From: Candidatus Eisenbacteria bacterium
GTDB taxonomy: Bacteria > Orphanbacterota > Orphanbacteria > Orphanbacterales > Orphanbacteraceae
Direction of reading: 5' to 3'
NCBI GenBank assembly: GCA_016930695.1
Contig: JAFGGD010000049.1
Coordinates: forward strand, 1-64,000
DNA: 64,000 nt
Shown: positions 1-64,000 of the stretch, one piece after another
Numbering within the stretch: the first letter of the stretch is position 1
Layout: each line of letters begins with the position of its first letter
Notes under the pieces: generated by a model
Seen by the model: the letters and a program-made list of their open reading frames with translations, nothing else
Database searches by the model: none
Told to the model about the DNA's origin: nothing
Position numbers and translations under genes: made by a program

Positions 1-114
1 CCGGGCACCCACCGGAGCCCGCCTCCGTCGAGGGGAGAAATGAATCTGTCGAGCTTATCGGGGCGGGCGGAGGTGGGTCGGCGAGCGCGAAGAGGGAGGA
101 TGCAGAGCATCCGG

Positions 115-210
115 ACCGTGCCCCGAAGGGAGACCGGTGGGGGAAGGGAATAAATCGATACCGATAGCGATAGCGATCGCGATAAAGGCACCCTCACCCT
201 AACCCGCTCC
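115..210. repeat. Dispersed intergenic repeat, copy A, interrupted by a CGATAGCGAT tract
   Basis: Positions 115-147 are identical over 33 bases to 414-446. In this copy the element is then interrupted at about 148-184 by a short tandem run of GATAGC-like hexamers. It resumes at 185 with AAAGGCACCCTCACCC, as in copies B and C. Intergenic and non-coding; function unknown. Confidence 0.7.
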
Positions 211-413
211 CGCCATCCCCTCCGCCTCCTCCCCGGACGGACGGCGTGATCCTTCGAGGAGGATGGGTGGGACGGGGCCCCACCTCTCGAGGTGCGTGAG
301 AAGCGGCCGCGCTAGGTCGCACCCTTGTGGGAACTCCGTGGCGATCACGAACCCACCCGGGGGCGGCACGCCCCGGACTCCGAGAGGGATTACCCGTCCG
401 TCCGGCTCCCCAC

Positions 414-486
414 ACCGTGCCCCGAAGGGAGACCGGTGGGGGAAGGAAAGGCACCCTCACCCCCACCGGCTCCCGCACGCGGGAGG
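414..486. repeat. Dispersed intergenic repeat, copy B
   Basis: Uninterrupted copy: 414-446 match copy A exactly, and 438-462 match copy C (near 48940-48964) over about 25 bases. It ends in a small hairpin, TCCCGC (471-476) with GCGGGA (479-484). The style resembles REP-like intergenic elements that pair a conserved core with a GC-rich stem. Orientation is arbitrary. Confidence 0.7.
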
Positions 487-577
487 GAAAATCTCTCTTT
501 CTCTCTTCTTTCCGTCCCGGCTCACTTCACGTCTTGTAAGAGATGCTTTTATCTCGGGCGGGGAAAAGCGTCGCGGC

Positions 578-1756
578 TCACGAATCGCCGAAGGTGAGGC
601 TGCCGAGCATGGTGCGCGCCCAGAGGGGGCGGCGGGAGCGGGTGTAGACCCGGGGGACGCGCCGGCCGATGGCGAGGGTGATCTCGTAGGGGATCCGTTC
701 GGTGCGGCGCGCGAGTTCGGCGACGGAGATCTCCTCCTCACCCTGCCGGCCGATCAGAACGACCTCGTCACCCGGCTCCACCGCGGGCAGGTGCCCCACG
801 TCGATCATGAGCGCGTCCATGGTCACCTCGCCGACGATCGGCGCGCGGCGGCCGCGCACCAGCACCTCCCCCCCGTTGGAGAGACGGTGGTCGTAGCCGT
901 GCCCGTAGCCGACCGGCACGGTGGCGATCCGAGTCGGCGCCGGGACGGTGTAGAGGAGGCCGTAGCTGATGTTCTCTCCCCCTTCGTACCTGCGCGTCTC
1001 CACCACGCGGGACTTGAAGGAGAGCGCCGACCGGAGCGAAATCCCCCCGGGGACGCGCGCAGGATCCACGTAACCGTAAAGGAAAATGCCCGGACGGACC
1101 GCGTCCCAGAAGCTCCCCTCCAGCCCCCAGTAAAGGCAGGCGGAATTCGCGCCGTGCACCATCGGCGGGTCGATCCCTTCGGCGCGGAGCGCGATGAGGA
1201 GCCGGTCGAAGAGGCGCACCTGCTCCTCCGAGAAGGCGAGGTTCTCCCGGCGGGTCGCCGGAAAGTGCGTGTATACGCCGGACAGCTCGATGCCGGGGAG
1301 GCCGGCGAGTTCCTTCAGGAAGGGGACGGCGTCGCGCGCGAAAACCCCCCACCGCCCCATGCCGGTGTCCACCTCGACCTGATAACGGCCGACCACGCCC
1401 GCCTGCAGGCAGAACCGGCTGTACTCGTCGGCGAATTCGCGGCTCACGATGGAAGGCTCTATCTCGTAGCGGACCGTCCTCTCCGCCTCGCCGAGAAGGG
1501 GCGGGTTGAACATCAGGATCGGCAGGTCGATTCCCGCCTCGCGCAACTCCACCGCCTCGTCGAGCGTGGCGACGCCGAGGTAGCCGACGCCGTTCCGCGC
1601 CGCCTCGTGGCTGACCGCGATCGCGCCCAGCCCGTAGCCGTCCGCCTTGACCACCATCAGGATGGTCCTTTGGGGGCCGATGATTTTGCGAACCTCGGCG
1701 CAGTTGTGGGCGACGGCGTCCAGGTCCACCTCGGCCCACACCGGATAGTGATCCAT
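578..1756 (-). CDS. alr: Alanine racemase
   Basis: Interconverts L- and D-alanine with pyridoxal phosphate in the cytoplasm, supplying D-Ala for peptidoglycan. The 392-residue product has the usual length. The PLP lysine is in MVVKADGYGLG (K37) and the second catalytic base is the tyrosine in NISYGLLYT (Y265). The N-terminal barrel is followed by a C-terminal beta domain with APIVGEVTMDALMIDV. The ATG at 1756 was chosen because GGGAGG precedes it by about 8 bases; the much longer open frame upstream in the same phase belongs to no gene. The last codons overlap a short element that recurs near 27500. The SDR gene lies 86 bases upstream on the same strand and may be co-transcribed. Confidence 0.97.
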   Translation of the reverse strand: MDHYPVWAEVDLDAVAHNCAEVRKIIGPQRTILMVVKADGYGLGAIAVSHEAARNGVGYLGVATLDEAVELREAGIDLPILMFNPPLLGEAERTVRYEIEPSIVSREFADEYSRFCLQAGVVGRYQVEVDTGMGRWGVFARDAVPFLKELAGLPGIELSGVYTHFPATRRENLAFSEEQVRLFDRLLIALRAEGIDPPMVHGANSACLYWGLEGSFWDAVRPGIFLYGYVDPARVPGGISLRSALSFKSRVVETRRYEGGENISYGLLYTVPAPTRIATVPVGYGHGYDHRLSNGGEVLVRGRRAPIVGEVTMDALMIDVGHLPAVEPGDEVVLIGRQGEEEISVAELARRTERIPYEITLAIGRRVPRVYTRSRRPLWARTMLGSLTFGDS

Positions 1757-1842
1757 TCCAAAAGCCTCCCGCCCGGAGCATAACAAAAGGGGACGCGGCC
1801 GCCAACGGGCCGCCCGCCTTTTCCGCGCGCTCCCCGAGCGCT

Positions 1843-2607
1843 TCAGCGCAGGTAGGACGCCCCGTTCGCGTCCACCACCGCGCCCGTGGCGAAGTCGCAC
1901 CGCCCCGAAGCGAGAAAGAGGATCAACTCCGCGATCTCCTCCGGCGACGCGGGCCGCCCGAGCGGGCTCTGCGCCCGAACCGCGTCCCCTTCCGGCCCGT
2001 GCAGAAACGGTTCCGCCATATCCGTCTCCACGAACCCCGGCGCCACGCAGGCGACGAACACGCCCCGCGGCGCGAGCGCCTTCGCCAAGCTGCCGGTGAG
2101 GGCGTTCAGCCCCGCCTTGCTCGCACCATAAGCGGGCGCGAAGGGTTCCCCCCGGAAGGCGCCTCGGGAACTCACGTTCACGATTCTCCCTCCCCCCTTT
2201 TCCATCATCCGCCGCGCCGCCCAGAAACAAAGATGGGCCGGCCCCATCAGGTTCACCGCGACCGTTCTCTCCCACGCCCTCCGCCACTCCTCCCAATCCG
2301 CCTCGTCGATTCGATGTTCCTCGAAGACGCCGGCGTTGTTCACCAGTACGTCCAGTCCGCCCAGCCCTCGAGCCGCTTCCTCCACGATCCGCCGGGCTTC
2401 CTCCGCTTCCCCCACGTCCCCCTGCACGAGGAGATGTCCCTCCTCGGCGAGAGACGCGAAGGTTCTCTCCGCCTCGCCGCGGTTCGCCCGGTAGTGCAGA
2501 GCCACCCGTCCCCCCCGCTCCGAGAAGAGCCTGGCGACCGCCCGGCCGATTCCCCGGCCCCCGCCGGTCACGAGCGCTCCCTTTCCCCGAAACTCCGTCT
2601 CCCCCAT
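1843..2607 (-). CDS. SDR-family oxidoreductase (FabG-like)
   Basis: Short-chain dehydrogenase/reductase of 254 residues, the classical length. It shows the Rossmann motif TGGGRGIG (14-21), NNAG (90-93) and the catalytic Ser147, Tyr160 and Lys164 (YGASK), followed by the PG loop APGFVETDMAEP. The closest well-known relatives are 3-oxoacyl-ACP reductases, but no acyl-carrier or fatty-acid gene is nearby, so the substrate is unknown. The TGGGR pattern and Arg-rich beta2 region suggest NADPH. It lies between alr and the malic enzyme gene, both on the same strand, and a strong terminator separates it from the latter. Confidence 0.9.
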   Translation of the reverse strand: MGETEFRGKGALVTGGGRGIGRAVARLFSERGGRVALHYRANRGEAERTFASLAEEGHLLVQGDVGEAEEARRIVEEAARGLGGLDVLVNNAGVFEEHRIDEADWEEWRRAWERTVAVNLMGPAHLCFWAARRMMEKGGGRIVNVSSRGAFRGEPFAPAYGASKAGLNALTGSLAKALAPRGVFVACVAPGFVETDMAEPFLHGPEGDAVRAQSPLGRPASPEEIAELILFLASGRCDFATGAVVDANGASYLR

Positions 2608-2644
2608 GCTTCCCTCCTTCCTGTCGAGCCCTCCGCCGCGAACG

Positions 2645-2675
2645 AAAAAAGGGCCGGGGAACGCGTCCCCGGCCC
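2645..2675 (-). terminator. Rho-independent terminator after malic enzyme
   Basis: Read on the minus strand: a perfect 10-bp GC stem (GGGCCGGGGA/TCCCCGGCCC, arms 2651-2660 and 2666-2675) with a five-base loop, followed directly by six T. It lies just past the malic enzyme stop codon and before the SDR start. Confidence 0.85.
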
Positions 2676-2694
2676 CCGCGCGGACGCGGAATGT

Positions 2695-4760
<2,066 letters not shown>

Positions 4761-5534
4761 ATGTCGGAGCCGAGGAGCCCGGGGGATCTGTTCGACGAGC
4801 TGGTGGAGATGGCGGCGCACCTCCGCGGCCCGGAGGGATGCCCCTGGGACCAACGGCAGACGATCGAATCGATCCGCCCTCACTTCCTCGAGGAAGCGCA
4901 CGAAGCGGCGGAAGCGCTCATCCGGGGGGATTTCGACGGCTTCCGTGAGGAGGTGGGGGACACCCTCTTCCTCACCGTCTTTCTCGTCCACCTCGCCGAG
5001 GAGCGCGGGGAGTTCGACATCGCCGACTCGATCCGGACGATCCTGGAGAAGATGCGCCGCCGGCACCCGCACGTGTACGGCGGCGCCGGAGAGAGAAACG
5101 AGAGCGAGGTGCTCCTCTCCTGGGAGGAGGCGAAGAGGGCGGAGAAGGGGAAGCGGGAGAGGGAGTCGATCCTGGACGGTGTCCCCGCGTCGATGCCGGC
5201 GCTTCTCCGGGCGAGGCGGGTGCAGCAGAAGGCGGCGAACATCGGTTTCGACTGGAAGGAGACCGCGCCGATCGTCGAGAAAATCGACGAGGAGGTGCGG
5301 GAGGTGAAGGAGGCGCTCGCGGAAGAGGATGCGGACCGCGTGGAGGAGGAGATCGGCGATCTCCTCTTCACGGTGGTGAACCTCGCCCGGCGCATGGAGA
5401 TCGACCCCGAAGCGGCGCTCATCCGCACCATCGATAAATTCCGGGAGCGCTTTCAAAAGATCGAGAAGAGAATCGATCCCGACGATCCCCCGCCGCTGGA
5501 AGTGCTGGACAAGTACTGGGAGGAGAGTAAATAG
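4761..5534 (+). CDS. mazG: Nucleoside triphosphate pyrophosphohydrolase MazG
   Basis: Hydrolyses (d)NTPs to monophosphates and pyrophosphate, a housekeeping cytoplasmic enzyme. The 257-residue product has two MazG domains. The first carries GCPWDQRQT, EEAHEAAEA and EEVGD; the second carries IDEEVREVKEA and EEIGDLLF, which form the EExxE and ExxD magnesium-binding sets. The ATG at 4761 was preferred over an in-frame ATG 13 codons upstream because AAAGGAG sits 6 bases before it. It is the only plus-strand gene in the first 27 kb, transcribed divergently from malic enzyme and converging on the Nudix gene. Confidence 0.95.
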   Translation: MSEPRSPGDLFDELVEMAAHLRGPEGCPWDQRQTIESIRPHFLEEAHEAAEALIRGDFDGFREEVGDTLFLTVFLVHLAEERGEFDIADSIRTILEKMRRRHPHVYGGAGERNESEVLLSWEEAKRAEKGKRERESILDGVPASMPALLRARRVQQKAANIGFDWKETAPIVEKIDEEVREVKEALAEEDADRVEEEIGDLLFTVVNLARRMEIDPEAALIRTIDKFRERFQKIEKRIDPDDPPPLEVLDKYWEESK

Positions 5535-5711
5535 ACCGCCGTTCTTACTAGTCAGTTCTCTCCTAGATTGTACCTCTCTCCCCCTTTACATAGCTAACAT
5601 TTCCAGAACTCCTTATCAAATAGCACATCCACCTTTTCACACGCTCCGCTCGCGAAAAGAGTATCAGGGACCGAGATCTCCCCCTCCCGCGGCGGGGTGG
5701 CGGCCACGGGT

Positions 5712-5771
5712 GCCCGCGAAGGGCGCGGCCACCGGGTGCGAAGGCGCGAATGGCCAGCGCCCTTCGCGGGC
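5712..5771. repeat. Perfect 15-bp inverted repeat (large hairpin)
   Basis: Arms GCCCGCGAAGGGCGC (5712-5726) and GCGCCCTTCGCGGGC (5757-5771) are perfectly complementary. Just inside, GGCCA and TGGCC extend the stem past a one-base bulge. There is no T-run on either side, so it is not a textbook terminator. It lies between two convergent genes, where a bidirectional barrier or an intergenic repeat would fit. Confidence 0.75.
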
Positions 5772-5811
5772 GGATAGCCGACAGGACCCGGCCGCGTGCA
5801 CGTTCCGGTGC

Positions 5812-5852
5812 TCGATCCCGATCCCGATAGCGATCCCGATAGCGATAGCGAT
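5812..5852. repeat. Short tandem CGATAGCGAT/CGATCC tract
   Basis: A run of about 40 bases made of hexamer-like units (GATCCC, GATAGC). The same kind of tract interrupts repeat copy A at about 148-184. It lies just downstream of the Nudix stop codon. Confidence 0.7.
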
Positions 5853-5870
5853 TTGGTGTTACGCGAACGA

Positions 5871-6317
5871 CTAGCCCCGCTCAGCCAACCAGTCGGCGAT
5901 GATTTCCCGGTGATCGAAGGCCATCGTCTCCGGGAGCGCTCCCCAGAGGAAGAAGCGCGCCCGGAGCGCGTCATCCCCCCCCTTCGCCTCCCCCCTCCCA
6001 TGGGCGGCGTAAACCACCGTCACCGTGTGAAAACGGGGATCCCTGCCCGGATCGCCGTAAGCACGGAACTGTCCGAGGATTTCGACCTCCAGGTTGGTCT
6101 CCTCCCGCCCCTCCCGCGCGGCGGCTTCCGGCAAATCCTCTCCATAATCCACGAACCCCCCCGGTAACGCCCACCCCTTCGGCGGGTTTCTCCTCTCGAC
6201 CAACCAGAGGCCCGTCTCGTTTTGATCCATCAGAATCAAGTCCACCGTCGGAAAGGGATTCCGGTAACGCTCCACCTCTCCTCCGCAGTGCGGGCATCGC
6301 TTACTTTCCTTCGACAT
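5871..6317 (-). CDS. Nudix hydrolase with N-terminal Cys motif
   Basis: Predicted pyrophosphohydrolase acting on a nucleoside-diphosphate-linked compound; the substrate is not predictable. The 148-residue protein starts with CPHCGGE, a half zinc-ribbon as in NADH-pyrophosphatase-like Nudix proteins, and carries the Nudix box from G54 to L76 (G-x5-E60, REGREETNL). The usual final glycine of the box is Asn75. ATG 6317 was chosen over an in-frame start 21 codons upstream because GGAGGGG lies directly before it and homologues begin near the Cys motif. It stands alone on the minus strand, converging with mazG. Confidence 0.88.
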   Translation of the reverse strand: MSKESKRCPHCGGEVERYRNPFPTVDLILMDQNETGLWLVERRNPPKGWALPGGFVDYGEDLPEAAAREGREETNLEVEILGQFRAYGDPGRDPRFHTVTVVYAAHGRGEAKGGDDALRARFFLWGALPETMAFDHREIIADWLAERG

Positions 6318-6470
6318 GAATCCCCTCCAGCCGTCCAGAGGCGGCCCAGGATCGATTTTCCCCTCCCTCGGAGTGTTCACGGACGAATCGAAGGAGAAGA
6401 AGCCCTCCAGGGCGATTCTCCTATTCCTCCGGAAACAGGGAAAGCGCTAAGCCGTCTCCGCGGGGAAACA

Positions 6471-6505
6471 AGAACGAGGGAACGCCGCCGGCGCCCCCTC
6501 GTTCT
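6471..6505 (-). terminator. Terminator hairpin after OmpA-family gene
   Basis: Perfect 10-bp arms AGAACGAGGG (6471-6480) and CCCTCGTTCT (6496-6505) with a GC-rich 15-base loop that can pair further. The minus-strand read is followed by TGTTT. It lies about 26 bases past the stop codon of the upstream minus-strand gene. Confidence 0.65.
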
Positions 6506-6531
6506 CTTTTATTCTCTTGTCTCGTAACGAC

Positions 6532-8211
<1,680 letters not shown>

Positions 8212-8394
8212 TGTTCTGATCCTCCTCTCACAGGGATCTTTGATGGTCTTCGCGCCGCCCTCATCAGACTGCTCGAAGTCAATCCCTTTCCTGAACACCG
8301 CTTGTTTCCTTTCCGATTCCATTTTTTCGACCGAACGTCTTTCTTGCGCTTGTCCTATCTGAAGAAGGCCGACCCCGAAATCCCGGGGCGCCCT

Positions 8395-8475
8395 CCCCGT
8401 ACTCGAGAGCCGAAAGGGCCCTCGAATACGGGGACGGCCGGAGGGGAGGAGAACCCTCCCCCCCGGGCCGTTTCG
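8395..8475 (-). terminator. Two hairpins after the giant gene
   Basis: On the minus strand two consecutive stems follow the stop codon. The first lies at about 8434-8474 and is made of GGCCG/CGGCC plus a purine/pyrimidine stretch. The second has 13-bp arms at 8395-8407 and 8421-8433, with a single G-U pair. Neither is followed by a clean T-run, so termination is inferred. Confidence 0.4.
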
Positions 8476-8476
8476 C

Positions 8477-11400
8477 TTACTCCTTGCGGACAGCGATCTT
8501 CACGTTCGTGGTCTTCACGCCGGAGCCGTCGTCCACCATGATGTGGGCGAGGTAACCGCCGTTCGCCACGAGCGTTCCGTCGTTCGTCGTACCGCGCCAC
8601 GGAATTTCGACGACCGCACCATCGGACGGCTTCCAGTCCAGCATGATCTTGTCGTTCACCAGCTTGCCGGCGAAGTCGAAGATCTTCACGGTCACCCGCG
8701 CCGGATTCATGCCGCCGAGGTTGAACTTGATCCGAGCCTCTTCGTTCGTGTTATCGAACGGGTTCGGATAAACATGAGAGTCCGTGATCTGCAGCACCGT
8801 GCTGCCGGTGCTGAAGGAGTGGGCCGCGGTGAACTTGTTGCCGATCTCGTCCTCGCCCTCGAGGGTGAGGGTGTACAGACCGACCTTGTCGATCTCCATC
8901 ATGGTCATGGAGACCTTGTCGTAGGCCACGTCCACGTCCTTCGTGTGCTTCACGACCGCCTTGGCGTTCTCCGCGACCTCTTCGTCCGTGCTGTTCGTAT
9001 CAGCCGGATCGAAGGTGGCCGGGTTGAACTCGAAGATCCTTCCTTCCGGACCGGTCAGCATGAGGTTCAGCATGTCGGTATTCAGACCGGAGCCCATGCC
9101 GTTCCCCGCGCCGTTGGAATCGACGATCACCGCGATCACCGGAATCTCCGACCCGGGAGCGACGACCGAGCCCATGACCGGCGTCGAGAAGACGACCTTC
9201 GGCGCCATGGCGTCGATGATGTACCGGCGGGCGATGAACTGCGTCCCGACGTTGCCCACGCAATCGAAGGGACCGAAGATGTACTTCGTGAACTCTTCGT
9301 CGTCATCGTCGCCGGATCCGCCGCCGCCGCCGATACCGATGATCTGACCCAGGTTCGAATCCCACCCGATGTGCTCGATCTTCGAGGAGTAGAGCACCAC
9401 CTCGATCTCGTGCCCATCGTAGCTGGCCAGGTCCGCGGTCAGAGGCAGCTGAACGGTCAGCTTGTCTTTCGGATCATAGACATCCGACGTGTCGCACATA
9501 TCCATCGAAGAGTACTCGCACATCGGCGGATCGAAGACCAGCATGGCCGGCGTGGCCGTCTGGATCAGGTTCCGCTCCATGTACTCGTCGATATCGTGCT
9601 GATCGTCCTCGTTCTCGTCCACGAGCCAGACGTCCATCTTCAGGCCCATGTCCTGAAGCGGGATGATGGTCGTGTCGTTGAAGGAGATCGTCGTAAGCGA
9701 ATCACCTTCGAACATCTCGACGGAGAACGCACCACCACCCAGGATTCCGCCCAGGAACTCGGTGAGCGAACCGTAGATCAGGTTCAGCGTCGCCTGGATC
9801 CGGGCCTCCTGAGTGATCACGCCGGACTCGTAGTCCCAGAGGTCCACCTGGATCATGTGATCGTCGCCGCCGACGTAGCAGTCGCTGGCGCTCACGCACG
9901 GCCCGTTGAGGAAGCCACCGTGCCAATCGGCCATGACCGGCACCACGTCCACGTAGAAGTCACGCTTAATGTTGTACCAGTACTCCTGATAGTCGTCCCG
10001 GTACCGGATGTACAGCGTGTGCTTCCCACCGGACAGACGGTGCTCGGGCAGCGTCGAGTGGTGGTACACGATCGTCTGAGAGACCTCCGAGTTGTCCATA
10101 TGCTCGATCGAGAAGTATCCGTTCCCGATCGCGTAACCTTCGTAGTCCTCGAAATCGTCCCGATCCGGATCGTCCTCGTTGCCGGAGGCGACGAGCATGT
10201 CGTCGATCCAGATCTGGGTGTCCTCGTTCTCGAGGTAGTCGGTGTCGTCACCTTCCGTGAGGAAGCTGCTGATCGTCGCGGTGATCTTCGGCGCCTGGTT
10301 GGTGTAGCCGTCGCACCACGGGTAGAAGTTCACCTGGTGCCCGCCGGTGATTCCGACGAGGCTCCACACGTCGTAGTCGCAGAGCTCTTCGACGTAGAAG
10401 GTCACCTTGTTGTTCAGCGTGTCCACGCTGAGACCGGAGATGCCTTCGTTGCTCCAGTACCCGTCATACCAGAAGCCGGCGAGGAGACCGGTCTCCTCGT
10501 CCACCTTCACGTACCGGCCGAGATCGTCGGTCACCCAGAGGTCTTCCTCGTCGTAACCGATGATGATCTTCGCCCAGTACCCGTACTCGAACTCGTCGCA
10601 GCTCTCACCCTGGCACTCGAGCCAGTGGATCTTGTACGCCTGGCCGACCGGCTGCGTGAAGAAGCGCGGCTCCTCCCAATCCGGGAAGACCGGCGTCATG
10701 GTCGGCGTCATCAGGATGGCGCCGGTGAGACCATTACCCGCCGGGATATCCACGGTCAGATTCGGATCGCCCGGAATGGCGACCGGACCGTTGGTGCCGC
10801 GGCCGTTGTTCACCTCGTGCACGGCGATCGTCTTGCGGACCACGTCGACGTGGATCTCATGATCCGTCGCGCCGCTATCCTCGACCACCGCACCGTTGAT
10901 GTAAACGTACCCACCGCATCCGATCGAATCCAGCAGGCCCATGTAGGTGTAGCCGCCCCAGAGGTAGGGATCCAGCTCACTACCGGCCCACTTGGGATCC
11001 ATCTCGACCAGTTCCTCGAAGTTGTTCGTGATGCCCGTGCCCTCATCGCGCATGCGATCGGCCGTCACCAGGACCCAAGGCTTCGCGATACCGATCCAGG
11101 TCGGATCGACGCCGCTGTCGATGGTGACTTCCACCAGGAAGTTCGACTCCGTCGGCGGCAGCAGCTCGGCCTTGGTGATGCTGAGCCAGGGCACCTCGTC
11201 CGGATGGACCGGCTCGAGATCCCGTCCGAACCGGTTCGCCACGACCTTCGCCGTGGTGATCGGCGGATTCGGATCGATGAACAGGATTTCGTGGTCGTCC
11301 TGGCTGGATCCCGGCGTGTGCGTGATCGCCACGGCCCGGAGGTCCATCACGTCGCCGATGCTCCACATCGTCTCGGGCCCGATCTCGAGATCGGCGGCCC

Positions 11401-14400
11401 AGAGGGAGTCGTCGTACGGCGAGTTGCCGGCGATGTCGAAGGTAACCCACTCGCTGAGAGTGGCCTTACCCGGGAACTCGTCCCCGCCACCGTCGCCGAC
11501 TTCCCCGTCGTTCCGACGATACTGGAACATCACCTCGTCCACGTCCTGCGTGCACCACCTGGTCGCGTAGATCCGCACCTGGGTGGTCACGTTGATGTCG
11601 TTCTTGATGTCCGGTTCCCAACAGATCACCGCGGCGCGCGGCGGGACGTTGTCGATCACATGCACCTTCACCAGGTCGGAGAAGTCGATGTTGCCGCACT
11701 CGTCCACCGCATAGGCGCGGACCCAGTAGTCACCCGGATAGAGCGCCGAGGTGTTCCACTTCGCCCAGTAGAGCGGGTCGACCTCGCCCTCGTCCTTGTG
11801 GCCCACGTCGATGTGGTACCAGGTGCCGTTCGAATCCGACGAGACCTGGAAGAAGACCGAATCGACGCCGGTCTCGAGAGAGCCGGGAATGTCCTGCTCG
11901 TCGTCGAAGACGCTGGCGTAGAAGGTCACGGGCTCGCCCTTGGTGATGTCGAGAATCACACCCTGGTTGACCGGAGTCACCAGAGTGGTGGTTTCGGTGC
12001 CGTTGACGCGCTCAACGACGGCCCGCGTGATCCGGGCGTACGGGGAGGCGACGTCGATGACGACCTCCTCCGCCATGATCATCACGGTCTCGTTGCAGGC
12101 GCTGTCGTGGCAAGTCACACGGAAGTCGTACTTGCCGCTCGGGGTGCTGGCGGCGTCCACGTCCCAGGATCCGGTGTAGTAGCCGGTCCCGGCGTCGTAG
12201 ATGAACTCCAGCATACCGGTCGTCGACCAATGGGTGGTGTCGTCCACCGACTTCTTCCACTCGTAGAACCAGCCGGGCTGGAGGAAGAAGATGTCGTGAT
12301 CGTCGCCGGTCTGCTTCACGATGAGCGGCACGATGTGGTGGCCGTTCTCGGCGTAGATGAACGGACAGATCTGCTCGGTCGGCTCGATCACCTCGAGGGT
12401 CGGAGCGGTCCGATCCACGATAAGGGTGATGGTCGCCGGGTCCTCGCAGACGTTGCCGACATCGTCCCAAGCGACGGCGCGGAAGAGAACCTCACCCTCG
12501 GCCAACTGGTCCGAATCCCAGTTGTTGAGCGTCCAGGTGAAGTTCGAGTATTCGATCAGATCCATATCGGTGAGGATCCAGGTCTCTCCGCCGTCGACGG
12601 AGTACTCGAAGCGGACCCCCTCGGTGTCCGTGTCGCCCCGGAGGATGGTGGCGGTCAGCGACGCGAAGCCGCGGACGCGCTCCCTCTCCGGCTGCTCGAC
12701 GGGACCGGACAGATAGCCACAACCGTAGCGCAGGAGGTGCGTGATGGTCGCGCACGGCGCGGTCTCATCGATCACGTTGATCGTGATTCCGGCGCCCGCC
12801 GCCCAAGCCTCGCAGATGTCCCCGGTGTTGCACACCAGGTCCTCGCCGATCGCCACGATGTCGTACTGGTTGCCGACCTCGAGCGGAACCGTGTTGTTCC
12901 AGGTCGCCCACTCCCAACTGTAGGGACGGGTCGAGTCCGGGCGAACGTCGGTGCTGTCGAAGCCGAAGTAACCGTTCCCATCGGTCATGGCGACCCAGCA
13001 GTCCGGGCAATTCTCGATGCAGTCCGCGTCGTTGTGATCGCGGATGTACCAGGTCACCTTGACGTCCTCGTTCGTCGTCTCCACGCCCGTGTAGGAGGTG
13101 AAGGTGGCGGAGGTGATCGGCACCTCGGAGCCGCGCTCCACGTCCACGGTCGCGCCGGCGACGGCCGGGCTCTTCATCTTGACGTACGGCGCGGTGTTGT
13201 CGACGACGAAGGAGTACGTGTAGATCGCCGTCTCCCAGTTGTCCTCGAGGTCCACCGCGTGGACGAACACCGTGTAGGCGCCGTCCGGGAACCGGAGCGC
13301 GCCGTATTCGTCGAGATCCAGAGTGTTCCATTCGAGCATGTAGCTGCGGCTGATGCCGATCTTCACGACGGTCTCACCGTAGTCGACCGCCCCGATGCGG
13401 AGCGTGTCGCCGGCGGCGTTGATCGCGTCGAAGTAGACCGTAGCGATCCCGTCGTCGCAGCCCACGGTCTGCGCCCAGAGTTCCACCGTTCCGGAGAACG
13501 TGATCGTCTGGTTGTTCAGCACCGTCTCGGTGATCTCACGCGGGACGAGCTGGCAATCGGCGTCGGCATCCACGTCGACCAGCTTGGTGCCGGTCGGCGG
13601 ATCCTTGTCCTCGACCATGATGGAGTGCGAGCACTCCTTCCGGTTGCCCGGAGTATCGTAGGCCCAGACATAGACGTCGACTTCCGTGTCCTGACAGAGC
13701 GGACCCGGGGTCGTCCAGTCGATCTCGGCCGTCCAGCTGTTGCACCAGCAGTCCAGCGACTCGGGCACCGCGTCGGCCGAACCGATCACCACCGTGTCGC
13801 CCGAACCGGGCTCGACGTACCAGAAGACGGCGTGGGAGATATCGGTCATCACGTCTTTACCGACGTAGCGGAGTCGAACGTCTTCCCCGGCCGCGATCTG
13901 GGTGAACTCCCCGTCGCCCATCCCGAAGTCCCCGAAGAACTCACAGGTCGGCGAAGTGGTGTCCCAGGCGGCGGTGACGACGGTCTCGTCCAGGCGGTTG
14001 GTGTTGCACGCCCAGTCGATGGCCACGGCACGCCAGTCGTAGATCGTGTCCACGAGGCCCACGTTGGCGAGAGAGTCGGCGTCGATGTTCAACCACCAGA
14101 AGTAGTAGGTCTGCGAGCCGATCAGGGTGTCCTTCTGCGGCTCGAAGTCCAACGTAGAGAGAACATCCCAATCACCGTGGTCGTACTGAGTCATCAGCGA
14201 GTTGGTCGGCATGTACTGCAGAGCCATGCCGTAGAGATCATCGTCGGTGGTCAGGATCCGGAAGGTCAGATCGCCGGTATACGGATCGGGCGCGACCACC
14301 AGGGTGGAGTCCACCGTGGAGGGGTCTTCGTCGTCATCGTGATACCAGGCGAGATTCTCCACGAAGGGCACGAGGCCGTACACCACCGCCGGAGCGTCGC

Positions 14401-17400
14401 GGTCCACGGTCAGGCGCACCTTGAACGGATTCGGGTCGGGATTCTGATCCGCGTCCCGCGCCACCATCCAGACATCCACCTGCTCGGTCTCACCCTCGTC
14501 GCAGTAGATGCTGAAGTCGTGGGTGAAGGAGACCCCGGAGCTAGTCACATCGTTGGTCACATCCACCGGCTGGGTCGGGGCGGTGCCGCCCACGACCTGC
14601 ACCCAGAGCTCCACGATGGAGACATCCTGCCAGTCGAAGACCTGGCCTTCGACGACAGTCGATTCGCTCACCGCCAGGTGAGGATCGGCGGCGTGCCAGT
14701 CCATGCAATCCGTCTCGAACCCGGTGATGCAGGCGCTCGGACCGGTGATGTCGTTCACCGCCACAACGATCGGCTCGAGTTCGGACATGTCACACTCGTT
14801 GCAGGCCGAATCGATGGCGACGGCCATGAACTGAACGTACTGGTCCCTCTCCTCGCTGAGCCAGGTGGTGACGAAGTCGACGCAGACCGGATTCTCCCCA
14901 TCCGCCGCGACGTGCGGCAGATCGTAGTTGTCGATCGGCGTCGGATCGATCGGGTTCCAATTACCCGAAGACTCGGCGTAGTAGAAGATGTAGTGGTCGA
15001 GACCGGCGGCGTCCGTCGCGGTCAGCGGCTCGGCGCAAACCGTGAGGGTCTCGCCCCAGGCGACCACGGTCCCCTGCTCCGGCGAAGTCAGAACGATGTG
15101 CGGGCTGATCAGGTCGACGCGGACCTGGCCTTCCTCGTGGATCACCAGATTCCAAACGTCGTCCCAAGCGACCACGCGGAGGCTGAAGGTGTAGTCGCCC
15201 TCGTCCTCCTCATCGGTCAACCCGTCCATGTCGTTGTCGATGTGGTCCCGATCCGGGAGATACATGTTGGGCCAAGTGCCCTTCCAGGTCCACCCGTTGT
15301 GGGCGAGGACGGCGTAGTCCCAACCGATGGCGCTCGAATCCAAATTCACCCACCGCGTCTTGCTGTCGTCGGTGGCGAACTGGAAGTGAAGCTGCCAACC
15401 CTCGAGGATGTCGTAGATCTCCTCGCCGCTGTCCATCAGGATCGCGGTCAGCTCCAGCGAATCGCAGGGGCTCGTGGAGGAGATCAACGTCGGGCTGACG
15501 TAGAAGTCCTCGATCACGGGCGCGGTGCAATCGATGATGTAGTAGACCGGACCCTGCGGGCTGGTCAGGTTCGTGCCGTAAGCCTCACCCTTCCAGGCGG
15601 TGGCGACGGCCGTGTGGACGCCCTGCGTGATCTCCTCGTCCGTGAAGGCACGGAACCAGAAGTCCGCCGGGATCACCACTTCGGAGGTGTCGTTCCCGAC
15701 ACCCTTGCCGTTCCGCGGATCGAACGCATAGGTGTGCTGATCGCCGCTCATGTCGATGTCGAACTTGTACACGTAATGTACGTCCGCACCGAGAACCGGA
15801 ATGCGGATCTGCGTCCCCCACCAACCGTCGTCGGCGGCGCCGTCGTTGTGCAGCCCGTCATCGTACAGGTCGTAGGGCATCGCCCCGTCGCTCATGTAAT
15901 CCCAGACCACACGGGCGTTCTCGATCGAATCCGGGAAGATCGCCAAGGAGTCGAGGAAGAAGTCCTCCTCGTTCATGGTGATCGTTAGGGTGATGGTGTC
16001 GCCGGGGACGTAGTGGACCATGTCGTAGTAGGTCCCGTCGCCGTCGAACATCACCTTCACCGAATCTTCGAGATGATCCGTCGAATCGACGGTCACGAAG
16101 ACTTCGTACTCCACGCCGCACAGCTTGGTCTTCTTGTGCTCGTAGGACGTGGCGCCGAAGATCCAGTTCATCGGGTTGCCCGGCGCGTTGTACCGGGTGA
16201 AGGGCGAATCCTCGTCCCAGAAGAGACCGTGGATGGTGACTTCCGGCCCGTCGATCTGCTTCAGGAGCACGATCTTGTGCTCCGAAAGCTGCGCCTCGCG
16301 CAGAGCCGTGCCGCACTCGCCTTGGTAGTCGTAGGCGAGAACCGCGATCAGATCGTAGGCGTCGGTCACGCCGGCCCAGGTCGACTGGGGCGCCGGCACC
16401 GGGCTCATCGGATCCCACGCCGCGGTGAACCAACCGTTCTCGTCCACGTCGTTGTCCGGAGAATCCTCGATCTCGATCCAGGCGGTGCCGCAGTTGTAGC
16501 TCACATAGGCGGTGTCGGTCGACGCCAGCTGCGCGCCGAACTCGATCTGGTCGCCGCCGCGGATCGTGTAGTCGTACTTGGTCGGGCTCACGAGAGCCTC
16601 GAACGCGTCGTTCGTGTAGTAGTCCGCGATCACATCGCCGCCGGCGCCCGCGATCACGAGTTCCACGCTGTACGGATAGCTCGTCTCGTCGCCGAGAACG
16701 CCGCCGGCCGCTTCCAGATCCTCGGAGAGGTACGGATAGAAGTTCTGGACCGTCAGCATCTCGTCGAGCACGCGATGCGCGTAGTAGAAGTAGACCTTCT
16801 GGGCGAGCTTGTCCGTGTCGTTGACGGCGGACTCGCTCTCCACCTTCGCCCGCAGCCAAAGCTCGGCGCCGACCTGAACCTCGTCGAGGATCTGATCGGT
16901 GTAATGGCCGGTCGCGGCCGCCACCTTGCCGAGCGGCTTGCCGGCGGTGTCGATGACGGCTTCGGCGGTCAGACGGCCGAACTCGTACGGGTTAAGCGGC
17001 GGCCAGGTCTCGTTCAGCTCCTCGTCCTTACCGATGACGACGAACTGATACCGGCCGTCCTTCAGGCCCGACACATCCCAGGCGAAGTTGTACGGATAAA
17101 CCGCGTCCGCCGGGACGCCCGCGCGCATCCACGGGTTGTTGAAGATATTCAGGTAACCCTCGAGCCAGTAGTAGCACGGATCGAGGCGGTACCAGAGATA
17201 GACCGAATCGATGGTCGTGGTGTCCTCGGCGGTCACCATCAGGTTGAGGACGGTGTCCACGGCCGCGAGCTGCACGCCCTCGTCACCATCGCTGATCGGA
17301 CCCAGAACATCCACGGTGTCGCCGTTGGAGAGGGCGTAGATCACGTCCGCCTCCGGCGGGATGTTCTCCTGAATCGCGAAGGAGACGTAGTGCGGGAACG

Positions 17401-20400
17401 CATCCGTGTTCCCCACCAAGTCCTTCGCGCGGGCCCGCACCAACACCTCGGTGTCGGTGTGGAAGGCGCCCATCATGGTCATCGCGTCGATGTCCAGATA
17501 GACGCACCACGGGGCGATCTCGTCCATCGTGTCGATCACGTCGTCGCCGTCGGAGCCGTCCCCGTCGGCGTCGCCGCCGCCCACCGTGTCCTCCGCGATC
17601 AACGGGTAGATCCGCATCCCGAGCATGTCGTCCAGCGCGGGGGCGATCCCGTTCTTCAGGAGGATGTCGGTGGCCGTGACGGTGAAGGTCGTGTCGTCCG
17701 CATAGACGTCGTGGACGATCGCGTCCTTCGAGGTGAACCCGATCGTGTCGTCCAGGTTCACGTAGAAGTCGTTGTCATTGTTCACGTCCAGGCTGTCCCA
17801 GGTCGCGCCGCCGTCGAGCGAGTATTCGAAGATCACGCCCGCGACGTCGTCGTCCGCGGAGGAAGCCCAGATCTTGAGGAACGAATTGTCGCCCGCGAAG
17901 ATCGCGTTGTTGATCTTCGCGGCGCCGACGTACTTCATCCCGCCGTTGCCGAGGGCGATCGCCGAGATTTCGGCGGCCGGAGCCTCGGTGTCGAGCGCGA
18001 GCGCCCGGGTCGGGATGCCGCCGCCGATGGAGTCGGCGTCCATGATGCCGAGCTCGCTGGTCGCCACGGAGCGGACCAGGTAGGCCGCGCCGAGGCCGGC
18101 GACGTTCCAAGTCTGCTTCCAGACCTGGAGGCTGTCGTTCGCGCCGTCCATCAGGAATCCGCCCATGTTCTGGCGGAAGATCCAGTCTCCGGACGAAAGG
18201 CCGGTGGAACCGTCCACGTCGGCGAAGAACTCGATGGCGTCGAAGTTACTGACGGTGGTGTAGCCGGCCGCCGGCGGATCGCCGATGATCAGCTGATCCA
18301 GTACACCGCCGTCCCAGATCATGTCGCCGTTGTCACGGACGACCGGGTCGCGCGGCGAGTAGCCGTCGCCGTCGTAGTCGATGTACCCCTTGTCGGAGGC
18401 GAAATCGATGAAGACGGACGCGACCGCGTTCAGGCTATCCACCATGCGGAGCGTGCCGACGCCCTCGCGGAGGATGATGTCACCACCCGGATCGACCGAC
18501 ATCGTGTCGTCGTTGTCGTCCGTTCCGATGGTGAACCAGGATCCGGCGTCGTCCGCCAATCCGTTGCCGTCGAGATCCTCGTAGAACTGGAAGTCCACGT
18601 GGTCGACCTCGACGTCGTGGATGAACACCTTCGCGTACAGCGCGTAGGTGCTGTCGTCCAGACGGGCCGGCGGATCGATGTAGGCCCGGAGCGGAGTTTC
18701 CACCACCTTGGCGGTGAAGATGAACGTGGTCAGCTTGTTGTCGTTGCCTTCCACGTCCGCCGCCCAGGCGCGGATCTCGTAATCGCCCGCGTCCAGGAGG
18801 GTGGTGTTCCAGGTCACGGCGACCGGCGGGTAGAGGTCGGCGAGGGTGTCCCCCTCGTCGATAGTGCCGGTGACGGTCGTCATCAGCTTCCACGTACCCG
18901 TAGCCTCTTCCTTGCCCTGAATCACCTTCCGGTATTCGAACTTCACGAACGGAACGTCGGTGAAGTTGGTCAGGTCACGGTCGCTCAGCGAGCCGTCGGC
19001 GATCCGGAAGACGACCGCCGAGTCCTTCGGCACCTCGCAGCCGTTGGAGAGGTCGGCGTCGATATTGCCGCCGATCACCTCGCAGCTGGTGATGTTGGAG
19101 ATCGGAATCACGCCGTCCACGACCGTGAAGACCAGGTCGTAGGTGACCAGCGTGTCGTCCGGAGCCTCCCAGTTGCCGAAGCTGTCCCGCGCACGGGTAC
19201 GGAAGTAAACCGTCCAGGTGCTGTCGGGCGGGCTGTTGCCCAGAATGCTCGCCGTCCAATCGTAGGTGTACGGCGGAGCGCCGTCGATGCCGACCTGGTT
19301 CCAGGTCATGGTCGTCGCGTTCCACATATCGAAGGCGACGGAGTCCACGTCCTCGGCGCCCGGAATCACGGCGACCATCTGATAAGTCGCCGGATCGGCC
19401 GGCACGTTCTGGGTCGAATCGAAGGAGTCGAACACCTGGATGCCGGCGGCCGCCTTGATGTCGTAGGCCATGAAGGCGGTGGTGTCGATGTAGGAATCCG
19501 GCGCCTCGAGGTTCAGCTGGAACCGTTCGGCGGTGGAGTTGTCCGGGTTGAAGTTCCCGGTCCGGTTCGCCGCGGCGTAGCCGATGTAAGTCGTGGCCGC
19601 CGGGATGTACCAGTGGCCCACCGCGACCGAGTCGTTGTTGTAACCGAGCTTCTGCCCGATCGACTGGCCGACCCAGTCGTACGCCACGCCGCGGATCTCG
19701 AAGGTGTCGCCGTCGGCGATGTCGTACAGATTGGCCACCAACTGCATGTTGATGTTGAAGCCGTTCAGGGCGAACCAGTGGAACGCCGAGTCGGCGGCGC
19801 TCACGGACTGATCGCCGACCGCTCCGCCCGGAGTCGCGGCCAAACGGGCCAGCGAATCGCCGGCGGAGGCGTAATGACCGGCCACGTCGAGCATGAAGGG
19901 CAGATAGTCGAGACCGGTACCGGCGTTGCCGAGACCATCCGTATCGCCCGTGGCGATCGTGGTCCCGTCGATCATGCCGTCCTCGTCGTCGTCCCAAGCC
20001 CAGTACTCGGCGTAGAGAGTGTCCGCGTTGTTGTCGATCTGGCCGTCGTTGTTGTTGTCGACGCCGTCGGTGAGAGGCGTGTTGTACGCGGCCAGAACCT
20101 CGGCGTCCGCGGAGTCCGCGTCGCCGTCGCCGTCATCGTCCACGCCGTCGACGCCCGGATAGCCGCCGTCGGCCGCCCAGTCGCCGTGCGGGTCGAAGGC
20201 CATGTCGTACCAGTCGCCGCCGTTCTTCTTGATCTGGACGACCAGGTAGTCGACCAGGGAGTCGGACGGAGTCTCGAAGGTCATGTCGAGCCACTCGCCG
20301 ATCTTGAAGAGCGGGTTACCCGGCGTCTGGAGGTTGGCCTCCTCGTCCGCGTCGCCCCAAGAATCCTGCTGCTCGATGCGCGAGGCGTAAACCACCTCGG

Positions 20401-23212
20401 GCGCGACCTGATCCAGGTCGATCAGCATCGAGTCGGTCGCCGTGTTCTCGTTGTTGTCCTTCGTGTTGATGACGACCGGCAGGTCCTTGATGACCGCGAA
20501 GCCGGTTTCCACCTTCGGAAGGAGGGACTCGTCGGTGACCGACGTGGAGGCGCGGATCGTGTCGAGCACGGCCCGGAAGACCAACTCGTCGGTGTCGCGA
20601 TAGTCCAGGTTGCCGTCGCCGATGTCGTACACCTTGGCGGTGTAGCTCGAGTCGGCCGGGTTAGTGCTCGGTCCTCGATCCCAGAACTCCTCGCCGAGGT
20701 CGAACGAGCCGTTGCCGTTCTCGTCGACGAAGGGCTCCGGCCAGTTCATCACGTCGTCGGCCGGATCCCAGCTGTCGCCGGCGGCCGCGGTGGTGTCCCA
20801 GTCGTCGTCGTTATCGACGAGGTCGACGCCCCAGTTCTCGAAGGGAATCGAGTCGTTGCCGGCGTAGGTGTCGATGTTGGTGAAGTCCGCCCACATCCGG
20901 CTCCGCGTCGAGTAGTTGAAGAAGATCCCCAGCGCGTCGTAGGCCGGAACGCCCGCGCCGCTGGTGGTCGTGGTGTCGCCCGCGCCCGCGAAGGTGAGGC
21001 GCACCTCGATGGAGTCGCTGTTGGCGTAGATCTTATGGACGTTGTTCGGGTCGGTCATCGTCCCGATCTTGGTCGAGAACACGTCGTTCACGATCCGGAC
21101 CGAGTCGGTGCCGTTCCCCCAGGAGTCGAAGGCCCGGATCCAGACGAAGCCGCGGCCGTCGTGCTGGTCGAAGCCGATGTCCACCGGGGACCAGGCGCCG
21201 GCGCCGTTGGCGTTCGCCACGGCGAGGGTGTCGGTCGACGCGGTGGAATCGCCGTAAATCACCACGCTGGCGTTCGCCTCGACGCAGCCGGAGTCGGCGT
21301 AGATCGAGTCGAAAGCGGTGCCCGCGGCATTCCAGTGCCCGATGATGTGGATGACGTTGTCATCGCGGGCGAAGGTCGGATCGCCGGCCGGGATCCAGTC
21401 GCGCGGCGTGTTCGGATGGCCGGCGACGAAGGTCTGCTGCAGCGCGATCGCCTGCTCGTAACCGCTGAAGTTGATCACGCCGTAGTTGCCGTTCCAGTCG
21501 GCGCCCACGATACCGAAGTGAATGATGTCGCCGTCTTCGATGATGTCGCCGTTGGAGACGACGCTGTCCGGCGAGATGTTGATGTAGGCGATGATCGGGT
21601 TGTCCCGTCCCGGCGTCGGGTTGAAGACCGGCACGCCGTTCGCCCAGTTCTCATTCACGAAGGTATCCGAAACGGCGTCGCCGATCCGGGTGAAGATCCG
21701 GTAGTAGTTGGTCTTGTCGGTGCCGCTCGCCTCGCGCCAGGCGATCCGGACGACCGAGGAGTCGCGCATACCGTCGGACCAGGAGAACTCGCGCACCAGG
21801 TCGGTGCGGACCTGGATCACGTCCGTGGTGAGCGGCGCGTTCAGGTCGCGGACCGGATGGAAGATCCCCGAGGAGGCCGCCTCGCCCGAGGCGGAGCCGA
21901 CGACGCTCGAGGTGAGCGCGATCGACGCGCCCTCGGTCCAGTTGGTCACGCTCTGGGCGAACCTGCGCCCGGAGCCGTTCCACTGGCCGGCGGGAACGGT
22001 GAATCCGCGAAGGATCATGTTGGCGGCGGTCACCGTCGCCTGCGTCACGTTCTGGCTGAAGTAGATGATGATCGAGTCGGTGGCCGCATCCTTGTAGTAG
22101 GCGGCGACGATGATGGGACCGAGGGAGACGGCGTGGTTGGCGGTCCCCGTGGTCAGATCCCAGTAATCGTTCTGCAACACGCCCGCGCCGCTGTGGGCGA
22201 TCAGGTCGCCCGCCTCGGCACCGGCAGCCGGGTTGGTGAACTTCACCACCCAGGGCATCCAGGGGGAGGCGATCGGCGTGGAAGCGATCGGGTTCGCGCC
22301 GGTCAGGTCGAGCGTTCCGGTGCCGCCGATGGCGTAGTCCGCCACGTCGATCGACGCGGCGTCCGATCCGTTCAGAGAGTCACGAACCGGCATGTTGTAG
22401 ATCACGTAGAGGGTGTCGTCGCCGAGCCCGGGGGTGCCGACCGAATCATAGGCGGCGTCCAGGATGTAGCAACCCTCGGCGTTGGTGATCTGATGCGCCA
22501 CAAAGGAGTTGGCGGTGTCGCCGGCGGCGTTGGTCACGTCCGTCGTCGGCGCCCAGGCGATGGTGGTGATATAGGGAAGGAGCTGGAGAGCCGTGTCGCG
22601 CTGGGCCTCGGTCGGGGCGTCCCAATAGAAATTGGAGATCGTCCAGTTCGCGCCCGCGCCGGCCACGACCAGCGATTCGGTCACCACGTCCGCGCTGAAG
22701 ACGAAGTCCGTCGAGTCCAGATCGGTGGCCGCCTCGGAGAGGACCAGAGTCAGGACATCGTCGGTCGGATCGTCGTTCAGGCTGGTCGCCAACACGGCCG
22801 TCCGGATGATCGGCCCGCGGTTCACCGCGATGGGGGTCGATTCATTGGACAGGAAGGCCTTGTTGTGATCCACGATCGCCTCGATCCAGGCGATGTAGAT
22901 GCTGTCCGCGCTGTCCGGCACGGCGCTCACGAAGGATCCGAAGGTGATGAACTCGTCGTTGTCACCACTTCCGGAACCGTTCGCGACCACGTTCGTGTCG
23001 GTGAACGCGATGTCCGTGAGCTGCCAGTTGGCGTGGCTCACGTCGGCGCTAAACACCACGTTCAGCGTGGAGGTACCGTCCCACGCCGCGTCGATGATGG
23101 CGGGACCGCCCTTCGGCGGAAGGGCGAAGGCACCGCCGGCGGCCAACAAGCCCACCAACACTACCCCCACCAGGGAGAACAGGATTGAACGTCCCTTCCC
23201 ACGACTATGCAT
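8477..23212 (-). CDS. Giant secreted Ig-repeat protein (4911 residues) with FlgD-Ig-like C-terminus
   Basis: One uninterrupted frame of 14.7 kb. The N-terminus is a signal peptide (MHSRGKGRSILFSLVGVVLV and following, cleavage about AFA|L). The body is rich in Asp, Gly, Thr and Trp. Ig-like domain boundaries of the type V(D/I)xxAP recur at about residues 2561, 2699, 2819, 2939, 3082, 3204, 3335, 3479, 3600, 3720, 3852 and 3979, a period of 120-144 residues. Calcium-binding-like DxDxDG runs lie near 1010-1060 and elsewhere. The last 100 residues form a FlgD-Ig-like/type IX sorting-like domain (VYPNPFDN, FDFAGKLV, PWRGTTNDGTLVANGGYLAH). Start ATG 23212 follows AAGGAGGG at good spacing; an in-frame GTG at 23311 also has AGGAGG and would add 33 residues. 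Likely a cell-surface or extracellular adhesin or structural protein; its partner is unknown. Flanked by two TSP3 barrel proteins. Confidence 0.93.
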   Translation of the reverse strand: MHSRGKGRSILFSLVGVVLVGLLAAGGAFALPPKGGPAIIDAAWDGTSTLNVVFSADVSHANWQLTDIAFTDTNVVANGSGSGDNDEFITFGSFVSAVPDSADSIYIAWIEAIVDHNKAFLSNESTPIAVNRGPIIRTAVLATSLNDDPTDDVLTLVLSEAATDLDSTDFVFSADVVTESLVVAGAGANWTISNFYWDAPTEAQRDTALQLLPYITTIAWAPTTDVTNAAGDTANSFVAHQITNAEGCYILDAAYDSVGTPGLGDDTLYVIYNMPVRDSLNGSDAASIDVADYAIGGTGTLDLTGANPIASTPIASPWMPWVVKFTNPAAGAEAGDLIAHSGAGVLQNDYWDLTTGTANHAVSLGPIIVAAYYKDAATDSIIIYFSQNVTQATVTAANMILRGFTVPAGQWNGSGRRFAQSVTNWTEGASIALTSSVVGSASGEAASSGIFHPVRDLNAPLTTDVIQVRTDLVREFSWSDGMRDSSVVRIAWREASGTDKTNYYRIFTRIGDAVSDTFVNENWANGVPVFNPTPGRDNPIIAYINISPDSVVSNGDIIEDGDIIHFGIVGADWNGNYGVINFSGYEQAIALQQTFVAGHPNTPRDWIPAGDPTFARDDNVIHIIGHWNAAGTAFDSIYADSGCVEANASVVIYGDSTASTDTLAVANANGAGAWSPVDIGFDQHDGRGFVWIRAFDSWGNGTDSVRIVNDVFSTKIGTMTDPNNVHKIYANSDSIEVRLTFAGAGDTTTTSGAGVPAYDALGIFFNYSTRSRMWADFTNIDTYAGNDSIPFENWGVDLVDNDDDWDTTAAAGDSWDPADDVMNWPEPFVDENGNGSFDLGEEFWDRGPSTNPADSSYTAKVYDIGDGNLDYRDTDELVFRAVLDTIRASTSVTDESLLPKVETGFAVIKDLPVVINTKDNNENTATDSMLIDLDQVAPEVVYASRIEQQDSWGDADEEANLQTPGNPLFKIGEWLDMTFETPSDSLVDYLVVQIKKNGGDWYDMAFDPHGDWAADGGYPGVDGVDDDGDGDADSADAEVLAAYNTPLTDGVDNNNDGQIDNNADTLYAEYWAWDDDEDGMIDGTTIATGDTDGLGNAGTGLDYLPFMLDVAGHYASAGDSLARLAATPGGAVGDQSVSAADSAFHWFALNGFNINMQLVANLYDIADGDTFEIRGVAYDWVGQSIGQKLGYNNDSVAVGHWYIPAATTYIGYAAANRTGNFNPDNSTAERFQLNLEAPDSYIDTTAFMAYDIKAAAGIQVFDSFDSTQNVPADPATYQMVAVIPGAEDVDSVAFDMWNATTMTWNQVGIDGAPPYTYDWTASILGNSPPDSTWTVYFRTRARDSFGNWEAPDDTLVTYDLVFTVVDGVIPISNITSCEVIGGNIDADLSNGCEVPKDSAVVFRIADGSLSDRDLTNFTDVPFVKFEYRKVIQGKEEATGTWKLMTTVTGTIDEGDTLADLYPPVAVTWNTTLLDAGDYEIRAWAADVEGNDNKLTTFIFTAKVVETPLRAYIDPPARLDDSTYALYAKVFIHDVEVDHVDFQFYEDLDGNGLADDAGSWFTIGTDDNDDTMSVDPGGDIILREGVGTLRMVDSLNAVASVFIDFASDKGYIDYDGDGYSPRDPVVRDNGDMIWDGGVLDQLIIGDPPAAGYTTVSNFDAIEFFADVDGSTGLSSGDWIFRQNMGGFLMDGANDSLQVWKQTWNVAGLGAAYLVRSVATSELGIMDADSIGGGIPTRALALDTEAPAAEISAIALGNGGMKYVGAAKINNAIFAGDNSFLKIWASSADDDVAGVIFEYSLDGGATWDSLDVNNDNDFYVNLDDTIGFTSKDAIVHDVYADDTTFTVTATDILLKNGIAPALDDMLGMRIYPLIAEDTVGGGDADGDGSDGDDVIDTMDEIAPWCVYLDIDAMTMMGAFHTDTEVLVRARAKDLVGNTDAFPHYVSFAIQENIPPEADVIYALSNGDTVDVLGPISDGDEGVQLAAVDTVLNLMVTAEDTTTIDSVYLWYRLDPCYYWLEGYLNIFNNPWMRAGVPADAVYPYNFAWDVSGLKDGRYQFVVIGKDEELNETWPPLNPYEFGRLTAEAVIDTAGKPLGKVAAATGHYTDQILDEVQVGAELWLRAKVESESAVNDTDKLAQKVYFYYAHRVLDEMLTVQNFYPYLSEDLEAAGGVLGDETSYPYSVELVIAGAGGDVIADYYTNDAFEALVSPTKYDYTIRGGDQIEFGAQLASTDTAYVSYNCGTAWIEIEDSPDNDVDENGWFTAAWDPMSPVPAPQSTWAGVTDAYDLIAVLAYDYQGECGTALREAQLSEHKIVLLKQIDGPEVTIHGLFWDEDSPFTRYNAPGNPMNWIFGATSYEHKKTKLCGVEYEVFVTVDSTDHLEDSVKVMFDGDGTYYDMVHYVPGDTITLTITMNEEDFFLDSLAIFPDSIENARVVWDYMSDGAMPYDLYDDGLHNDGAADDGWWGTQIRIPVLGADVHYVYKFDIDMSGDQHTYAFDPRNGKGVGNDTSEVVIPADFWFRAFTDEEITQGVHTAVATAWKGEAYGTNLTSPQGPVYYIIDCTAPVIEDFYVSPTLISSTSPCDSLELTAILMDSGEEIYDILEGWQLHFQFATDDSKTRWVNLDSSAIGWDYAVLAHNGWTWKGTWPNMYLPDRDHIDNDMDGLTDEEDEGDYTFSLRVVAWDDVWNLVIHEEGQVRVDLISPHIVLTSPEQGTVVAWGETLTVCAEPLTATDAAGLDHYIFYYAESSGNWNPIDPTPIDNYDLPHVAADGENPVCVDFVTTWLSEERDQYVQFMAVAIDSACNECDMSELEPIVVAVNDITGPSACITGFETDCMDWHAADPHLAVSESTVVEGQVFDWQDVSIVELWVQVVGGTAPTQPVDVTNDVTSSGVSFTHDFSIYCDEGETEQVDVWMVARDADQNPDPNPFKVRLTVDRDAPAVVYGLVPFVENLAWYHDDDEDPSTVDSTLVVAPDPYTGDLTFRILTTDDDLYGMALQYMPTNSLMTQYDHGDWDVLSTLDFEPQKDTLIGSQTYYFWWLNIDADSLANVGLVDTIYDWRAVAIDWACNTNRLDETVVTAAWDTTSPTCEFFGDFGMGDGEFTQIAAGEDVRLRYVGKDVMTDISHAVFWYVEPGSGDTVVIGSADAVPESLDCWCNSWTAEIDWTTPGPLCQDTEVDVYVWAYDTPGNRKECSHSIMVEDKDPPTGTKLVDVDADADCQLVPREITETVLNNQTITFSGTVELWAQTVGCDDGIATVYFDAINAAGDTLRIGAVDYGETVVKIGISRSYMLEWNTLDLDEYGALRFPDGAYTVFVHAVDLEDNWETAIYTYSFVVDNTAPYVKMKSPAVAGATVDVERGSEVPITSATFTSYTGVETTNEDVKVTWYIRDHNDADCIENCPDCWVAMTDGNGYFGFDSTDVRPDSTRPYSWEWATWNNTVPLEVGNQYDIVAIGEDLVCNTGDICEAWAAGAGITINVIDETAPCATITHLLRYGCGYLSGPVEQPERERVRGFASLTATILRGDTDTEGVRFEYSVDGGETWILTDMDLIEYSNFTWTLNNWDSDQLAEGEVLFRAVAWDDVGNVCEDPATITLIVDRTAPTLEVIEPTEQICPFIYAENGHHIVPLIVKQTGDDHDIFFLQPGWFYEWKKSVDDTTHWSTTGMLEFIYDAGTGYYTGSWDVDAASTPSGKYDFRVTCHDSACNETVMIMAEEVVIDVASPYARITRAVVERVNGTETTTLVTPVNQGVILDITKGEPVTFYASVFDDEQDIPGSLETGVDSVFFQVSSDSNGTWYHIDVGHKDEGEVDPLYWAKWNTSALYPGDYWVRAYAVDECGNIDFSDLVKVHVIDNVPPRAAVICWEPDIKNDINVTTQVRIYATRWCTQDVDEVMFQYRRNDGEVGDGGGDEFPGKATLSEWVTFDIAGNSPYDDSLWAADLEIGPETMWSIGDVMDLRAVAITHTPGSSQDDHEILFIDPNPPITTAKVVANRFGRDLEPVHPDEVPWLSITKAELLPPTESNFLVEVTIDSGVDPTWIGIAKPWVLVTADRMRDEGTGITNNFEELVEMDPKWAGSELDPYLWGGYTYMGLLDSIGCGGYVYINGAVVEDSGATDHEIHVDVVRKTIAVHEVNNGRGTNGPVAIPGDPNLTVDIPAGNGLTGAILMTPTMTPVFPDWEEPRFFTQPVGQAYKIHWLECQGESCDEFEYGYWAKIIIGYDEEDLWVTDDLGRYVKVDEETGLLAGFWYDGYWSNEGISGLSVDTLNNKVTFYVEELCDYDVWSLVGITGGHQVNFYPWCDGYTNQAPKITATISSFLTEGDDTDYLENEDTQIWIDDMLVASGNEDDPDRDDFEDYEGYAIGNGYFSIEHMDNSEVSQTIVYHHSTLPEHRLSGGKHTLYIRYRDDYQEYWYNIKRDFYVDVVPVMADWHGGFLNGPCVSASDCYVGGDDHMIQVDLWDYESGVITQEARIQATLNLIYGSLTEFLGGILGGGAFSVEMFEGDSLTTISFNDTTIIPLQDMGLKMDVWLVDENEDDQHDIDEYMERNLIQTATPAMLVFDPPMCEYSSMDMCDTSDVYDPKDKLTVQLPLTADLASYDGHEIEVVLYSSKIEHIGWDSNLGQIIGIGGGGGSGDDDDEEFTKYIFGPFDCVGNVGTQFIARRYIIDAMAPKVVFSTPVMGSVVAPGSEIPVIAVIVDSNGAGNGMGSGLNTDMLNLMLTGPEGRIFEFNPATFDPADTNSTDEEVAENAKAVVKHTKDVDVAYDKVSMTMMEIDKVGLYTLTLEGEDEIGNKFTAAHSFSTGSTVLQITDSHVYPNPFDNTNEEARIKFNLGGMNPARVTVKIFDFAGKLVNDKIMLDWKPSDGAVVEIPWRGTTNDGTLVANGGYLAHIMVDDGSGVKTTNVKIAVRKE

Positions 23213-23812
23213 GCTCAAGCCCTCCTTTAGATGGGCGACATCCCTGCCCCCATGAGGTTTCCTCTTGCGATAGGAAAGCGGTAAAACGCTTCTTCTCGAC
23301 TCGTTCTCCACTCGTAAATCCTCCTGATGAAACACGTAAAAACACACTCATTTTGTCATGCATTGCAAACACAGAAATGGGTACGATCCTCCGAGCCCTC
23401 ACTCTCTTGAGACCCGAAAGATATTTCCCCTTTCAGTCCAATTGCCTGTTCAGTCCTAAACCGTTACGCGCTATCGTCTTTCCCTCCGAAACACTGCCTC
23501 TGGAAAAATCGCGGACACTATTACACGCACTATAGGGGTTGTCAACGAAAAAAGTCTGCGTCTTTCGCACGAACCTTCCTTCGGCCGATTTGAGAAAAGT
23601 TTGAGAATTATTTTTCAAAATCGACGTTTCTCCGCGATTCAAAACAAACACCGAACCCCGTCGGACGGAACCGGGAGCCGGGCTCCCCGAGCGGGTTTCG
23701 AAGACTCACACGCGCCGCTCTCGCTCATGCGCCGTCCCTTTCGTCGTCCGGCTAAAAACGCGCTCAACCTATCAGCGGGGCTAAAACGTGTCAAGAAAAA
23801 TGGCGCAATCAC
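23213..23812. other. 600-base leader and promoter region of the giant gene
   Basis: Markedly lower GC than the surrounding genes. It holds a candidate promoter (23518-23545), a weaker TTGACA at 23789-23794 on the same strand, and an alternative GTG start with AGGAGG at 23311. A 12-mer, TTTTACGTGTTT (minus strand, 23330-23341), is shared with the leader of the gene at 46790-47443. No separate gene is seen. Confidence 0.5.
23518..23545 (-). promoter_or_regulatory. Candidate promoter of the giant gene
   Basis: On the minus strand: perfect TTGACA (23540-23545), 16-bp spacer, TAATAG (23518-23523). It lies in an AT-rich stretch about 300 bases before the ATG, so the transcript would have a long leader. 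Confidence 0.4.
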
Positions 23813-25126
23813 TTATTCCGTTTTTCGACCGCTCTCGAAACCCTCGATCGGACCCTCCGCGGCGGGCGCATCGGGACATCCGTCGTCGTCTCGATCGCCG
23901 TCGATGTCTTCCGGTTCGTCGGGGCAGTAGTCTTCCATGTCCGGTATGCCGTCCTGGTCGTTGTCCAGATCCGGCGCGCCGTCCTCGTCTTCGAAACCGT
24001 CGAAGTCCTCCGGATCATACGGCGCCTTGTCCCAATCGTCCGGCACGCCGTCTCGATCGTTGTCCGGATCGGGACATCCATCGTCGTCGCGATAGCCGTC
24101 GTAATCCTCCGGCGCGCGCGGGCAGCGGTCGTATGCGTCCTCGATGCCGTCATCGTCCGCATCCTCTCCGCCGGTAACGCCGAGCCAGTGAAGGGCCAGG
24201 CCGAACCGCCAATCCGGAAAGAGCGTGTCCGGATCCCAGACATCGCCCGCCTCGCGGTCCTCCCGCGCGAGCTCGATCTCCGTCGTCGCCGCGAGGAAAA
24301 GCCCGCGGCGGAGATGGAGCCGGACTCCCGGCGTGAGCAAGAGGGGCGCCTCGAACGGCCCCAGGCGCCGGGTCCACGGATGGCGGTCCGCGAACAACTC
24401 CATGAATACATCGACCGGGCCGCCCAAAAACTCAACCGCCCCGCGGAGGAGGAGCGCGTCGTTTGCGGTCGCCCCCTCCCCCTCGTCGAGGGCTGGATAG
24501 AAGAGGGGATAGAGGAGGGCTCCCTCCTCCTCGTTCCTGTTCCAGCGGTAGCCGGTCTGCAAATGGGTCCGGAATCCCTCCCCACGCCACGTGAGCGCCA
24601 GAATCACGCCGCCGTCGTTGGAATGGGTGGAGAAGGATTTGTCCGGGTTACCGGTTTCCAGGGTGGTAAAGCCCTCGATCGACGCGGAAAGGGCTTCCGC
24701 CGGGGTGGGAAGGGCGAAACGGACGCCGAGGCGGCTGTCCCCCACGTCCCCCGTCGATTCGGAGGGAGGCGTTTCCCGCCCCTCCGCGCTCTCCGGGGTG
24801 AAACGGGTGCCGTAGGCGTCGATCGCCAGGGAGAGGTCCCCCCGACCGCCCAGGAACCCGTAGGAGAAGAAAAGCCTGCCCGAGAGAGTCTCGCTCCGGT
24901 CGGAGACGGGGAAGCCGGCCACGGGGACGTGGCGGGTGTAGACGTCGCTCCGAACCATCAGGTAATAGCCGCCCCCCCAGAGAATCCCGGCGTCGCGGAC
25001 CTGATCGAGCTGGATGCCCGCGGGAAGCGCGCTCCGGGGTTCCTTCTCCACGGCGGCGGGAAAACCCGCCCGGGGGAGAAAGAGGAGCGCGAAGAGGGCG
25101 GCCAGAAAACAGGGGTTCCGCCTCAC
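23813..25126 (-). CDS. Secreted/outer-membrane barrel-like protein with C-terminal TSP3 repeats
   Basis: A 437-residue protein with a signal peptide (RRNPCFLAALFALLFLPRAG, cleavage about FPA|A). Residues 25-318 alternate polar and hydrophobic stretches as in transporter-like outer-membrane barrels. The C-terminal TSP3-like calcium region covers about 320-425 (DYDGYRDDDGCPDPDNDRDG, FDGFEDEDGAPDLDNDQDG, IDGDRDDDGCPD). Unlike the protein at 6532-8211 it has no OmpA domain and ends just after the repeats. The start is GTG 25126, overlapping the stop of the DUF1844 gene by GTGA, which indicates translational coupling. It lies immediately upstream of the giant gene on the same strand. Function unknown; calcium binding is inferred from the repeats. 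Confidence 0.82.
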   Translation of the reverse strand: MRRNPCFLAALFALLFLPRAGFPAAVEKEPRSALPAGIQLDQVRDAGILWGGGYYLMVRSDVYTRHVPVAGFPVSDRSETLSGRLFFSYGFLGGRGDLSLAIDAYGTRFTPESAEGRETPPSESTGDVGDSRLGVRFALPTPAEALSASIEGFTTLETGNPDKSFSTHSNDGGVILALTWRGEGFRTHLQTGYRWNRNEEEGALLYPLFYPALDEGEGATANDALLLRGAVEFLGGPVDVFMELFADRHPWTRRLGPFEAPLLLTPGVRLHLRRGLFLAATTEIELAREDREAGDVWDPDTLFPDWRFGLALHWLGVTGGEDADDDGIEDAYDRCPRAPEDYDGYRDDDGCPDPDNDRDGVPDDWDKAPYDPEDFDGFEDEDGAPDLDNDQDGIPDMEDYCPDEPEDIDGDRDDDGCPDAPAAEGPIEGFESGRKTE

Positions 25127-25512
25127 CGTTCGCCTTCCCCGGGCTCTTCCCCACTCTCCTCCGGCTCCCGGGCGGGATCGGAATCCGCTCCGGAAGTCCG
25201 ACCGGCGCCCTCTCCGGCCTTCTCCGCGGCGTCCACGAATTTCAGACGGAGCGCCGCGAGGAGATCGTCCAGATACCGCTTCTCCGGATCCGAGAGGTTT
25301 CCGCGTGTCTTGACCTCAAGGGTGGCCAGGAAATCGATATAGTGCCTTGCTTTCTCCAGGCTCTCCCGGGTCTTCTCCGGTTCGGGAGCGCTCCCGCCCT
25401 CCCCTTCCGGCGCTTCCGCCTCCCCCATGAAAAGGGTCGCCGCGTGTCTGAGGGAATCGATCAGGGCTAAAAAACGGAACGTGTGGATGTCGGGGGACTT
25501 TTCGTCCGCCAT
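25123..25512 (-). CDS. DUF1844 family protein
   Basis: Small 129-residue cytoplasmic protein. The core FRFLALIDSLRHAATLFMGE, a central acidic linker and ARHYIDFLATLEVKTRGNLS with LRLKFVDA match the DUF1844 family as I know it, whose role is undefined. The acidic tail (after about residue 100) is low-complexity. The ATG at 25512 is preceded by GGAGG about 10 bases upstream. It has its own candidate promoter with a leader of about 30 bases and is translationally coupled to the barrel gene that follows. Confidence 0.8.
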   Translation of the reverse strand: MADEKSPDIHTFRFLALIDSLRHAATLFMGEAEAPEGEGGSAPEPEKTRESLEKARHYIDFLATLEVKTRGNLSDPEKRYLDDLLAALRLKFVDAAEKAGEGAGRTSGADSDPAREPEESGEEPGEGER

Positions 25513-25549
25513 CGCCTGTTTACCTCCGCGAGGGGCTACGGGAAGCGGC

Positions 25550-25578
25550 AGATTAGCACCGGCACAGGGCCCTGTCAA
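25550..25578 (-). promoter_or_regulatory. Candidate promoter of DUF1844-barrel operon
   Basis: On the minus strand: TTGACA (25573-25578), 17-bp spacer, TAATCT (25550-25555). A start point near 25543 would give a leader of about 30 bases before the ATG at 25512. Confidence 0.6.
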
Positions 25579-25668
25579 GACGGGGAGAGATCGCTCTGAT
25601 TTTGGTTCCTTATGATATATGGAAGGAATTGTTTTATGGTTTGCCCTGCGGGAGAGGGAGGAAACGCG

Positions 25669-25704
25669 AAAAAACGGGAGGCGGCGGCCGGAGGGGCCGC
25701 CGCC
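25669..25704 (-). terminator. Rho-independent terminator of beta-helix gene
   Basis: On the minus strand: a 10-bp stem GGCGGCGGCC/GGCCGCCGCC (arms 25695-25704 and 25680-25689), a four-base loop, then CTCCCG and six T. It lies about 30 bases after the stop codon at 25733. Confidence 0.8.
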
Positions 25705-25732
25705 GCGGGAATAAAAGATCTATGGATACGGC

Positions 25733-26746
25733 TTACCGATACATCTTCTTGATATCGCCCCAGGAGGTGTTCTCGGTGGGCGTGAACTCGCAGCCGATGG
25801 TGAGCGCCCCGATCAGGCCGCACCCCTCGGGATTCAGCGCCGGGCTGGAGCCGCTCAGGCGGAGATCGCAGTTCTCCGCGTCGCAGAAAAGAGGGTCGAC
25901 CTCGAACTCGATCGGACCGGGATCGCCGAAGCAGCACTCCCCCTCGGTCTCGTCGTTCGCCCACCCCAGGTTGCACACACCGTTAATCAGAGAGCCGTTG
26001 ACCCAGAAACCGCCGCCGCCGGTGTTCCACGCGATGATGTTGTGGCTCACCGTGGCGATGGAGCTGTAGATCGAGAGACCGCACCCGAAATCGTGATCCT
26101 CTTCCAGATGATTCATGGCGATGGTGTTGTGCTCGACCACGGCGTTCATGCTGTTCTGGATATGGACGCCCCCACCCTTCACCTCCGCCGAGTTGCTGCA
26201 GATCACGCTCCAGCGCAGTTCCGCGTTGCTTCCCGCAACGTAGACGGCCGCGCCCTCCACCGCCCAGTTGTCCTGAAGGGTGCAGAACTCGATCGTCGGC
26301 TCGCCGCCGCCGTCCATGTAGATTCCGCCGCCGCGGAAGTCCGCGACATTGTCCCGGATGAAGCAGTTGGTGATCGTCGGCGAGGCGCCGGCGCTGATCA
26401 TGATCCCCCCGCCCTTCTGGTTCTTCCCGTTCCGGATCGTGAACCCCTCGATACGGGTGTTCTGGTTCACTCCGTACGGGAAAAAGACGGTCGAGGCCTG
26501 CGCGCCTCCGTCCAGAATGGTGAAGTCGGGGCCCGCCCCGATCACCTCGACGCCGCTCTTGATGGAAAGATTCTCGGCGTAGGTGCCCGAGGCGACCACG
26601 ACCACGTCTCCGCTCGAAGCGGCGTTCACGGCGGCCTGGATCGTGTTGAAGGTGGTCGGTACCTGATGGGTCACCGCCAGAGCGGCCGTCGCCGGCAGCA
26701 GAAGGAAAAGCACCCCCCAAACGCTCATCTCGGTGCGGAATCGCAT
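25733..26746 (-). CDS. Secreted right-handed beta-helix protein with C-terminal SWG tag
   Basis: A 337-residue secreted protein. The signal peptide is MSVWGVLFLLLPATAALA. NosD/pectate-lyase-like parallel beta-helix repeats follow: FNTIQAAVNAASSGDVVVVA, then coils such as PTITNCFIRDN, GGGIYMDGGGEPTIEFC and NAVVEHNTIAMNH. A cysteine-containing cap leads into the C-terminus ENTSWGDIKKMYR, a tag shared with the proteins at 46790 and 47648. Such helices often bind or cleave polysaccharide, but no catalytic set is evident. ATG 26746 was chosen because GGAGG lies 7 bases before it; an ATG two codons upstream is too close. The gene is alone, with a near-perfect sigma-54 promoter upstream and a strong terminator. 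It is divergent from the CXXCH lipoprotein gene. Confidence 0.88.
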   Translation of the reverse strand: MRFRTEMSVWGVLFLLLPATAALAVTHQVPTTFNTIQAAVNAASSGDVVVVASGTYAENLSIKSGVEVIGAGPDFTILDGGAQASTVFFPYGVNQNTRIEGFTIRNGKNQKGGGIMISAGASPTITNCFIRDNVADFRGGGIYMDGGGEPTIEFCTLQDNWAVEGAAVYVAGSNAELRWSVICSNSAEVKGGGVHIQNSMNAVVEHNTIAMNHLEEDHDFGCGLSIYSSIATVSHNIIAWNTGGGGFWVNGSLINGVCNLGWANDETEGECCFGDPGPIEFEVDPLFCDAENCDLRLSGSSPALNPEGCGLIGALTIGCEFTPTENTSWGDIKKMYR

Positions 26747-26916
26747 GGTCATACCTCCAGTCGATCGCGAAACGCCCGCGGCGGGACGCGACGCTGCGTT
26801 GGAACGGGCCATCTCGTAAGAGGCGACCATCGGACCCGCCGACTGCGTGGGAGATCGCTTTTTGCTTCGTTCTTCGAGATTTTGGCCCGCGCAAGTACTC
26901 AATCGACCCTAAGGGG

Positions 26917-26932
26917 AGCAAGTGATGTGCCA
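26917..26932 (-). promoter_or_regulatory. Sigma-54 (-24/-12) promoter of beta-helix gene
   Basis: The minus strand reads TGGCACATCACTTGCT: GG (at 26931-26930), exactly 10 bases, then GC (26919-26918). It fits the consensus TGGCAC-N5-TTGC in full. The start point would be about 26906, giving a leader of about 160 bases before ATG 26746. Sigma-54 promoters need an enhancer-binding activator; a candidate site lies 155 bases upstream. Confidence 0.65.
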
Positions 26933-27086
26933 TCCGGTGCGTTTCAGGGCGGCAGTGGGGTTGATCCTCTTATGTAAAGACCATACCAACAGATAGACGA
27001 ATGGCAAGACCCCACCTCCTCTCGATTTGCCCGACTCTTCGCGCTCATGCGCTGCAGGATGCCCGCTATGTGATTCCAACCTGCAA

Positions 27087-27103
27087 TGTGTCGATCCGAC
27101 ACA
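27087..27103. promoter_or_regulatory. Candidate enhancer dyad between two sigma-54 promoters
   Basis: TGTGTCG-ATC-CGACACA, a perfect 7-bp inverted repeat with a three-base centre. It sits about 95 bases from the plus-strand promoter and 155 bases from the minus-strand one, a usual position for an upstream activator sequence. It is one base wider than the NifA site (TGT-N10-ACA), so another activator is expected. Confidence 0.5.
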
Positions 27104-27148
27104 CAGCGAAACGCGAGTTTGCCGGGGCCGGACGTACAAACCATTGTG

Positions 27149-27161
27149 AATCAATGCGTTG
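27149..27161 (+). promoter_or_regulatory. IHF-consensus site
   Basis: AATCAATGCGTTG matches the full IHF consensus WATCAR-N4-TTR. It lies between the dyad (27087-27103) and the plus-strand sigma-54 promoter (27198-27213), where DNA bending helps a bound activator touch the polymerase. Confidence 0.55.
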
Positions 27162-27197
27162 CTTGAGAGACGGGACATAGAAACGAGGGCAGGGCGG

Positions 27198-27213
27198 TGG
27201 CACGGCTCTTGTT
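27198..27213 (+). promoter_or_regulatory. Sigma-54 (-24/-12) promoter of CXXCH lipoprotein gene
   Basis: TGGCACGGCTCTTGTT: the -24 part is perfect, the spacing is GG-N10, and the -12 part is GT instead of GC. It ends about 63 bases before the ATG at 27277. It is weaker than the opposite-strand promoter, but the upstream IHF site and dyad support it. Confidence 0.5.
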
Positions 27214-27276
27214 ATCACTTATTCACGGAGGAGTGAGAGCAAGGGATCGCCCCCGCGATCCGGAGAGGAAAGAGCC

Positions 27277-27480
27277 ATGCGGAAGAGAAGACGTTGCGCC
27301 GCCGCGTTTCTCGTCGCACTCCTCGCGGGAATCGCCTGCAGCGTGCATATCCTGGAGCCGGACCACCACTGCCGCTCCCCCTACAGTTATCATAGCGCGC
27401 GAGGATACGACCGCTGCGCCGACTGCCACGGAGTGGTGATGATCCGTGTCTACGACACGGGCTGTTGGGATTGCCACTAA
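27277..27480 (+). CDS. Small secreted protein (possible lipoprotein) with two CXXCH motifs
   Basis: A 67-residue product preceded by AGAGGAAAG. Basic residues and a hydrophobic stretch (2-20) end at AGIAC, so C21 may be a lipidation site, although the lipobox is weak (G at -3). The mature part has CXXCH at residues 47-51 (CADCH) and 63-67 (CWDCH), the second forming the very C-terminus. CXXCH is the covalent heme c attachment motif; two in 21 residues would make a minimal diheme protein. Zinc or redox roles remain possible. It is expressed divergently from the beta-helix gene, from a sigma-54-type promoter. I do not recognise a family. Confidence 0.7.
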   Translation: MRKRRRCAAAFLVALLAGIACSVHILEPDHHCRSPYSYHSARGYDRCADCHGVVMIRVYDTGCWDCH

Positions 27481-27525
27481 AGGAGCGGGGCCTCGGAAAA
27501 GCGTCGCGGCGAATCGCCGACATCC

Positions 27526-27550
27526 CCGGGGCGGACCCGATCCGCCCCGG
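27526..27550 (+). terminator. GC hairpin after CXXCH gene
   Basis: Perfect 10-bp arms CCGGGGCGGA (27526-27535) and TCCGCCCCGG (27541-27550) with a five-base loop, 45 bases past the stop codon. No T-run follows, so termination is only likely. A closely similar hairpin lies at 48572-48598. Confidence 0.45.
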
Positions 27551-27647
27551 CCGCGGCGCTTTGCTCGACGCCGTGGGGGAGAGCCTCCGAGAAGACGGAT
27601 CGAGGGGGAGGCCGTATTGTTAATACCTATATCTTGTTTTCGCACAC

Positions 27648-27675
27648 AAAAAAGCCGCGCCCTTCCGGCGCGGCT
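27648..27675 (-). terminator. Rho-independent terminator of tRNA-Asp
   Basis: The minus strand reads AGCCGCGCC-GGAAG-GGCGCGGCT followed by six T in all (arms 27667-27675 and 27653-27661), 16 bases past the tRNA 3' end. Confidence 0.88.
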
Positions 27676-27691
27676 CTCTGCTTTCGGGTGG

Positions 27692-27766
27692 CGGGGCCGA
27701 CGGGGCTCGAACCCGCGACTTCCGGCTTGACAGGCCGGTGTGCTAACCAATCTGCACCACGACCCC
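27692..27766 (-). tRNA. tRNA-Asp (anticodon GTC)
   Basis: 75-base cloverleaf read on the minus strand. The acceptor stem is GGGGTCG/CGGCCCC (one T-G pair). The anticodon arm is CCGGC-CTGTCAA-GCCGG with anticodon GTC. The T arm contains GGTTCGAGCCC. The discriminator is G, and CCA follows in the genome (27691-27689). It has its own promoter and terminator. Confidence 0.96.
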
Positions 27767-27787
27767 ACCGTCGAGCGAAACATCAGA

Positions 27788-27816
27788 AATGTAGCAGAAC
27801 CCTCCGATTGTGTCAA
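27788..27816 (-). promoter_or_regulatory. Promoter of tRNA-Asp overlapping the nagZ stop codon
   Basis: On the minus strand: TTGACA (27811-27816), 17-bp spacer, TACATT (27788-27793), with a start point about 15 bases before the mature tRNA. The TGA stop of nagZ (27815-27813) forms part of the -35 hexamer. Confidence 0.65.
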
Positions 27817-29300
27817 CGAATTGCGAGCGGGGAAGTCCCGGCGGGGCGCGATTTTCCGGACAGGACGCGGAGAAGGGCGACCAGCGCCTCCGGCTCGAAA
27901 CCGAAGGTGAGGAGCGCCTCCCCCGGCCACGCGCGGAGGAGCGGCTCCGGGTCGAGAAGGGCCACCGGAAGGAGGCGCCCCGGAAGGGGAGCCAGCCCGC
28001 GGAGAAGACGGAGCTGCCCCGCCGGGGGCTCCCCCCTTCCCAGGATGCCCACCGCCGACGCGGGGACCCGCCCCGCCTCCCGGAGAAGAACACGGACTTC
28101 TCCCGGTGACGGATCGAAGGGATAACGGACGACACGGACCGCCCCGGCGCCCCGGACGGCCTCCCCCGGATCGACCGGCAGACCGATCCGCCCCTCGAGG
28201 CGTTTCGGCAGGAAGAGAATGCCCCCCTCCGCGGGGAAGGGGCGGAAGGGACCGCGCCCGCGCGCCCGGACGATCCCGCGCGCCTCCGGAAAGGGGGGGC
28301 GCCGCCGGGGAGGGGAGGAGGCGGCGGGGAGGCCATCCCGCAAACGCTCGATCCTCTCCCCCCTCTCCCCCGCCTCCTCCGGATCGATCCGGCCCTCCCG
28401 CATCGCACGGGCGAGAAGACCGGCCACCCTCTCCCCCTGGGCGAGGGAGCGGCCTGCGCAAAAGAGGTCGATCCCGGCGCGGAACGCGGGAACCACCCCC
28501 TCCATCCCGGGGAAACCGGCCATCTCCAACGCATCGCTCATCACGATTCCCCGGAAGCCGAGTTGCCGCCGGAGGAGCCCCCCGATCACCTCTTCCGAAA
28601 GAGTGGCGGGGCGCCGCCCCGTCCCGAGGCCGGGGTAGGCGACGTGGGCGATCATCACCGCGGGGAGGCCGGCCCGTATCGCGGCGTGGAAGGGAACCAG
28701 ATCCCGGCGGCGGATGAGATCCCCAGTCCGCCGGTCCGCCGGTAGGCCGGTATGAGAGTCGGCGCGCACTCCCCCGTGGCCGGGAAAGTGCTTCCCCACG
28801 GGGAGAACGCCCCCGAGGAGCGCGCCGCGCACCGCGGCCGCCCCCATCCGCGCGACGAGCCCCGGCCGTCCGCCGTACGCCCGCGTCCCGATCACCGCTC
28901 CCCCGCCGGGACCGACCACGTCCAGTACCGGCGCGAGCGCCATCCCCACGCCGATCTCACGGAGGCGGGCCGCGCTTTCCCTCGCCCACGCCTCGGCCGC
29001 CCCCTCGTCCCCCGCCGCGCCGAGCCGCATCGGCGCCGGTGGAACACCGGCGACGGCGCGCGCCTCCGAGACCAGCCCCCCCTCCTGGTCGGTCGCGATC
29101 AGAGGCGGCCGGGGGAGGAGCCGCGCCGCCCGCGCCGTCAAACGCCCCACTTCCTCCTGATCGCGCATATTTCGTCGAAAGAGGATCAGGTGGCCGACTC
29201 CGCCCCGCCGGAGGATCGCCTCCTCCTTGACAAGGAGAGACCGCCCCGCGGGGGCGGCCATCACCAAACGACCGGCGAGTCCCAGAAAGCGGTCGGTCAT
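27813..29300 (-). CDS. nagZ: Beta-N-acetylhexosaminidase, GH3 (NagZ)
   Basis: Removes GlcNAc from GlcNAc-1,6-anhydro-MurNAc during wall recycling. The 495-residue protein has the GH3 barrel with DQEGGLVSE (71-79), KHFPGHGG (170-177), the NagZ Asp/His loop D181 and H183, and the nucleophile Asp256 in GIVMSDALEM. About 120-150 residues beyond the barrel form a second domain, longer than E. coli NagZ and closer to two-domain GH3 enzymes. There is no signal peptide, so it is probably cytoplasmic. ATG 29300 overlaps the stop of the SpoIID-like gene (ATGA). It is the last gene of the SSS-anmK-spoIID-nagZ operon. Confidence 0.92.
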   Translation of the reverse strand: MTDRFLGLAGRLVMAAPAGRSLLVKEEAILRRGGVGHLILFRRNMRDQEEVGRLTARAARLLPRPPLIATDQEGGLVSEARAVAGVPPAPMRLGAAGDEGAAEAWARESAARLREIGVGMALAPVLDVVGPGGGAVIGTRAYGGRPGLVARMGAAAVRGALLGGVLPVGKHFPGHGGVRADSHTGLPADRRTGDLIRRRDLVPFHAAIRAGLPAVMIAHVAYPGLGTGRRPATLSEEVIGGLLRRQLGFRGIVMSDALEMAGFPGMEGVVPAFRAGIDLFCAGRSLAQGERVAGLLARAMREGRIDPEEAGERGERIERLRDGLPAASSPPRRRPPFPEARGIVRARGRGPFRPFPAEGGILFLPKRLEGRIGLPVDPGEAVRGAGAVRVVRYPFDPSPGEVRVLLREAGRVPASAVGILGRGEPPAGQLRLLRGLAPLPGRLLPVALLDPEPLLRAWPGEALLTFGFEPEALVALLRVLSGKSRPAGTSPLAIR

Positions 29301-30616
29301 CGCGGTCCCCGCGAGAGGAGGGAGCGGGTCGCCCGGCGAAGGTCGATCCCCGGATAGTAATGCGTCAGGATCCGGTCGTAGGAGTAGCCCTTCTCCGCCA
29401 TCCCCATCGCTCCCCACTGGCACATGCCGATCCCGTGGCCGAAGCCGCGCCCCTCGGCTCGGATCTCCGTCACGAGGCCCCCTTCCCGCTTCACTTCCAG
29501 ATCAAACCAGGTGCTCCGGAGAATGCCCCCTCCTTGCGGGCGTCCGAGCACCCACCGGACCCTGTCGCCGCCGACCCGCACATCCTCTCCCTCGGCGCGG
29601 AAGAGAACCGAGAGCACACGCCCCGATCGCCCCTTCTTTTCCACACGGACGTCCCGGAGCCGCCCGAGCCTCCCGGCGTCGAGCTTCTTCTCCGCGGCGA
29701 GACGGCGGATGATTCCGGCGACCGCCTCGGAGCCGGACCAATGCTCGACCCAACGGAAGTGCGGCGACTCGCGGCAGAACGAACGGGAGGGATCGATCCC
29801 ACCGCCGGGGCCGTCTCCGGCGCCCCGCAGGTAGGGCGCCCCCTCCCTGTCGAACCAGACCTCTTCCAACGGCGCCGTGCGGCCGCCGCAGGTGGAGGAG
29901 TAGTAGGCGCGGATCAGCTTGCCGCGGAACACGGCGACCACCCCCGCCGTTTCGCGGATCGCGCGATCCACCACGGGGTCGGTCCTCTCCAGTCCGCGAT
30001 ACACCTGGTCCCCCTCGTCGGCGACCAGGTCCCAGGGCTCCCCCTCCCTTCCCAACCGCGAGAGCGCGTAGGTGCGCGCCGCCACCGCCTGCGCCTTGAG
30101 CGCCTCGATCTTCTCCTCCGGAAGCCAACCGATCTCCCAGGGGACGACTCCGCGCAGGTAGTCCTCCATGCCGATTCCGTTCACCGCCGAGATCCCGGTC
30201 GGCGAAGGGACCGCCACGAGAGTGCCGCCGTACGGCTTCCCCGCGAGGAGGAAAGGCTCCCCCCCATGGGGGATGAAGGTGGCCGCCCCCTCGATCCACA
30301 TCCCCCCCGCCTCTTCCATGAGCACGATGCCGCCCGACGCGCCCGGCTCGAAGCGGAGGGTCTCGCCCGGATCGACCGGACGCTCGCCGCCGGACCAGCG
30401 GAGCGTCCCTCCCCGCGCCGAGCCGAACTCGAGAGAGGGAACGTCCACGAGAAGCGCCACCCGCAGGGGAGGCACCGGCAGCCCCGGCGCCCGCCCCCGC
30501 CCCCTCTCCGCCGGAACCGCTCCGGGTTGAACCGGTGGGCGGGGGGCGCAGGAGAGCAGAAGGAGAATCGCCGGAAGAGCGGCGGCGCGGAGCGCGCGGC
30601 GGGGCAAAAACTTCAT
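29297..30616 (-). CDS. SpoIID/LytB-domain lipoprotein, probable lytic transglycosylase
   Basis: A 439-residue lipoprotein: signal MKFLPRRALRAAALPAILLL with lipobox LLSC, then a proline-rich linker. The SpoIID domain carries the conserved MEDYLRGVVPWEIGWLPEEK (catalytic Glu in EDYLRGV), ALKAQAVAARTYA, YYSSTCGGRT and GFGHGIGMCQWGAMGMAEKG. SpoIID of Bacillus cleaves glycan strands leaving 1,6-anhydro-MurNAc ends; here the protein would sit in the outer or inner membrane facing the wall. ATG 30616 overlaps the anmK stop (ATGA); an in-frame TTG seven codons upstream is less likely. Its product is the substrate type of the neighbours nagZ and anmK, which supports the reading. Confidence 0.9.
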   Translation of the reverse strand: MKFLPRRALRAAALPAILLLLSCAPRPPVQPGAVPAERGRGRAPGLPVPPLRVALLVDVPSLEFGSARGGTLRWSGGERPVDPGETLRFEPGASGGIVLMEEAGGMWIEGAATFIPHGGEPFLLAGKPYGGTLVAVPSPTGISAVNGIGMEDYLRGVVPWEIGWLPEEKIEALKAQAVAARTYALSRLGREGEPWDLVADEGDQVYRGLERTDPVVDRAIRETAGVVAVFRGKLIRAYYSSTCGGRTAPLEEVWFDREGAPYLRGAGDGPGGGIDPSRSFCRESPHFRWVEHWSGSEAVAGIIRRLAAEKKLDAGRLGRLRDVRVEKKGRSGRVLSVLFRAEGEDVRVGGDRVRWVLGRPQGGGILRSTWFDLEVKREGGLVTEIRAEGRGFGHGIGMCQWGAMGMAEKGYSYDRILTHYYPGIDLRRATRSLLSRGPR

Positions 30617-31797
30617 GCGTCCTTTTCCTTTCTCCAAACTATTCGGAAGGGGCGCGATCCCGGGGCGAGGACGCCGAGGAGGGGCGCGCCTCGGGACCCC
30701 GTGATGCCGCCGAGATCATAGCGGTTTCCGGCGACGAACTCACCCGCCAGCAGGGCGAAACCGACCGCCTCCCGCGCGTCCGGGTCGACCCCCAGTTTCT
30801 CGAAGGGGAGAAGCGGCCGCGGGGCGATCCCATCGGCGATCATGGCGGCGAGTGTGCGGTTTCGCGCGCCGCCGCCGCATACGTAAACCTCCGCGTCCGG
30901 CGCGGCGCGCGCCGCGATCGCCTCCGCCGCGCTCCGGGCGGTGAAGGCTGTCGCCGTGGCGAGAATGCCCTCCGCGCCGAGCCCCTTTTTCCTCCCCGCC
31001 TCCCACAGCTCCCCCGCCATCGCGTCGCCGAAGACCGACGTCCCGGTCGACTTGGGGGGGCGCCGCCGGAGGAAAGGGTGGCGCATGAGGCGGGCCAGCG
31101 TCTCTCGATCCACGATGCCGCGCGCCGCGCCGGCGCCGCCCGGGTCGAAACGCCTCTTTCCTCCCGACGCGAGGCGCGCGATCCGGTCGATCAGTGCGTT
31201 CCCCGGGCCTGTGTCGAAAGCGACCACCTCCTCCAGGGAGCACCCCGCCGGGAGAAGCGTGAAGTTCGCGATGCCGCCGATATTCAGAAGCACGCGGTCC
31301 CGCCGGGGAGAACGGAAGAGGAGCCAGTCGGTGAGCGGCAGGAGAGGCGCTCCCTCACCGCCCGCGGCGACGTCGGCGGCGCGGAAGTCGAACACCGTCG
31401 CCGTGCCGGTCCGCGCGGCGATCACCGCGCCGTCTCCGATCTGCACCGAAGCGCCCTCCCGCCGCGCGGGGAGGTGGAGCAATGTCTGTCCGTGGCTACC
31501 GATCAGGTCGATCGTCCCGATACCGCCGTTCCTCTCGGCGAGGCGGAGCGCCGCTCGGGCGAAGAGTTCTCCGACCCGCGCGTGCAGCCGCGCCCTCTCC
31601 TCCGCCTCCCTCGCCCCGCGTCCCGCGGCCCGAAGGAGCCGCTCCCGGTCCCCCTTGCGAATCGCTTCGTGCCGGAAATCGACGACCCGCGCGCTTAGGC
31701 CGGGACCGGCGCCGCGGATCTCGACAAGCGCCGCGTCCACGCCGTCCATCGACGTCCCCGAGTTCAGGCCGATCACGCGCGTCACGTTCTTCTTCAT
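30613..31797 (-). CDS. anmK: Anhydro-N-acetylmuramic acid kinase
   Basis: Phosphorylates and opens 1,6-anhydro-MurNAc to MurNAc-6-phosphate with ATP in the cytoplasm. The 394-residue length is typical. Family signatures are GLNSGTSMDGVDAALVEI (10-27), GSHGQTLLHLP, NIGGIANFT, FDTGPGNALIDRI and VCGGGARN. ATG 31797 overlaps the transporter stop (ATGA), and its own stop overlaps the SpoIID start. No murQ etherase is seen in the window, so the next step must be encoded elsewhere. Confidence 0.96.
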   Translation of the reverse strand: MKKNVTRVIGLNSGTSMDGVDAALVEIRGAGPGLSARVVDFRHEAIRKGDRERLLRAAGRGAREAEERARLHARVGELFARAALRLAERNGGIGTIDLIGSHGQTLLHLPARREGASVQIGDGAVIAARTGTATVFDFRAADVAAGGEGAPLLPLTDWLLFRSPRRDRVLLNIGGIANFTLLPAGCSLEEVVAFDTGPGNALIDRIARLASGGKRRFDPGGAGAARGIVDRETLARLMRHPFLRRRPPKSTGTSVFGDAMAGELWEAGRKKGLGAEGILATATAFTARSAAEAIAARAAPDAEVYVCGGGARNRTLAAMIADGIAPRPLLPFEKLGVDPDAREAVGFALLAGEFVAGNRYDLGGITGSRGAPLLGVLAPGSRPFRIVWRKEKDA

Positions 31798-33491
31798 TCG
31801 CTCCACCTCTCCCGCGCCGCGAAACGGAAAAGCGCCGCCCCGCCCGCCGCGGCGACGCCGAGAAGAACCGCCCCCCGAACGGGGCTCCCGAGAAGAAGCG
31901 AGCCGCCGCCGAAGAGAAAGGCGTAAAGCGCGATCGTGCCGATCCCCCACTGGAGCAACCAACGCCCCGCCGGATCGCGCGGTTCGTCGCCGCGGAAAGG
32001 CCCCCACGCCCCGAGCGGCCGCACGCGCGCGCAGAATCCCCGGAGCCTCTCCGCCTCGACCGGCGCGGTCAGGAAGGTGACGGGCACCCAGACCGCCGCC
32101 GAGAGCCCCACGATCCAGGGGAGCGTGTAGGGGAAAGCGATCCCCGGCGCCCAAACCCGGAGCGCCGCGTTGGCGGCGAGGGAGGCGAGCATCGCCGAGA
32201 GTTCGCTCCAGGCGTTGATCCGCCACCAAAACCATCGCAAGATGTAAACGATCCCCGCGCCGGCGCCGAGAGAGATCGTCAGGATCCAAGCGCCGGTGAT
32301 CGTGCGATAGCGGAGCGCCGCGAGCGCGCCGAGCCCCATCAGCAGAATGGTCGCGACCCGCGACAACAGCACCAGCCGCCGGTCGGTCGCCCCGGGATCG
32401 ATGAACCGCCTGTACAGATCGTTGATGAGATACGAAGCGCCCCAGTTCAGGTGCGTGTCGATGGTGGACATGAACGCCGCCATCAGAGACGCCGCCAGGA
32501 TCCCCCGCCAAACCGCCGGAAGAACGAGAAACGCGGTGGCCGGGTACGCCGCCTTGTGGTCGGTCATCTCCGGAAAGAGGACGAGCGACGCCAGCGCCAC
32601 CAGCACCCACGGCCATGTCCGGATCCCGTAGTGGGCGAACTGGAACCAGAGGGTGGCGCGCACCGCCTCCTTCTCGTTCCGGGAAGCGGACATCCTCTGG
32701 ATGATGATCCCCCCGCCGTCGGCGTTGTCGGTGCACCACCAGAGCATGCCGAGATAGATGGCGAAGGCGCCCGTCGGGAGCCAGCTCTCCCCCGCGACGG
32801 GGAGCGGGCGGAGGAGCCCCTCGAGACGCTCCGCCGGGAAGGCGGCGGCGAGCCCCTCCAGTCCGCCGATTTTACGGAAGGCGAAGAAGGCGGCCGCGCC
32901 GGCGCCGGTCAGCGCGAGGACGAACTGCACCAGGTCGGTCACCACCACCGCCCAGAACCCGGAGAGGACCGCGTAAACGAGCGCGACGCCGCAGGAGACC
33001 GCCACCGCCGTCCCCTTCCCCACGCCGGGGAAAGCCCCCTCCACGAGCGTCGCCATGGCGAGGATCACCCATCCCATCACCAGGCAGTTGCGGATCACGG
33101 CGCTGTAGAAACCGCGCCACGCGCGGAGCGCCGCCGCGCCCCGCCCCGAGTAGCGCAGCTCCGTCACCTCCGCGTCGGTCACCACGCGCGCCCGCCTCCA
33201 GAAACGGGCGAAGAGGAATACCGAGAGCATGCCGCCGATTCCGTAGCTCCACCAGAGCCAGTTCCCCGCGACGCCGTGCGTGCGGACCATCTCGGTGACG
33301 GCGAGGGGAGTGTCGGCGGCGAAGCTGGTGGCGGCCATGCTCGTGCCGGCGAGCCACCAGGGAAGAGAGCGGCCGGAGAGAAAGAAAGACTCCATGCCGG
33401 AGCCGGCCCGCCGCGCCAGCACGACGCCGGCGGCGAGGGAGAAGACGAGATAGCCGGCGACGATCGCCCAGTCCACCGCTTCCAATCGCAC
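31794..33491 (-). CDS. Sodium:solute symporter (SSS) family transporter
   Basis: A 565-residue inner-membrane protein with about 13 hydrophobic helices. SSS hallmarks are DWAIVAGYLVFSLAAGV near the N-terminus, SGRSLPWWLAGTSMAATSFA in the second helix region, and AFMSTIDTHLNWGASYLIND (the Na2-site helix). The start is GTG 33491 because GGGGAGG precedes it; 22 further open codons upstream lack a site. It is the first gene of the operon with anmK, spoIID-like and nagZ, and coupled to anmK by ATGA. Context suggests uptake of muropeptide sugar (anhydro-MurNAc or its disaccharide) with sodium, analogous to SSS-type MurNAc transporters reported in Bacteroidetes. The substrate is inferred from context only. 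Confidence 0.88.
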   Translation of the reverse strand: MRLEAVDWAIVAGYLVFSLAAGVVLARRAGSGMESFFLSGRSLPWWLAGTSMAATSFAADTPLAVTEMVRTHGVAGNWLWWSYGIGGMLSVFLFARFWRRARVVTDAEVTELRYSGRGAAALRAWRGFYSAVIRNCLVMGWVILAMATLVEGAFPGVGKGTAVAVSCGVALVYAVLSGFWAVVVTDLVQFVLALTGAGAAAFFAFRKIGGLEGLAAAFPAERLEGLLRPLPVAGESWLPTGAFAIYLGMLWWCTDNADGGGIIIQRMSASRNEKEAVRATLWFQFAHYGIRTWPWVLVALASLVLFPEMTDHKAAYPATAFLVLPAVWRGILAASLMAAFMSTIDTHLNWGASYLINDLYRRFIDPGATDRRLVLLSRVATILLMGLGALAALRYRTITGAWILTISLGAGAGIVYILRWFWWRINAWSELSAMLASLAANAALRVWAPGIAFPYTLPWIVGLSAAVWVPVTFLTAPVEAERLRGFCARVRPLGAWGPFRGDEPRDPAGRWLLQWGIGTIALYAFLFGGGSLLLGSPVRGAVLLGVAAAGGAALFRFAARERWSE

Positions 33492-33684
33492 GGAAACGCC
33501 TCCCCGGGGTACGCGCGGGGCACCCCTCGGGCGCGCATTGTAACGGAGAGAGAGCAAAAGGAGAAGGGCGGCCTCGGAAGGATCTCCGGCGCGGCGCGCT
33601 CCGGACTCTCCGAGAAAAAATCTTCCGCTTTATATAGGGGACACGCGCCCGCCTATCGGCCGCGAGGTTCGGACGAAGGGCGGA

Positions 33685-36600
33685 TTACGGTTTGAGGATC
33701 GCCTTGCCGAGCGCTTCGGCTCGGTTCCCTCCGCCGCTCGCGACGAGGCGGTACACGTATACTCCGGCGGCGATCCGGTCGCCGTCGGCGTCCCGGCCGT
33801 CCCAAACGCCCGGGTTCTCGTTATAGCCTACCGTGCCGGAGAGTCCGTCGATCACGCGAATCCGTCGTCCCGCGACGGTATACACCTCGAGGAACACGCG
33901 GTCCGCCGGAGCGGTCAGATGGTAGAAGAAGCCGGTCTCTCCGTCGACGGGATTGGGGTGGTTCAACAGATCCACGACGCGGAGGCGATCCTCCACGCGG
34001 AATCGGACGCTCTTTTGCAGCCCCTGGACGCCGACGGCGAGAACGTGCTCCCCCGGATCGAGGAGCGGGCGGAGGGCGGCCCGCCAATGGAAGCCGTCCA
34101 GCGGGATGAGCGAATCCGGCTCCACCGGCGCGCCGTCCAGATCGAGGACGAGATCCTCCTCGTTCACCGGGACGGGCGTCGCGATCTCCGCGCGGATGAG
34201 CGGCTCCCGGACGACGTAGTCGCCGTCGCGGATCGTAGCGCCGTCGAAGGTGAGGCTCACGCCGACGAGCACCCGGAGGCGGAATTCCGCGGAACGGCCG
34301 TTGGCGTCCTTCGCCCGGAAGAGGACCTCGTACTCGCCGAAGCGGATCTCGGCGTCGTATCGGATCGTCCAGGCGCGGCCGTCGGCGGCGAGGGCGCTGT
34401 CCGCCTCGACGGTGTAGAGAGAGGGATCCAACGCCTCCCCGGCTTCGAAGACGCCGATCGAGTCGGCGGCGATCGCCACCTCGTCGTGCACCCGGGCGAC
34501 GATCGACACCGGGCCGCCGTCGTCCCGCCCGGTCAGCGGATCGCCGTCCTCCGCCGTCTCGCCGTCCACGGTCACCTCGAAGTGCGGGGGGCGGGCGTCG
34601 ATCCGTAGCGCCGGATCGCCGAAGAGGACGTAACGGCGGGGGATCCCGCTGCTCCCACCGCCGGCGACGAAGTCCGCCATGCCGAGGGCGACGATCTCGC
34701 CCAGCGTCCAGCGGGGGATTCCGCCGTACCAGGCGGGGAGAGAGTCCGGGTCGGCGCCGGGGATCACGCCGGGGGTCTGGAACATATATTTGATGACCGA
34801 ATCGTTCAACACGAGATTGGATTGCAGATATTCGATGGCGGTGGAACCGAAGGAGGCCACCGCGCCGCCGCGGTCGCTCAACACCATCTCCTCGGGAATC
34901 GATTCGTATCCAAAGGAACTGAATCGGTCGAACTCGGCGATGGAGCATCCGTATCCCATGAAAATGTACGGCCGCCCCCGGTTTTTCGAATAGGAACGGA
35001 TGTCGCGGGAGGCGTGGTTCCGGTAGTCCCATCCGTTCCGCAGAATCACCTCGTGGGTGAGCACGTTCCGGTTCCCGTGCCCCTGAAAGTTCACCAGAAG
35101 GGCGCCGGCGCCGTTCAGCTCCCCGAAAAGAGCGGGGATTACGTCTGCGCGGCACTTCTCGATCACGCAGTCCACGTCCGCCTTGTCCGGATTATCCGGA
35201 TCGGATGGATAGGGGCAGAGGGGATGAAAGATATCCGTGTAGGAGGAGAGATAAACGCCCACCGTGTCGATCCCGCGGGCGGCGGTCTCCTTCAGCTCGC
35301 GGGCGAACCGCTCCGAGTGCTCCCGGAACTGCGTTTGTCCGCTATTGACGGTCGGTCCCTTCGTGAAAGTCCAGCCGTCGTCGGCGAGGAAAATCACGCG
35401 GGATCGCCAGGAATCGCCGGCGTCGAAGCTCTCATAGGCGATGGTTTTCTCCACCATCTCCTCCAGCTCCGAGGCGCGCCCCACGGGGAAGCGGCCGATC
35501 AGCAAGTCCGGGAGCGGGTCCGAATCGCCGTCCAAGAGAACGTACCACTGGTCGCTCGTATCCCAGTGATCGCCGCTCGATTCCACCTGCGCCCGGTAGA
35601 TCGGATAGCCGGGGATGAAATCGATCTCGTTGTCGTAGTCCGGGTTGGCGGCGTAGTTCCGGGCGGTCCCCTTGTAATCCTCGTACCCGTCGCCGACGAA
35701 GAGGACCCACCCCGGCGGAGTGGACCAACGTTCGAAGGCGTAGCGGAGGAAGCGGCGGATCGCCACCGGATCCTTCACGCCGCCGTTAAAGGCGTCGTAG
35801 ACCTCGCCGACCGGAACGACGCGGACCGAATAGCCCTGCGCCTCCCGATGGGAGACGAGGTCGCCCAGACCCCCCACGAAATCCTCGTGGGCGAGGATCA
35901 GGTAAGTCCCCTCCTCGCCCGCGGGATCCGCCGGAGAAACCGCCTCGATCCGTGAAGAGGAGAGGGTCCGCATCGCCGAGGGAACGGCGGCGGCGTAGCG
36001 CCGGGTCGCGCCGGCGGAGTCCTCCAGCGCGAAGACGTAGGCGCTTCCGTCGAAACCGATCGACCCTTGGACGAGCCGGACCGGGGCGTAGGGATCGGTC
36101 ACGTCGAACAGCACCACCGCCGAATCGGAGAATCCCTCCACCTCGATCCGGTAGCGGCCGGTCGCCTCGCCGTTGGAGAAGAGAAGGTAGTCCTCGTAGG
36201 CGCGGTAGAGGAAACGGGCGTGCACCTCGTACCAGTCCAGATAGCCCCCGGCGCCGGTACCGAATTCCCATGGGGTCCACCGGCTCCCCCCGTACTGAAA
36301 ACGATTGATCCCCGCCGCTATCGTCGAGGCGTCCCTCGTCTTCTCGGCCGGAAACAGCCCGGGGATCTCGCCGATCACGGTTTGATCGAAAACCGTGTCC
36401 CCGCTCGCCGAGTTCGTCAGCGTGTAGCGATGATTGGTCTTGGTGGTGCCCGTAGCGGTTTCCATGGGAGACACGCTCACCGTCATCGCCTTGATGCCGT
36501 AAGGCGCCTCCGGATCCGGCGCGGGAAGGGTCACCTCGGTGGTCTTGGTCGCATCGTTCCTGCCCATGGCGAAGTAGAGGTCCACCGTGTCCGAAGGAGT

Positions 36601-37797
36601 ATTGATGTTGTACTCGATGTCCGATTCCCAGCGGATGGAATCGGGGAAGGAACGAAGAGACGTGAGGCCGGTCCACGCGTGGAGCGCCGTGCGCTCCTCC
36701 ATCGGCGCCCTCTCCCCTCCCACGGTGAGGAAGTAGACCGCGTCCACGGCGAAGCGGTCCTCGTAGTCCCGCTTCATCCGATCGTCGCGAAAGCCGGGGA
36801 GATAGACCAAGAGGGCGTCGCCGGACTCGAAGAAACCGTCGCCGTCGTCGTCCTCTTCGAGGAAGGGGATCGAGAGGACGGTGAAGGGATCGCCGCCCGA
36901 TTCGAAAAGACCGTCGTCGTATCCGCGCCCCTCGATCTCGAGCGAGGAGAAGGGGATCCCCGAGGAGAGCCCGTCCTCCTGGAAACGTTCGAAAGCGATC
37001 CGGTAGAAACCGGTTTCCCGCACGAGAATCCGATAGGCTTCCGAAAGAGGCGCGGCCCTTTTCCGCGCGCCCGCGCCGTCGCGGGCGACGCGGGCGACAC
37101 GGCTGCGGAAGGCGCGGCCCTGGTCATAGTTCGAAAGGAGCCCGCGGTAGATCTCTTCCCAGCGCCCCTCGTCGCCGACAGGTTCCCGCGCCGCCGGGGC
37201 GCCCCTCTTCGCCGGATCGGGAAGGAACTCCACCTCCACCTCCATCTTCCGATAGACGCGGATCAGCCCCGTGGAGGGAACGACGCGGATCGGCGCGACG
37301 CGGACCGGTACGAGGAGTTGGTGGCGGAAGCGGGCCGGCTCTCCCACCGTGACCGGCTCGGCGGGATACCAATCGGTCCGCCGGTAGAACACTTCTTCGT
37401 AGGCGGGGAGCGCGACGGCGACCCCCGGAGAGCCGACCGTCGTGTCCCGCCGCGCGGGAAGGACCGTCGGTCCGGGGAGATCGTCGTATTCGGCGCCGAC
37501 CAAACGGGCGCGGGCGATGTGCCCCTCGGGAACGGCGATCCAATAACCCTGAATGGGAAGGTCGGGGCGGCCCGGCTCGCCGATCCTTCCAGCGCCGAAC
37601 ATGTCGATCCGCCGGAAAGAACGCCCTTCCGACTCCACCTCGACCATGTCGTACCGGTTCGGCTCGACGGTGAGGAGAAGCCCTTTGTCCTCTCGAGTGG
37701 TCACTCCGGCCCGAACCAAGGGAACGAATGCGGCGAAAGCGACGGCGGCCGGAAGAAGCCGCAACGCCACAACCTTTCCAACTCTTTTTATTTTCAT
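33685..37797 (-). CDS. Gingipain-like C25 family peptidase with FlgD-Ig-like C-terminus
   Basis: A 1370-residue secreted cysteine peptidase. The signal peptide is followed by a propeptide-like region with LPIQGYWIAVPEGHIARARL, typical of gingipain N-termini. The C25 domain lies at about 650-1080, with VLFVGDGYEDY, catalytic His907 in NFQGHGNRN and catalytic Cys951 in FMGYGCSIAEFD, and ends with YVLFGDPALRI. Ig-like segments follow, and a FlgD-Ig-like C-terminal domain covers about 1290-1370 (NHPNPVDGETGFFY, VYTVAGRRIRV, WDGRDADGDRIAAGVYVYRL). This is the layout of gingipains and of PorU, the sortase of type IX secretion; which of the two it resembles functionally cannot be decided here. It is preceded by its own promoter and divergent from the FG-GAP gene. 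Confidence 0.92.
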   Translation of the reverse strand: MKIKRVGKVVALRLLPAAVAFAAFVPLVRAGVTTREDKGLLLTVEPNRYDMVEVESEGRSFRRIDMFGAGRIGEPGRPDLPIQGYWIAVPEGHIARARLVGAEYDDLPGPTVLPARRDTTVGSPGVAVALPAYEEVFYRRTDWYPAEPVTVGEPARFRHQLLVPVRVAPIRVVPSTGLIRVYRKMEVEVEFLPDPAKRGAPAAREPVGDEGRWEEIYRGLLSNYDQGRAFRSRVARVARDGAGARKRAAPLSEAYRILVRETGFYRIAFERFQEDGLSSGIPFSSLEIEGRGYDDGLFESGGDPFTVLSIPFLEEDDDGDGFFESGDALLVYLPGFRDDRMKRDYEDRFAVDAVYFLTVGGERAPMEERTALHAWTGLTSLRSFPDSIRWESDIEYNINTPSDTVDLYFAMGRNDATKTTEVTLPAPDPEAPYGIKAMTVSVSPMETATGTTKTNHRYTLTNSASGDTVFDQTVIGEIPGLFPAEKTRDASTIAAGINRFQYGGSRWTPWEFGTGAGGYLDWYEVHARFLYRAYEDYLLFSNGEATGRYRIEVEGFSDSAVVLFDVTDPYAPVRLVQGSIGFDGSAYVFALEDSAGATRRYAAAVPSAMRTLSSSRIEAVSPADPAGEEGTYLILAHEDFVGGLGDLVSHREAQGYSVRVVPVGEVYDAFNGGVKDPVAIRRFLRYAFERWSTPPGWVLFVGDGYEDYKGTARNYAANPDYDNEIDFIPGYPIYRAQVESSGDHWDTSDQWYVLLDGDSDPLPDLLIGRFPVGRASELEEMVEKTIAYESFDAGDSWRSRVIFLADDGWTFTKGPTVNSGQTQFREHSERFARELKETAARGIDTVGVYLSSYTDIFHPLCPYPSDPDNPDKADVDCVIEKCRADVIPALFGELNGAGALLVNFQGHGNRNVLTHEVILRNGWDYRNHASRDIRSYSKNRGRPYIFMGYGCSIAEFDRFSSFGYESIPEEMVLSDRGGAVASFGSTAIEYLQSNLVLNDSVIKYMFQTPGVIPGADPDSLPAWYGGIPRWTLGEIVALGMADFVAGGGSSGIPRRYVLFGDPALRIDARPPHFEVTVDGETAEDGDPLTGRDDGGPVSIVARVHDEVAIAADSIGVFEAGEALDPSLYTVEADSALAADGRAWTIRYDAEIRFGEYEVLFRAKDANGRSAEFRLRVLVGVSLTFDGATIRDGDYVVREPLIRAEIATPVPVNEEDLVLDLDGAPVEPDSLIPLDGFHWRAALRPLLDPGEHVLAVGVQGLQKSVRFRVEDRLRVVDLLNHPNPVDGETGFFYHLTAPADRVFLEVYTVAGRRIRVIDGLSGTVGYNENPGVWDGRDADGDRIAAGVYVYRLVASGGGNRAEALGKAILKP

Positions 37798-37870
37798 GTG
37801 TTACCAGTCCTCGGGGGTGCTCCGGACTGCGAAGCGTCGGGGAACGCCATTCGGCCCATCTCTGTGAATG

Positions 37871-37900
37871 AAAATAGCAAAGACCATGCCCGGCGGTCAA
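37871..37900 (-). promoter_or_regulatory. Candidate promoter of C25 peptidase gene
   Basis: On the minus strand: TTGACC (37895-37900), 18-bp spacer, TATTTT (37871-37876). The leader before ATG 37797 would be about 65 bases. It is back-to-back with the plus-strand promoter at 37927-37956. Confidence 0.5.
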
Positions 37901-37926
37901 ACCGGATCGGCCTTTCCCGGTCGGCG

Positions 37927-37956
37927 TTGACCGATCGATGCGATCCCTGCTAGAAT
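37927..37956 (+). promoter_or_regulatory. Candidate promoter of FG-GAP gene
   Basis: TTGACC (37927-37932), 18-bp spacer, TAGAAT (37951-37956). A start near 37963 leaves a 38-base leader before ATG 38001. It is divergent with the C25 promoter, with only 26 bp between the two -35 hexamers. Confidence 0.6.
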
Positions 37957-38000
37957 CCGCCACCGATCCCGGAAAGAGAGATTACGCAAGAGAGGTGATC

Positions 38001-39551
38001 ATGCGATACCGAATGCTTTGGGTTCTGTTGTTCTGCTTCAGCACCGCCGTGTCCGCCGAGGGGCGGCGTTACGATCTCCAATTCGAGAAGAAGGCGATCC
38101 TCTACGGCGAGCAGAGGAGCGGGAACATGGGGAACGCCGTCGCGGCCGGCGATTTCGACGGAGACGGAATCGACGATCTCGCCGTGGCGACGCCGGGCGC
38201 CGATCGCTCGGATCCGGATCGGAAAATCGCGGGGAGAATCGATGTGTATTTCGGCGGTCCGGAGCGGCGGGCGGACGAAGCGCACACCGGCACCGGCGAG
38301 GCGGATTGGGTGATCTTCGGCGGCGGGGAGAAAGACGGAATCGGCTACAGCCTCGTCGCGGGCGATCTGGATGGTGATGGACGGGACGAACTGGTCGTCG
38401 GCTCCATTTTCCTGGACGGCCCCGATGGAGAGCGGGTGAACTGCGGGGGCGCCTACGTGTTCTACGGCGGGCCCCGCCATGAGGGCCGGCGAGTGATCGA
38501 TCTGGCGCGGGAACCGGCGGACATCGCGATCTTCGGCGCGGAAGCGAAGGACCACCTCACGGGAGACATGGCCGCCGGCGATCTCGACGGAGACGGCAGG
38601 GACGATTTGGTCCTCGGCGCTTTTTACGCGGACGGGCCGGAAAACGGCCGCCATCATTGCGGTGAGGCTCATGTGCTTTTCGGCGCCCCCCGATCGGCGC
38701 TGCCGCCGGTGATCGACCTGGCGGAAACGACCCTCCCCTGGATCTACGGCGCCGAGGCTTCCGACACATTCGGAAGAGCCCTCGCCATAGGCGATCTGGA
38801 CGGCGACGGGAAGGGGGATATCATCGGCGGCGCCTACTACGCCGACGGACCGGACAACGAGAGAATCAACGCCGGCGAGGTATACGTTCTCTACGGGCGC
38901 CCCCGGGATCGATTCCCCTCCGAAACGGATCTGACCGACGGCGCGGACCTACATATCTACGGTGAGGCGGAAGGTTTCGTCACGGGCCGCGACGTGGCCG
39001 CCGCGGACATGAATCGGGACGGCCGGGACGACATGTTGATCGGCGCGCATTTCGGAACGGTGGACCCGCGGGACACGGAGGGAAGCCGGGACGGCGTGCT
39101 CTACATCGTCTACGGGCGGCCGGAACGCGGAATGGTCGGCGTCCTCGATCTCGGCACGAACGCCGACTGCCGCATCCACGGCGGAGAGAGCCACGAGCAA
39201 CTGGGATGGCCGCTGATCACCGGCGTCATCGACGAGGAAGGGAACGAAGCGGTGATCGCCGTCGCCAAGAAATCCTCCGGCGGGGAGCTGGCGCGCCACG
39301 AAGCGGGGGAAGCCTATTTCATCTCCTCCCGGCCGTTGCGGGAAACCCTCCGGGGGCGCATTTCCATCGATGAAGCGGCGGATTTTTCCGTCGTCGGATC
39401 GAACGAGCGGGACAAGGCCGCCTTCAGCGGAGCGGTGCTCGACTGGAACGGCGACGGAAGGCCGGAGATCGCCCTCGGCGTTCCGGACGCGGGCGGGCCG
39501 AGCGGCGACGCCCCTTCCGCGGGGGAAACGATCCTCTTCTTCGTCCCCTGA
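38001..39551 (+). CDS. Secreted FG-GAP (integrin-alpha-like beta-propeller) protein
   Basis: A 516-residue secreted protein. The signal peptide is MRYRMLWVLLFCFSTAVSA. Seven or so FG-GAP blades follow, each with a calcium-loop motif: AAGDFDGDGIDDLAVATPG, AGDLDGDGRDELVVGS, AAGDLDGDGRDDLVLGA, AIGDLDGDGKGDIIGGA, AADMNRDGRDDMLIGA and a closing LDWNGDGRPEIALG. Known: such propellers bind calcium and mediate protein or matrix contacts. ATG 38001 has AGAGGTG directly upstream and begins the signal peptide; 21 open codons upstream are not used. It is the only large plus-strand gene between 27.5 kb and the right end, divergent from the C25 peptidase, with which it may be co-controlled. Confidence 0.9.
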   Translation: MRYRMLWVLLFCFSTAVSAEGRRYDLQFEKKAILYGEQRSGNMGNAVAAGDFDGDGIDDLAVATPGADRSDPDRKIAGRIDVYFGGPERRADEAHTGTGEADWVIFGGGEKDGIGYSLVAGDLDGDGRDELVVGSIFLDGPDGERVNCGGAYVFYGGPRHEGRRVIDLAREPADIAIFGAEAKDHLTGDMAAGDLDGDGRDDLVLGAFYADGPENGRHHCGEAHVLFGAPRSALPPVIDLAETTLPWIYGAEASDTFGRALAIGDLDGDGKGDIIGGAYYADGPDNERINAGEVYVLYGRPRDRFPSETDLTDGADLHIYGEAEGFVTGRDVAAADMNRDGRDDMLIGAHFGTVDPRDTEGSRDGVLYIVYGRPERGMVGVLDLGTNADCRIHGGESHEQLGWPLITGVIDEEGNEAVIAVAKKSSGGELARHEAGEAYFISSRPLRETLRGRISIDEAADFSVVGSNERDKAAFSGAVLDWNGDGRPEIALGVPDAGGPSGDAPSAGETILFFVP

Positions 39552-39570
39552 CCGGGAAGTCTCCTTACGC

Positions 39571-39614
39571 GCGGGCGCGGCGACCCCTCTTCGGAACCGC
39601 CGCGCCCGCGTTTC
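39571..39614. terminator. Bidirectional terminator-like hairpin
   Basis: Perfect 12-bp arms GCGGGCGCGGCG (39571-39582) and CGCCGCGCCCGC (39598-39609), followed by GTTTCTT on the plus strand. It sits between the convergent FG-GAP and TPR genes, 20 bases past the FG-GAP stop. Confidence 0.6.
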
Positions 39615-39641
39615 TTCGCGCTTCCTTCCGTGAAAAGCGCC

Positions 39642-40952
39642 CTACTGTTGGGTGGGCAGGTTCGGGAAAACCAACCCGGACTGCTCCTCCGGCTCGGGGG
39701 GGATCTCCCCCTTCTCCAGGTAATACAAGGTTTCCCGAGCTTCCATCGCCTCCCATCCGTAGGGAGCCATGCTGATCACCCGCTTCCAGTTTTCGATCGC
39801 CTCGTCGAAATCACCCAAACGGCCGAGCACGCGCGCCAGATCGACCCAGCCGGTGAGATAGTCCGGATCCACCTCCACCGCCTTCCGGAAGTAAGTTTCC
39901 GCCATCTCGAGGTCGCCCCGGTCCCTGTAGCTGATTCCCAGATTGCGCCAGGCGAGTTGGTTCAACGAGCCGAAACGGGTCGCTTTCGTGTAGGTCTCGA
40001 TCGACTTTTCCGGATCCTTCCGCATCCGGTAGAGAATCCCGAGCTGCATGTACGCCTCTAGGAAAGTCGAGTCGAGGTGAATCGCGTCGAGCATGAGCTG
40101 CTCTCCCTCGTCGAGCCGCCAGGCGTTCCTGAGCCGGAGTCCCCGAAAAACCAGATCGCCCAAATACTCCTCGGTCGTCCCCTCCAATGCGGCCCGGCGC
40201 GCCTCCTCCGCTTCATCGAGACGCCCCAGATCGGTCAGGACACGGGAGAGCAGGGTGAGGTAGTCCCGGTCGGTTCCGAGTCGGCTCCGAAGGGGTTCCA
40301 GAATCTTGGCCGCCTCCGCCGCATCGCCTTGGAAGTAAAGAGCGGCGCCCAGTTCCTTCTGAATGACCACCATCTCCGGATCCAGCTCCATCGCCCGCCG
40401 CAACTCCTTCTCCTCTTCCTCGTGCTCCCCGGCGGCGCGATGGGCGAGGGCGAGATGCAGGCGGGCCAGGGCGCGGTTCGGATCGAGCCGCACCGCCTCG
40501 GCCAGCGCCGCCCGTGCTTGAGAAACCCTCGTTCCTTCCAGATAGGCCTTGCCCAGTTCCTCATATCCGCGCGCGTAATCGGGGTTCTTCCGGAGAAAGT
40601 CCTCCATGATGCTGTACTTGACCATCGATTGACGGGAGAGGACCATGTGGACCAGCCGGACGGCGCGGTTGTCCGGTTCCCGCTCCGCCCAATCGTTGTA
40701 CTCCTTGCGAACCTTCTCCCTCTCGCCGCTGCGGATCCGCATCTCACAATAGGCGAGGTGGGCGTCCACGTCGCTCGGGACCTCGGCGATCCTTTGTTCG
40801 AGAAGAGCCAGCGCCCGTTCCCGTTCCCCCATATAGAAGAGATCCACCGCCTCACGAACCGGATCGTCCGCGGCCCCCGCCAGAGACGAAAACAACAGAA
40901 TCGCCAATAAACCGACGATCGCCGGTACGGTCGCTTTCCGGTCGGCCTTCAT
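39642..40952 (-). CDS. Periplasmic TPR-repeat protein
   Basis: A 436-residue exported protein with signal MKADRKATVPAIVGLLAILL (cleavage about AGA|A), then tetratricopeptide repeats across most of the chain. Examples are ARGYEELGKAYLEGTRVSQA, ALARLHLALAHRAAGEHEEE, EAYMQLGILYRMRKDPEKS, AWRNLGISYRDRGDLEMA and GWVDLARVLGRLGDFDEA. TPRs are protein-docking surfaces; no enzymatic motif is seen. ATG 40952 overlaps the sulfatase-fold gene stop (ATGA) and GGGAGGG precedes it. It is the last gene of a coupled four-gene operon whose three last members all carry TPRs, which suggests they meet in one complex. Confidence 0.88.
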   Translation of the reverse strand: MKADRKATVPAIVGLLAILLFSSLAGAADDPVREAVDLFYMGERERALALLEQRIAEVPSDVDAHLAYCEMRIRSGEREKVRKEYNDWAEREPDNRAVRLVHMVLSRQSMVKYSIMEDFLRKNPDYARGYEELGKAYLEGTRVSQARAALAEAVRLDPNRALARLHLALAHRAAGEHEEEEKELRRAMELDPEMVVIQKELGAALYFQGDAAEAAKILEPLRSRLGTDRDYLTLLSRVLTDLGRLDEAEEARRAALEGTTEEYLGDLVFRGLRLRNAWRLDEGEQLMLDAIHLDSTFLEAYMQLGILYRMRKDPEKSIETYTKATRFGSLNQLAWRNLGISYRDRGDLEMAETYFRKAVEVDPDYLTGWVDLARVLGRLGDFDEAIENWKRVISMAPYGWEAMEARETLYYLEKGEIPPEPEEQSGLVFPNLPTQQ

Positions 40953-43357
40953 CGCATCCCTCCCATCTGCGTTCGCGCGCTTTCGATATTTTTTCGCGCG
41001 GTCTGCGCGCTCGGCGATCGGGGGGCGGCGTCGACGGCCGCCTCCCAAGCCCGAACCGCTTCGTCGACCATACCGAGATCGGCATGGGCCGCGCCCAGGT
41101 TCAAATAGACATCCGAATCCTTCGGATCATACCGCAAGGCGATCTCGTACTGAACGATCGCTTGAGCGGGCCGGCCGTCCTCCCGGAGAAGATTGCCCAA
41201 CCCGAAATAACCCTTGGCGAAGCGGGGATTCCGCGTCACCGAATCGTGCAACAGCTCCCAAGCCGCGTCCCTCCGGCCGTGACGCTTGGCGGCTAGGGCG
41301 AGATTGTAATACGCTTCGACCAGATCGGGGTCCGCCTCGATCGCTTTTTTGTAATACGCGATCACCTTCTCCCACTCCTCCGTCTCTTCGTACAGGTTCC
41401 CCAGGTTCTGGTAGGCCGGGGCGAAATCGGGCCGGAGTTCGATCGCGCGGCGGAAAGAGCGGATCGCCTCCTCCCTCTCCCCACGCAGGCGTTGCACCGT
41501 GCCGAGGGCGCTGTAGGCGGAAGGGGAATCGGGATGGACGCGCAGTTCTTCTCGGAATTCCCTCTCCGCCGCGTCCGGATCGTCTTGAAGAAGCCGGCAT
41601 TCGCCGAGGCGGACGTGCCCCTCGGGGTACTCCGAATCGCGGGAGAGCAGTTCACGGAACACCTCGACCGCCTCGTCGATCCGGCCGAGACGCAGAAGCG
41701 CGTTTCCGCGGCTTCCCAAGAGAAAAAGATCATGGGGCCGGAGGGGGAGGATCGTCCGGTAGACGCTGTCCGCCCTCTCCCATTGCCCCATCAGCGCGAA
41801 AGAGTCGCCGATCGACTTGCGCACATCCGGATTGCCCGGATCCGTCTCGGACAACTGCTCCAGCTTGCGGAGGGCCGCTTCCGGTTTTCCCTCCTCGAGC
41901 AGATCCACGGCCGTGAAATACTCCCGGAGAATGTCGATCCGGTCTTTCGGGTCCGGTCGCTCTTCGACGCGGTCCGCGGCCCGCTCCTCATCGGTCCGCG
42001 TCATGTAACCGGGCGCTTCGAGCCGGGCGCGCTCCTCTTCGGAGATCTCCAGCCTCGCTTCCCCGCCCGCCCACTCCCGATCGCATCGTATTCTCTCCTC
42101 CAGGAGCGCCCGCAGCCGGTCCGCCGTCTTTGTTTCCCGGTCGATCAGGTTCCTCTCCTCCCCGGGATCGGCGACGAGATCGTAGAGTTCTTCTCGGGGG
42201 AGGAGAATGTATTTCCAGCGATCGGTCACGATGGAGCGGGCTTCGCTCCAGCCGTAGTCTTCACGGGGCGCGAAGGTTTCGGCGTAGTGTACCAGTTCGA
42301 GGGAAACCTCCGGGTCGACGAGGAGCGGGGCGAGACTGCGCCCCTCGGCGTCGGGAAGGGGAGGAAGGCCGAGAAGATCGAGGACGGTCGGGGCGATATC
42401 CACCTCCCGCGCCAGGGACTCCACCACGCCTCCGGGGCGCCAGCCGGCGCTTGAAAGGGGCCCGCGCGCGGGTGGGCGGATGATGAGCGGGATCCGAATC
42501 GTCGTGTCGTAAAGAAAAATGGCGTGGGTTTCCTCGCCGTGGGCGCCGAGCCCCTCGCCGTGATCTCCGGTGAGGACCACCACGGTCCGCTCCGCCAGGC
42601 CGAGGCGGTCCAGGGCGTCGGTCAGACGGCCCACCTCGCCGTCGACGTAGGCGATCTCCCCGTCGTAGGGGCGTTCCTTGTAGAGCGAGGCGAAAGGCTC
42701 GGGCGGATCGTAACGCCAATGAGGGTCGAAGAAGTGCACGAAGAGGAAAAACGGCGCTCCCGTTCCGTTCTCCTCCAACCAGGCGACCGCCCGGTCGGCC
42801 ACCTCCTCGGCCCGGATCTCCGCGAGGTGGGGATCGATCCCCTGCAGGTACGGAAGGCGGTCGTCGTACAGGTCGAAACCCTGATCCAGTCCGAACCGGG
42901 ACTCCATCGGATAGGAACCGACGAAGGCGGCGGTAACGTACCCTTCCCGTTTCACCCATTCCGCCAGGGTGAGGGCCCCTTCGGGCAGGCGGTAGGTGGC
43001 GTTGTTGCGGACGCGGTGGTGGTAGGGGTACTCGGCGGTCAAAAGCGAAGCGTGGGACGGCAGGGTGATGGGCGCCGTCGCCAGGGCCCGCGCGAAGCGC
43101 GTCCCCGCCGCGGCCAGATCGTCGATCCGCGGCGTCTCGATCTCTTCATAGCCATAGCATCCGAGATGGTCGGGACGGCAGGTGTCGATCGAGATCAGCA
43201 GGAGGGAAAGGCCGCCTCGTGACGCCGCGCCTCCGGTCGAATCGCCGGACCGGCCGGCCGCTCCCCGCCCTTCGTCCCGGTTCCCGTCGCCGCATCCGGC
43301 CGCCAGAACCGTGAGGCCGACCAACGCGAGGCGGAGCATTTTCCGGCTCTTCCTCAC
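40949..43357 (-). CDS. Sulfatase-fold lipoprotein with C-terminal TPR array
   Basis: An 802-residue lipoprotein: lipobox LAAGC with acyl Cys22, a low-complexity linker, a sulfatase/alkaline-phosphatase-superfamily domain at about 50-470 and TPR repeats at about 530-795. The metal Asp58 is in LLLISIDTCRPDHLGCYGY and the second site is LTGDHGEGLGAHGEE. The usual formylglycine motif (C/S-x-P-x-R) is absent: the aligned position reads ITLPSHASL, with Thr98 as the likely nucleophile, as in phosphoethanolamine transferases and phosphodiesterases of the same fold. So hydrolysis or transfer of a phospho-group is more likely than sulfate removal; this is inference. The start is GTG 43357, overlapping the glycosyltransferase stop (GTGA). 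Confidence 0.85.
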   Translation of the reverse strand: MRKSRKMLRLALVGLTVLAAGCGDGNRDEGRGAAGRSGDSTGGAASRGGLSLLLISIDTCRPDHLGCYGYEEIETPRIDDLAAAGTRFARALATAPITLPSHASLLTAEYPYHHRVRNNATYRLPEGALTLAEWVKREGYVTAAFVGSYPMESRFGLDQGFDLYDDRLPYLQGIDPHLAEIRAEEVADRAVAWLEENGTGAPFFLFVHFFDPHWRYDPPEPFASLYKERPYDGEIAYVDGEVGRLTDALDRLGLAERTVVVLTGDHGEGLGAHGEETHAIFLYDTTIRIPLIIRPPARGPLSSAGWRPGGVVESLAREVDIAPTVLDLLGLPPLPDAEGRSLAPLLVDPEVSLELVHYAETFAPREDYGWSEARSIVTDRWKYILLPREELYDLVADPGEERNLIDRETKTADRLRALLEERIRCDREWAGGEARLEISEEERARLEAPGYMTRTDEERAADRVEERPDPKDRIDILREYFTAVDLLEEGKPEAALRKLEQLSETDPGNPDVRKSIGDSFALMGQWERADSVYRTILPLRPHDLFLLGSRGNALLRLGRIDEAVEVFRELLSRDSEYPEGHVRLGECRLLQDDPDAAEREFREELRVHPDSPSAYSALGTVQRLRGEREEAIRSFRRAIELRPDFAPAYQNLGNLYEETEEWEKVIAYYKKAIEADPDLVEAYYNLALAAKRHGRRDAAWELLHDSVTRNPRFAKGYFGLGNLLREDGRPAQAIVQYEIALRYDPKDSDVYLNLGAAHADLGMVDEAVRAWEAAVDAAPRSPSAQTARKNIESARTQMGGMR

Positions 43358-45480
43358 TCGGGATTCTCCCTCCCGGCGACCGAGCCGATCGCCTCCTCGG
43401 CCAGTCGGATGTTGCTTCGGATCGGGCTCTCCGGATCGTACGCCAGTATCTTTTCCCAAGCGCGGATCGCCCCCTCGTTGTCCCCTCGGTGGAAAAGCAC
43501 CAGGCCGATATTGCAGTGCGCCGCGGAGTGGCGGGGGTTCAACTCCACCGCCTTCCGATACTCCCGGAGCGCTTCCTCCTCACGGCCCTGTTTTTCCAAC
43601 AGGTCGCCCAGGCGGTTGCGAAGATCCGCGTCCTCTCCGGCATCACCGATCCGCTCGCGGACGAGCGCCTCCGCCCCGTCGAAATCGCCCGCTTTCTCCC
43701 GGCTGTTCACCAGATTCCGGAACGCGTCTTCGTTCTCCGGCTCGACCGCCAGCGCCCGGCGGTACGCGTCCGAGGCCTTCTCGTACCGCTCCAGATCGAA
43801 GAGGGCGTTCCCCAGATTGTAATAGGCCGCCCCCCAATCGCCCCGAAGACGGAGAGCCTCACGATACGACTCCACCGCTCTTTCGTTCCGGTTCATGGCG
43901 TGCTCGACCACGCCGAGGTTGAGGTGCGCCTCGGCGAAGTCGGGGGCCACCCGGAGCGCGGCCCGGTAGCCTTCGGCCGCCTCCCACAAGCGCCCCTGCG
44001 ATTGATCGAGCCGCGCCGCGCTGTAAAGCGCGGTCCTATGTCCCGGGAACAATTCGAGAGCTTCGTCGTACGCCTTCCGAGCCTCGTCGACCCGCCCCAT
44101 CTCCTCGTAAGCCTGCCCCATTTGGGTCAGCGAGAAGGCTCGCGCGATCGTCCTCCCCTCGCCGGCCACCGGGCGGTTGATCAGGACGAAGAGGAGCGCC
44201 AAAATCGCCAACGTCCAGACGGTTTGGAACCAGCGCCACCGCCGCCACCCCGCCGCGATCCAGGCGAGCCCGAGCGCCGCCGGAACGGCGAAAACACCGG
44301 CGAAGGGGATCCGATAACGGGAGTGGATATAAAAGAGGAGCGCGGACGCGAACTGGGCGAACAGGAAGAGAAGGAGCGGCGCCCCTCTCCGCCGGACCAG
44401 GAGGAGAATCACGCCGACCAAGCCGAGCGGGGCGATCACGCCGAAGAGAAGGGGCGTGCGCCGGAGGATGTCCGTTCGCTCCTGGAAGAAACCCATGTCC
44501 ACGTTGTCCGGTATCTCCAGGTCGTTCCAGAAGAGAAAGGCCTTGCGCCCGAGGAGACGGAGATAACCCGCGGGGTGGGCGACGATCCATCGGAGGCCTC
44601 TCGTCATCCAATAACGGGACACCGCCGAGGGAGGGAGCGGCCGCCCCTCTTCCCTCTCGGCGATCCTCTTCGATTCGTGGATATTGATGTTCTCCGGCGT
44701 GGGAACGCTCGCCTCGGGGAAAGAGAAGACGCCCCGGGCGGCCTCGTTGTTCCCCATGAAGAAATTGACCCCGCCGTGAGAAGAGACGGGAACGAAATCG
44801 CCGCCCAGCACGGCGTTCCGGAGGGTGACCGGGAAGATCGCCAGGGCCGTGCCCAGCAGAAGCGCTCCGGCGGCGATCCCTCTCCGCCACCCCCTCTCGA
44901 TCGCGATCACCCAAACGATCAGGAGAGGGAGCAGAAGCAGGAGGTTCCCCTGAATCAGCGTGCCGAGTCCGAGAAGCAGCCCGCAGAAGAAAAGGGATCG
45001 CGCTGAACCTCCGGGCCGCCGAGCGAGAAGGCGGTCGAGAAGGAGCAGATTGACGAAGAGCCCGATCGCCGTCGGCAGGCGAAAGGTCTCGTAGAAGAGG
45101 GTGGGGCGGTAGAGCCCGCCGATCAGGAGGGCGAGAACGCCCGCCGTTCTTCCGCCGAGGCGGGAGGCGATCCGATAGAGGAGCCACAGCCCCGCCAGTC
45201 CTACGAGGATCTGGAAGACCGCCACCGGCATCGGGCGGGGACCGAACACGCGATAGAAAAAACCGAGTAGATAAGGATAGGCGGGATTGGTCGCGAAGAC
45301 GGGGAAGGGATAGCCGTCTCCTGCGGCGATCCGTTCGGCGATCTCGTGGTAGACCTTGGAGTCCGCCACCGGATGGTGGAAGAGGGGATGATCCGCCGCC
45401 TCCCGCAGGTAGGCGACTCTCCAGAAGAGGAGCAGAAGGAAGAGACCGCCGATCGTGAGTGAGCGGGCGCCGCGAGTCAT
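43354..45480 (-). CDS. GT-C (family 39-like) membrane glycosyltransferase with C-terminal TPRs
   Basis: A 708-residue protein. The N-terminal half has about 10-11 hydrophobic helices, with an acidic luminal loop after helix 1 (HHPVADSKVYHEIAERIAAG), as in ArnT/PMT-type GT-C enzymes that use polyprenyl-phosphate sugars. A periplasmic loop with GGVNFFMGNNEAARG follows. The C-terminal 270 residues are TPR repeats (ALYSAARLDQSQGRLWEAAE, AHLNLGVVEHAMNRNERA, AAYYNLGNALFDLERYEKA). It probably moves a sugar to a protein or lipid on the periplasmic side. ATG 45480 overlaps the beta-helix stop (ATGA), and it is coupled downstream to the sulfatase-fold gene. Confidence 0.85.
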   Translation of the reverse strand: MTRGARSLTIGGLFLLLLFWRVAYLREAADHPLFHHPVADSKVYHEIAERIAAGDGYPFPVFATNPAYPYLLGFFYRVFGPRPMPVAVFQILVGLAGLWLLYRIASRLGGRTAGVLALLIGGLYRPTLFYETFRLPTAIGLFVNLLLLDRLLARRPGGSARSLFFCGLLLGLGTLIQGNLLLLLPLLIVWVIAIERGWRRGIAAGALLLGTALAIFPVTLRNAVLGGDFVPVSSHGGVNFFMGNNEAARGVFSFPEASVPTPENINIHESKRIAEREEGRPLPPSAVSRYWMTRGLRWIVAHPAGYLRLLGRKAFLFWNDLEIPDNVDMGFFQERTDILRRTPLLFGVIAPLGLVGVILLLVRRRGAPLLLFLFAQFASALLFYIHSRYRIPFAGVFAVPAALGLAWIAAGWRRWRWFQTVWTLAILALLFVLINRPVAGEGRTIARAFSLTQMGQAYEEMGRVDEARKAYDEALELFPGHRTALYSAARLDQSQGRLWEAAEGYRAALRVAPDFAEAHLNLGVVEHAMNRNERAVESYREALRLRGDWGAAYYNLGNALFDLERYEKASDAYRRALAVEPENEDAFRNLVNSREKAGDFDGAEALVRERIGDAGEDADLRNRLGDLLEKQGREEEALREYRKAVELNPRHSAAHCNIGLVLFHRGDNEGAIRAWEKILAYDPESPIRSNIRLAEEAIGSVAGRENPE

Positions 45481-46664
45481 CGACGCTCCCCGAACAGGGG
45501 CGGTTCATCCGCGGCGGGCTCTTCGCCGCACAACGCGGTGTAGCATCCCGCCGCACCCTCTCCCCGGACGGGAGACGCGGGCCGGAGCCGCGGATCGGTC
45601 GCTTCGTCGCAGAGGAGAGGATCTTCCCGGCGGGCGCCGGCCCATGGTTCCACCCCTTCGGCGGGCCCGCAGGCGTGGAGCACGTTCCCTTCCGATACGG
45701 GCTCCGACCCGCCGTCGACGAACAACCAGGCGCCCGCGGAGCGGACGAGCAGGTTTCGGACGAGCCGTGCGCTCCCTCGGTTGTCGATTCGGATCCCCCC
45801 GGTGAGGGGACCGTAGTTCCGGACCAGCGTGTTCCTTTCGAAGAGGACGTCATTTTTCCAGGAGTAGAGAGCGCCGCCCATGTCGCCGCAGTCGTTCCCG
45901 ATCGCCAGGTTGCCGCGGACACGGGCCTCGTTCGATTGCAGGAAGGAGACCGCGCCCCCCCGCTTCATCGCCCGGTTCTCCTCGAAACGGTTACCGATGA
46001 CTTCCGCGGCGCATTTTCTCAGCACCGCCAGGCCGCCGCCGGAATCGGAGATGACCCGGTTCCCGCGGAACAGGTTCCCCCGTACCGTCCCCCGGGTTCG
46101 GTCGAGAAGACAGAGCCCGCCCCCGTGGAAGACCACCGAGTTGTTCTCGAAAATATTCGCTTCGGCCGTCAAGGAACATTTGTTAGCGGCGCATACGCCC
46201 CCGCCGTGGTATCGGGCGTAGTTATCCACGATCCGGTTTCCGCGAAGAACCGCTTCCACGCCGTTGTGAATGGAGACGCCCCCGCCGTTGCCGTCCACCC
46301 AGCCGTTCCGCACGGTGAAGCCGTCCAACACGAAGGAGACCCCTTCGCCGCGCGCGACCACCACCGATTTTTCCACGCCCAATCCGTCCAGCACGGTCGG
46401 CCGACGCACCGGGTCCCGGCCGCTGAAATCACGATCCCATCCGCCCGTCAGAACGAGGCTCTTCTCGATGATCAGGTTCTCCCGATACACTCCCTCGGCG
46501 ACGGCGACGGTGTCCCCCTCCGCGGCGAGGCTCACCCCCCCCGCGACATCCGGCGCGTCGCCGGGTACGCGGAGCGTCCGCCCCGAAGCGGGAACGGCGG
46601 CGGCGAGAAACGAGAGGAAAAGGGATAGGGAAATGAGGCGAGGAAATCGGTGGATATTCATCAT
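45477..46664 (-). CDS. Secreted right-handed beta-helix protein, operon leader
   Basis: A 395-residue exported protein. The signal peptide (MNIHRFPRLISLSLFLSFLA, cleavage about ASG|R) is followed by parallel beta-helix coils: DGLGVEKSVVVARGEGVSFV, GGGVSIHNGVEAVLRGNRI, GGGLCLLDRTRGTVRGNLFR and GGALYSWKNDVLFERN. It resembles the beta-helix protein at 25733 in fold but lacks the SWG tag; it ends in PPLFGERR. No Shine-Dalgarno is present before the paired ATG codons. Instead a TATACT box lies 6 bases upstream, which suggests a leaderless message. A TTG start 12 codons upstream is the alternative. First gene of the beta-helix, GT-C, sulfatase-fold, TPR operon. Confidence 0.83.
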   Translation of the reverse strand: MMNIHRFPRLISLSLFLSFLAAAVPASGRTLRVPGDAPDVAGGVSLAAEGDTVAVAEGVYRENLIIEKSLVLTGGWDRDFSGRDPVRRPTVLDGLGVEKSVVVARGEGVSFVLDGFTVRNGWVDGNGGGVSIHNGVEAVLRGNRIVDNYARYHGGGVCAANKCSLTAEANIFENNSVVFHGGGLCLLDRTRGTVRGNLFRGNRVISDSGGGLAVLRKCAAEVIGNRFEENRAMKRGGAVSFLQSNEARVRGNLAIGNDCGDMGGALYSWKNDVLFERNTLVRNYGPLTGGIRIDNRGSARLVRNLLVRSAGAWLFVDGGSEPVSEGNVLHACGPAEGVEPWAGARREDPLLCDEATDPRLRPASPVRGEGAAGCYTALCGEEPAADEPPLFGERR

Positions 46665-46670
46665 GAGGAG

Positions 46671-46700
46671 AGTATAACCCGGCCCCGGGAAGCCGGGCAA
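46671..46700 (-). promoter_or_regulatory. Candidate promoter giving a leaderless transcript
   Basis: On the minus strand: TTGCCC (46695-46700), 18-bp spacer, TATACT (46671-46676), then six bases to the ATG at 46664. Transcription would begin at or next to the start codon. The -35 is imperfect. Confidence 0.4.
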
Positions 46701-46715
46701 GCGCCCCCGTCAGGG

Positions 46716-46750
46716 CGAAAAGAAGCGGCCCGCGCGGGTACGCGGGCCGC
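46716..46750 (-). terminator. Rho-independent terminator of gene 46790-47443
   Basis: On the minus strand: a perfect 10-bp stem GCGGCCCGCG/CGCGGGCCGC (arms 46741-46750 and 46725-46734), a six-base loop, then TTCTTTT. It lies 40 bases past the stop codon and before the next operon. Confidence 0.8.
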
Positions 46751-46789
46751 TCGATCCAACCATCATGCGCGTCGGCGTTTCGTGGCTCT

Positions 46790-47443
46790 CTACCGGAAAA
46801 GCTTTTTGATGGAACCCCAGGACTGAGCCTCGGTCCCGGTGTTCTCGGGACAGGCCTGCCCGGCTTCATCAAAGACGACGTTCACACCCGCCGGCCAATA
46901 GAAGACCGACGTGTTGGCTCCATCGATAATGAACTGTATCGAGCCCTCGTCGGCCACCTGATACGTAAACGTTCCACAGGTCACTGGAGAACTCAGAAGA
47001 TTGCCCAGGCTCCAGTCCGTCGCCTGCAACATGAAGCAACGAGCCTTGGGATACGTAGAGCTGATGCTCGCACTGACGGGAATGGCTACATAAGGCGTGT
47101 GTTCGGACACGATGTTGACGGTGGACCAAGACGCGTAGACTTCGTATTCCCAGCTCCAGCTCGCCAAGTGGGTCGTGTCTTTGATACAGAAAACGCACCC
47201 ATAGGACTGAATGGTAGACCCCAGCTCGTCAAAATAAACATCGAACGTGAAATCCGTTCCCACATCCGATGCACCGTGCCAACGCCCCATATCGATCGTG
47301 TTGGTGATGCAGGTCCCGCTCTCGTCCGCGTCGAATCCGACGAATCGATCCGCCCAGGCGACACCCACGCAGAGACCGGAGACCAGGCAGAGGATGCCCA
47401 GGGCCATCGCGGTCCGCAGTCCGAATCCCTTCCAAACGCGCAT
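46790..47443 (-). CDS. Small secreted protein, cohesin-like pattern, C-terminal SWG tag
   Basis: A 217-residue exported protein: signal peptide to about residue 31 (VSGLCVGVAWA|D), a beta-rich body with several Cys and Trp, and the C-terminus TEAQSWGSIKKLFR. The body aligns by eye with the neighbour at 47648: FTFDVYFDE with VVDIYMMV, GCVFCIKD with GCIVGNFD, SWSTV with SWAAV, and QATDWSLGNLL with QATSWGGTDLL, ending in TFTYQVA with TLTFHAA. The order of strands is reminiscent of cohesin domains, at low certainty. ATG 47443 follows AAGGAG at 8 bases; a GTG three codons upstream is too close to it. Single-gene unit with its own promoter and terminator. Confidence 0.78.
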   Translation of the reverse strand: MRVWKGFGLRTAMALGILCLVSGLCVGVAWADRFVGFDADESGTCITNTIDMGRWHGASDVGTDFTFDVYFDELGSTIQSYGCVFCIKDTTHLASWSWEYEVYASWSTVNIVSEHTPYVAIPVSASISSTYPKARCFMLQATDWSLGNLLSSPVTCGTFTYQVADEGSIQFIIDGANTSVFYWPAGVNVVFDEAGQACPENTGTEAQSWGSIKKLFR

Positions 47444-47526
47444 GACAATCACTCCTTTTTAAACACGTAAAACGCCCATCTCGACGGTTTCGCAATCCAC
47501 CCGTTCCCTCGGAACAGTACGTGGCT

Positions 47527-47556
47527 ACTATAGATAAGCGTCCGAATCGATGTCAA
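47527..47556 (-). promoter_or_regulatory. Promoter of gene 46790-47443
   Basis: On the minus strand: TTGACA (47551-47556), 18-bp spacer, TATAGT (47527-47532). The leader is about 75 bases and includes TTTTACGTGTTT (47461-47472), also found in the giant gene leader. Confidence 0.7.
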
Positions 47557-47589
47557 TGGGAATTTGGAAAAAGCCCAGGCCCAACAGGG

Positions 47590-47623
47590 AAAAAAAAGAG
47601 AGGCGGTCCGAAGACCGCCTCTC
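47590..47623 (-). terminator. Rho-independent terminator of gene 47648-48193
   Basis: On the minus strand: an 11-bp stem GAGAGGCGGTC/GACCGCCTCTC closed by a TTCG loop (arms 47613-47623 and 47598-47608), followed by seven T. It lies 25 bases past the stop codon. Confidence 0.92.
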
Positions 47624-47647
47624 TCGTAGCATCTAGCCGAAGCAGAA

Positions 47648-48193
47648 CTACCGGAACAGCCCCTTAACGGCGCCCCAGCTGGCCTCTTCGGTCGCGCTCG
47701 TGCCGATCTGCACGGTGCCGCCGATGAGGACGTCGAAGTCCACCTGGCCGAGCATCATGTCGAACACACCGCCCGAGATGACGACCAAGTCGTCGACCGA
47801 GCAATCCGCGGCGGCGTGGAAGGTCAGGGTAGCGACTAAGATCGGGGTGTTGAAGTTGAGGAGGTCCGTGCCGCCCCAGGAGGTGGCCTGCACGGTGATT
47901 TCCTCACCAACGGCCGGCGGAACGGCGGCCCAGGACGGCGGCGTGTGGTACACGCAGCCCTGGTACTCGAGGGAGCCGTCGAAGTTGCCGACGATGCAGC
48001 CGATGGACTGGCCGTACTCAACGCCCGGAACCATCATGTAGATGTCGACGACGATGTAGTCGCTGACTTCAGCGATGATGAAGTCTGGACCGTTACCCAC
48101 GACGGCGTCCAGATCCAGCTCGCAGGTTCCCGCGCCAAAGGCGAGCGAAGCGGTCGCGAACAAAGCCGCAGCCAAAACGAGAGCCTTCTTCAT
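47648..48193 (-). CDS. Small secreted protein, cohesin-like pattern, C-terminal SWG tag
   Basis: A 181-residue exported protein: signal peptide MKKALVLAAALFATASLAFG, mature start near AGTCELDLD, a compact beta-rich body and the C-terminus TEEASWGAVKGLFR. It is paralogous to the adjacent 46790 gene and shorter by about 35 residues. The body pattern (D-I-Y segment, a G-C-I-V turn, and a closing TLTFHAAADC strand) resembles cohesin or other carbohydrate/docking beta-sandwiches, but identity is too low to assert this. ATG 48193 with AAAGGAG upstream. Single-gene unit with a strong promoter, a 170-base leader and a strong terminator. Confidence 0.8.
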   Translation of the reverse strand: MKKALVLAAALFATASLAFGAGTCELDLDAVVGNGPDFIIAEVSDYIVVDIYMMVPGVEYGQSIGCIVGNFDGSLEYQGCVYHTPPSWAAVPPAVGEEITVQATSWGGTDLLNFNTPILVATLTFHAAADCSVDDLVVISGGVFDMMLGQVDFDVLIGGTVQIGTSATEEASWGAVKGLFR

Positions 48194-48366
48194 TACCTGT
48201 TGCTCCTTTCTTCCTTTGCGGAAGTCTCAACGGATGTTTGCCTTCACATTTCGCATGCCGCAACCACCAGGGGACCCAACCCACATGGCCGCTTCTCTCG
48301 ACCGCCCTGAATAGCTTCCCAACTTCTCATCACGGCCGAGCGCACACGGTTTCCGAAAGCAACCCA

Positions 48367-48396
48367 ATTCTACCAGTGGAGGCATCCGCTTGTCAA
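48367..48396 (-). promoter_or_regulatory. Promoter of gene 47648-48193
   Basis: On the minus strand: TTGACA (48391-48396), 18-bp spacer, TAGAAT (48367-48372). It lies about 170 bases before the start codon. Confidence 0.65.
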
Positions 48397-48571
48397 CGAG
48401 AAAGTTGTCTCTTTCGCCGATCTTCGGACTCGACCCTCCCACCGGCTCATCGGGCGTACCCGTTGCTAAAAAGTCCGTTCGATGCTTCCGTTACCGGTTT
48501 CCGCACCCCTCCGTTCCGCTTGTCGGCAGGATGCCTTCTCCGGTCCATCGGAAACGAACTCAATCCTTCAT

Positions 48572-48598
48572 CCGGGGCGGGCGCCTAACCCGCCCCGG
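48572..48598. repeat. GC hairpin CCGGGGCGGG/CCCGCCCCGG
   Basis: Perfect 10-bp arms (48572-48581 and 48589-48598) around a seven-base loop. Nearly the same stem occurs at 27526-27550. It is downstream of the minus-strand promoter at 48680-48708 and could end or structure that transcript; there is no T-run. Confidence 0.55.
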
Positions 48599-48679
48599 CG
48601 GCAAGGCCGACACCTTACCGCATTTAGTAGCTGTCTGAGTTCTCCCGCATCACCTCCTTCCATTCGAATTTCCATCAGA

Positions 48680-48708
48680 ATGATACCACACCGCCGGGGG
48701 CATGTCAA
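48680..48708 (-). promoter_or_regulatory. Second, distal minus-strand promoter
   Basis: TTGACA (48703-48708), 17-bp spacer, TATCAT (48680-48685). It is a good match to consensus, yet the nearest gene downstream starts almost 490 bases away and has its own promoter in between. Confidence 0.5.
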
Positions 48709-48918
48709 GAAGGGGCACCACGACTCCATCTAGGATAATTGCAGTTTTTTCAATACATTCCAAGTTTTTCCCACCCCGAGAGCCTTCCGAGGGGGACTCG
48801 GGGTCGAATGGGGCTTCTTCTCCCTCCAGAGCCCTCATCCCGACCCTTTTTCAGCGAGCTGGAGAGAGAAACCGCAAGAGCGTCGATAAAGAACCCGTCC
48901 CCTTCCGATTCCTCGCCG

Positions 48919-48994
48919 CGCCCCGAAGGAAAAGCCGCGGGGGGAAGGAAAGGCACCCTCACCCTGATTCTTTCCCCCACGCGGCGGGAGAGGG
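48919..48994. repeat. Dispersed intergenic repeat, copy C
   Basis: Shares about 25 identical bases with copy B (438-462), including AAAGGCACCCTCACCC, and a diverged first half (CCCCGAAGG, then GGGGGGAAGG). It ends in a CCCCC...GGGGAG stem-like stretch. It lies 46 kb from copies A and B, which shows the element is dispersed. Confidence 0.65.
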
Positions 48995-49019
48995 GATCGA
49001 TACTCCGAGAATCCACAGC

Positions 49020-49055
49020 AAACGAAAGCCCCTCCGCCCTTTCGGGCGGAGGGGC
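49020..49055 (-). terminator. Terminator of dockerin-like gene
   Basis: On the minus strand: a 12-bp stem GCCCCTCCGCCC/GGGCGGAGGGGC with a GAAA loop (arms 49044-49055 and 49028-49039), then TTTCGTTTG. It lies 27 bases past the stop codon. Confidence 0.8.
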
Positions 49056-49082
49056 CGATCGATCAGACGATGAGGTGAACGA

Positions 49083-49784
49083 CTAGTAGATGTCGTCGCA
49101 CTCGTAGATGCCGCCGTCGTTCAGCGTCAGCGTCCAGGAACCGCTGGGGCACGCCGCGACAGAGTTCAAAGCCGGCAGGTACTTGAACGTGTCGAAGAAG
49201 TTCACGACGTTGGTGGCGGCGCACGCGGCCATATCGCCCGTGTACCCGGTGGTCGAGTTCAGCTGGGGCAGGTACTTGAACGTGTCGAAGAAGTTCACGT
49301 TGCCCGTGCCGTTGAAGTCCACCGACTTCACGCAGAGCGTGTCGGAACCGGCGCAAAGCTCGACCTCGGGATCGGCGCACTCGGCCGTCACGGTGTAGTC
49401 GAGGATCATGGCACCGGCGCCGCCGCCGGTGAGGGTGAAGCTGGTCACGCCGTTGGCGTCGGTGGCCTGGGTAACCGTCTGCGTCCCGCAGATCGCACCG
49501 TTGTTACCGGAGGCTCCCAGCTCATTGGCCGGATCGAACTGCCCGCTCATCTCGAGACGGACGTCGCAGCTGCTGACCGGATTCTCGAGGCAGTCGAGAA
49601 CGGTAACGGCGAGAACGATGGTGTCCATCGAGCCGTTCGGCGACCAAACCAGATCCGTGGTGGCGCAGGCCGTCGGCGTGTTCAGAATCACCGTGCAAGT
49701 CGAGTAGGCCGCGCAAGGCAGCCCGGCGAGAGCCGTGCCAGCGAACGCGAAGAGAGCCAGGCCGATCATCAACCCTTTTTTCAT
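49083..49784 (-). CDS. Secreted protein with two dockerin-like C-terminal repeats
   Basis: A 233-residue exported protein with signal MKKGLMIGLALFAFAGTALA and GGAGG 5 bases before the ATG. The N-terminal 125 residues form a Cys-rich beta domain with an invasin/Big1-like motif (TQATDANGVTSFTLTGGGAG). Two near-identical repeats follow, VNFFDTFKYLPQLNS and VNFFDTFKYLPALNS, about 32 residues apart. The first is preceded by DFNGTGN, giving D-x-N-G-x-G-x-V-N-x-x-D, the loop of type I dockerins apart from position 5. The second loop is degenerate. In dockerins these bind calcium and a cohesin partner. It sits beside two cohesin-like secreted proteins. Single-gene unit with its own promoter and terminator; no SWG tag (ends YECDDIY). 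Confidence 0.8.
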   Translation of the reverse strand: MKKGLMIGLALFAFAGTALAGLPCAAYSTCTVILNTPTACATTDLVWSPNGSMDTIVLAVTVLDCLENPVSSCDVRLEMSGQFDPANELGASGNNGAICGTQTVTQATDANGVTSFTLTGGGAGAMILDYTVTAECADPEVELCAGSDTLCVKSVDFNGTGNVNFFDTFKYLPQLNSTTGYTGDMAACAATNVVNFFDTFKYLPALNSVAACPSGSWTLTLNDGGIYECDDIY

Positions 49785-50251
49785 GGAAACCTCCTGCAGA
49801 TTAGCGCTTCAGCGACCGATTTTTCTTCGGTGAACCCGAAGAGCAACTCCCGTTATCTAGGTACCAAAACAGATACACTAGCCCACGTTCTCCAAGTCAG
49901 AAGCTTCCCCACACCTCCTTTCGGTGTCGGATGGGTATAGGCAAGGGAGAACTCAATCGCGAGAGTGGCAGCGCTCCCGACTATACCAAACCACGTATCG
50001 TCCTGTCAACCGAAAACCACACCAGATTATTAAGGTTCGGCGTATGAACAGGATTGTCACGAAACCTGATCGAACTTTACCAAAAAACCGCGGAAAAGTC
50101 AACGGTTTTGTCCACTTAACTGCTTGAATCAAAGGGGTATCGAGAGAAACCGCCCATTTCCCGACCACACAGCTCTCTGAGGCGCGAACCGCACGAATCG
50201 GGGGGAAAACGGGACGGCAAAGGAGGCGCAACACATTGAAAACAGAGTCCT
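49785..50251. other. Promoter and leader region of dockerin-like gene
   Basis: AT-richer stretch without a gene. It contains the promoter at 49980-50009 and a leader of about 190 bases that I cannot assign to a known RNA class. The right part (50010-50250) lies downstream of tRNA-Val on the same strand; I see no clear terminator there. Confidence 0.5.
49980..50009 (-). promoter_or_regulatory. Promoter of dockerin-like gene
   Basis: On the minus strand: TTGACA (50004-50009), 18-bp spacer, TATAGT (49980-49985). It has the same two hexamers and spacer as the promoter at 47527-47556. Confidence 0.7.
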
Positions 50252-50325
50252 TGGGCGAAACAGGGTTCGAACCTGTGACCTCCTGCTTGTAAGGCAGGCG
50301 CTCTGACCAGCTGAGCTATCCGCCC
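50252..50325 (-). tRNA. tRNA-Val (anticodon TAC)
   Basis: 74-base cloverleaf on the minus strand. The acceptor is GGGCGGA/TTCGCCC and the D arm GCTC-AGCTGGTCA-GAGC. The anticodon arm is CCTGC-CTTACAA-GCAGG (anticodon TAC), the T arm ACAGG-TTCGAAC-CCTGT, and the discriminator A. CCA is not encoded. It is 33 bases downstream of the small membrane protein gene and may be processed from that transcript. Confidence 0.96.
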
Positions 50326-50358
50326 GCAGGGCCGGCGCGTTCGACTGCCGCGAAGACG

Positions 50359-50589
50359 TTACTTCAGGGCGATGGCCAGAGGGATCAACACGCAGTAGCC
50401 GGCCACGAGTAGAATGGGGGCAAGGGTGATCGAATTACGGCTCAGCATAAGGAAGCCGAGCAGGATCACCGCGATCCCCACACCGAACAGCGTGTAGTTC
50501 CTGCGCGTGAAGGGGAGGGAGTTCTCGCTCTTCGAGCCGGACCGGCCCGGACGAACCCTTTTCTTCTGTTTCGGAATCTGCTTCGCCAT
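50359..50589 (-). CDS. Small two-helix membrane protein (DUF3098-like)
   Basis: A 76-residue protein: a basic N-terminus (MAKQIPKQKKRVRPGRSG), then two hydrophobic helices separated by SRNSIT (NYTLFGVGIAVILLGFLMLS and LAPILLVAGYCVLIPLAIAL). The pattern is that of DUF3098 proteins of the FCB group, function unknown. ATG 50589 has GGGAG just upstream. It has its own candidate promoter, whose -35 overlaps the end of mltG, and is followed by tRNA-Val. Confidence 0.8.
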   Translation of the reverse strand: MAKQIPKQKKRVRPGRSGSKSENSLPFTRRNYTLFGVGIAVILLGFLMLSRNSITLAPILLVAGYCVLIPLAIALK

Positions 50590-50635
50590 GGATCTCCCAC
50601 CGCTCGGGGCACGGGAAACTCGATGTTCCCGCATG

Positions 50636-50664
50636 ATTGAACCCTCGAAACACCGTTCTGTCAA
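50636..50664 (-). promoter_or_regulatory. Promoter overlapping the mltG stop codon
   Basis: On the minus strand: TTGACA (50659-50664), 17-bp spacer, TTCAAT (50636-50641). The mltG stop TGA (50663-50661) is inside the -35 hexamer. It would drive the small membrane gene and tRNA-Val. Confidence 0.5.
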
Positions 50665-51674
50665 GGGGATTGTCTACGCCGTTTCGCCTCCCGCTTCGCC
50701 CGTATATGCCCATTCTGATCGCGCGAGAAGGTGTGCCGCCCGTTTTCGCCGTTGGCGACGAAGAAAAGCTCCCTCGACCCCTCGGTCGGCCGGAGCACCG
50801 CCCGAATCGACGCCTCGCCCGGAGAACAGATCGGACCGGGAGGAAGTCCCGTGTGAAGGTATGTGTTGTATGGAGAATCGGTCTCCAAATCACGCAGGAG
50901 GAGCCTCTCGCGACTCTTCCGCGCGTACTGCACCGTGGGGTCCGCCTGCAGTTTCCAGCCGATTTCCAGGCGGTTGTGGTAGACCGCCGCGATTCGAGGG
51001 CGTTCCTCGTCCACCACCGCCTCCGCTTCGACGATCGAAGCGAGGGTGATCGCCTCCCGCGGCGTGAGCCCCATTTCCGCCGCCCTCGCCTCCTCCTCTT
51101 CACCGAAGACTTCCCGGAAACGGGCGGTCATCCGGCCGAGCACGGTCTCCGCGGTCTCGTCCCAGAAGAACAGGTAGGTTTCGGGGAAGAGGTATCCCTC
51201 CATCGTAGGGCCGGGGACACCGAAGCGCCTCACGAGCGAGGTATCCCGCGCCGCCCGGGCGATCTCCTCCTCGTCCAACCCGAGCCGGTCGGCGAGAATC
51301 CGCACCGTTTCCTCCACCCAAAGCCCCTCCGGCACGGTCACCCGGATCACCTCGTTCGTCCCGCGCCGGAGCGCGTGAAGCACCCTCCCTCCCGGCGTTC
51401 CGGGAACGAGAAGGTAGCGGCCCGCGCGGATCCGCCTGTCCTCGCCGCGGATCCTCCCGACCCAATAGAACCAGCGCGCGTCCTCGAGGATCCCCTCGCG
51501 CTCGAGAAGACGCGCCGTCTCGCGGAAACCGGCCCCCCGGGGGATGAGCACGGGCACCGATTCCCCCTCCGGGACGGGTCCCTGATAAAAACGATAGTCG
51601 AGCACTCCCAGAGCGGCCAGTGCCGCCAGCGCGACGGCGATCGCCGCGCGGGAGAGAAACGCGCGCGCGCTCAT
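50661..51674 (-). CDS. mltG: Endolytic murein transglycosylase MltG (YceG-like)
   Basis: A 337-residue inner-membrane protein with one N-terminal helix (ARAFLSRAAIAVALAALAAL) and a periplasmic YceG domain. Features are RGAGFRETARLLEREGIL (LysM-like subdomain), PGPTMEGYLFPETY, and ITLASIVEAEAVVDEERP with the catalytic Glu, then YNTYLHTGLPPGPICSPGEA. It cuts nascent glycan strands, leaving 1,6-anhydro-MurNAc ends. ATG 51674 overlaps the ruvX stop (ATGA). The ruvX-mltG pairing is seen in other bacteria. Confidence 0.94.
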   Translation of the reverse strand: MSARAFLSRAAIAVALAALAALGVLDYRFYQGPVPEGESVPVLIPRGAGFRETARLLEREGILEDARWFYWVGRIRGEDRRIRAGRYLLVPGTPGGRVLHALRRGTNEVIRVTVPEGLWVEETVRILADRLGLDEEEIARAARDTSLVRRFGVPGPTMEGYLFPETYLFFWDETAETVLGRMTARFREVFGEEEEARAAEMGLTPREAITLASIVEAEAVVDEERPRIAAVYHNRLEIGWKLQADPTVQYARKSRERLLLRDLETDSPYNTYLHTGLPPGPICSPGEASIRAVLRPTEGSRELFFVANGENGRHTFSRDQNGHIRAKREAKRRRQSP

Positions 51675-52168
51675 CGCGTCCCCCCCTCGTCCCACTCCGA
51701 AGGTCCGGAGGCGTTCCGGTCGAGCCAGGACTGCAGGATGAGCACCGCCGCGATCCGATCGATCCGACCCTTCTCCTGTCCGCGGCGCGGCCGCCCTCCG
51801 TGCCGCCGGGGTCGCCCCCCCTTCTCCGTCTCCCGTCCCTCACCGGCGCGGATCACCCTCTCCGCCTGCGCGGAGGAGAGCCTCTCGTCCCAGGTGTCCA
51901 CCGGCACGTCGATCCGCGCCGCCAGTTCCTCGCGGAAGGCGAGGGTGATCTCCGCCCTCTCGCCGAGGGAGCCGTTCATGTTCCGGGGAAGGCCGATCAC
52001 CACGCGCTCCGCCCCCCTCTCCTTCACCAGATCCTCGATCGCGCGAAGAAGGGCGGGGCGGTCGGAGCCGTCCAGCACCGGAAGGGGAAAAGCGATCGTC
52101 CCCGTCGGGTCGCTGACGGAGACCCCCACGCGCCGGTCGCCCAGGTCGATGCCGATCACGACCGCCAC
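51671..52168 (-). CDS. ruvX: Holliday-junction-resolvase-like RuvX/YqgF
   Basis: A 165-residue RNase H-fold protein, implicated in 16S rRNA 5'-end processing. Motifs are IGIDLGDRRVGVSVSD (catalytic Asp8), VVIGLPRNMNGSLGERA, TWDERLSSAQAE and RIDRIAAVLILQSWLD. It is somewhat longer than usual because of an Arg/Gly/Lys-rich insertion (RPRRHGGRPRRGQEKG) before the last helix. The start is GTG 52168 with AAAGGA upstream, one base after the ABC permease stop. Confidence 0.92.
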   Translation of the reverse strand: MAVVIGIDLGDRRVGVSVSDPTGTIAFPLPVLDGSDRPALLRAIEDLVKERGAERVVIGLPRNMNGSLGERAEITLAFREELAARIDVPVDTWDERLSSAQAERVIRAGEGRETEKGGRPRRHGGRPRRGQEKGRIDRIAAVLILQSWLDRNASGPSEWDEGGTR

Positions 52169-52169
52169 G

Positions 52170-53036
52170 TCAAAGATCCTTTCGCCGGAAGACGCGGAGC
52201 GCCGCGTACCCGATGATCCCGGTCCAGGCGGCGGTGATCGGCAGGGACCACCAATCGCCCCGCGGGTAGACGGGGCGGCCGAGCGCCGCGTCGATCCCCA
52301 CGCTCGCCGCGTTCGCCGCCGGCGGGAAGAAGCGAACCACCGCCCGCGCGAGCGCCGCGCGGAACCCCGCCGGTTCCCCGACCAGATAGGGACCGAGCGC
52401 GCCGATCAACCAACCGCCGCCCGCGCCCGGCTCGCCGGTGTCCCAGAGATAAGTCTCGAGGATATCGAGTGAGAAGAACCATCCGGCCGCGTAGACGAGG
52501 AGGGCGGCCATCCCCGCCCAACCACCCGCCGCCGCGAGCCGGAAGAGGATGACCATGACGGCGAAGAGCGCCTGGGCGAGGAGGAGCGGGAAGAGCCCGG
52601 CGAAGAGGGCGGGACGCGCCTCTCCCAGCTTCGCAGCCCACACCGCCTCGACGAGGAGGACCGCCACCCCCTGGATCGCCGCGAGGATCGTCAGAAGGCC
52701 GAGGAGCCGGCCGAGGAGATAGCGTTCCCTGGAGAGGGGAGCGGTCAGGTCGAAGGCGGCGCTCCCCCGCTCGACGCCCCGAAGAACCAGGCCGCCGCCG
52801 TGGAAGAGGATGAGGAGCATGGCGAAGAGGTTCGCCGAGCGCATCGTCGCGGCGGCGGCGAAGCCGGCCCGCGCGCGTTCGTCCAGCGCCACCGCGCGGC
52901 CGTTGACGTAGAAATCTCCTCCCAGATAGAGCGCCCCGGCGATCAGCATCAAAAGGAAAAGAAAAAAGAGCATCGTGAAGATGAAGCCGCCGCCGCGCCG
53001 GAAGGTGAGCCAGGTGTCGCGGATCATCGCCCTCAC
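52170..53036 (-). CDS. ABC transporter permease
   Basis: A 288-residue inner-membrane protein with six or so hydrophobic helices. It has the ABC-2-type layout: a short cytoplasmic N-terminus (MIRDTWLTFRRGGGF), a first helix, an extracytoplasmic loop (GGDFYVNGRAVALDERARAG) and the segment ERGSAAFDLTAPLSRERYLLGR that couples to the ATPase. GTG 53036 overlaps the ATPase stop (GTGA). It forms an exporter with the next gene; the substrate is unknown. Confidence 0.85.
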   Translation of the reverse strand: MRAMIRDTWLTFRRGGGFIFTMLFFLFLLMLIAGALYLGGDFYVNGRAVALDERARAGFAAAATMRSANLFAMLLILFHGGGLVLRGVERGSAAFDLTAPLSRERYLLGRLLGLLTILAAIQGVAVLLVEAVWAAKLGEARPALFAGLFPLLLAQALFAVMVILFRLAAAGGWAGMAALLVYAAGWFFSLDILETYLWDTGEPGAGGGWLIGALGPYLVGEPAGFRAALARAVVRFFPPAANAASVGIDAALGRPVYPRGDWWSLPITAAWTGIIGYAALRVFRRKDL

Positions 53037-53920
53037 GACAGAAGCCCCCGGATCGAGTCGCGGAGCGAAGCGCTCCGGAACGTGCTCTGCCGCACCACGG
53101 AGCCCGCCTCCTCGAAGAGGCGGAGCACCCGGTCCCCATCCTCCCGGTCCCGCACGAAGACGCGAATCCGCCGCGCTTCCCGGTCCTCCACGAACGTTCG
53201 TCCCTCGAGGAGCCGTTCCGGCTCCGGCGGCGTTTCATGGAAAGTGGCGTCCACCAGAAAGGGGGCGGGGAGAAGCTCCGCCGGCGCCGCGGTCCGCGCC
53301 AGTCGCCCCCTCTCGATCAAGCCGACCCGGTCGCACACCCGCTCCACCTCGGAAAGGATGTGAGAGGAGAGGAAGAAGGACGCGCCGCGGGAACGCGCCT
53401 CGAGAATCACGTTCTCCACCAGCTCGCGGCCCGGCACGTCCAGGTCGGCGGTCGGCTCGTCGAGGAGCCAGAGCGCGGGGTCGACGGCGATCATCAGCAT
53501 CAGGCCGGCGCGGCGGCGCATCCCCTTGGAGAGGGCGCCCGTCTCGGTGTCGAGCCTCCCGGCGAGGCCGACCCTCTCGGCGACGGCGGGGATCCGCGCC
53601 CCGTCTACGCCGCGGAGACGGAGCTGACAGGCGAGCCACTCGCCGAGGCGATGCCGCGCGGGGAGTCGAATGTCCTCGGGCAGGTAGCCGACCCGCCGGC
53701 GGCTCTCGGGCCGACCCGCCGGCGCGCCGCCGAGAAAGACCTCTCCCTCGTCCGTACGGAGCAGCCCCGCCGCGATCCGGATCGCCGTCGTCTTCCCCGC
53801 GCCGTTCGGACCGAGGAAACCGAAAACCTCGCCCGGCCGGACCTCCAACGAAAGACGGTCCAACGCCCGGACGGCACCGTACCTCTTGGAGACATCCCGC
53901 CATTCCAGCGCCGCCGTCAC
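53033..53920 (-). CDS. ABC transporter ATP-binding protein
   Basis: A 295-residue ATPase with Walker A GPNGAGKT (37-44), the signature LSKGMRRRAGL, Walker B LWLLDEPTADLD and the H-loop SSHILSEVERVCD. A C-terminal 70-residue extension is typical of CcmA/NatA-type exporter ATPases. The start is GTG 53920, overlapping the phosphatase stop (GTGA). Coupled to the permease gene downstream. Confidence 0.94.
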   Translation of the reverse strand: MTAALEWRDVSKRYGAVRALDRLSLEVRPGEVFGFLGPNGAGKTTAIRIAAGLLRTDEGEVFLGGAPAGRPESRRRVGYLPEDIRLPARHRLGEWLACQLRLRGVDGARIPAVAERVGLAGRLDTETGALSKGMRRRAGLMLMIAVDPALWLLDEPTADLDVPGRELVENVILEARSRGASFFLSSHILSEVERVCDRVGLIERGRLARTAAPAELLPAPFLVDATFHETPPEPERLLEGRTFVEDREARRIRVFVRDREDGDRVLRLFEEAGSVVRQSTFRSASLRDSIRGLLS

Positions 53921-56181
53921 GCTCCTCCCTCCCCGCTCGCGCGGAGCACGATCAGCGTGAAGTCGTCGGCGAAACGGTCGGTGCCGGCGAAACGCGCCAC
54001 GCCGTCCACCACCTCCTGCACGATCCTGCCCGCCTTCTCGCGGCGATGGCGCCGCACCGTTTCGAAGAGCCGCTCCTCGCCGAACTGCTCCTCCCCCTCT
54101 CCCTCCTGCTCGGTCACTCCGTCCGAGTAGAACACGGCCAGGTCTCCCGGTTCGAGAACGACACGCGCCTGGTCGTAACGGATCCCGTCGCTGAAACCGA
54201 GCACCAAGCCCCCTTCGCGGAGGGAGACGATTCGCCCGTCCTCCTTCAGCAGCACCGGGTAGTTATGCCCGCCATTGGTGTAACGGAAAGCGCCCCCCGC
54301 CGGTTCATACACGCCGAAGAAAAAGGTGGCGAACTGCTCCGTCGATGTGGACTGGAAGAGGATCCGGTTCAGCCTCTCCATCAGCCTTCCCGTCTCGAAG
54401 GAGCCGTTGATCTGCACGTGCAGGGCCGCGTGGAGCATGGACATCAACAGCGCGGCCGGGACCCCCTTGCCGGAGACGTCGCCGACGGCGATTCCGAGCC
54501 CGCCGCCGTCGATGGGGATCAGGTCGTAATAGTCGCCGCCGACCTGGCGGCTCGGCAGGTTGAGGGCGGCTACGTCGACGCCCGGAACGGCCAAGCTGCG
54601 GCGCGGCACGATCGATTCCTGGATGGAGCGCGCGAGCGCCAGTTCCTCGTCGACGATCCGCCGCGCCACCGCCTCCTCGTGCATCGCCGCGTTTCGCACC
54701 GCGATCCCCACCTGGGTGGAGAGGATCGAGAGAAGCATCGCGTCCTCGGCGTTGAAACGCCCGCCGGTCACCTTCGGCCCCAGCGCGAGAAAACCGATAC
54801 AGCCGCCGTCGTCGGGAAGCTGGATCGGCACGATCAGCCGAGCGCCGAGACGACGGACCGCCTCCTCCGCCTCGCTCCGCGCGTCCTCGTCGCCGATCTC
54901 TCCGAGAAGGTCGGCGGCGCGCGACGGCTCGTGAAGCCGGGAAATGCGATCCATGAGGGGATGATCGTCGGCGAGCGCCCCGCCGCCGTTTCCGTCGCCG
55001 CCGGCGACGGTGTAGCCCCCGCCCCGCTGCCGGAGGAGGAGCCGCACGCTCTCCAAAGCGAGCGCGTCGCGGATGCTCCGGCCGACCGTCTCGGCGAGGC
55101 GATCGAGATCGAGGATGGCGGTCAGTTCCCGCCCCAGCCGCCGGAGCACCACCCGGTGCGCCGCCCGGTCTCCCGACACGATGTGGTCCACGCTCTGCTC
55201 GATCCTCCCCATGATCGGTTGAAAAAAGACGACCGCCAGCACAAGAAAGAGAGTCTGGAAGATCGGCACGTCCCGGCCGGTCTGCCGGATCAGGCTGTCG
55301 TCGATCTGGCGCGCGGTGAGAAAGAACACGAGCACCATCACGCCCGAAGTGCCGGAGAAGAGAATCGCCCGGCGGATGACGGCGCCCAGGTCGAGGAAGC
55401 TGGTGCGGACGACCGCCCAGGCGATCGATCCGGTGCCCAGAACGAGAGAAGCGGTGAGGAGGATCCCGCGGAGCGCCTCCGGAGTGTCGACGCGGAAGAG
55501 CGTCGGCAACGGGACGGCGACGGCGTAAATGCCGACGCAGGAGCCGAGGCCGAAGAGGATCGCCCGGAGCTGGCGCCGGATCTTGGGCGCCCGCGTGCGC
55601 CGGGCGCTGCCGGCGAGTAGCGCGATGGCGAGGAAGATGGTGACCAGGTCGACGAAGGAGAAGAAGCGGATGTGGACGCGCGCCAGTTGGCGCACGGCGA
55701 CGCCGAAGAGACCGGCGATGAGGTTTACGAGTGAACCGATCCCTCCGGTGGAACCCATCGGCGCTCTGACATCGAAATCGGCGATCGCCGCGCCCGTCCC
55801 GCCGAGGAGGAGCACGAAGGCGACGTGAAAGAGATAGGGGATGTAGAGCATCCACCAGAGCCCTCTCACCCGGCGGAGCACCGCCCGTTCCTTGGGAAAG
55901 ACGAGGGCGAAGAGGAGGAGGGAAGGGAAGAAGAGCTCCCAGATATAAGAGAAGGCGACGATCAGGTCCGGCGCGGCGATGGAGGAGGCGCCGCCGAGGG
56001 AGAGGAGCCGGCCGAGCCCCAGCAGGACCGGGCCGAATCCGCCGAAGAAGAGCATCGCCGCCGAGATCCGGTGGAGACGGCTCCCGGCGTTCTCATGAAG
56101 GATCAGGACGCCGATCAGGAAGACGGCGCCGCCGCAGGCGAGGTAAAGTGTCGCGCCGAAAAGGGTCCAGTCCATGTCCAT
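53917..56181 (-). CDS. Membrane SpoIIE/RsbU-type PP2C phosphatase with GAF domain
   Basis: A 754-residue protein. The N-terminal 330 residues hold about 8 hydrophobic helices (sensor), a GAF-like domain covers about 345-505, and the PP2C/SpoIIE phosphatase about 530-745. Metal-binding motifs are RQVGGDYYDLIP, VGDVSGKGVPAALLM, FYSDGVTE and FADDFTLIVL. In partner switching such phosphatases dephosphorylate the STAS antagonist, which then binds the RsbW-like kinase. Both partners are encoded just upstream (56282-57059). The start ATG 56181 lacks a clear Shine-Dalgarno; a second ATG two codons on is possible. Coupled downstream to the ABC ATPase. Confidence 0.9.
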   Translation of the reverse strand: MDMDWTLFGATLYLACGGAVFLIGVLILHENAGSRLHRISAAMLFFGGFGPVLLGLGRLLSLGGASSIAAPDLIVAFSYIWELFFPSLLLFALVFPKERAVLRRVRGLWWMLYIPYLFHVAFVLLLGGTGAAIADFDVRAPMGSTGGIGSLVNLIAGLFGVAVRQLARVHIRFFSFVDLVTIFLAIALLAGSARRTRAPKIRRQLRAILFGLGSCVGIYAVAVPLPTLFRVDTPEALRGILLTASLVLGTGSIAWAVVRTSFLDLGAVIRRAILFSGTSGVMVLVFFLTARQIDDSLIRQTGRDVPIFQTLFLVLAVVFFQPIMGRIEQSVDHIVSGDRAAHRVVLRRLGRELTAILDLDRLAETVGRSIRDALALESVRLLLRQRGGGYTVAGGDGNGGGALADDHPLMDRISRLHEPSRAADLLGEIGDEDARSEAEEAVRRLGARLIVPIQLPDDGGCIGFLALGPKVTGGRFNAEDAMLLSILSTQVGIAVRNAAMHEEAVARRIVDEELALARSIQESIVPRRSLAVPGVDVAALNLPSRQVGGDYYDLIPIDGGGLGIAVGDVSGKGVPAALLMSMLHAALHVQINGSFETGRLMERLNRILFQSTSTEQFATFFFGVYEPAGGAFRYTNGGHNYPVLLKEDGRIVSLREGGLVLGFSDGIRYDQARVVLEPGDLAVFYSDGVTEQEGEGEEQFGEERLFETVRRHRREKAGRIVQEVVDGVARFAGTDRFADDFTLIVLRASGEGGA

Positions 56182-56281
56182 GCGCCGGCGGCGATCGGGT
56201 GCCGCCCGAGCGGCTCGATCGGGGCCGGGCCTCCTTCCGAGCGGAATACGCGCCCCGGGACCGTTCGGTTCCCGGGCGGGA

Positions 56282-56710
56282 TTATCTCAGCTTCTTCATC
56301 ATGTGCACGGTCGTGCCCCGGGCCGGTTCGAACCGGAAGGCCACGTCGTCCATGTAGCTCCTCATGATGAAGATGCCCCGCCCGCGAACCCGCATCAGGT
56401 TTTCCTGTAGAACCGGGTCCTCGAGCAGGCCCGGATCGAAACCGGTGCCCTCGTCGCTCACGTCGACTTCGATCCTCTCCGATGAGGCGAGGAACCGAAC
56501 CCGGACCCTTTTCCGCACGTCCTGATGGTTCCCATGCTCGATCGCGTTGGTGGCCGCCTCGATCACCGAGTTGTTGACGGCGTTTCGAACATCCTCGTCC
56601 AAGCCCAGGCGTCCCGTGATCTCCTCGGACACCGCGTCGATCACGGACAGATAGTCCATCAGGCTCGGAACGGAAAGGTCCACCCGCCCCGAAGATTCGG
56701 TTTGCTCCAT
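56282..56710 (-). CDS. RsbW-like anti-sigma/serine kinase (HATPase_c)
   Basis: A 142-residue cytoplasmic protein with the GHKL ATP-binding set: N-box NNSVIEAATNAIEHGNH, G1 VDVSDEGTGFDP and G2 RGRGIFIMRSYMD. Known: such proteins phosphorylate an STAS antagonist and hold a sigma factor or other target. No sigma factor is encoded nearby, so the output is unknown. It starts 4 bases after the STAS gene stop; GGCGAG upstream is a weak ribosome site. Confidence 0.9.
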   Translation of the reverse strand: MEQTESSGRVDLSVPSLMDYLSVIDAVSEEITGRLGLDEDVRNAVNNSVIEAATNAIEHGNHQDVRKRVRVRFLASSERIEVDVSDEGTGFDPGLLEDPVLQENLMRVRGRGIFIMRSYMDDVAFRFEPARGTTVHMMKKLR

Positions 56711-56714
56711 GGAA

Positions 56715-57059
56715 TCACTCGCCGCCGAAGCTGGCCACCGCCTCGTCCTCGTTGGGATAGCTCTCGAACACCGTCGCGAGCTTGGTGATCATGAAAATCG
56801 ACTGCACCCGCTCCGCCACGCTGGTCAGCTTCAGCTGCCCGCCGGCGTTCTTCACCGACGTATAGCCGGAGATCAGAATCCCGAGGCCGGTGGAGTTGAT
56901 CCAGTTCAGCGAACTGAGGTTCACGACGATCTTTTTCCTATCGCTCGTCAACAGATCCTTGATCGTGTCGTGGAAGAGCGCCGCGTCGGGCCCGCCCATC
57001 AGCTTGCCGGACAGCTCGAGTATGATCACGTCTCCCACTTCGCGTCGCTTCAGATTCAC
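56715..57059 (-). CDS. Anti-sigma factor antagonist (STAS domain)
   Basis: A 114-residue STAS protein (RsbV/SpoIIAA-like). The phosphorylatable serine is S56 in SLNWINSTGLGILISGY, preceded by KKIVVNLSS. The start is GTG 57059, overlapping the rluD stop (GTGA), with GGGAGAG upstream. With the kinase and phosphatase genes that follow, it completes a partner-switching trio. Confidence 0.93.
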   Translation of the reverse strand: MNLKRREVGDVIILELSGKLMGGPDAALFHDTIKDLLTSDRKKIVVNLSSLNWINSTGLGILISGYTSVKNAGGQLKLTSVAERVQSIFMITKLATVFESYPNEDEAVASFGGE

Positions 57060-58102
57060 TTGCTCTCCCTCCTGCTCGTAAGGAAATCATTTCCGGTCCG
57101 GTCACCGGCGCCCCCCGGAGCCCGGTCGTCCTCCCGTAAAAAAGCCAACAGCCCGCGCATGTCCTCCGGCGGCTCGGCCGTGAAAGAGAGCGCCTCGCCC
57201 GTCCGCGGATGTCGAAAACGCAGGCGCCAGGCGTGCAGCGCCTGCCGATCGATGCGGGCGAGCGCCCGCGCCGCCGAGCGCCGCCTATCCGACGCGATTC
57301 CCCGGAGCGCCTTCCGCCTCCCTCCGTAGACCGGGTCGCCGAACACCGGATGCCCGGTGTGGGCGAAGTGCACCCGGATCTGGTGGGTACGGCCCGTCTC
57401 CAGCCTCACCTCGATCCAAGAGGCATACCGGAACCGCTCCCTCGTTGTAAACCGAGAGAGTGCCCTCTTCCCCTCGGCGAGCACGGCGATCTTCCGCCGG
57501 TCCTTTTTCGACCGACCGAGGGAAGCCTCGATGGTCCCCTCCTCCGGCGTCCCCCCCCAAACCACCGCCTGATAACGACGCTCCACCTCTCGGTCCCGGA
57601 TCGCCGCGGCGAGCCCCACGTATGATTCGCGTGTCTTCGCCGCCACCAGCAGCCCGGAAGTGAGTTTGTCCAGGCGATGCACGATTCCCGGACGGGTGTC
57701 GCCGCCCAGGTCGGCCAGTGCGCCGCAGTGGTGCAGAAGCGCCTGGACAAGCGTTCCCTCATGCACCCCCACCCCCGGATGGACCACCATCCCCGCCGGC
57801 TTGTTCACCACCACGAGGTCGTCGTCCTCGTAACGAACGTCCAGCGGGATCGCCTCCGGCTCGAGCCGGGAGGGTTGCGGCGCCGGCACCTCCGCCTCGA
57901 CCCTCTCCCCGCCGCGAAGCGCCCGCCCGGGCCGGCACGGCTTCCCGTCGACGAGCACCCGCCCCTCCCGGATCAGGCGCTGGCCGAAAGCGCGCGAAGG
58001 AACCACGCCCCGCTCGGCGAGGAACACGTCCAGACGGACCGGCTCCCCATCAGGGACCCGGAGGGCTTTCACCTCCCCCTTCAGGCCGGGGCTCTCGGAC
58101 AT
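57056..58102 (-). CDS. rluD: 23S rRNA pseudouridine synthase, RluD type
   Basis: A 348-residue RluA-family synthase. An S4 RNA-binding domain covers about 20-80 (RLDVFLAE, SRAFGQRLIREGRVLVDGK). The catalytic core has DLVVVNKPAGMVVHPG and RPGIVHRLDKLTSGLLV with catalytic Asp145, then TGRTHQIRVHFAHTGHP. It would modify helix 69 of 23S rRNA if a true RluD. ATG 58102 with GGGAG upstream lies inside the end of lspA (53-base overlap). Confidence 0.93.
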   Translation of the reverse strand: MSESPGLKGEVKALRVPDGEPVRLDVFLAERGVVPSRAFGQRLIREGRVLVDGKPCRPGRALRGGERVEAEVPAPQPSRLEPEAIPLDVRYEDDDLVVVNKPAGMVVHPGVGVHEGTLVQALLHHCGALADLGGDTRPGIVHRLDKLTSGLLVAAKTRESYVGLAAAIRDREVERRYQAVVWGGTPEEGTIEASLGRSKKDRRKIAVLAEGKRALSRFTTRERFRYASWIEVRLETGRTHQIRVHFAHTGHPVFGDPVYGGRRKALRGIASDRRRSAARALARIDRQALHAWRLRFRHPRTGEALSFTAEPPEDMRGLLAFLREDDRAPGGAGDRTGNDFLTSRRESK

Positions 58103-58574
58103 GGGCGTCTCCCTTCGGGAGCGAGATCAAGAGAAACAGGCCGACCCCGACCACCACGGCGATGTCCGCCACGTTAAACACCGGCCAACGCAGGCCGCCG
58201 ACGCCGAAATCGAGGAAATCCACCACCCGCTCCAGGCGGATCCGGTCGATCAGATTCCCGAGTGCGCCGCCCAGCACCAGACCGTAGGCGATCCGGCTCC
58301 GGCCGGCGGCGGGATAGCGCCAGGCCGCCGCGAGAAGAAGGACCACGGCTGCCGTCGAGAGAGCGGTGAAGGCGGCGCCGGCGCCGCGAAAGAGGCCGAA
58401 GGCGCCGCCCGGGTTCTGGACGTGGGTCAGGCGGAAGAAACCGCCGATCACGTCGATCGACTCGCCGAGCGCGAGTGAGCGCTCCACGACTCCCTTCGCC
58501 GCCTGATCGAGGAGAACGGAAGCGAGCGCGACGAGAAGCATCGCCCAAAGGCTCCCGCGTTCGGAGTGACTCAC
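58050..58574 (-). CDS. lspA: Lipoprotein signal peptidase II
   Basis: A 174-residue inner-membrane aspartyl protease that removes signal peptides from prolipoproteins. Motifs are LLDQAAKGVVE, THVQNPGGAFGLFRG, GALGNLIDRIRLERVVDFLDF and WPVFNVADIAVVVG, which carry the two catalytic Asp and the conserved Asn. Four hydrophobic helices. The start is GTG 58574, overlapping the DksA-like stop (GTGA). Its clients in this window include the SpoIID-like and sulfatase-fold lipoproteins. The tail after the last helix is proline/glycine-rich and overlaps the rluD start. Confidence 0.95.
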   Translation of the reverse strand: MSHSERGSLWAMLLVALASVLLDQAAKGVVERSLALGESIDVIGGFFRLTHVQNPGGAFGLFRGAGAAFTALSTAAVVLLLAAAWRYPAAGRSRIAYGLVLGGALGNLIDRIRLERVVDFLDFGVGGLRWPVFNVADIAVVVGVGLFLLISLPKGDAHVREPRPEGGGESPPGP

Positions 58575-58945
58575 TTTTTCGCCTCTTCCTCCTTCTCCTT
58601 GCAGGCGGAGCAGAGGCGCGCGTGAGGAACCACCTCCAGGCGGCTCGGGTTGATCTCGCCCCCACAGCTCTCGCAGACTCCGAAGGTGCCGGCGTGAATC
58701 CGGTCCAAGGCGCGATCGATGTGATAGAGAAGCCGGGTGTCGCGGGAGGCGAAATGGAACCGTTTCTCGCGCTCGTTCGCGTCGGTGCCCAGATCCGCCA
58801 TGTGGAACGAGTAGGCCGACAGGTCTCCCGAGGCGTCCCGCTGGGTCAGCCCCGCCGCCTCTTCGTGATCCTGCATGTCCCGGAGGATCTTCTCCCGCTC
58901 CTCCACCAACCGCTTCTCGAAATGATCGAGTTCCTTCTTGTTCAC
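58571..58945 (-). CDS. DksA/TraR-family zinc-finger protein
   Basis: A 124-residue protein: an N-terminal coiled coil (about 1-80) and a C4 zinc finger, C91-x2-C94 (GVCESCGGEI) and C112-x2-C115 (LCSACKEK). It has the layout of DksA-type RNA polymerase secondary-channel regulators. The coiled-coil tip holds DLSAYSFHMADLGTD, resembling the short DksA relatives often found between ileS and lspA in other bacteria. GTG 58945 with GGGGGAG upstream. Between ileS (15 bases) and lspA (overlap). Confidence 0.9.
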   Translation of the reverse strand: MNKKELDHFEKRLVEEREKILRDMQDHEEAAGLTQRDASGDLSAYSFHMADLGTDANEREKRFHFASRDTRLLYHIDRALDRIHAGTFGVCESCGGEINPSRLEVVPHARLCSACKEKEEEAKK

Positions 58946-58960
58946 AGACTCCCCCGCTTT

Positions 58961-61900
58961 CTATCCCTCCGGGTTCGAGGGAACCCTCTCGATGGCGATC
59001 CGGGTCCGTTCGCCGTTCAAATCCCAATCCCGCGCGCTCTCCCCCTCACCGTCGCCGACGGCGAGGACATCGGAAAGCGTGTCGGTGCGGATCTGGTCCG
59101 CGAACCGGTCGATGGCGCGAATCAGGCGTTCGCCGCCGCGGTAGGTCACGCGGATCCGGTCGACGACCTCGAATCCGGCCTCTTTACGCATAAACTGGAT
59201 TTTGTTGACCATCTCCCGCGCGAAACCCTCCTGAAGGAGGTCCTCGTCGAGACTCACGTTCAGGAAGACCGTGGCGGTTTCGCTCCGCTCCATCTCGAAG
59301 TCGCCGGCGCCTCGCTCCTCGATCTCGAGGTGCTCCGGGCGGAGGGCGACCTTCTCGCCGTCCACCGTCACGTCCGCGGCGCCGTCGTCACGGATCGAGC
59401 GGATCACGTCGCTCGGAAGAGCGCGGATCGTCTCGGCCACACGGCCGGCGCGCTTTCCGAATTCGGGGCCGAGGGCGGAGAAAACCGGCTTGGCGACCAG
59501 CTCGATCCATGGATCGGCGCCGGCGACGATCTCCAGTTCCCGGGCGTTCAGCTCTTCGCGGATCGTCTCCCGAACGCTCGCGAAGCCGTCGGTCGATTCC
59601 CCCTCGGGGAGGGCGATCACGATCCGGCCGACCGGCTGGCGGGTCTTGATGGAGACGCGGGTGCGGACCGAGCGGCCGAGGGTCACCGCCTCGCGGGCGA
59701 TCCCCATGACACGCTCCAGCGCGGGATCGACCGCCTCGTCGTCCGCCTCCGGATAAGGGGCGAGGTGGACCGACTCGGCGGCGCCGGGAAGCGCGCCCGC
59801 CGCCAGGTCGCCGTAGATCTCCTCCGCCACGAAGGGGACCATCGGCGCGATCAGGCGGGACACCGTCTCCAGCGATTCGAAAAGGGTTTCGAACGCAGCC
59901 CGCTTGTCGCCGTCCAGTTCTCCCTTCCAGAAGCGCTTCCGGTTCCGGCGCACGTACCAGTTGGAGAGGTCGTCGATGACGAAGTCCTGCACCGCCCGCG
60001 CGGCGCGGGTGAGGTCGTAGCGGTCCAAGCACCCCCGGGTCTCACGCACCGTGGAATGGAGTCGGGAGCGGATCCAGCGGTCCGTCACGGTGCGGTCCGC
60101 GCCGGCGGCGGGCGCCGCGTCGGGCCGCCAGCCGTCCAGGCCGGCGTAGAGCCGGTGGAAGGAGTGGGTGTTCCGGAGCGTGTCCAGGAAGCGGCGGCCC
60201 ACCTCGCCGAGCGCCTCGACGCTGAACCGGCGGGGGAGCCAGAGGGGCGCCGCCCAGAGCAGATACCAGCGGAGCGCGTCGGCGCCGTATTTCTCCAAGA
60301 TCATCCAGGGATCGACCACGTTCCCCTTCGACTTGGACATCTTCTTCCCCTCTTCGTCGAGGATCAGCCCGATGCTGAAACAGCTGCGGTAGCAGCTCTC
60401 GCCGGAGACGTGGGTGGAGATGGCGAGCAGGCTGTGGAACCAGCCGCGGGTCTGGTCGAGCCCTTCACAGATAAACTGCGCGGGGAATTGGTCCTCGAAT
60501 ATCCCGCTCCCGTCGAACGGGAAGTGGTACTGCGCGTAGGGCATGGCGCCGGAGTCGAACCAGACGTCGATCACCTCCGGTACGCGGCGCATCACGCCGC
60601 CGCATTTCGGGCACGCGAGCTCGATCCGATCCACGTAGGGCCGGTGCAGGTCGATCGGCTCCGGAAGGGGCTCCGTCGCCGCCTCGCGGAGTTCCGCCAC
60701 GCTCCCCACGCTCGTCCTGTGGTCGCAGGCGCCGCAGATCCAGACGTTCAGCGGCGTCCCCCAGAAGCGGTCCCGGCTGAGGCACCAGTCCACGTTGTTC
60801 TCGAGCCAGCGCCCGAACCGGTTCGCCCCCACTTCCGGCGGGAACCAATCGATCTTCGCGTTCTCCTCGATCAGGCGGTCCCGGAAGGCGGTGGTTTGGA
60901 TGAACCAGCTCTCCCGGGCGTAATAGAGAAGCGGCGTGGAGCAACGCCAACAATGCGGGTAGCTGTGCGTCACGTCCTCTTCCGCGAAGAGGAGGCCGCG
61001 GCCGCGGAGGTTCTCGATGATGTCCGGGTCCGCCTCCTTCACAGGCCGGCCCGCCCAGGGCTCCACGGCGTCCATGAATCGCCCGGTGTGGTCGACCAGG
61101 CTGATCACCGGGAGTCCCTCCTCCCGGCCGACCCGGTAATCGTCTTCGCCGTAGGCGGGGGCGATGTGCACGATGCCGGTCCCCTCGTCGAGACTGACGA
61201 AATCGCCGCCGATCACCCGCCACGCTTTCTCGTCCTCCGCCGCGAAGGGGAAGAGCCTTTCGTAGCGAGCCCCGACCAGTTCCGCGCCCGAGAAACGGCG
61301 GAGGATCCGCGGCGTTTCCGAAAAGACGTGGGGAATCCGCGCCTCGGCGAGCACCAGCCGTTCCCCTTTCCAGGAGACTTCGGCGTAGGTTTCGCGGAGG
61401 GCGACGGCGATCGCCGCGTTGGAGGGGAGCGTCCAAGGAGTGGTCGTCCAGACGAGGAAGCTCCTCTCCGGGTCGTCGGCGTCGCGCATCCGCACCGTGA
61501 TCGAAGGGTCGACCACGTCGGCGTACCCCTGGGAAACCTCGTGGCTCGAGAGCGGCGTGCCGCAGCGCGGGCAGTAGGGGACCACTTTGTGCCCCAAGTA
61601 CATCAGGCCCGCGTCCCAGAAACGCCGCAGCAGACTCCAGACCGATTCGATGTAGTCGTTGGTGCACGTGATGTAGGGGGCCTTCATGTCCACCCAGTAA
61701 CCGATCCGGTCGGACATGCGCTCCCACTCATCGGCGAAACGGAAGACGCGGGACCGGCACTTCTCGTTGAACTTCTCGATGCCGTACTCCTCGATCTCCC
61801 CCTTGCCGTTGAAACCGAGTTCCTTCTCCACCTCGATCTCCACGGGGAGGCCGTGGGTGTCCCATCCCCCCTTGCGGACGACGCGGTGGCCGAGCATCGT

Positions 61901-62125
61901 TTGATAGCGGCAGACCAGGTCCTTCACGACCCGGGCGGTGGCGTGGTGGATACCGGGATGGGCGTTCGCCGTCGGCGGGCCTTCGTAGAAGACGAAGCTC
62001 GACGCCGCCTCCCGCTCCAGGCTCTTCCGGAAAATCCCGCGTTCCTTCCAGAAACGGAGAATCGCTTCTTCCCGCTCCGGGACCGACCGGGCGTTCTTCT
62101 CGGTGGTGCTTTTTGTTTCGCTCAT
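58961..62125 (-). CDS. ileS: Isoleucyl-tRNA synthetase, type 2 (eukaryote-like)
   Basis: A 1054-residue class I synthetase that charges tRNA-Ile. The HIGH motif is HPGIHH (56-61) and the KMSKS loop is EGKKMSKSKGNVVDP (about 590-600). Zinc-like pairs are YCPRCGTPLSS and CPKCGGVMRR, and the editing region contains WTTTPWTLPSNAA. The segment WDTHGLPVEIEVEKELGF and the C-terminal extension mark the IleS2 class of eukaryotes and some bacteria, which tends to be insensitive to mupirocin. ATG 62125 was chosen by homology; the ribosome site is weak (GAG). Followed after 15 bases by the DksA-like gene. Confidence 0.96.
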   Translation of the reverse strand: MSETKSTTEKNARSVPEREEAILRFWKERGIFRKSLEREAASSFVFYEGPPTANAHPGIHHATARVVKDLVCRYQTMLGHRVVRKGGWDTHGLPVEIEVEKELGFNGKGEIEEYGIEKFNEKCRSRVFRFADEWERMSDRIGYWVDMKAPYITCTNDYIESVWSLLRRFWDAGLMYLGHKVVPYCPRCGTPLSSHEVSQGYADVVDPSITVRMRDADDPERSFLVWTTTPWTLPSNAAIAVALRETYAEVSWKGERLVLAEARIPHVFSETPRILRRFSGAELVGARYERLFPFAAEDEKAWRVIGGDFVSLDEGTGIVHIAPAYGEDDYRVGREEGLPVISLVDHTGRFMDAVEPWAGRPVKEADPDIIENLRGRGLLFAEEDVTHSYPHCWRCSTPLLYYARESWFIQTTAFRDRLIEENAKIDWFPPEVGANRFGRWLENNVDWCLSRDRFWGTPLNVWICGACDHRTSVGSVAELREAATEPLPEPIDLHRPYVDRIELACPKCGGVMRRVPEVIDVWFDSGAMPYAQYHFPFDGSGIFEDQFPAQFICEGLDQTRGWFHSLLAISTHVSGESCYRSCFSIGLILDEEGKKMSKSKGNVVDPWMILEKYGADALRWYLLWAAPLWLPRRFSVEALGEVGRRFLDTLRNTHSFHRLYAGLDGWRPDAAPAAGADRTVTDRWIRSRLHSTVRETRGCLDRYDLTRAARAVQDFVIDDLSNWYVRRNRKRFWKGELDGDKRAAFETLFESLETVSRLIAPMVPFVAEEIYGDLAAGALPGAAESVHLAPYPEADDEAVDPALERVMGIAREAVTLGRSVRTRVSIKTRQPVGRIVIALPEGESTDGFASVRETIREELNARELEIVAGADPWIELVAKPVFSALGPEFGKRAGRVAETIRALPSDVIRSIRDDGAADVTVDGEKVALRPEHLEIEERGAGDFEMERSETATVFLNVSLDEDLLQEGFAREMVNKIQFMRKEAGFEVVDRIRVTYRGGERLIRAIDRFADQIRTDTLSDVLAVGDGEGESARDWDLNGERTRIAIERVPSNPEG

Positions 62126-62186
62126 GACTCGATCGACAGGCCGGTCCCCACGCGTTCCGGTTCGCGGAGCGGCGGGGTCGGCGCGG

Positions 62187-62849
62187 TTAGCGTTCTTCGT
62201 CGACGGGTTCGGGGGCGTAGGACGCGGGTGATTCCCCGGGGACCGATTCCCGATCCGGGATCCGCTCCCCGTCCACCTCCCCCACCGCGCCCCGAACCGT
62301 TTCAACCGCCTCCGATTCGATCCGCTCCCCCTCCGCTTCGATCTCGTCGAAGAGAGCGCGCTGGATCTCGTCGAGACGGCGCAGGTCTTCGTCCCCTTCG
62401 TACTCGACGCGCTTCAGGTCGAGCATCTTGAGCTGCGTCTCCACGAGCAGCCGGAACCGGGCCAGGAAATCGCGGCGCTGTTTCGCCAGATCGGTGAGGT
62501 CGTTGCGGACCCCCTCGAGGATCCCCCGAGCGGACTGGATCGTGCGCTGGGCGCGCAGGTCCGCCTGCTTCATCCGCAGCTCCACCTCCTGATCCGTGTT
62601 CGCTTTGGTCTCCCGTGCCACCTTCTCGGCGGTGACCAGGGCGTTGCGGAGCGCTTCCTCGATGCGCCGGTAGTTCTCGAGCTGCACCTCAAGGGTGTTC
62701 ATGCGGTCCCGGAGGTCCCGGTTCTCCTGAACCAGCCGCTCCACCTGTTCCGCCACCATCTCGAGAAAACCGCCGACCTCCTGCTCGTCCAAGCCGCGGA
62801 GCGCCTTGCGGAAGGTCTGTTTTCGGATGTCGAGGGGAGAGATCTTCAT
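62187..62849 (-). CDS. DivIVA-domain coiled-coil protein
   Basis: A 220-residue cytoplasmic protein. The N-terminus MKISPLDIRKQTFRKALRGL, then LDEQEVGGFLEMVAEQVERL, is the DivIVA membrane/curvature-binding domain. A long coiled coil (about 40-170) and an acidic Glu/Pro tail follow. DivIVA proteins mark poles or septa and recruit wall-synthesis partners; the role here is inferred. ATG 62849 with GGAGG at 9 bases is preferred over an ATG seven codons upstream. Its position after yggT and before ileS is a common gene order. Confidence 0.9.
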   Translation of the reverse strand: MKISPLDIRKQTFRKALRGLDEQEVGGFLEMVAEQVERLVQENRDLRDRMNTLEVQLENYRRIEEALRNALVTAEKVARETKANTDQEVELRMKQADLRAQRTIQSARGILEGVRNDLTDLAKQRRDFLARFRLLVETQLKMLDLKRVEYEGDEDLRRLDEIQRALFDEIEAEGERIESEAVETVRGAVGEVDGERIPDRESVPGESPASYAPEPVDEER

Positions 62850-62967
62850 GGGCGAAGCCCTCCTGCCCATATGGAGTTCAAATGATCGCTCAGAATAGAC
62901 GATCCCCCGCTTCCTTCCAAGGAAAATCGGGGTTCGGCGGCGGGATCGATCCCCGGCCGAATATACC

Positions 62968-63567
62968 CTATCCGCGGATGAAGATCATCCAGATCCCCTG
63001 CTTGACGAACTGGAGCAGGAAAAAGAGGAGGATCGGCGAGAGGTCGAAACCGCCGATGGGCGGCAGAACGGAGCGGAAAAGGGCGAGGGCGGGCTCGGTG
63101 ATCTCGTAGACGAAGCGTGTGAAACGGCCGGCGCCGAGATAGCCGACGCGAATCCAGGAGAAGAGGATCCGGATCACCAGGATGATGACGTAGAGCGAGA
63201 CGAAACCGTAGAGGAGAAACCCGATCGCCGCCATCGGGCGCCCCGCGCCGAGACTGACCATGAATCCGCCGATGCCGCGGATCGCCACGTCGTCGAAGAC
63301 GTTTCCCGCGAAGTAGCCGATCAGGATGACCGCGAAGATCGCCAGGATCGCCGGTACCGCCGCGTGGGTTCCCGGAGGCATCAGGGAGTAGATCGGCGAC
63401 ACCAGGAAGTCGGTGATTCTGCCGATACGATAGAGGACGGAACCCGTGCCGTAACGGAACCGGGCCGGCGGCACGAAGATCCGGAAGAGAATCAGGAGGA
63501 TGAGCGCCAGCGTTCCGTAGAGCAGGAACATGTGAAAGAGACTGGAAATGGTGTTCAGCAGAAGCAT
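62968..63567 (-). CDS. yggT: YggT-family membrane protein, double domain
   Basis: A 199-residue inner-membrane protein with two YGGT units, each a pair of hydrophobic helices around an RxxxxP-like loop: ILFRIFVPPARFRYG / TDFLVSPIYSLMPPG, and ILFSWIRVGYLGAGRFTRFV / TEPALALFRSVLPPIGGFDL. Function is not firmly known; it is linked to cell division or ion homeostasis. ATG 63567 with GGAGGAT upstream. It sits between yggS and the DivIVA gene, a widespread order. Confidence 0.92.
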   Translation of the reverse strand: MLLLNTISSLFHMFLLYGTLALILLILFRIFVPPARFRYGTGSVLYRIGRITDFLVSPIYSLMPPGTHAAVPAILAIFAVILIGYFAGNVFDDVAIRGIGGFMVSLGAGRPMAAIGFLLYGFVSLYVIILVIRILFSWIRVGYLGAGRFTRFVYEITEPALALFRSVLPPIGGFDLSPILLFFLLQFVKQGIWMIFIRG

Positions 63568-63603
63568 CGGATCCTCCGTTCCTCCGCGCCCCCGGGCGCC
63601 GGA

Positions 63604-64000
63604 TCAGGCGGGCGGCCGCGGGCCGAAAATCGCCGTTCCCACCCGGACCAGGGTCGTCCCCTCCTCCACGGCGATCTCGAAATCATCGGACATGCCCATG
63701 GAGAGGATCTCCATCCGGGCCCCCGGGACGGGCCGGTCGCGGAGATCCTCGAAGAGGCCGCGCATCCGCCGGAAGGCGTCCCGGATCGCTCCCTCGTCTC
63801 CGGTGAGCGGTCCGATCGTCATCAGACCTTCCAGGAGAAGGCCGGGGAGAGGGGCGACACCCGCCGCGAGATCCCGCAATACCGCCGGCGTCACCCCCGC
63901 CTTGCTCGCTTCGCCGGAAATATTCACTTCCAAAAGAATCGGCGTGCGCCGCCCGATCGCCTCGGAGCGGCGGGAGACCGCCTCCGCGAGACGAAGCGAA
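63604..64000 (-). CDS. yggS: PLP homeostasis protein YggS (PROSC family), 5' end outside window
   Basis: The C-terminal 131 residues are in the window and the frame stays open to the right edge. Family motifs are LLEVNISGEASKAG, GLMTIGPL, LSMGMSDDFEIAVEEGTTLVRVGTAIFG. It binds pyridoxal phosphate; the PLP lysine lies in the missing N-terminal half. First visible gene of the yggS-yggT-divIVA-ileS run. Confidence 0.93.
   Translation of the reverse strand, partial: SLRLAEAVSRRSEAIGRRTPILLEVNISGEASKAGVTPAVLRDLAAGVAPLPGLLLEGLMTIGPLTGDEGAIRDAFRRMRGLFEDLRDRPVPGARMEILSMGMSDDFEIAVEEGTTLVRVGTAIFGPRPPA

Follow-up and report, generated by a model that had tools for sequence, protein, structure and literature searches.

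A short C-terminal tail common to unrelated secreted proteins of Candidatus Eisenbacteria as a probable miniature sorting signal

Why should secreted proteins of different folds end in almost the same few residues? The question is raised by the window analysed here (a 64,000-nucleotide stretch of a Candidatus Eisenbacteria contig), in which the initial annotation had pointed to three such proteins. All three are present, on the minus strand, and each begins with a signal peptide. The first is a beta-helix protein of 339 amino acids (positions 25733–26752; PF13229 Beta_helix, 5.7e-13), whose translation ends in ENTSWGDIKKMYR followed by the stop, and whose 16-residue tag, TPTENTSWGDIKKMYR (25736–25783, minus strand), is predicted to form a short helix at the C-terminus, preceded by a disordered linker. 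The second, of 217 amino acids (46790–47443), ends in EAQSWGSIKKLFR (translated tail AQSWGSIKKLFR, then stop) and matched no Pfam or NCBIfam family. The third, of 181 amino acids (47648–48193), adjoins the second on the same strand and ends in SATEEASWGAVKGLFR (translated tail EASWGAVKGLFR, then stop). A further secreted beta-helix protein lies directly downstream of this tagged pair (45480–46664, minus strand); it is untagged and ends in ...EPPLFGERR.

Distribution of the tag among exported proteins

We searched for the tag together with its stop codon (pattern WSNTGGGGNNNNNTNAARNNNNTNTWYMGNTRR), using the reversed pattern as a control, and found that a tail of 10–16 residues, (S/T)WGx(I/V)Kx(L/M)(F/Y)R, stands at the end of dozens of secreted, mutually unrelated proteins. 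The window holds three exact matches to tag and stop, and the sole further match at up to three mismatches is one site with three (mean in the shuffled window at the same tolerance, 0.30). The 3.78-Mb genome contains 21 exact matches, or 29 when one mismatch is allowed, nearly all of them real protein C-termini, while the reversed pattern gave 0 and 0. All seven genomes of the window's phylum (one family) carry 10–32 matches each, 167 in total with none in the control, and 47 other tag-bearing genomes (Eisenbacteria, Krumholzibacteriota and similar) yielded 889 matches against 0. Synonymous codons vary within the tag (TCN and AGY for Ser, CGN and AGR for Arg), meaning that it is conserved as a peptide; a DNA-level element is thereby ruled out.

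The tag is specific to exported proteins. Specifically, in 1.22 Mb of stretches of the genome, comprising 925 genes called with a home-made codon-usage gene caller and screened with our own signal-peptide rule, all 27 tagged genes encode a predicted signal peptide and no further transmembrane segment, a class that comprises 261 of the 925 genes overall (hypergeometric p ~5e-16). Under a laxer test applied across genomes, a signal peptide was found in 156 of 161 tagged proteins. The domains that precede the tag (among them beta-helix, pectate lyase, CHRD, PKD, FG-GAP, LTD, CBM20, X25 and three choice-of-anchor types, i.e., A, W and J) are typical surface modules. About 13 of the 161 score as lipoproteins by a crude rule, several of them with clear lipoboxes, and in tandem-repeat lipoproteins the tag is also kept internally, between the repeats. 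Tagged repeat-domain lipoproteins were seen at four loci (L030, at G000:C44:21538–24570, which has the internal tag; L085; L092; and L095), with acidic residues following the lipobox (C-DDDD). Elsewhere, a tandem row of five tagged genes stands at a spacing of ~610 bp (G004:C21:223726–226221; L262).

The tag is also common to different folds. BLAST grouped the 28 tagged proteins of this genome, stripped of their tags, in 17 unrelated clusters; for all 195 tagged proteins together it gave 69. Paralogy therefore fails to explain the tag, and an origin by paralogy only is ruled out. The proposal that the resemblance is coincidental, or that one recently duplicated gene family spread its tail, can draw on the nine adjacent tagged gene pairs of the sampled genome, which indicate that tandem duplication does occur, but it is refuted by the 17 unrelated clusters in one genome, the zero control matches and the presence of the tag in several phyla, and we give it almost no credence. 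The initial annotation had named two observations that would speak against its proposal, namely no genome-wide excess of the motif at C-termini and a restriction to direct paralogues; the 21 exact matches against none in the control and the number of unrelated clusters point the other way in both respects. Its further points, that the tag spans folds and lacks a transmembrane helix, agree with the counts above, and so does the enrichment among signal-peptide proteins for which it had proposed a test.

Anatomy of the tag and comparison with known signals

The full consensus reads [TV][PA][VT]E..[ST]WGx[IV]K[SA][LM][YF]R-COOH, in which the search pattern itself imposes W, G, K and R, and Glu stands at position -13 in 108 of 187 tagged proteins. 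The motif as first described, a tail of 10–11 residues, is thus present, but it is the end of a longer consensus. Relaxed variants include TFG, SWS and a final K; the terminal Arg, at first held to be invariable, is the usual ending, with Lys in its place in two relaxed matches. AlphaFold2 models of the window's beta-helix protein and of a Bacteroidota Fn3-like protein (see below), i.e., two unrelated folds, predict with low confidence (low pLDDT) a short helix at the tag, lying outside the domain. Such a helix would be amphipathic if Ser/Thr served as its N-cap and one of its faces was made up of W, I/V, L/M and F/Y.

The tag falls under no NCBIfam or Pfam model. Among the reported matches, none of 82 tagged proteins matched TIGR04183, PF18962, PF13860 or CHU_C, so that a known C-terminal domain (CTD) family of the type IX system (T9SS) is ruled out by sequence. 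The tag resembles the T9SS type A CTD (and FlgD_ig, PF13860) in being C-terminal on many unrelated, Sec-exported cargos. By contrast, it has ~16 residues rather than ~70–90, is a predicted short helix (low pLDDT) rather than a beta-sandwich, and contains an invariant W-G-K-R set and no GxY or NPFNP motif. The T9SS cargo of Prevotella intermedia includes short CTDs of 40–55 residues, with three beta-strands and motifs B, D and E; like the tag, these are shortened C-terminal signals found beside long CTDs in one genome, whereas the tag has none of the three motifs (PMC11969387). PEP-CTERM, MYXO-CTERM, GlyGly-CTERM and LPXTG are likewise short C-terminal signatures on dozens of otherwise unrelated surface proteins, and the same kind of genome-wide evidence revealed them. 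They combine a signature with a transmembrane helix and a basic cluster and are served by a membrane sortase, whereas the tag has no such helix and its signature is the last 10 residues; a known CTERM signal with a transmembrane helix is ruled out by the absence of any extra transmembrane segment in the 27 tagged genes. We judge that the tag lies outside every CTD or CTERM family tested by sequence, yet would work like one. No description of it was found in the literature searched, which included few subscription papers, and it seems to be undescribed so far.

Two short features do connect tag and CTD. The ending [LMIV][LIVFYMW][RK]-COOH closes 24 of 27 tags of this genome and 20 of 21 anchored CTDs, compared with 6 of 452 soluble and 1 of 115 transmembrane proteins, and most other secreted proteins with this ending are visibly CTD proteins. 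Tag and CTD thus have a common hydrophobic-hydrophobic-[R/K]-COOH terminus. They also have in common, more weakly on the CTD side, a boundary motif, [TS][AGSP][VIT][ED], which occurs in 62 of 183 tagged proteins (60 of them at position -16; shuffle mean 5.9) and in 7 of 30 CTDs (shuffle mean 1.1). This motif resembles the cleavage consensus of P. intermedia CTDs, PT|GI (PMC11969387).

Exchange of tag and type IX domain between homologues

Many proteins of this genome also have a terminal FlgD-Ig domain that scores over the cut-off of TIGR04183, the "T9SS type A sorting domain" model, and the initial annotation had proposed that the tag is used in parallel with such ends. The comparison proves to be the key one, because tag and CTD substitute for each other at one junction in homologous proteins. 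Specifically, the tagged protein at C49:89127–89822, which matched no family model, is 51% identical over 228 amino acids to a protein 20 kb away (C49:109480–110454) that passes TIGR04183 (27.6 > 23 bits); their ends differ. The window's beta-helix protein (25733–26752) is homologous to the last beta-helix of a CTD-ended protein of 1725 amino acids encoded on the same contig (C49:76567–81741), and both finish the domain with CGL[IV]GA...GC. From there the former runs into TENTSWGDIKKMYR and the stop (junction ...CGLIGALTIGCEFTP-TENTSWG), and the latter into TAVDG...NPFNP...RKMVLVR and the stop (junction ...CGLVGARPVGCASQ-TAVDG). More beta-helix pairs and the L131/L102 family display the same exchange, self-matches having been left out.

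As homologues differ in their ends at a single junction, the tag occupies the place of the CTD. Sitting where related proteins carry the larger type IX signal, it probably acts as a miniature label that addresses proteins to the cell surface, and we are confident, short of certainty, that the tail is a genuine and specific C-terminal sorting signal. A degron, or a processing tail for a periplasmic protease with no sorting function, would also be a short unstructured linker with a hydrophobic tail at the extreme C-terminus. We find that reading very improbable: W, G, K and R are very strictly conserved, the tag is abundant on presumed structural surface proteins, and exchange with a T9SS CTD is not expected of a degron. 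The swap could equally mean, on the other hand, that a different machine serves the same destination.

The window contains one further large exported product, a giant secreted protein of ~4900 amino acids (8480–23212, minus strand) with the predicted end KTTNVKIAVRKE, from which the tag and the usual hydrophobic-hydrophobic-R/K ending are both absent.

Candidate readers and taxonomic spread

Two T9SS-type genes lie in the window itself. One encodes an outer-membrane protein of the PorV/PorQ family (6535–8211, minus strand; NF033709, 110.3 bits against a cut-off of 90), in which the barrel is joined to thrombospondin-type repeats and an OmpA peptidoglycan-binding domain (PF00691); it represents a candidate shuttle or receptor class for the tag. 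The other encodes a PorU-like protein of the C25 type (33688–37797, minus strand), a member of the T9SS sortase family and a candidate processing enzyme, which scores below the equivalog cut-off of 420 bits (NF033707, E 9.2e-78, 262 bits). The best PorU of the genome lies elsewhere (C34:176137–179598; NF033707, 545 bits, over the cut-off).

Both SprA (TIGR04189) and PorU (NF033707) exceed their cut-offs in 7/7 genomes of the window's phylum, and several C25-type matches were found in each of the tag-rich genomes. SprA is convincing in 44 of the 47 other tag-bearing genomes; four tag-bearing MAGs of unknown completeness (G017, G026, G029 and G213), in which we found no convincing SprA, count against a T9SS reading. 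Among Bacteroidota, SprA was found in 27/27 tagged and 38/53 tag-less genomes (Fisher p 0.0016, kinship not corrected). In the Eisenbacteria-type phylum, six of seven tag-less genomes have it too, so that the co-occurrence is one-way and, in that phylum, weak. SprA therefore looks necessary but insufficient for the tag. Around tagged genes, no gene (a cognate shuttle included) is consistently adjacent; recurrent neighbours are CTD proteins, ABC transporters, a PorV-like cluster and housekeeping genes. Of these, the PorV-like cluster was rejected as a neighbourhood partner, being, by eye, no commoner near tags than elsewhere.

We lean towards the T9SS as the reader of the tag, given the tag's co-occurrence with SprA and PorU, the PorV- and PorU-like genes of the window, and the terminus and boundary motif common to tag and CTD; that the T9SS reads the tag as an alternative to the ~90-residue CTD is, on balance, the reading we favour. 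The initial annotation had spoken of a short sorting or anchoring signal read by an unknown system; the shortness and the restriction to exported proteins hold, but the evidence leans to the T9SS itself. The tag would then be a self-contained C-terminal sorting signal, a "micro-CTD". A tagged protein would reach the periplasm via Sec by means of its N-terminal signal peptide, and its last ~16 residues would form a flexible linker and a short amphipathic helix, capped by [ST], with the hydrophobic residues on one face and K and the C-terminal R beside them. An outer-membrane carrier or receptor would bind the tag and deliver the protein to the surface of the cell or beyond it, the likeliest machine being the cell's own T9SS, i.e., the SprA translocon with a PorV-family shuttle. 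Cleavage of the PorU type, at T|[PA][VT]E, may occur as well; both this cleavage and surface anchoring through the tag are speculative. Two further observations count against the T9SS: the tag lacks the beta-strand motifs modelled as PorV-bound in known CTDs, and, since lipoproteins are unusual as T9SS cargo, so do the tagged lipoproteins.

The main rival to the T9SS reading is a separate machine, in which a dedicated receptor or transpeptidase reads the WG..K..[FY]R helix and, without the T9SS, anchors the protein or exports it, its CTD-ended homologues reaching the same surface by another route. We regard this as possible, if rather doubtful. The lack of resemblance to CTD models, the occurrence of SprA in genomes without tags, the tagged lipoproteins and the choice-of-anchor domains (which, by their naming, go with differing anchoring signals) are all consistent with it. 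Against it, no candidate partner gene recurs near tagged genes, and the common C-terminal tripeptide, the boundary motif and the one-way dependence on SprA better fit a common reader.

Among the matches listed under the stricter pattern, tags occur in Candidatus Eisenbacteria, Krumholzibacteriota, Effluviviaceae, a Latescibacterota MAG and MAGs deposited as Gemmatimonadetes. In the phylum of one Eisenbacteria MAG, 40 of 47 genomes bear them. Two of the "Gemmatimonadetes" MAGs, SS_bin_27 and DeMMO4_6, have matches at coordinates identical to those of G001 and G006 in the window's phylum and are thus apparently duplicates of these genomes. Hymenobacter and many other Bacteroidota carry a separate, lone tagged gene, in one copy per genome, encoding a secreted Fn3-like protein of ~130 amino acids with a strictly conserved tag, [ST]WG[ST]IK[SA][ML]FR. 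It is like the proteins above in its tag, its signal peptide and its SprA-bearing genomes, and differs in being uncharacterised and single rather than one of dozens. No family model exceeded its cut-off for this protein, and a search of solved structures returned antibody-like chance matches only and no solved relative.

Such a single-copy protein would fit a fixed binding partner, and the tag might accordingly be one for retention or assembly, its helix binding an envelope hub (associated with peptidoglycan, BAM or lipoproteins) and its protein staying in the periplasm or at the periplasmic side of the outer membrane. The existence of tagged lipoproteins and an amphipathic, basic helix are in keeping with this. 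We nevertheless hold it to be unlikely, as tagged proteins have extracellular-type modules (pectate lyase, CBM, PKD, FG-GAP, choice-of-anchor) and are homologous to CTD-ended proteins bound for export. Somewhat less improbably, the tag could be a new class of surface-sorting signal, perhaps the smallest in Gram-negatives, with a dedicated, hitherto unrecognised receptor; alongside the T9SS, it would serve Eisenbacteria, Krumholzibacteriota and a number of further candidate phyla, and Bacteroidota would retain it as a single-copy relic.

If the T9SS does read the tag, ~16 residues could direct outer-membrane export in much of the Bacteroidota-related (FCB) radiation, rather than a folded domain of 70–90 residues. 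Dozens of surface proteins per genome would be predicted in uncultured phyla, and the tag would offer a minimal peptide with which to dissect what is read by PorV/SprA or another receptor, as well as a very small handle for surface display. If the T9SS is not the reader, a whole sorting system is still to be found. On the favoured reading, the lone Fn3-like protein of Bacteroidota would gain a testable role. Its genomic neighbourhood (MATE transporter, Maf, HemC, GlmU-like) suggested no partner. Across the loci at which we recorded it (L242–L253, L067, L074, L096, L123, L139, L148 and L150), the gene frequently sits between a MATE-type transporter and Maf.
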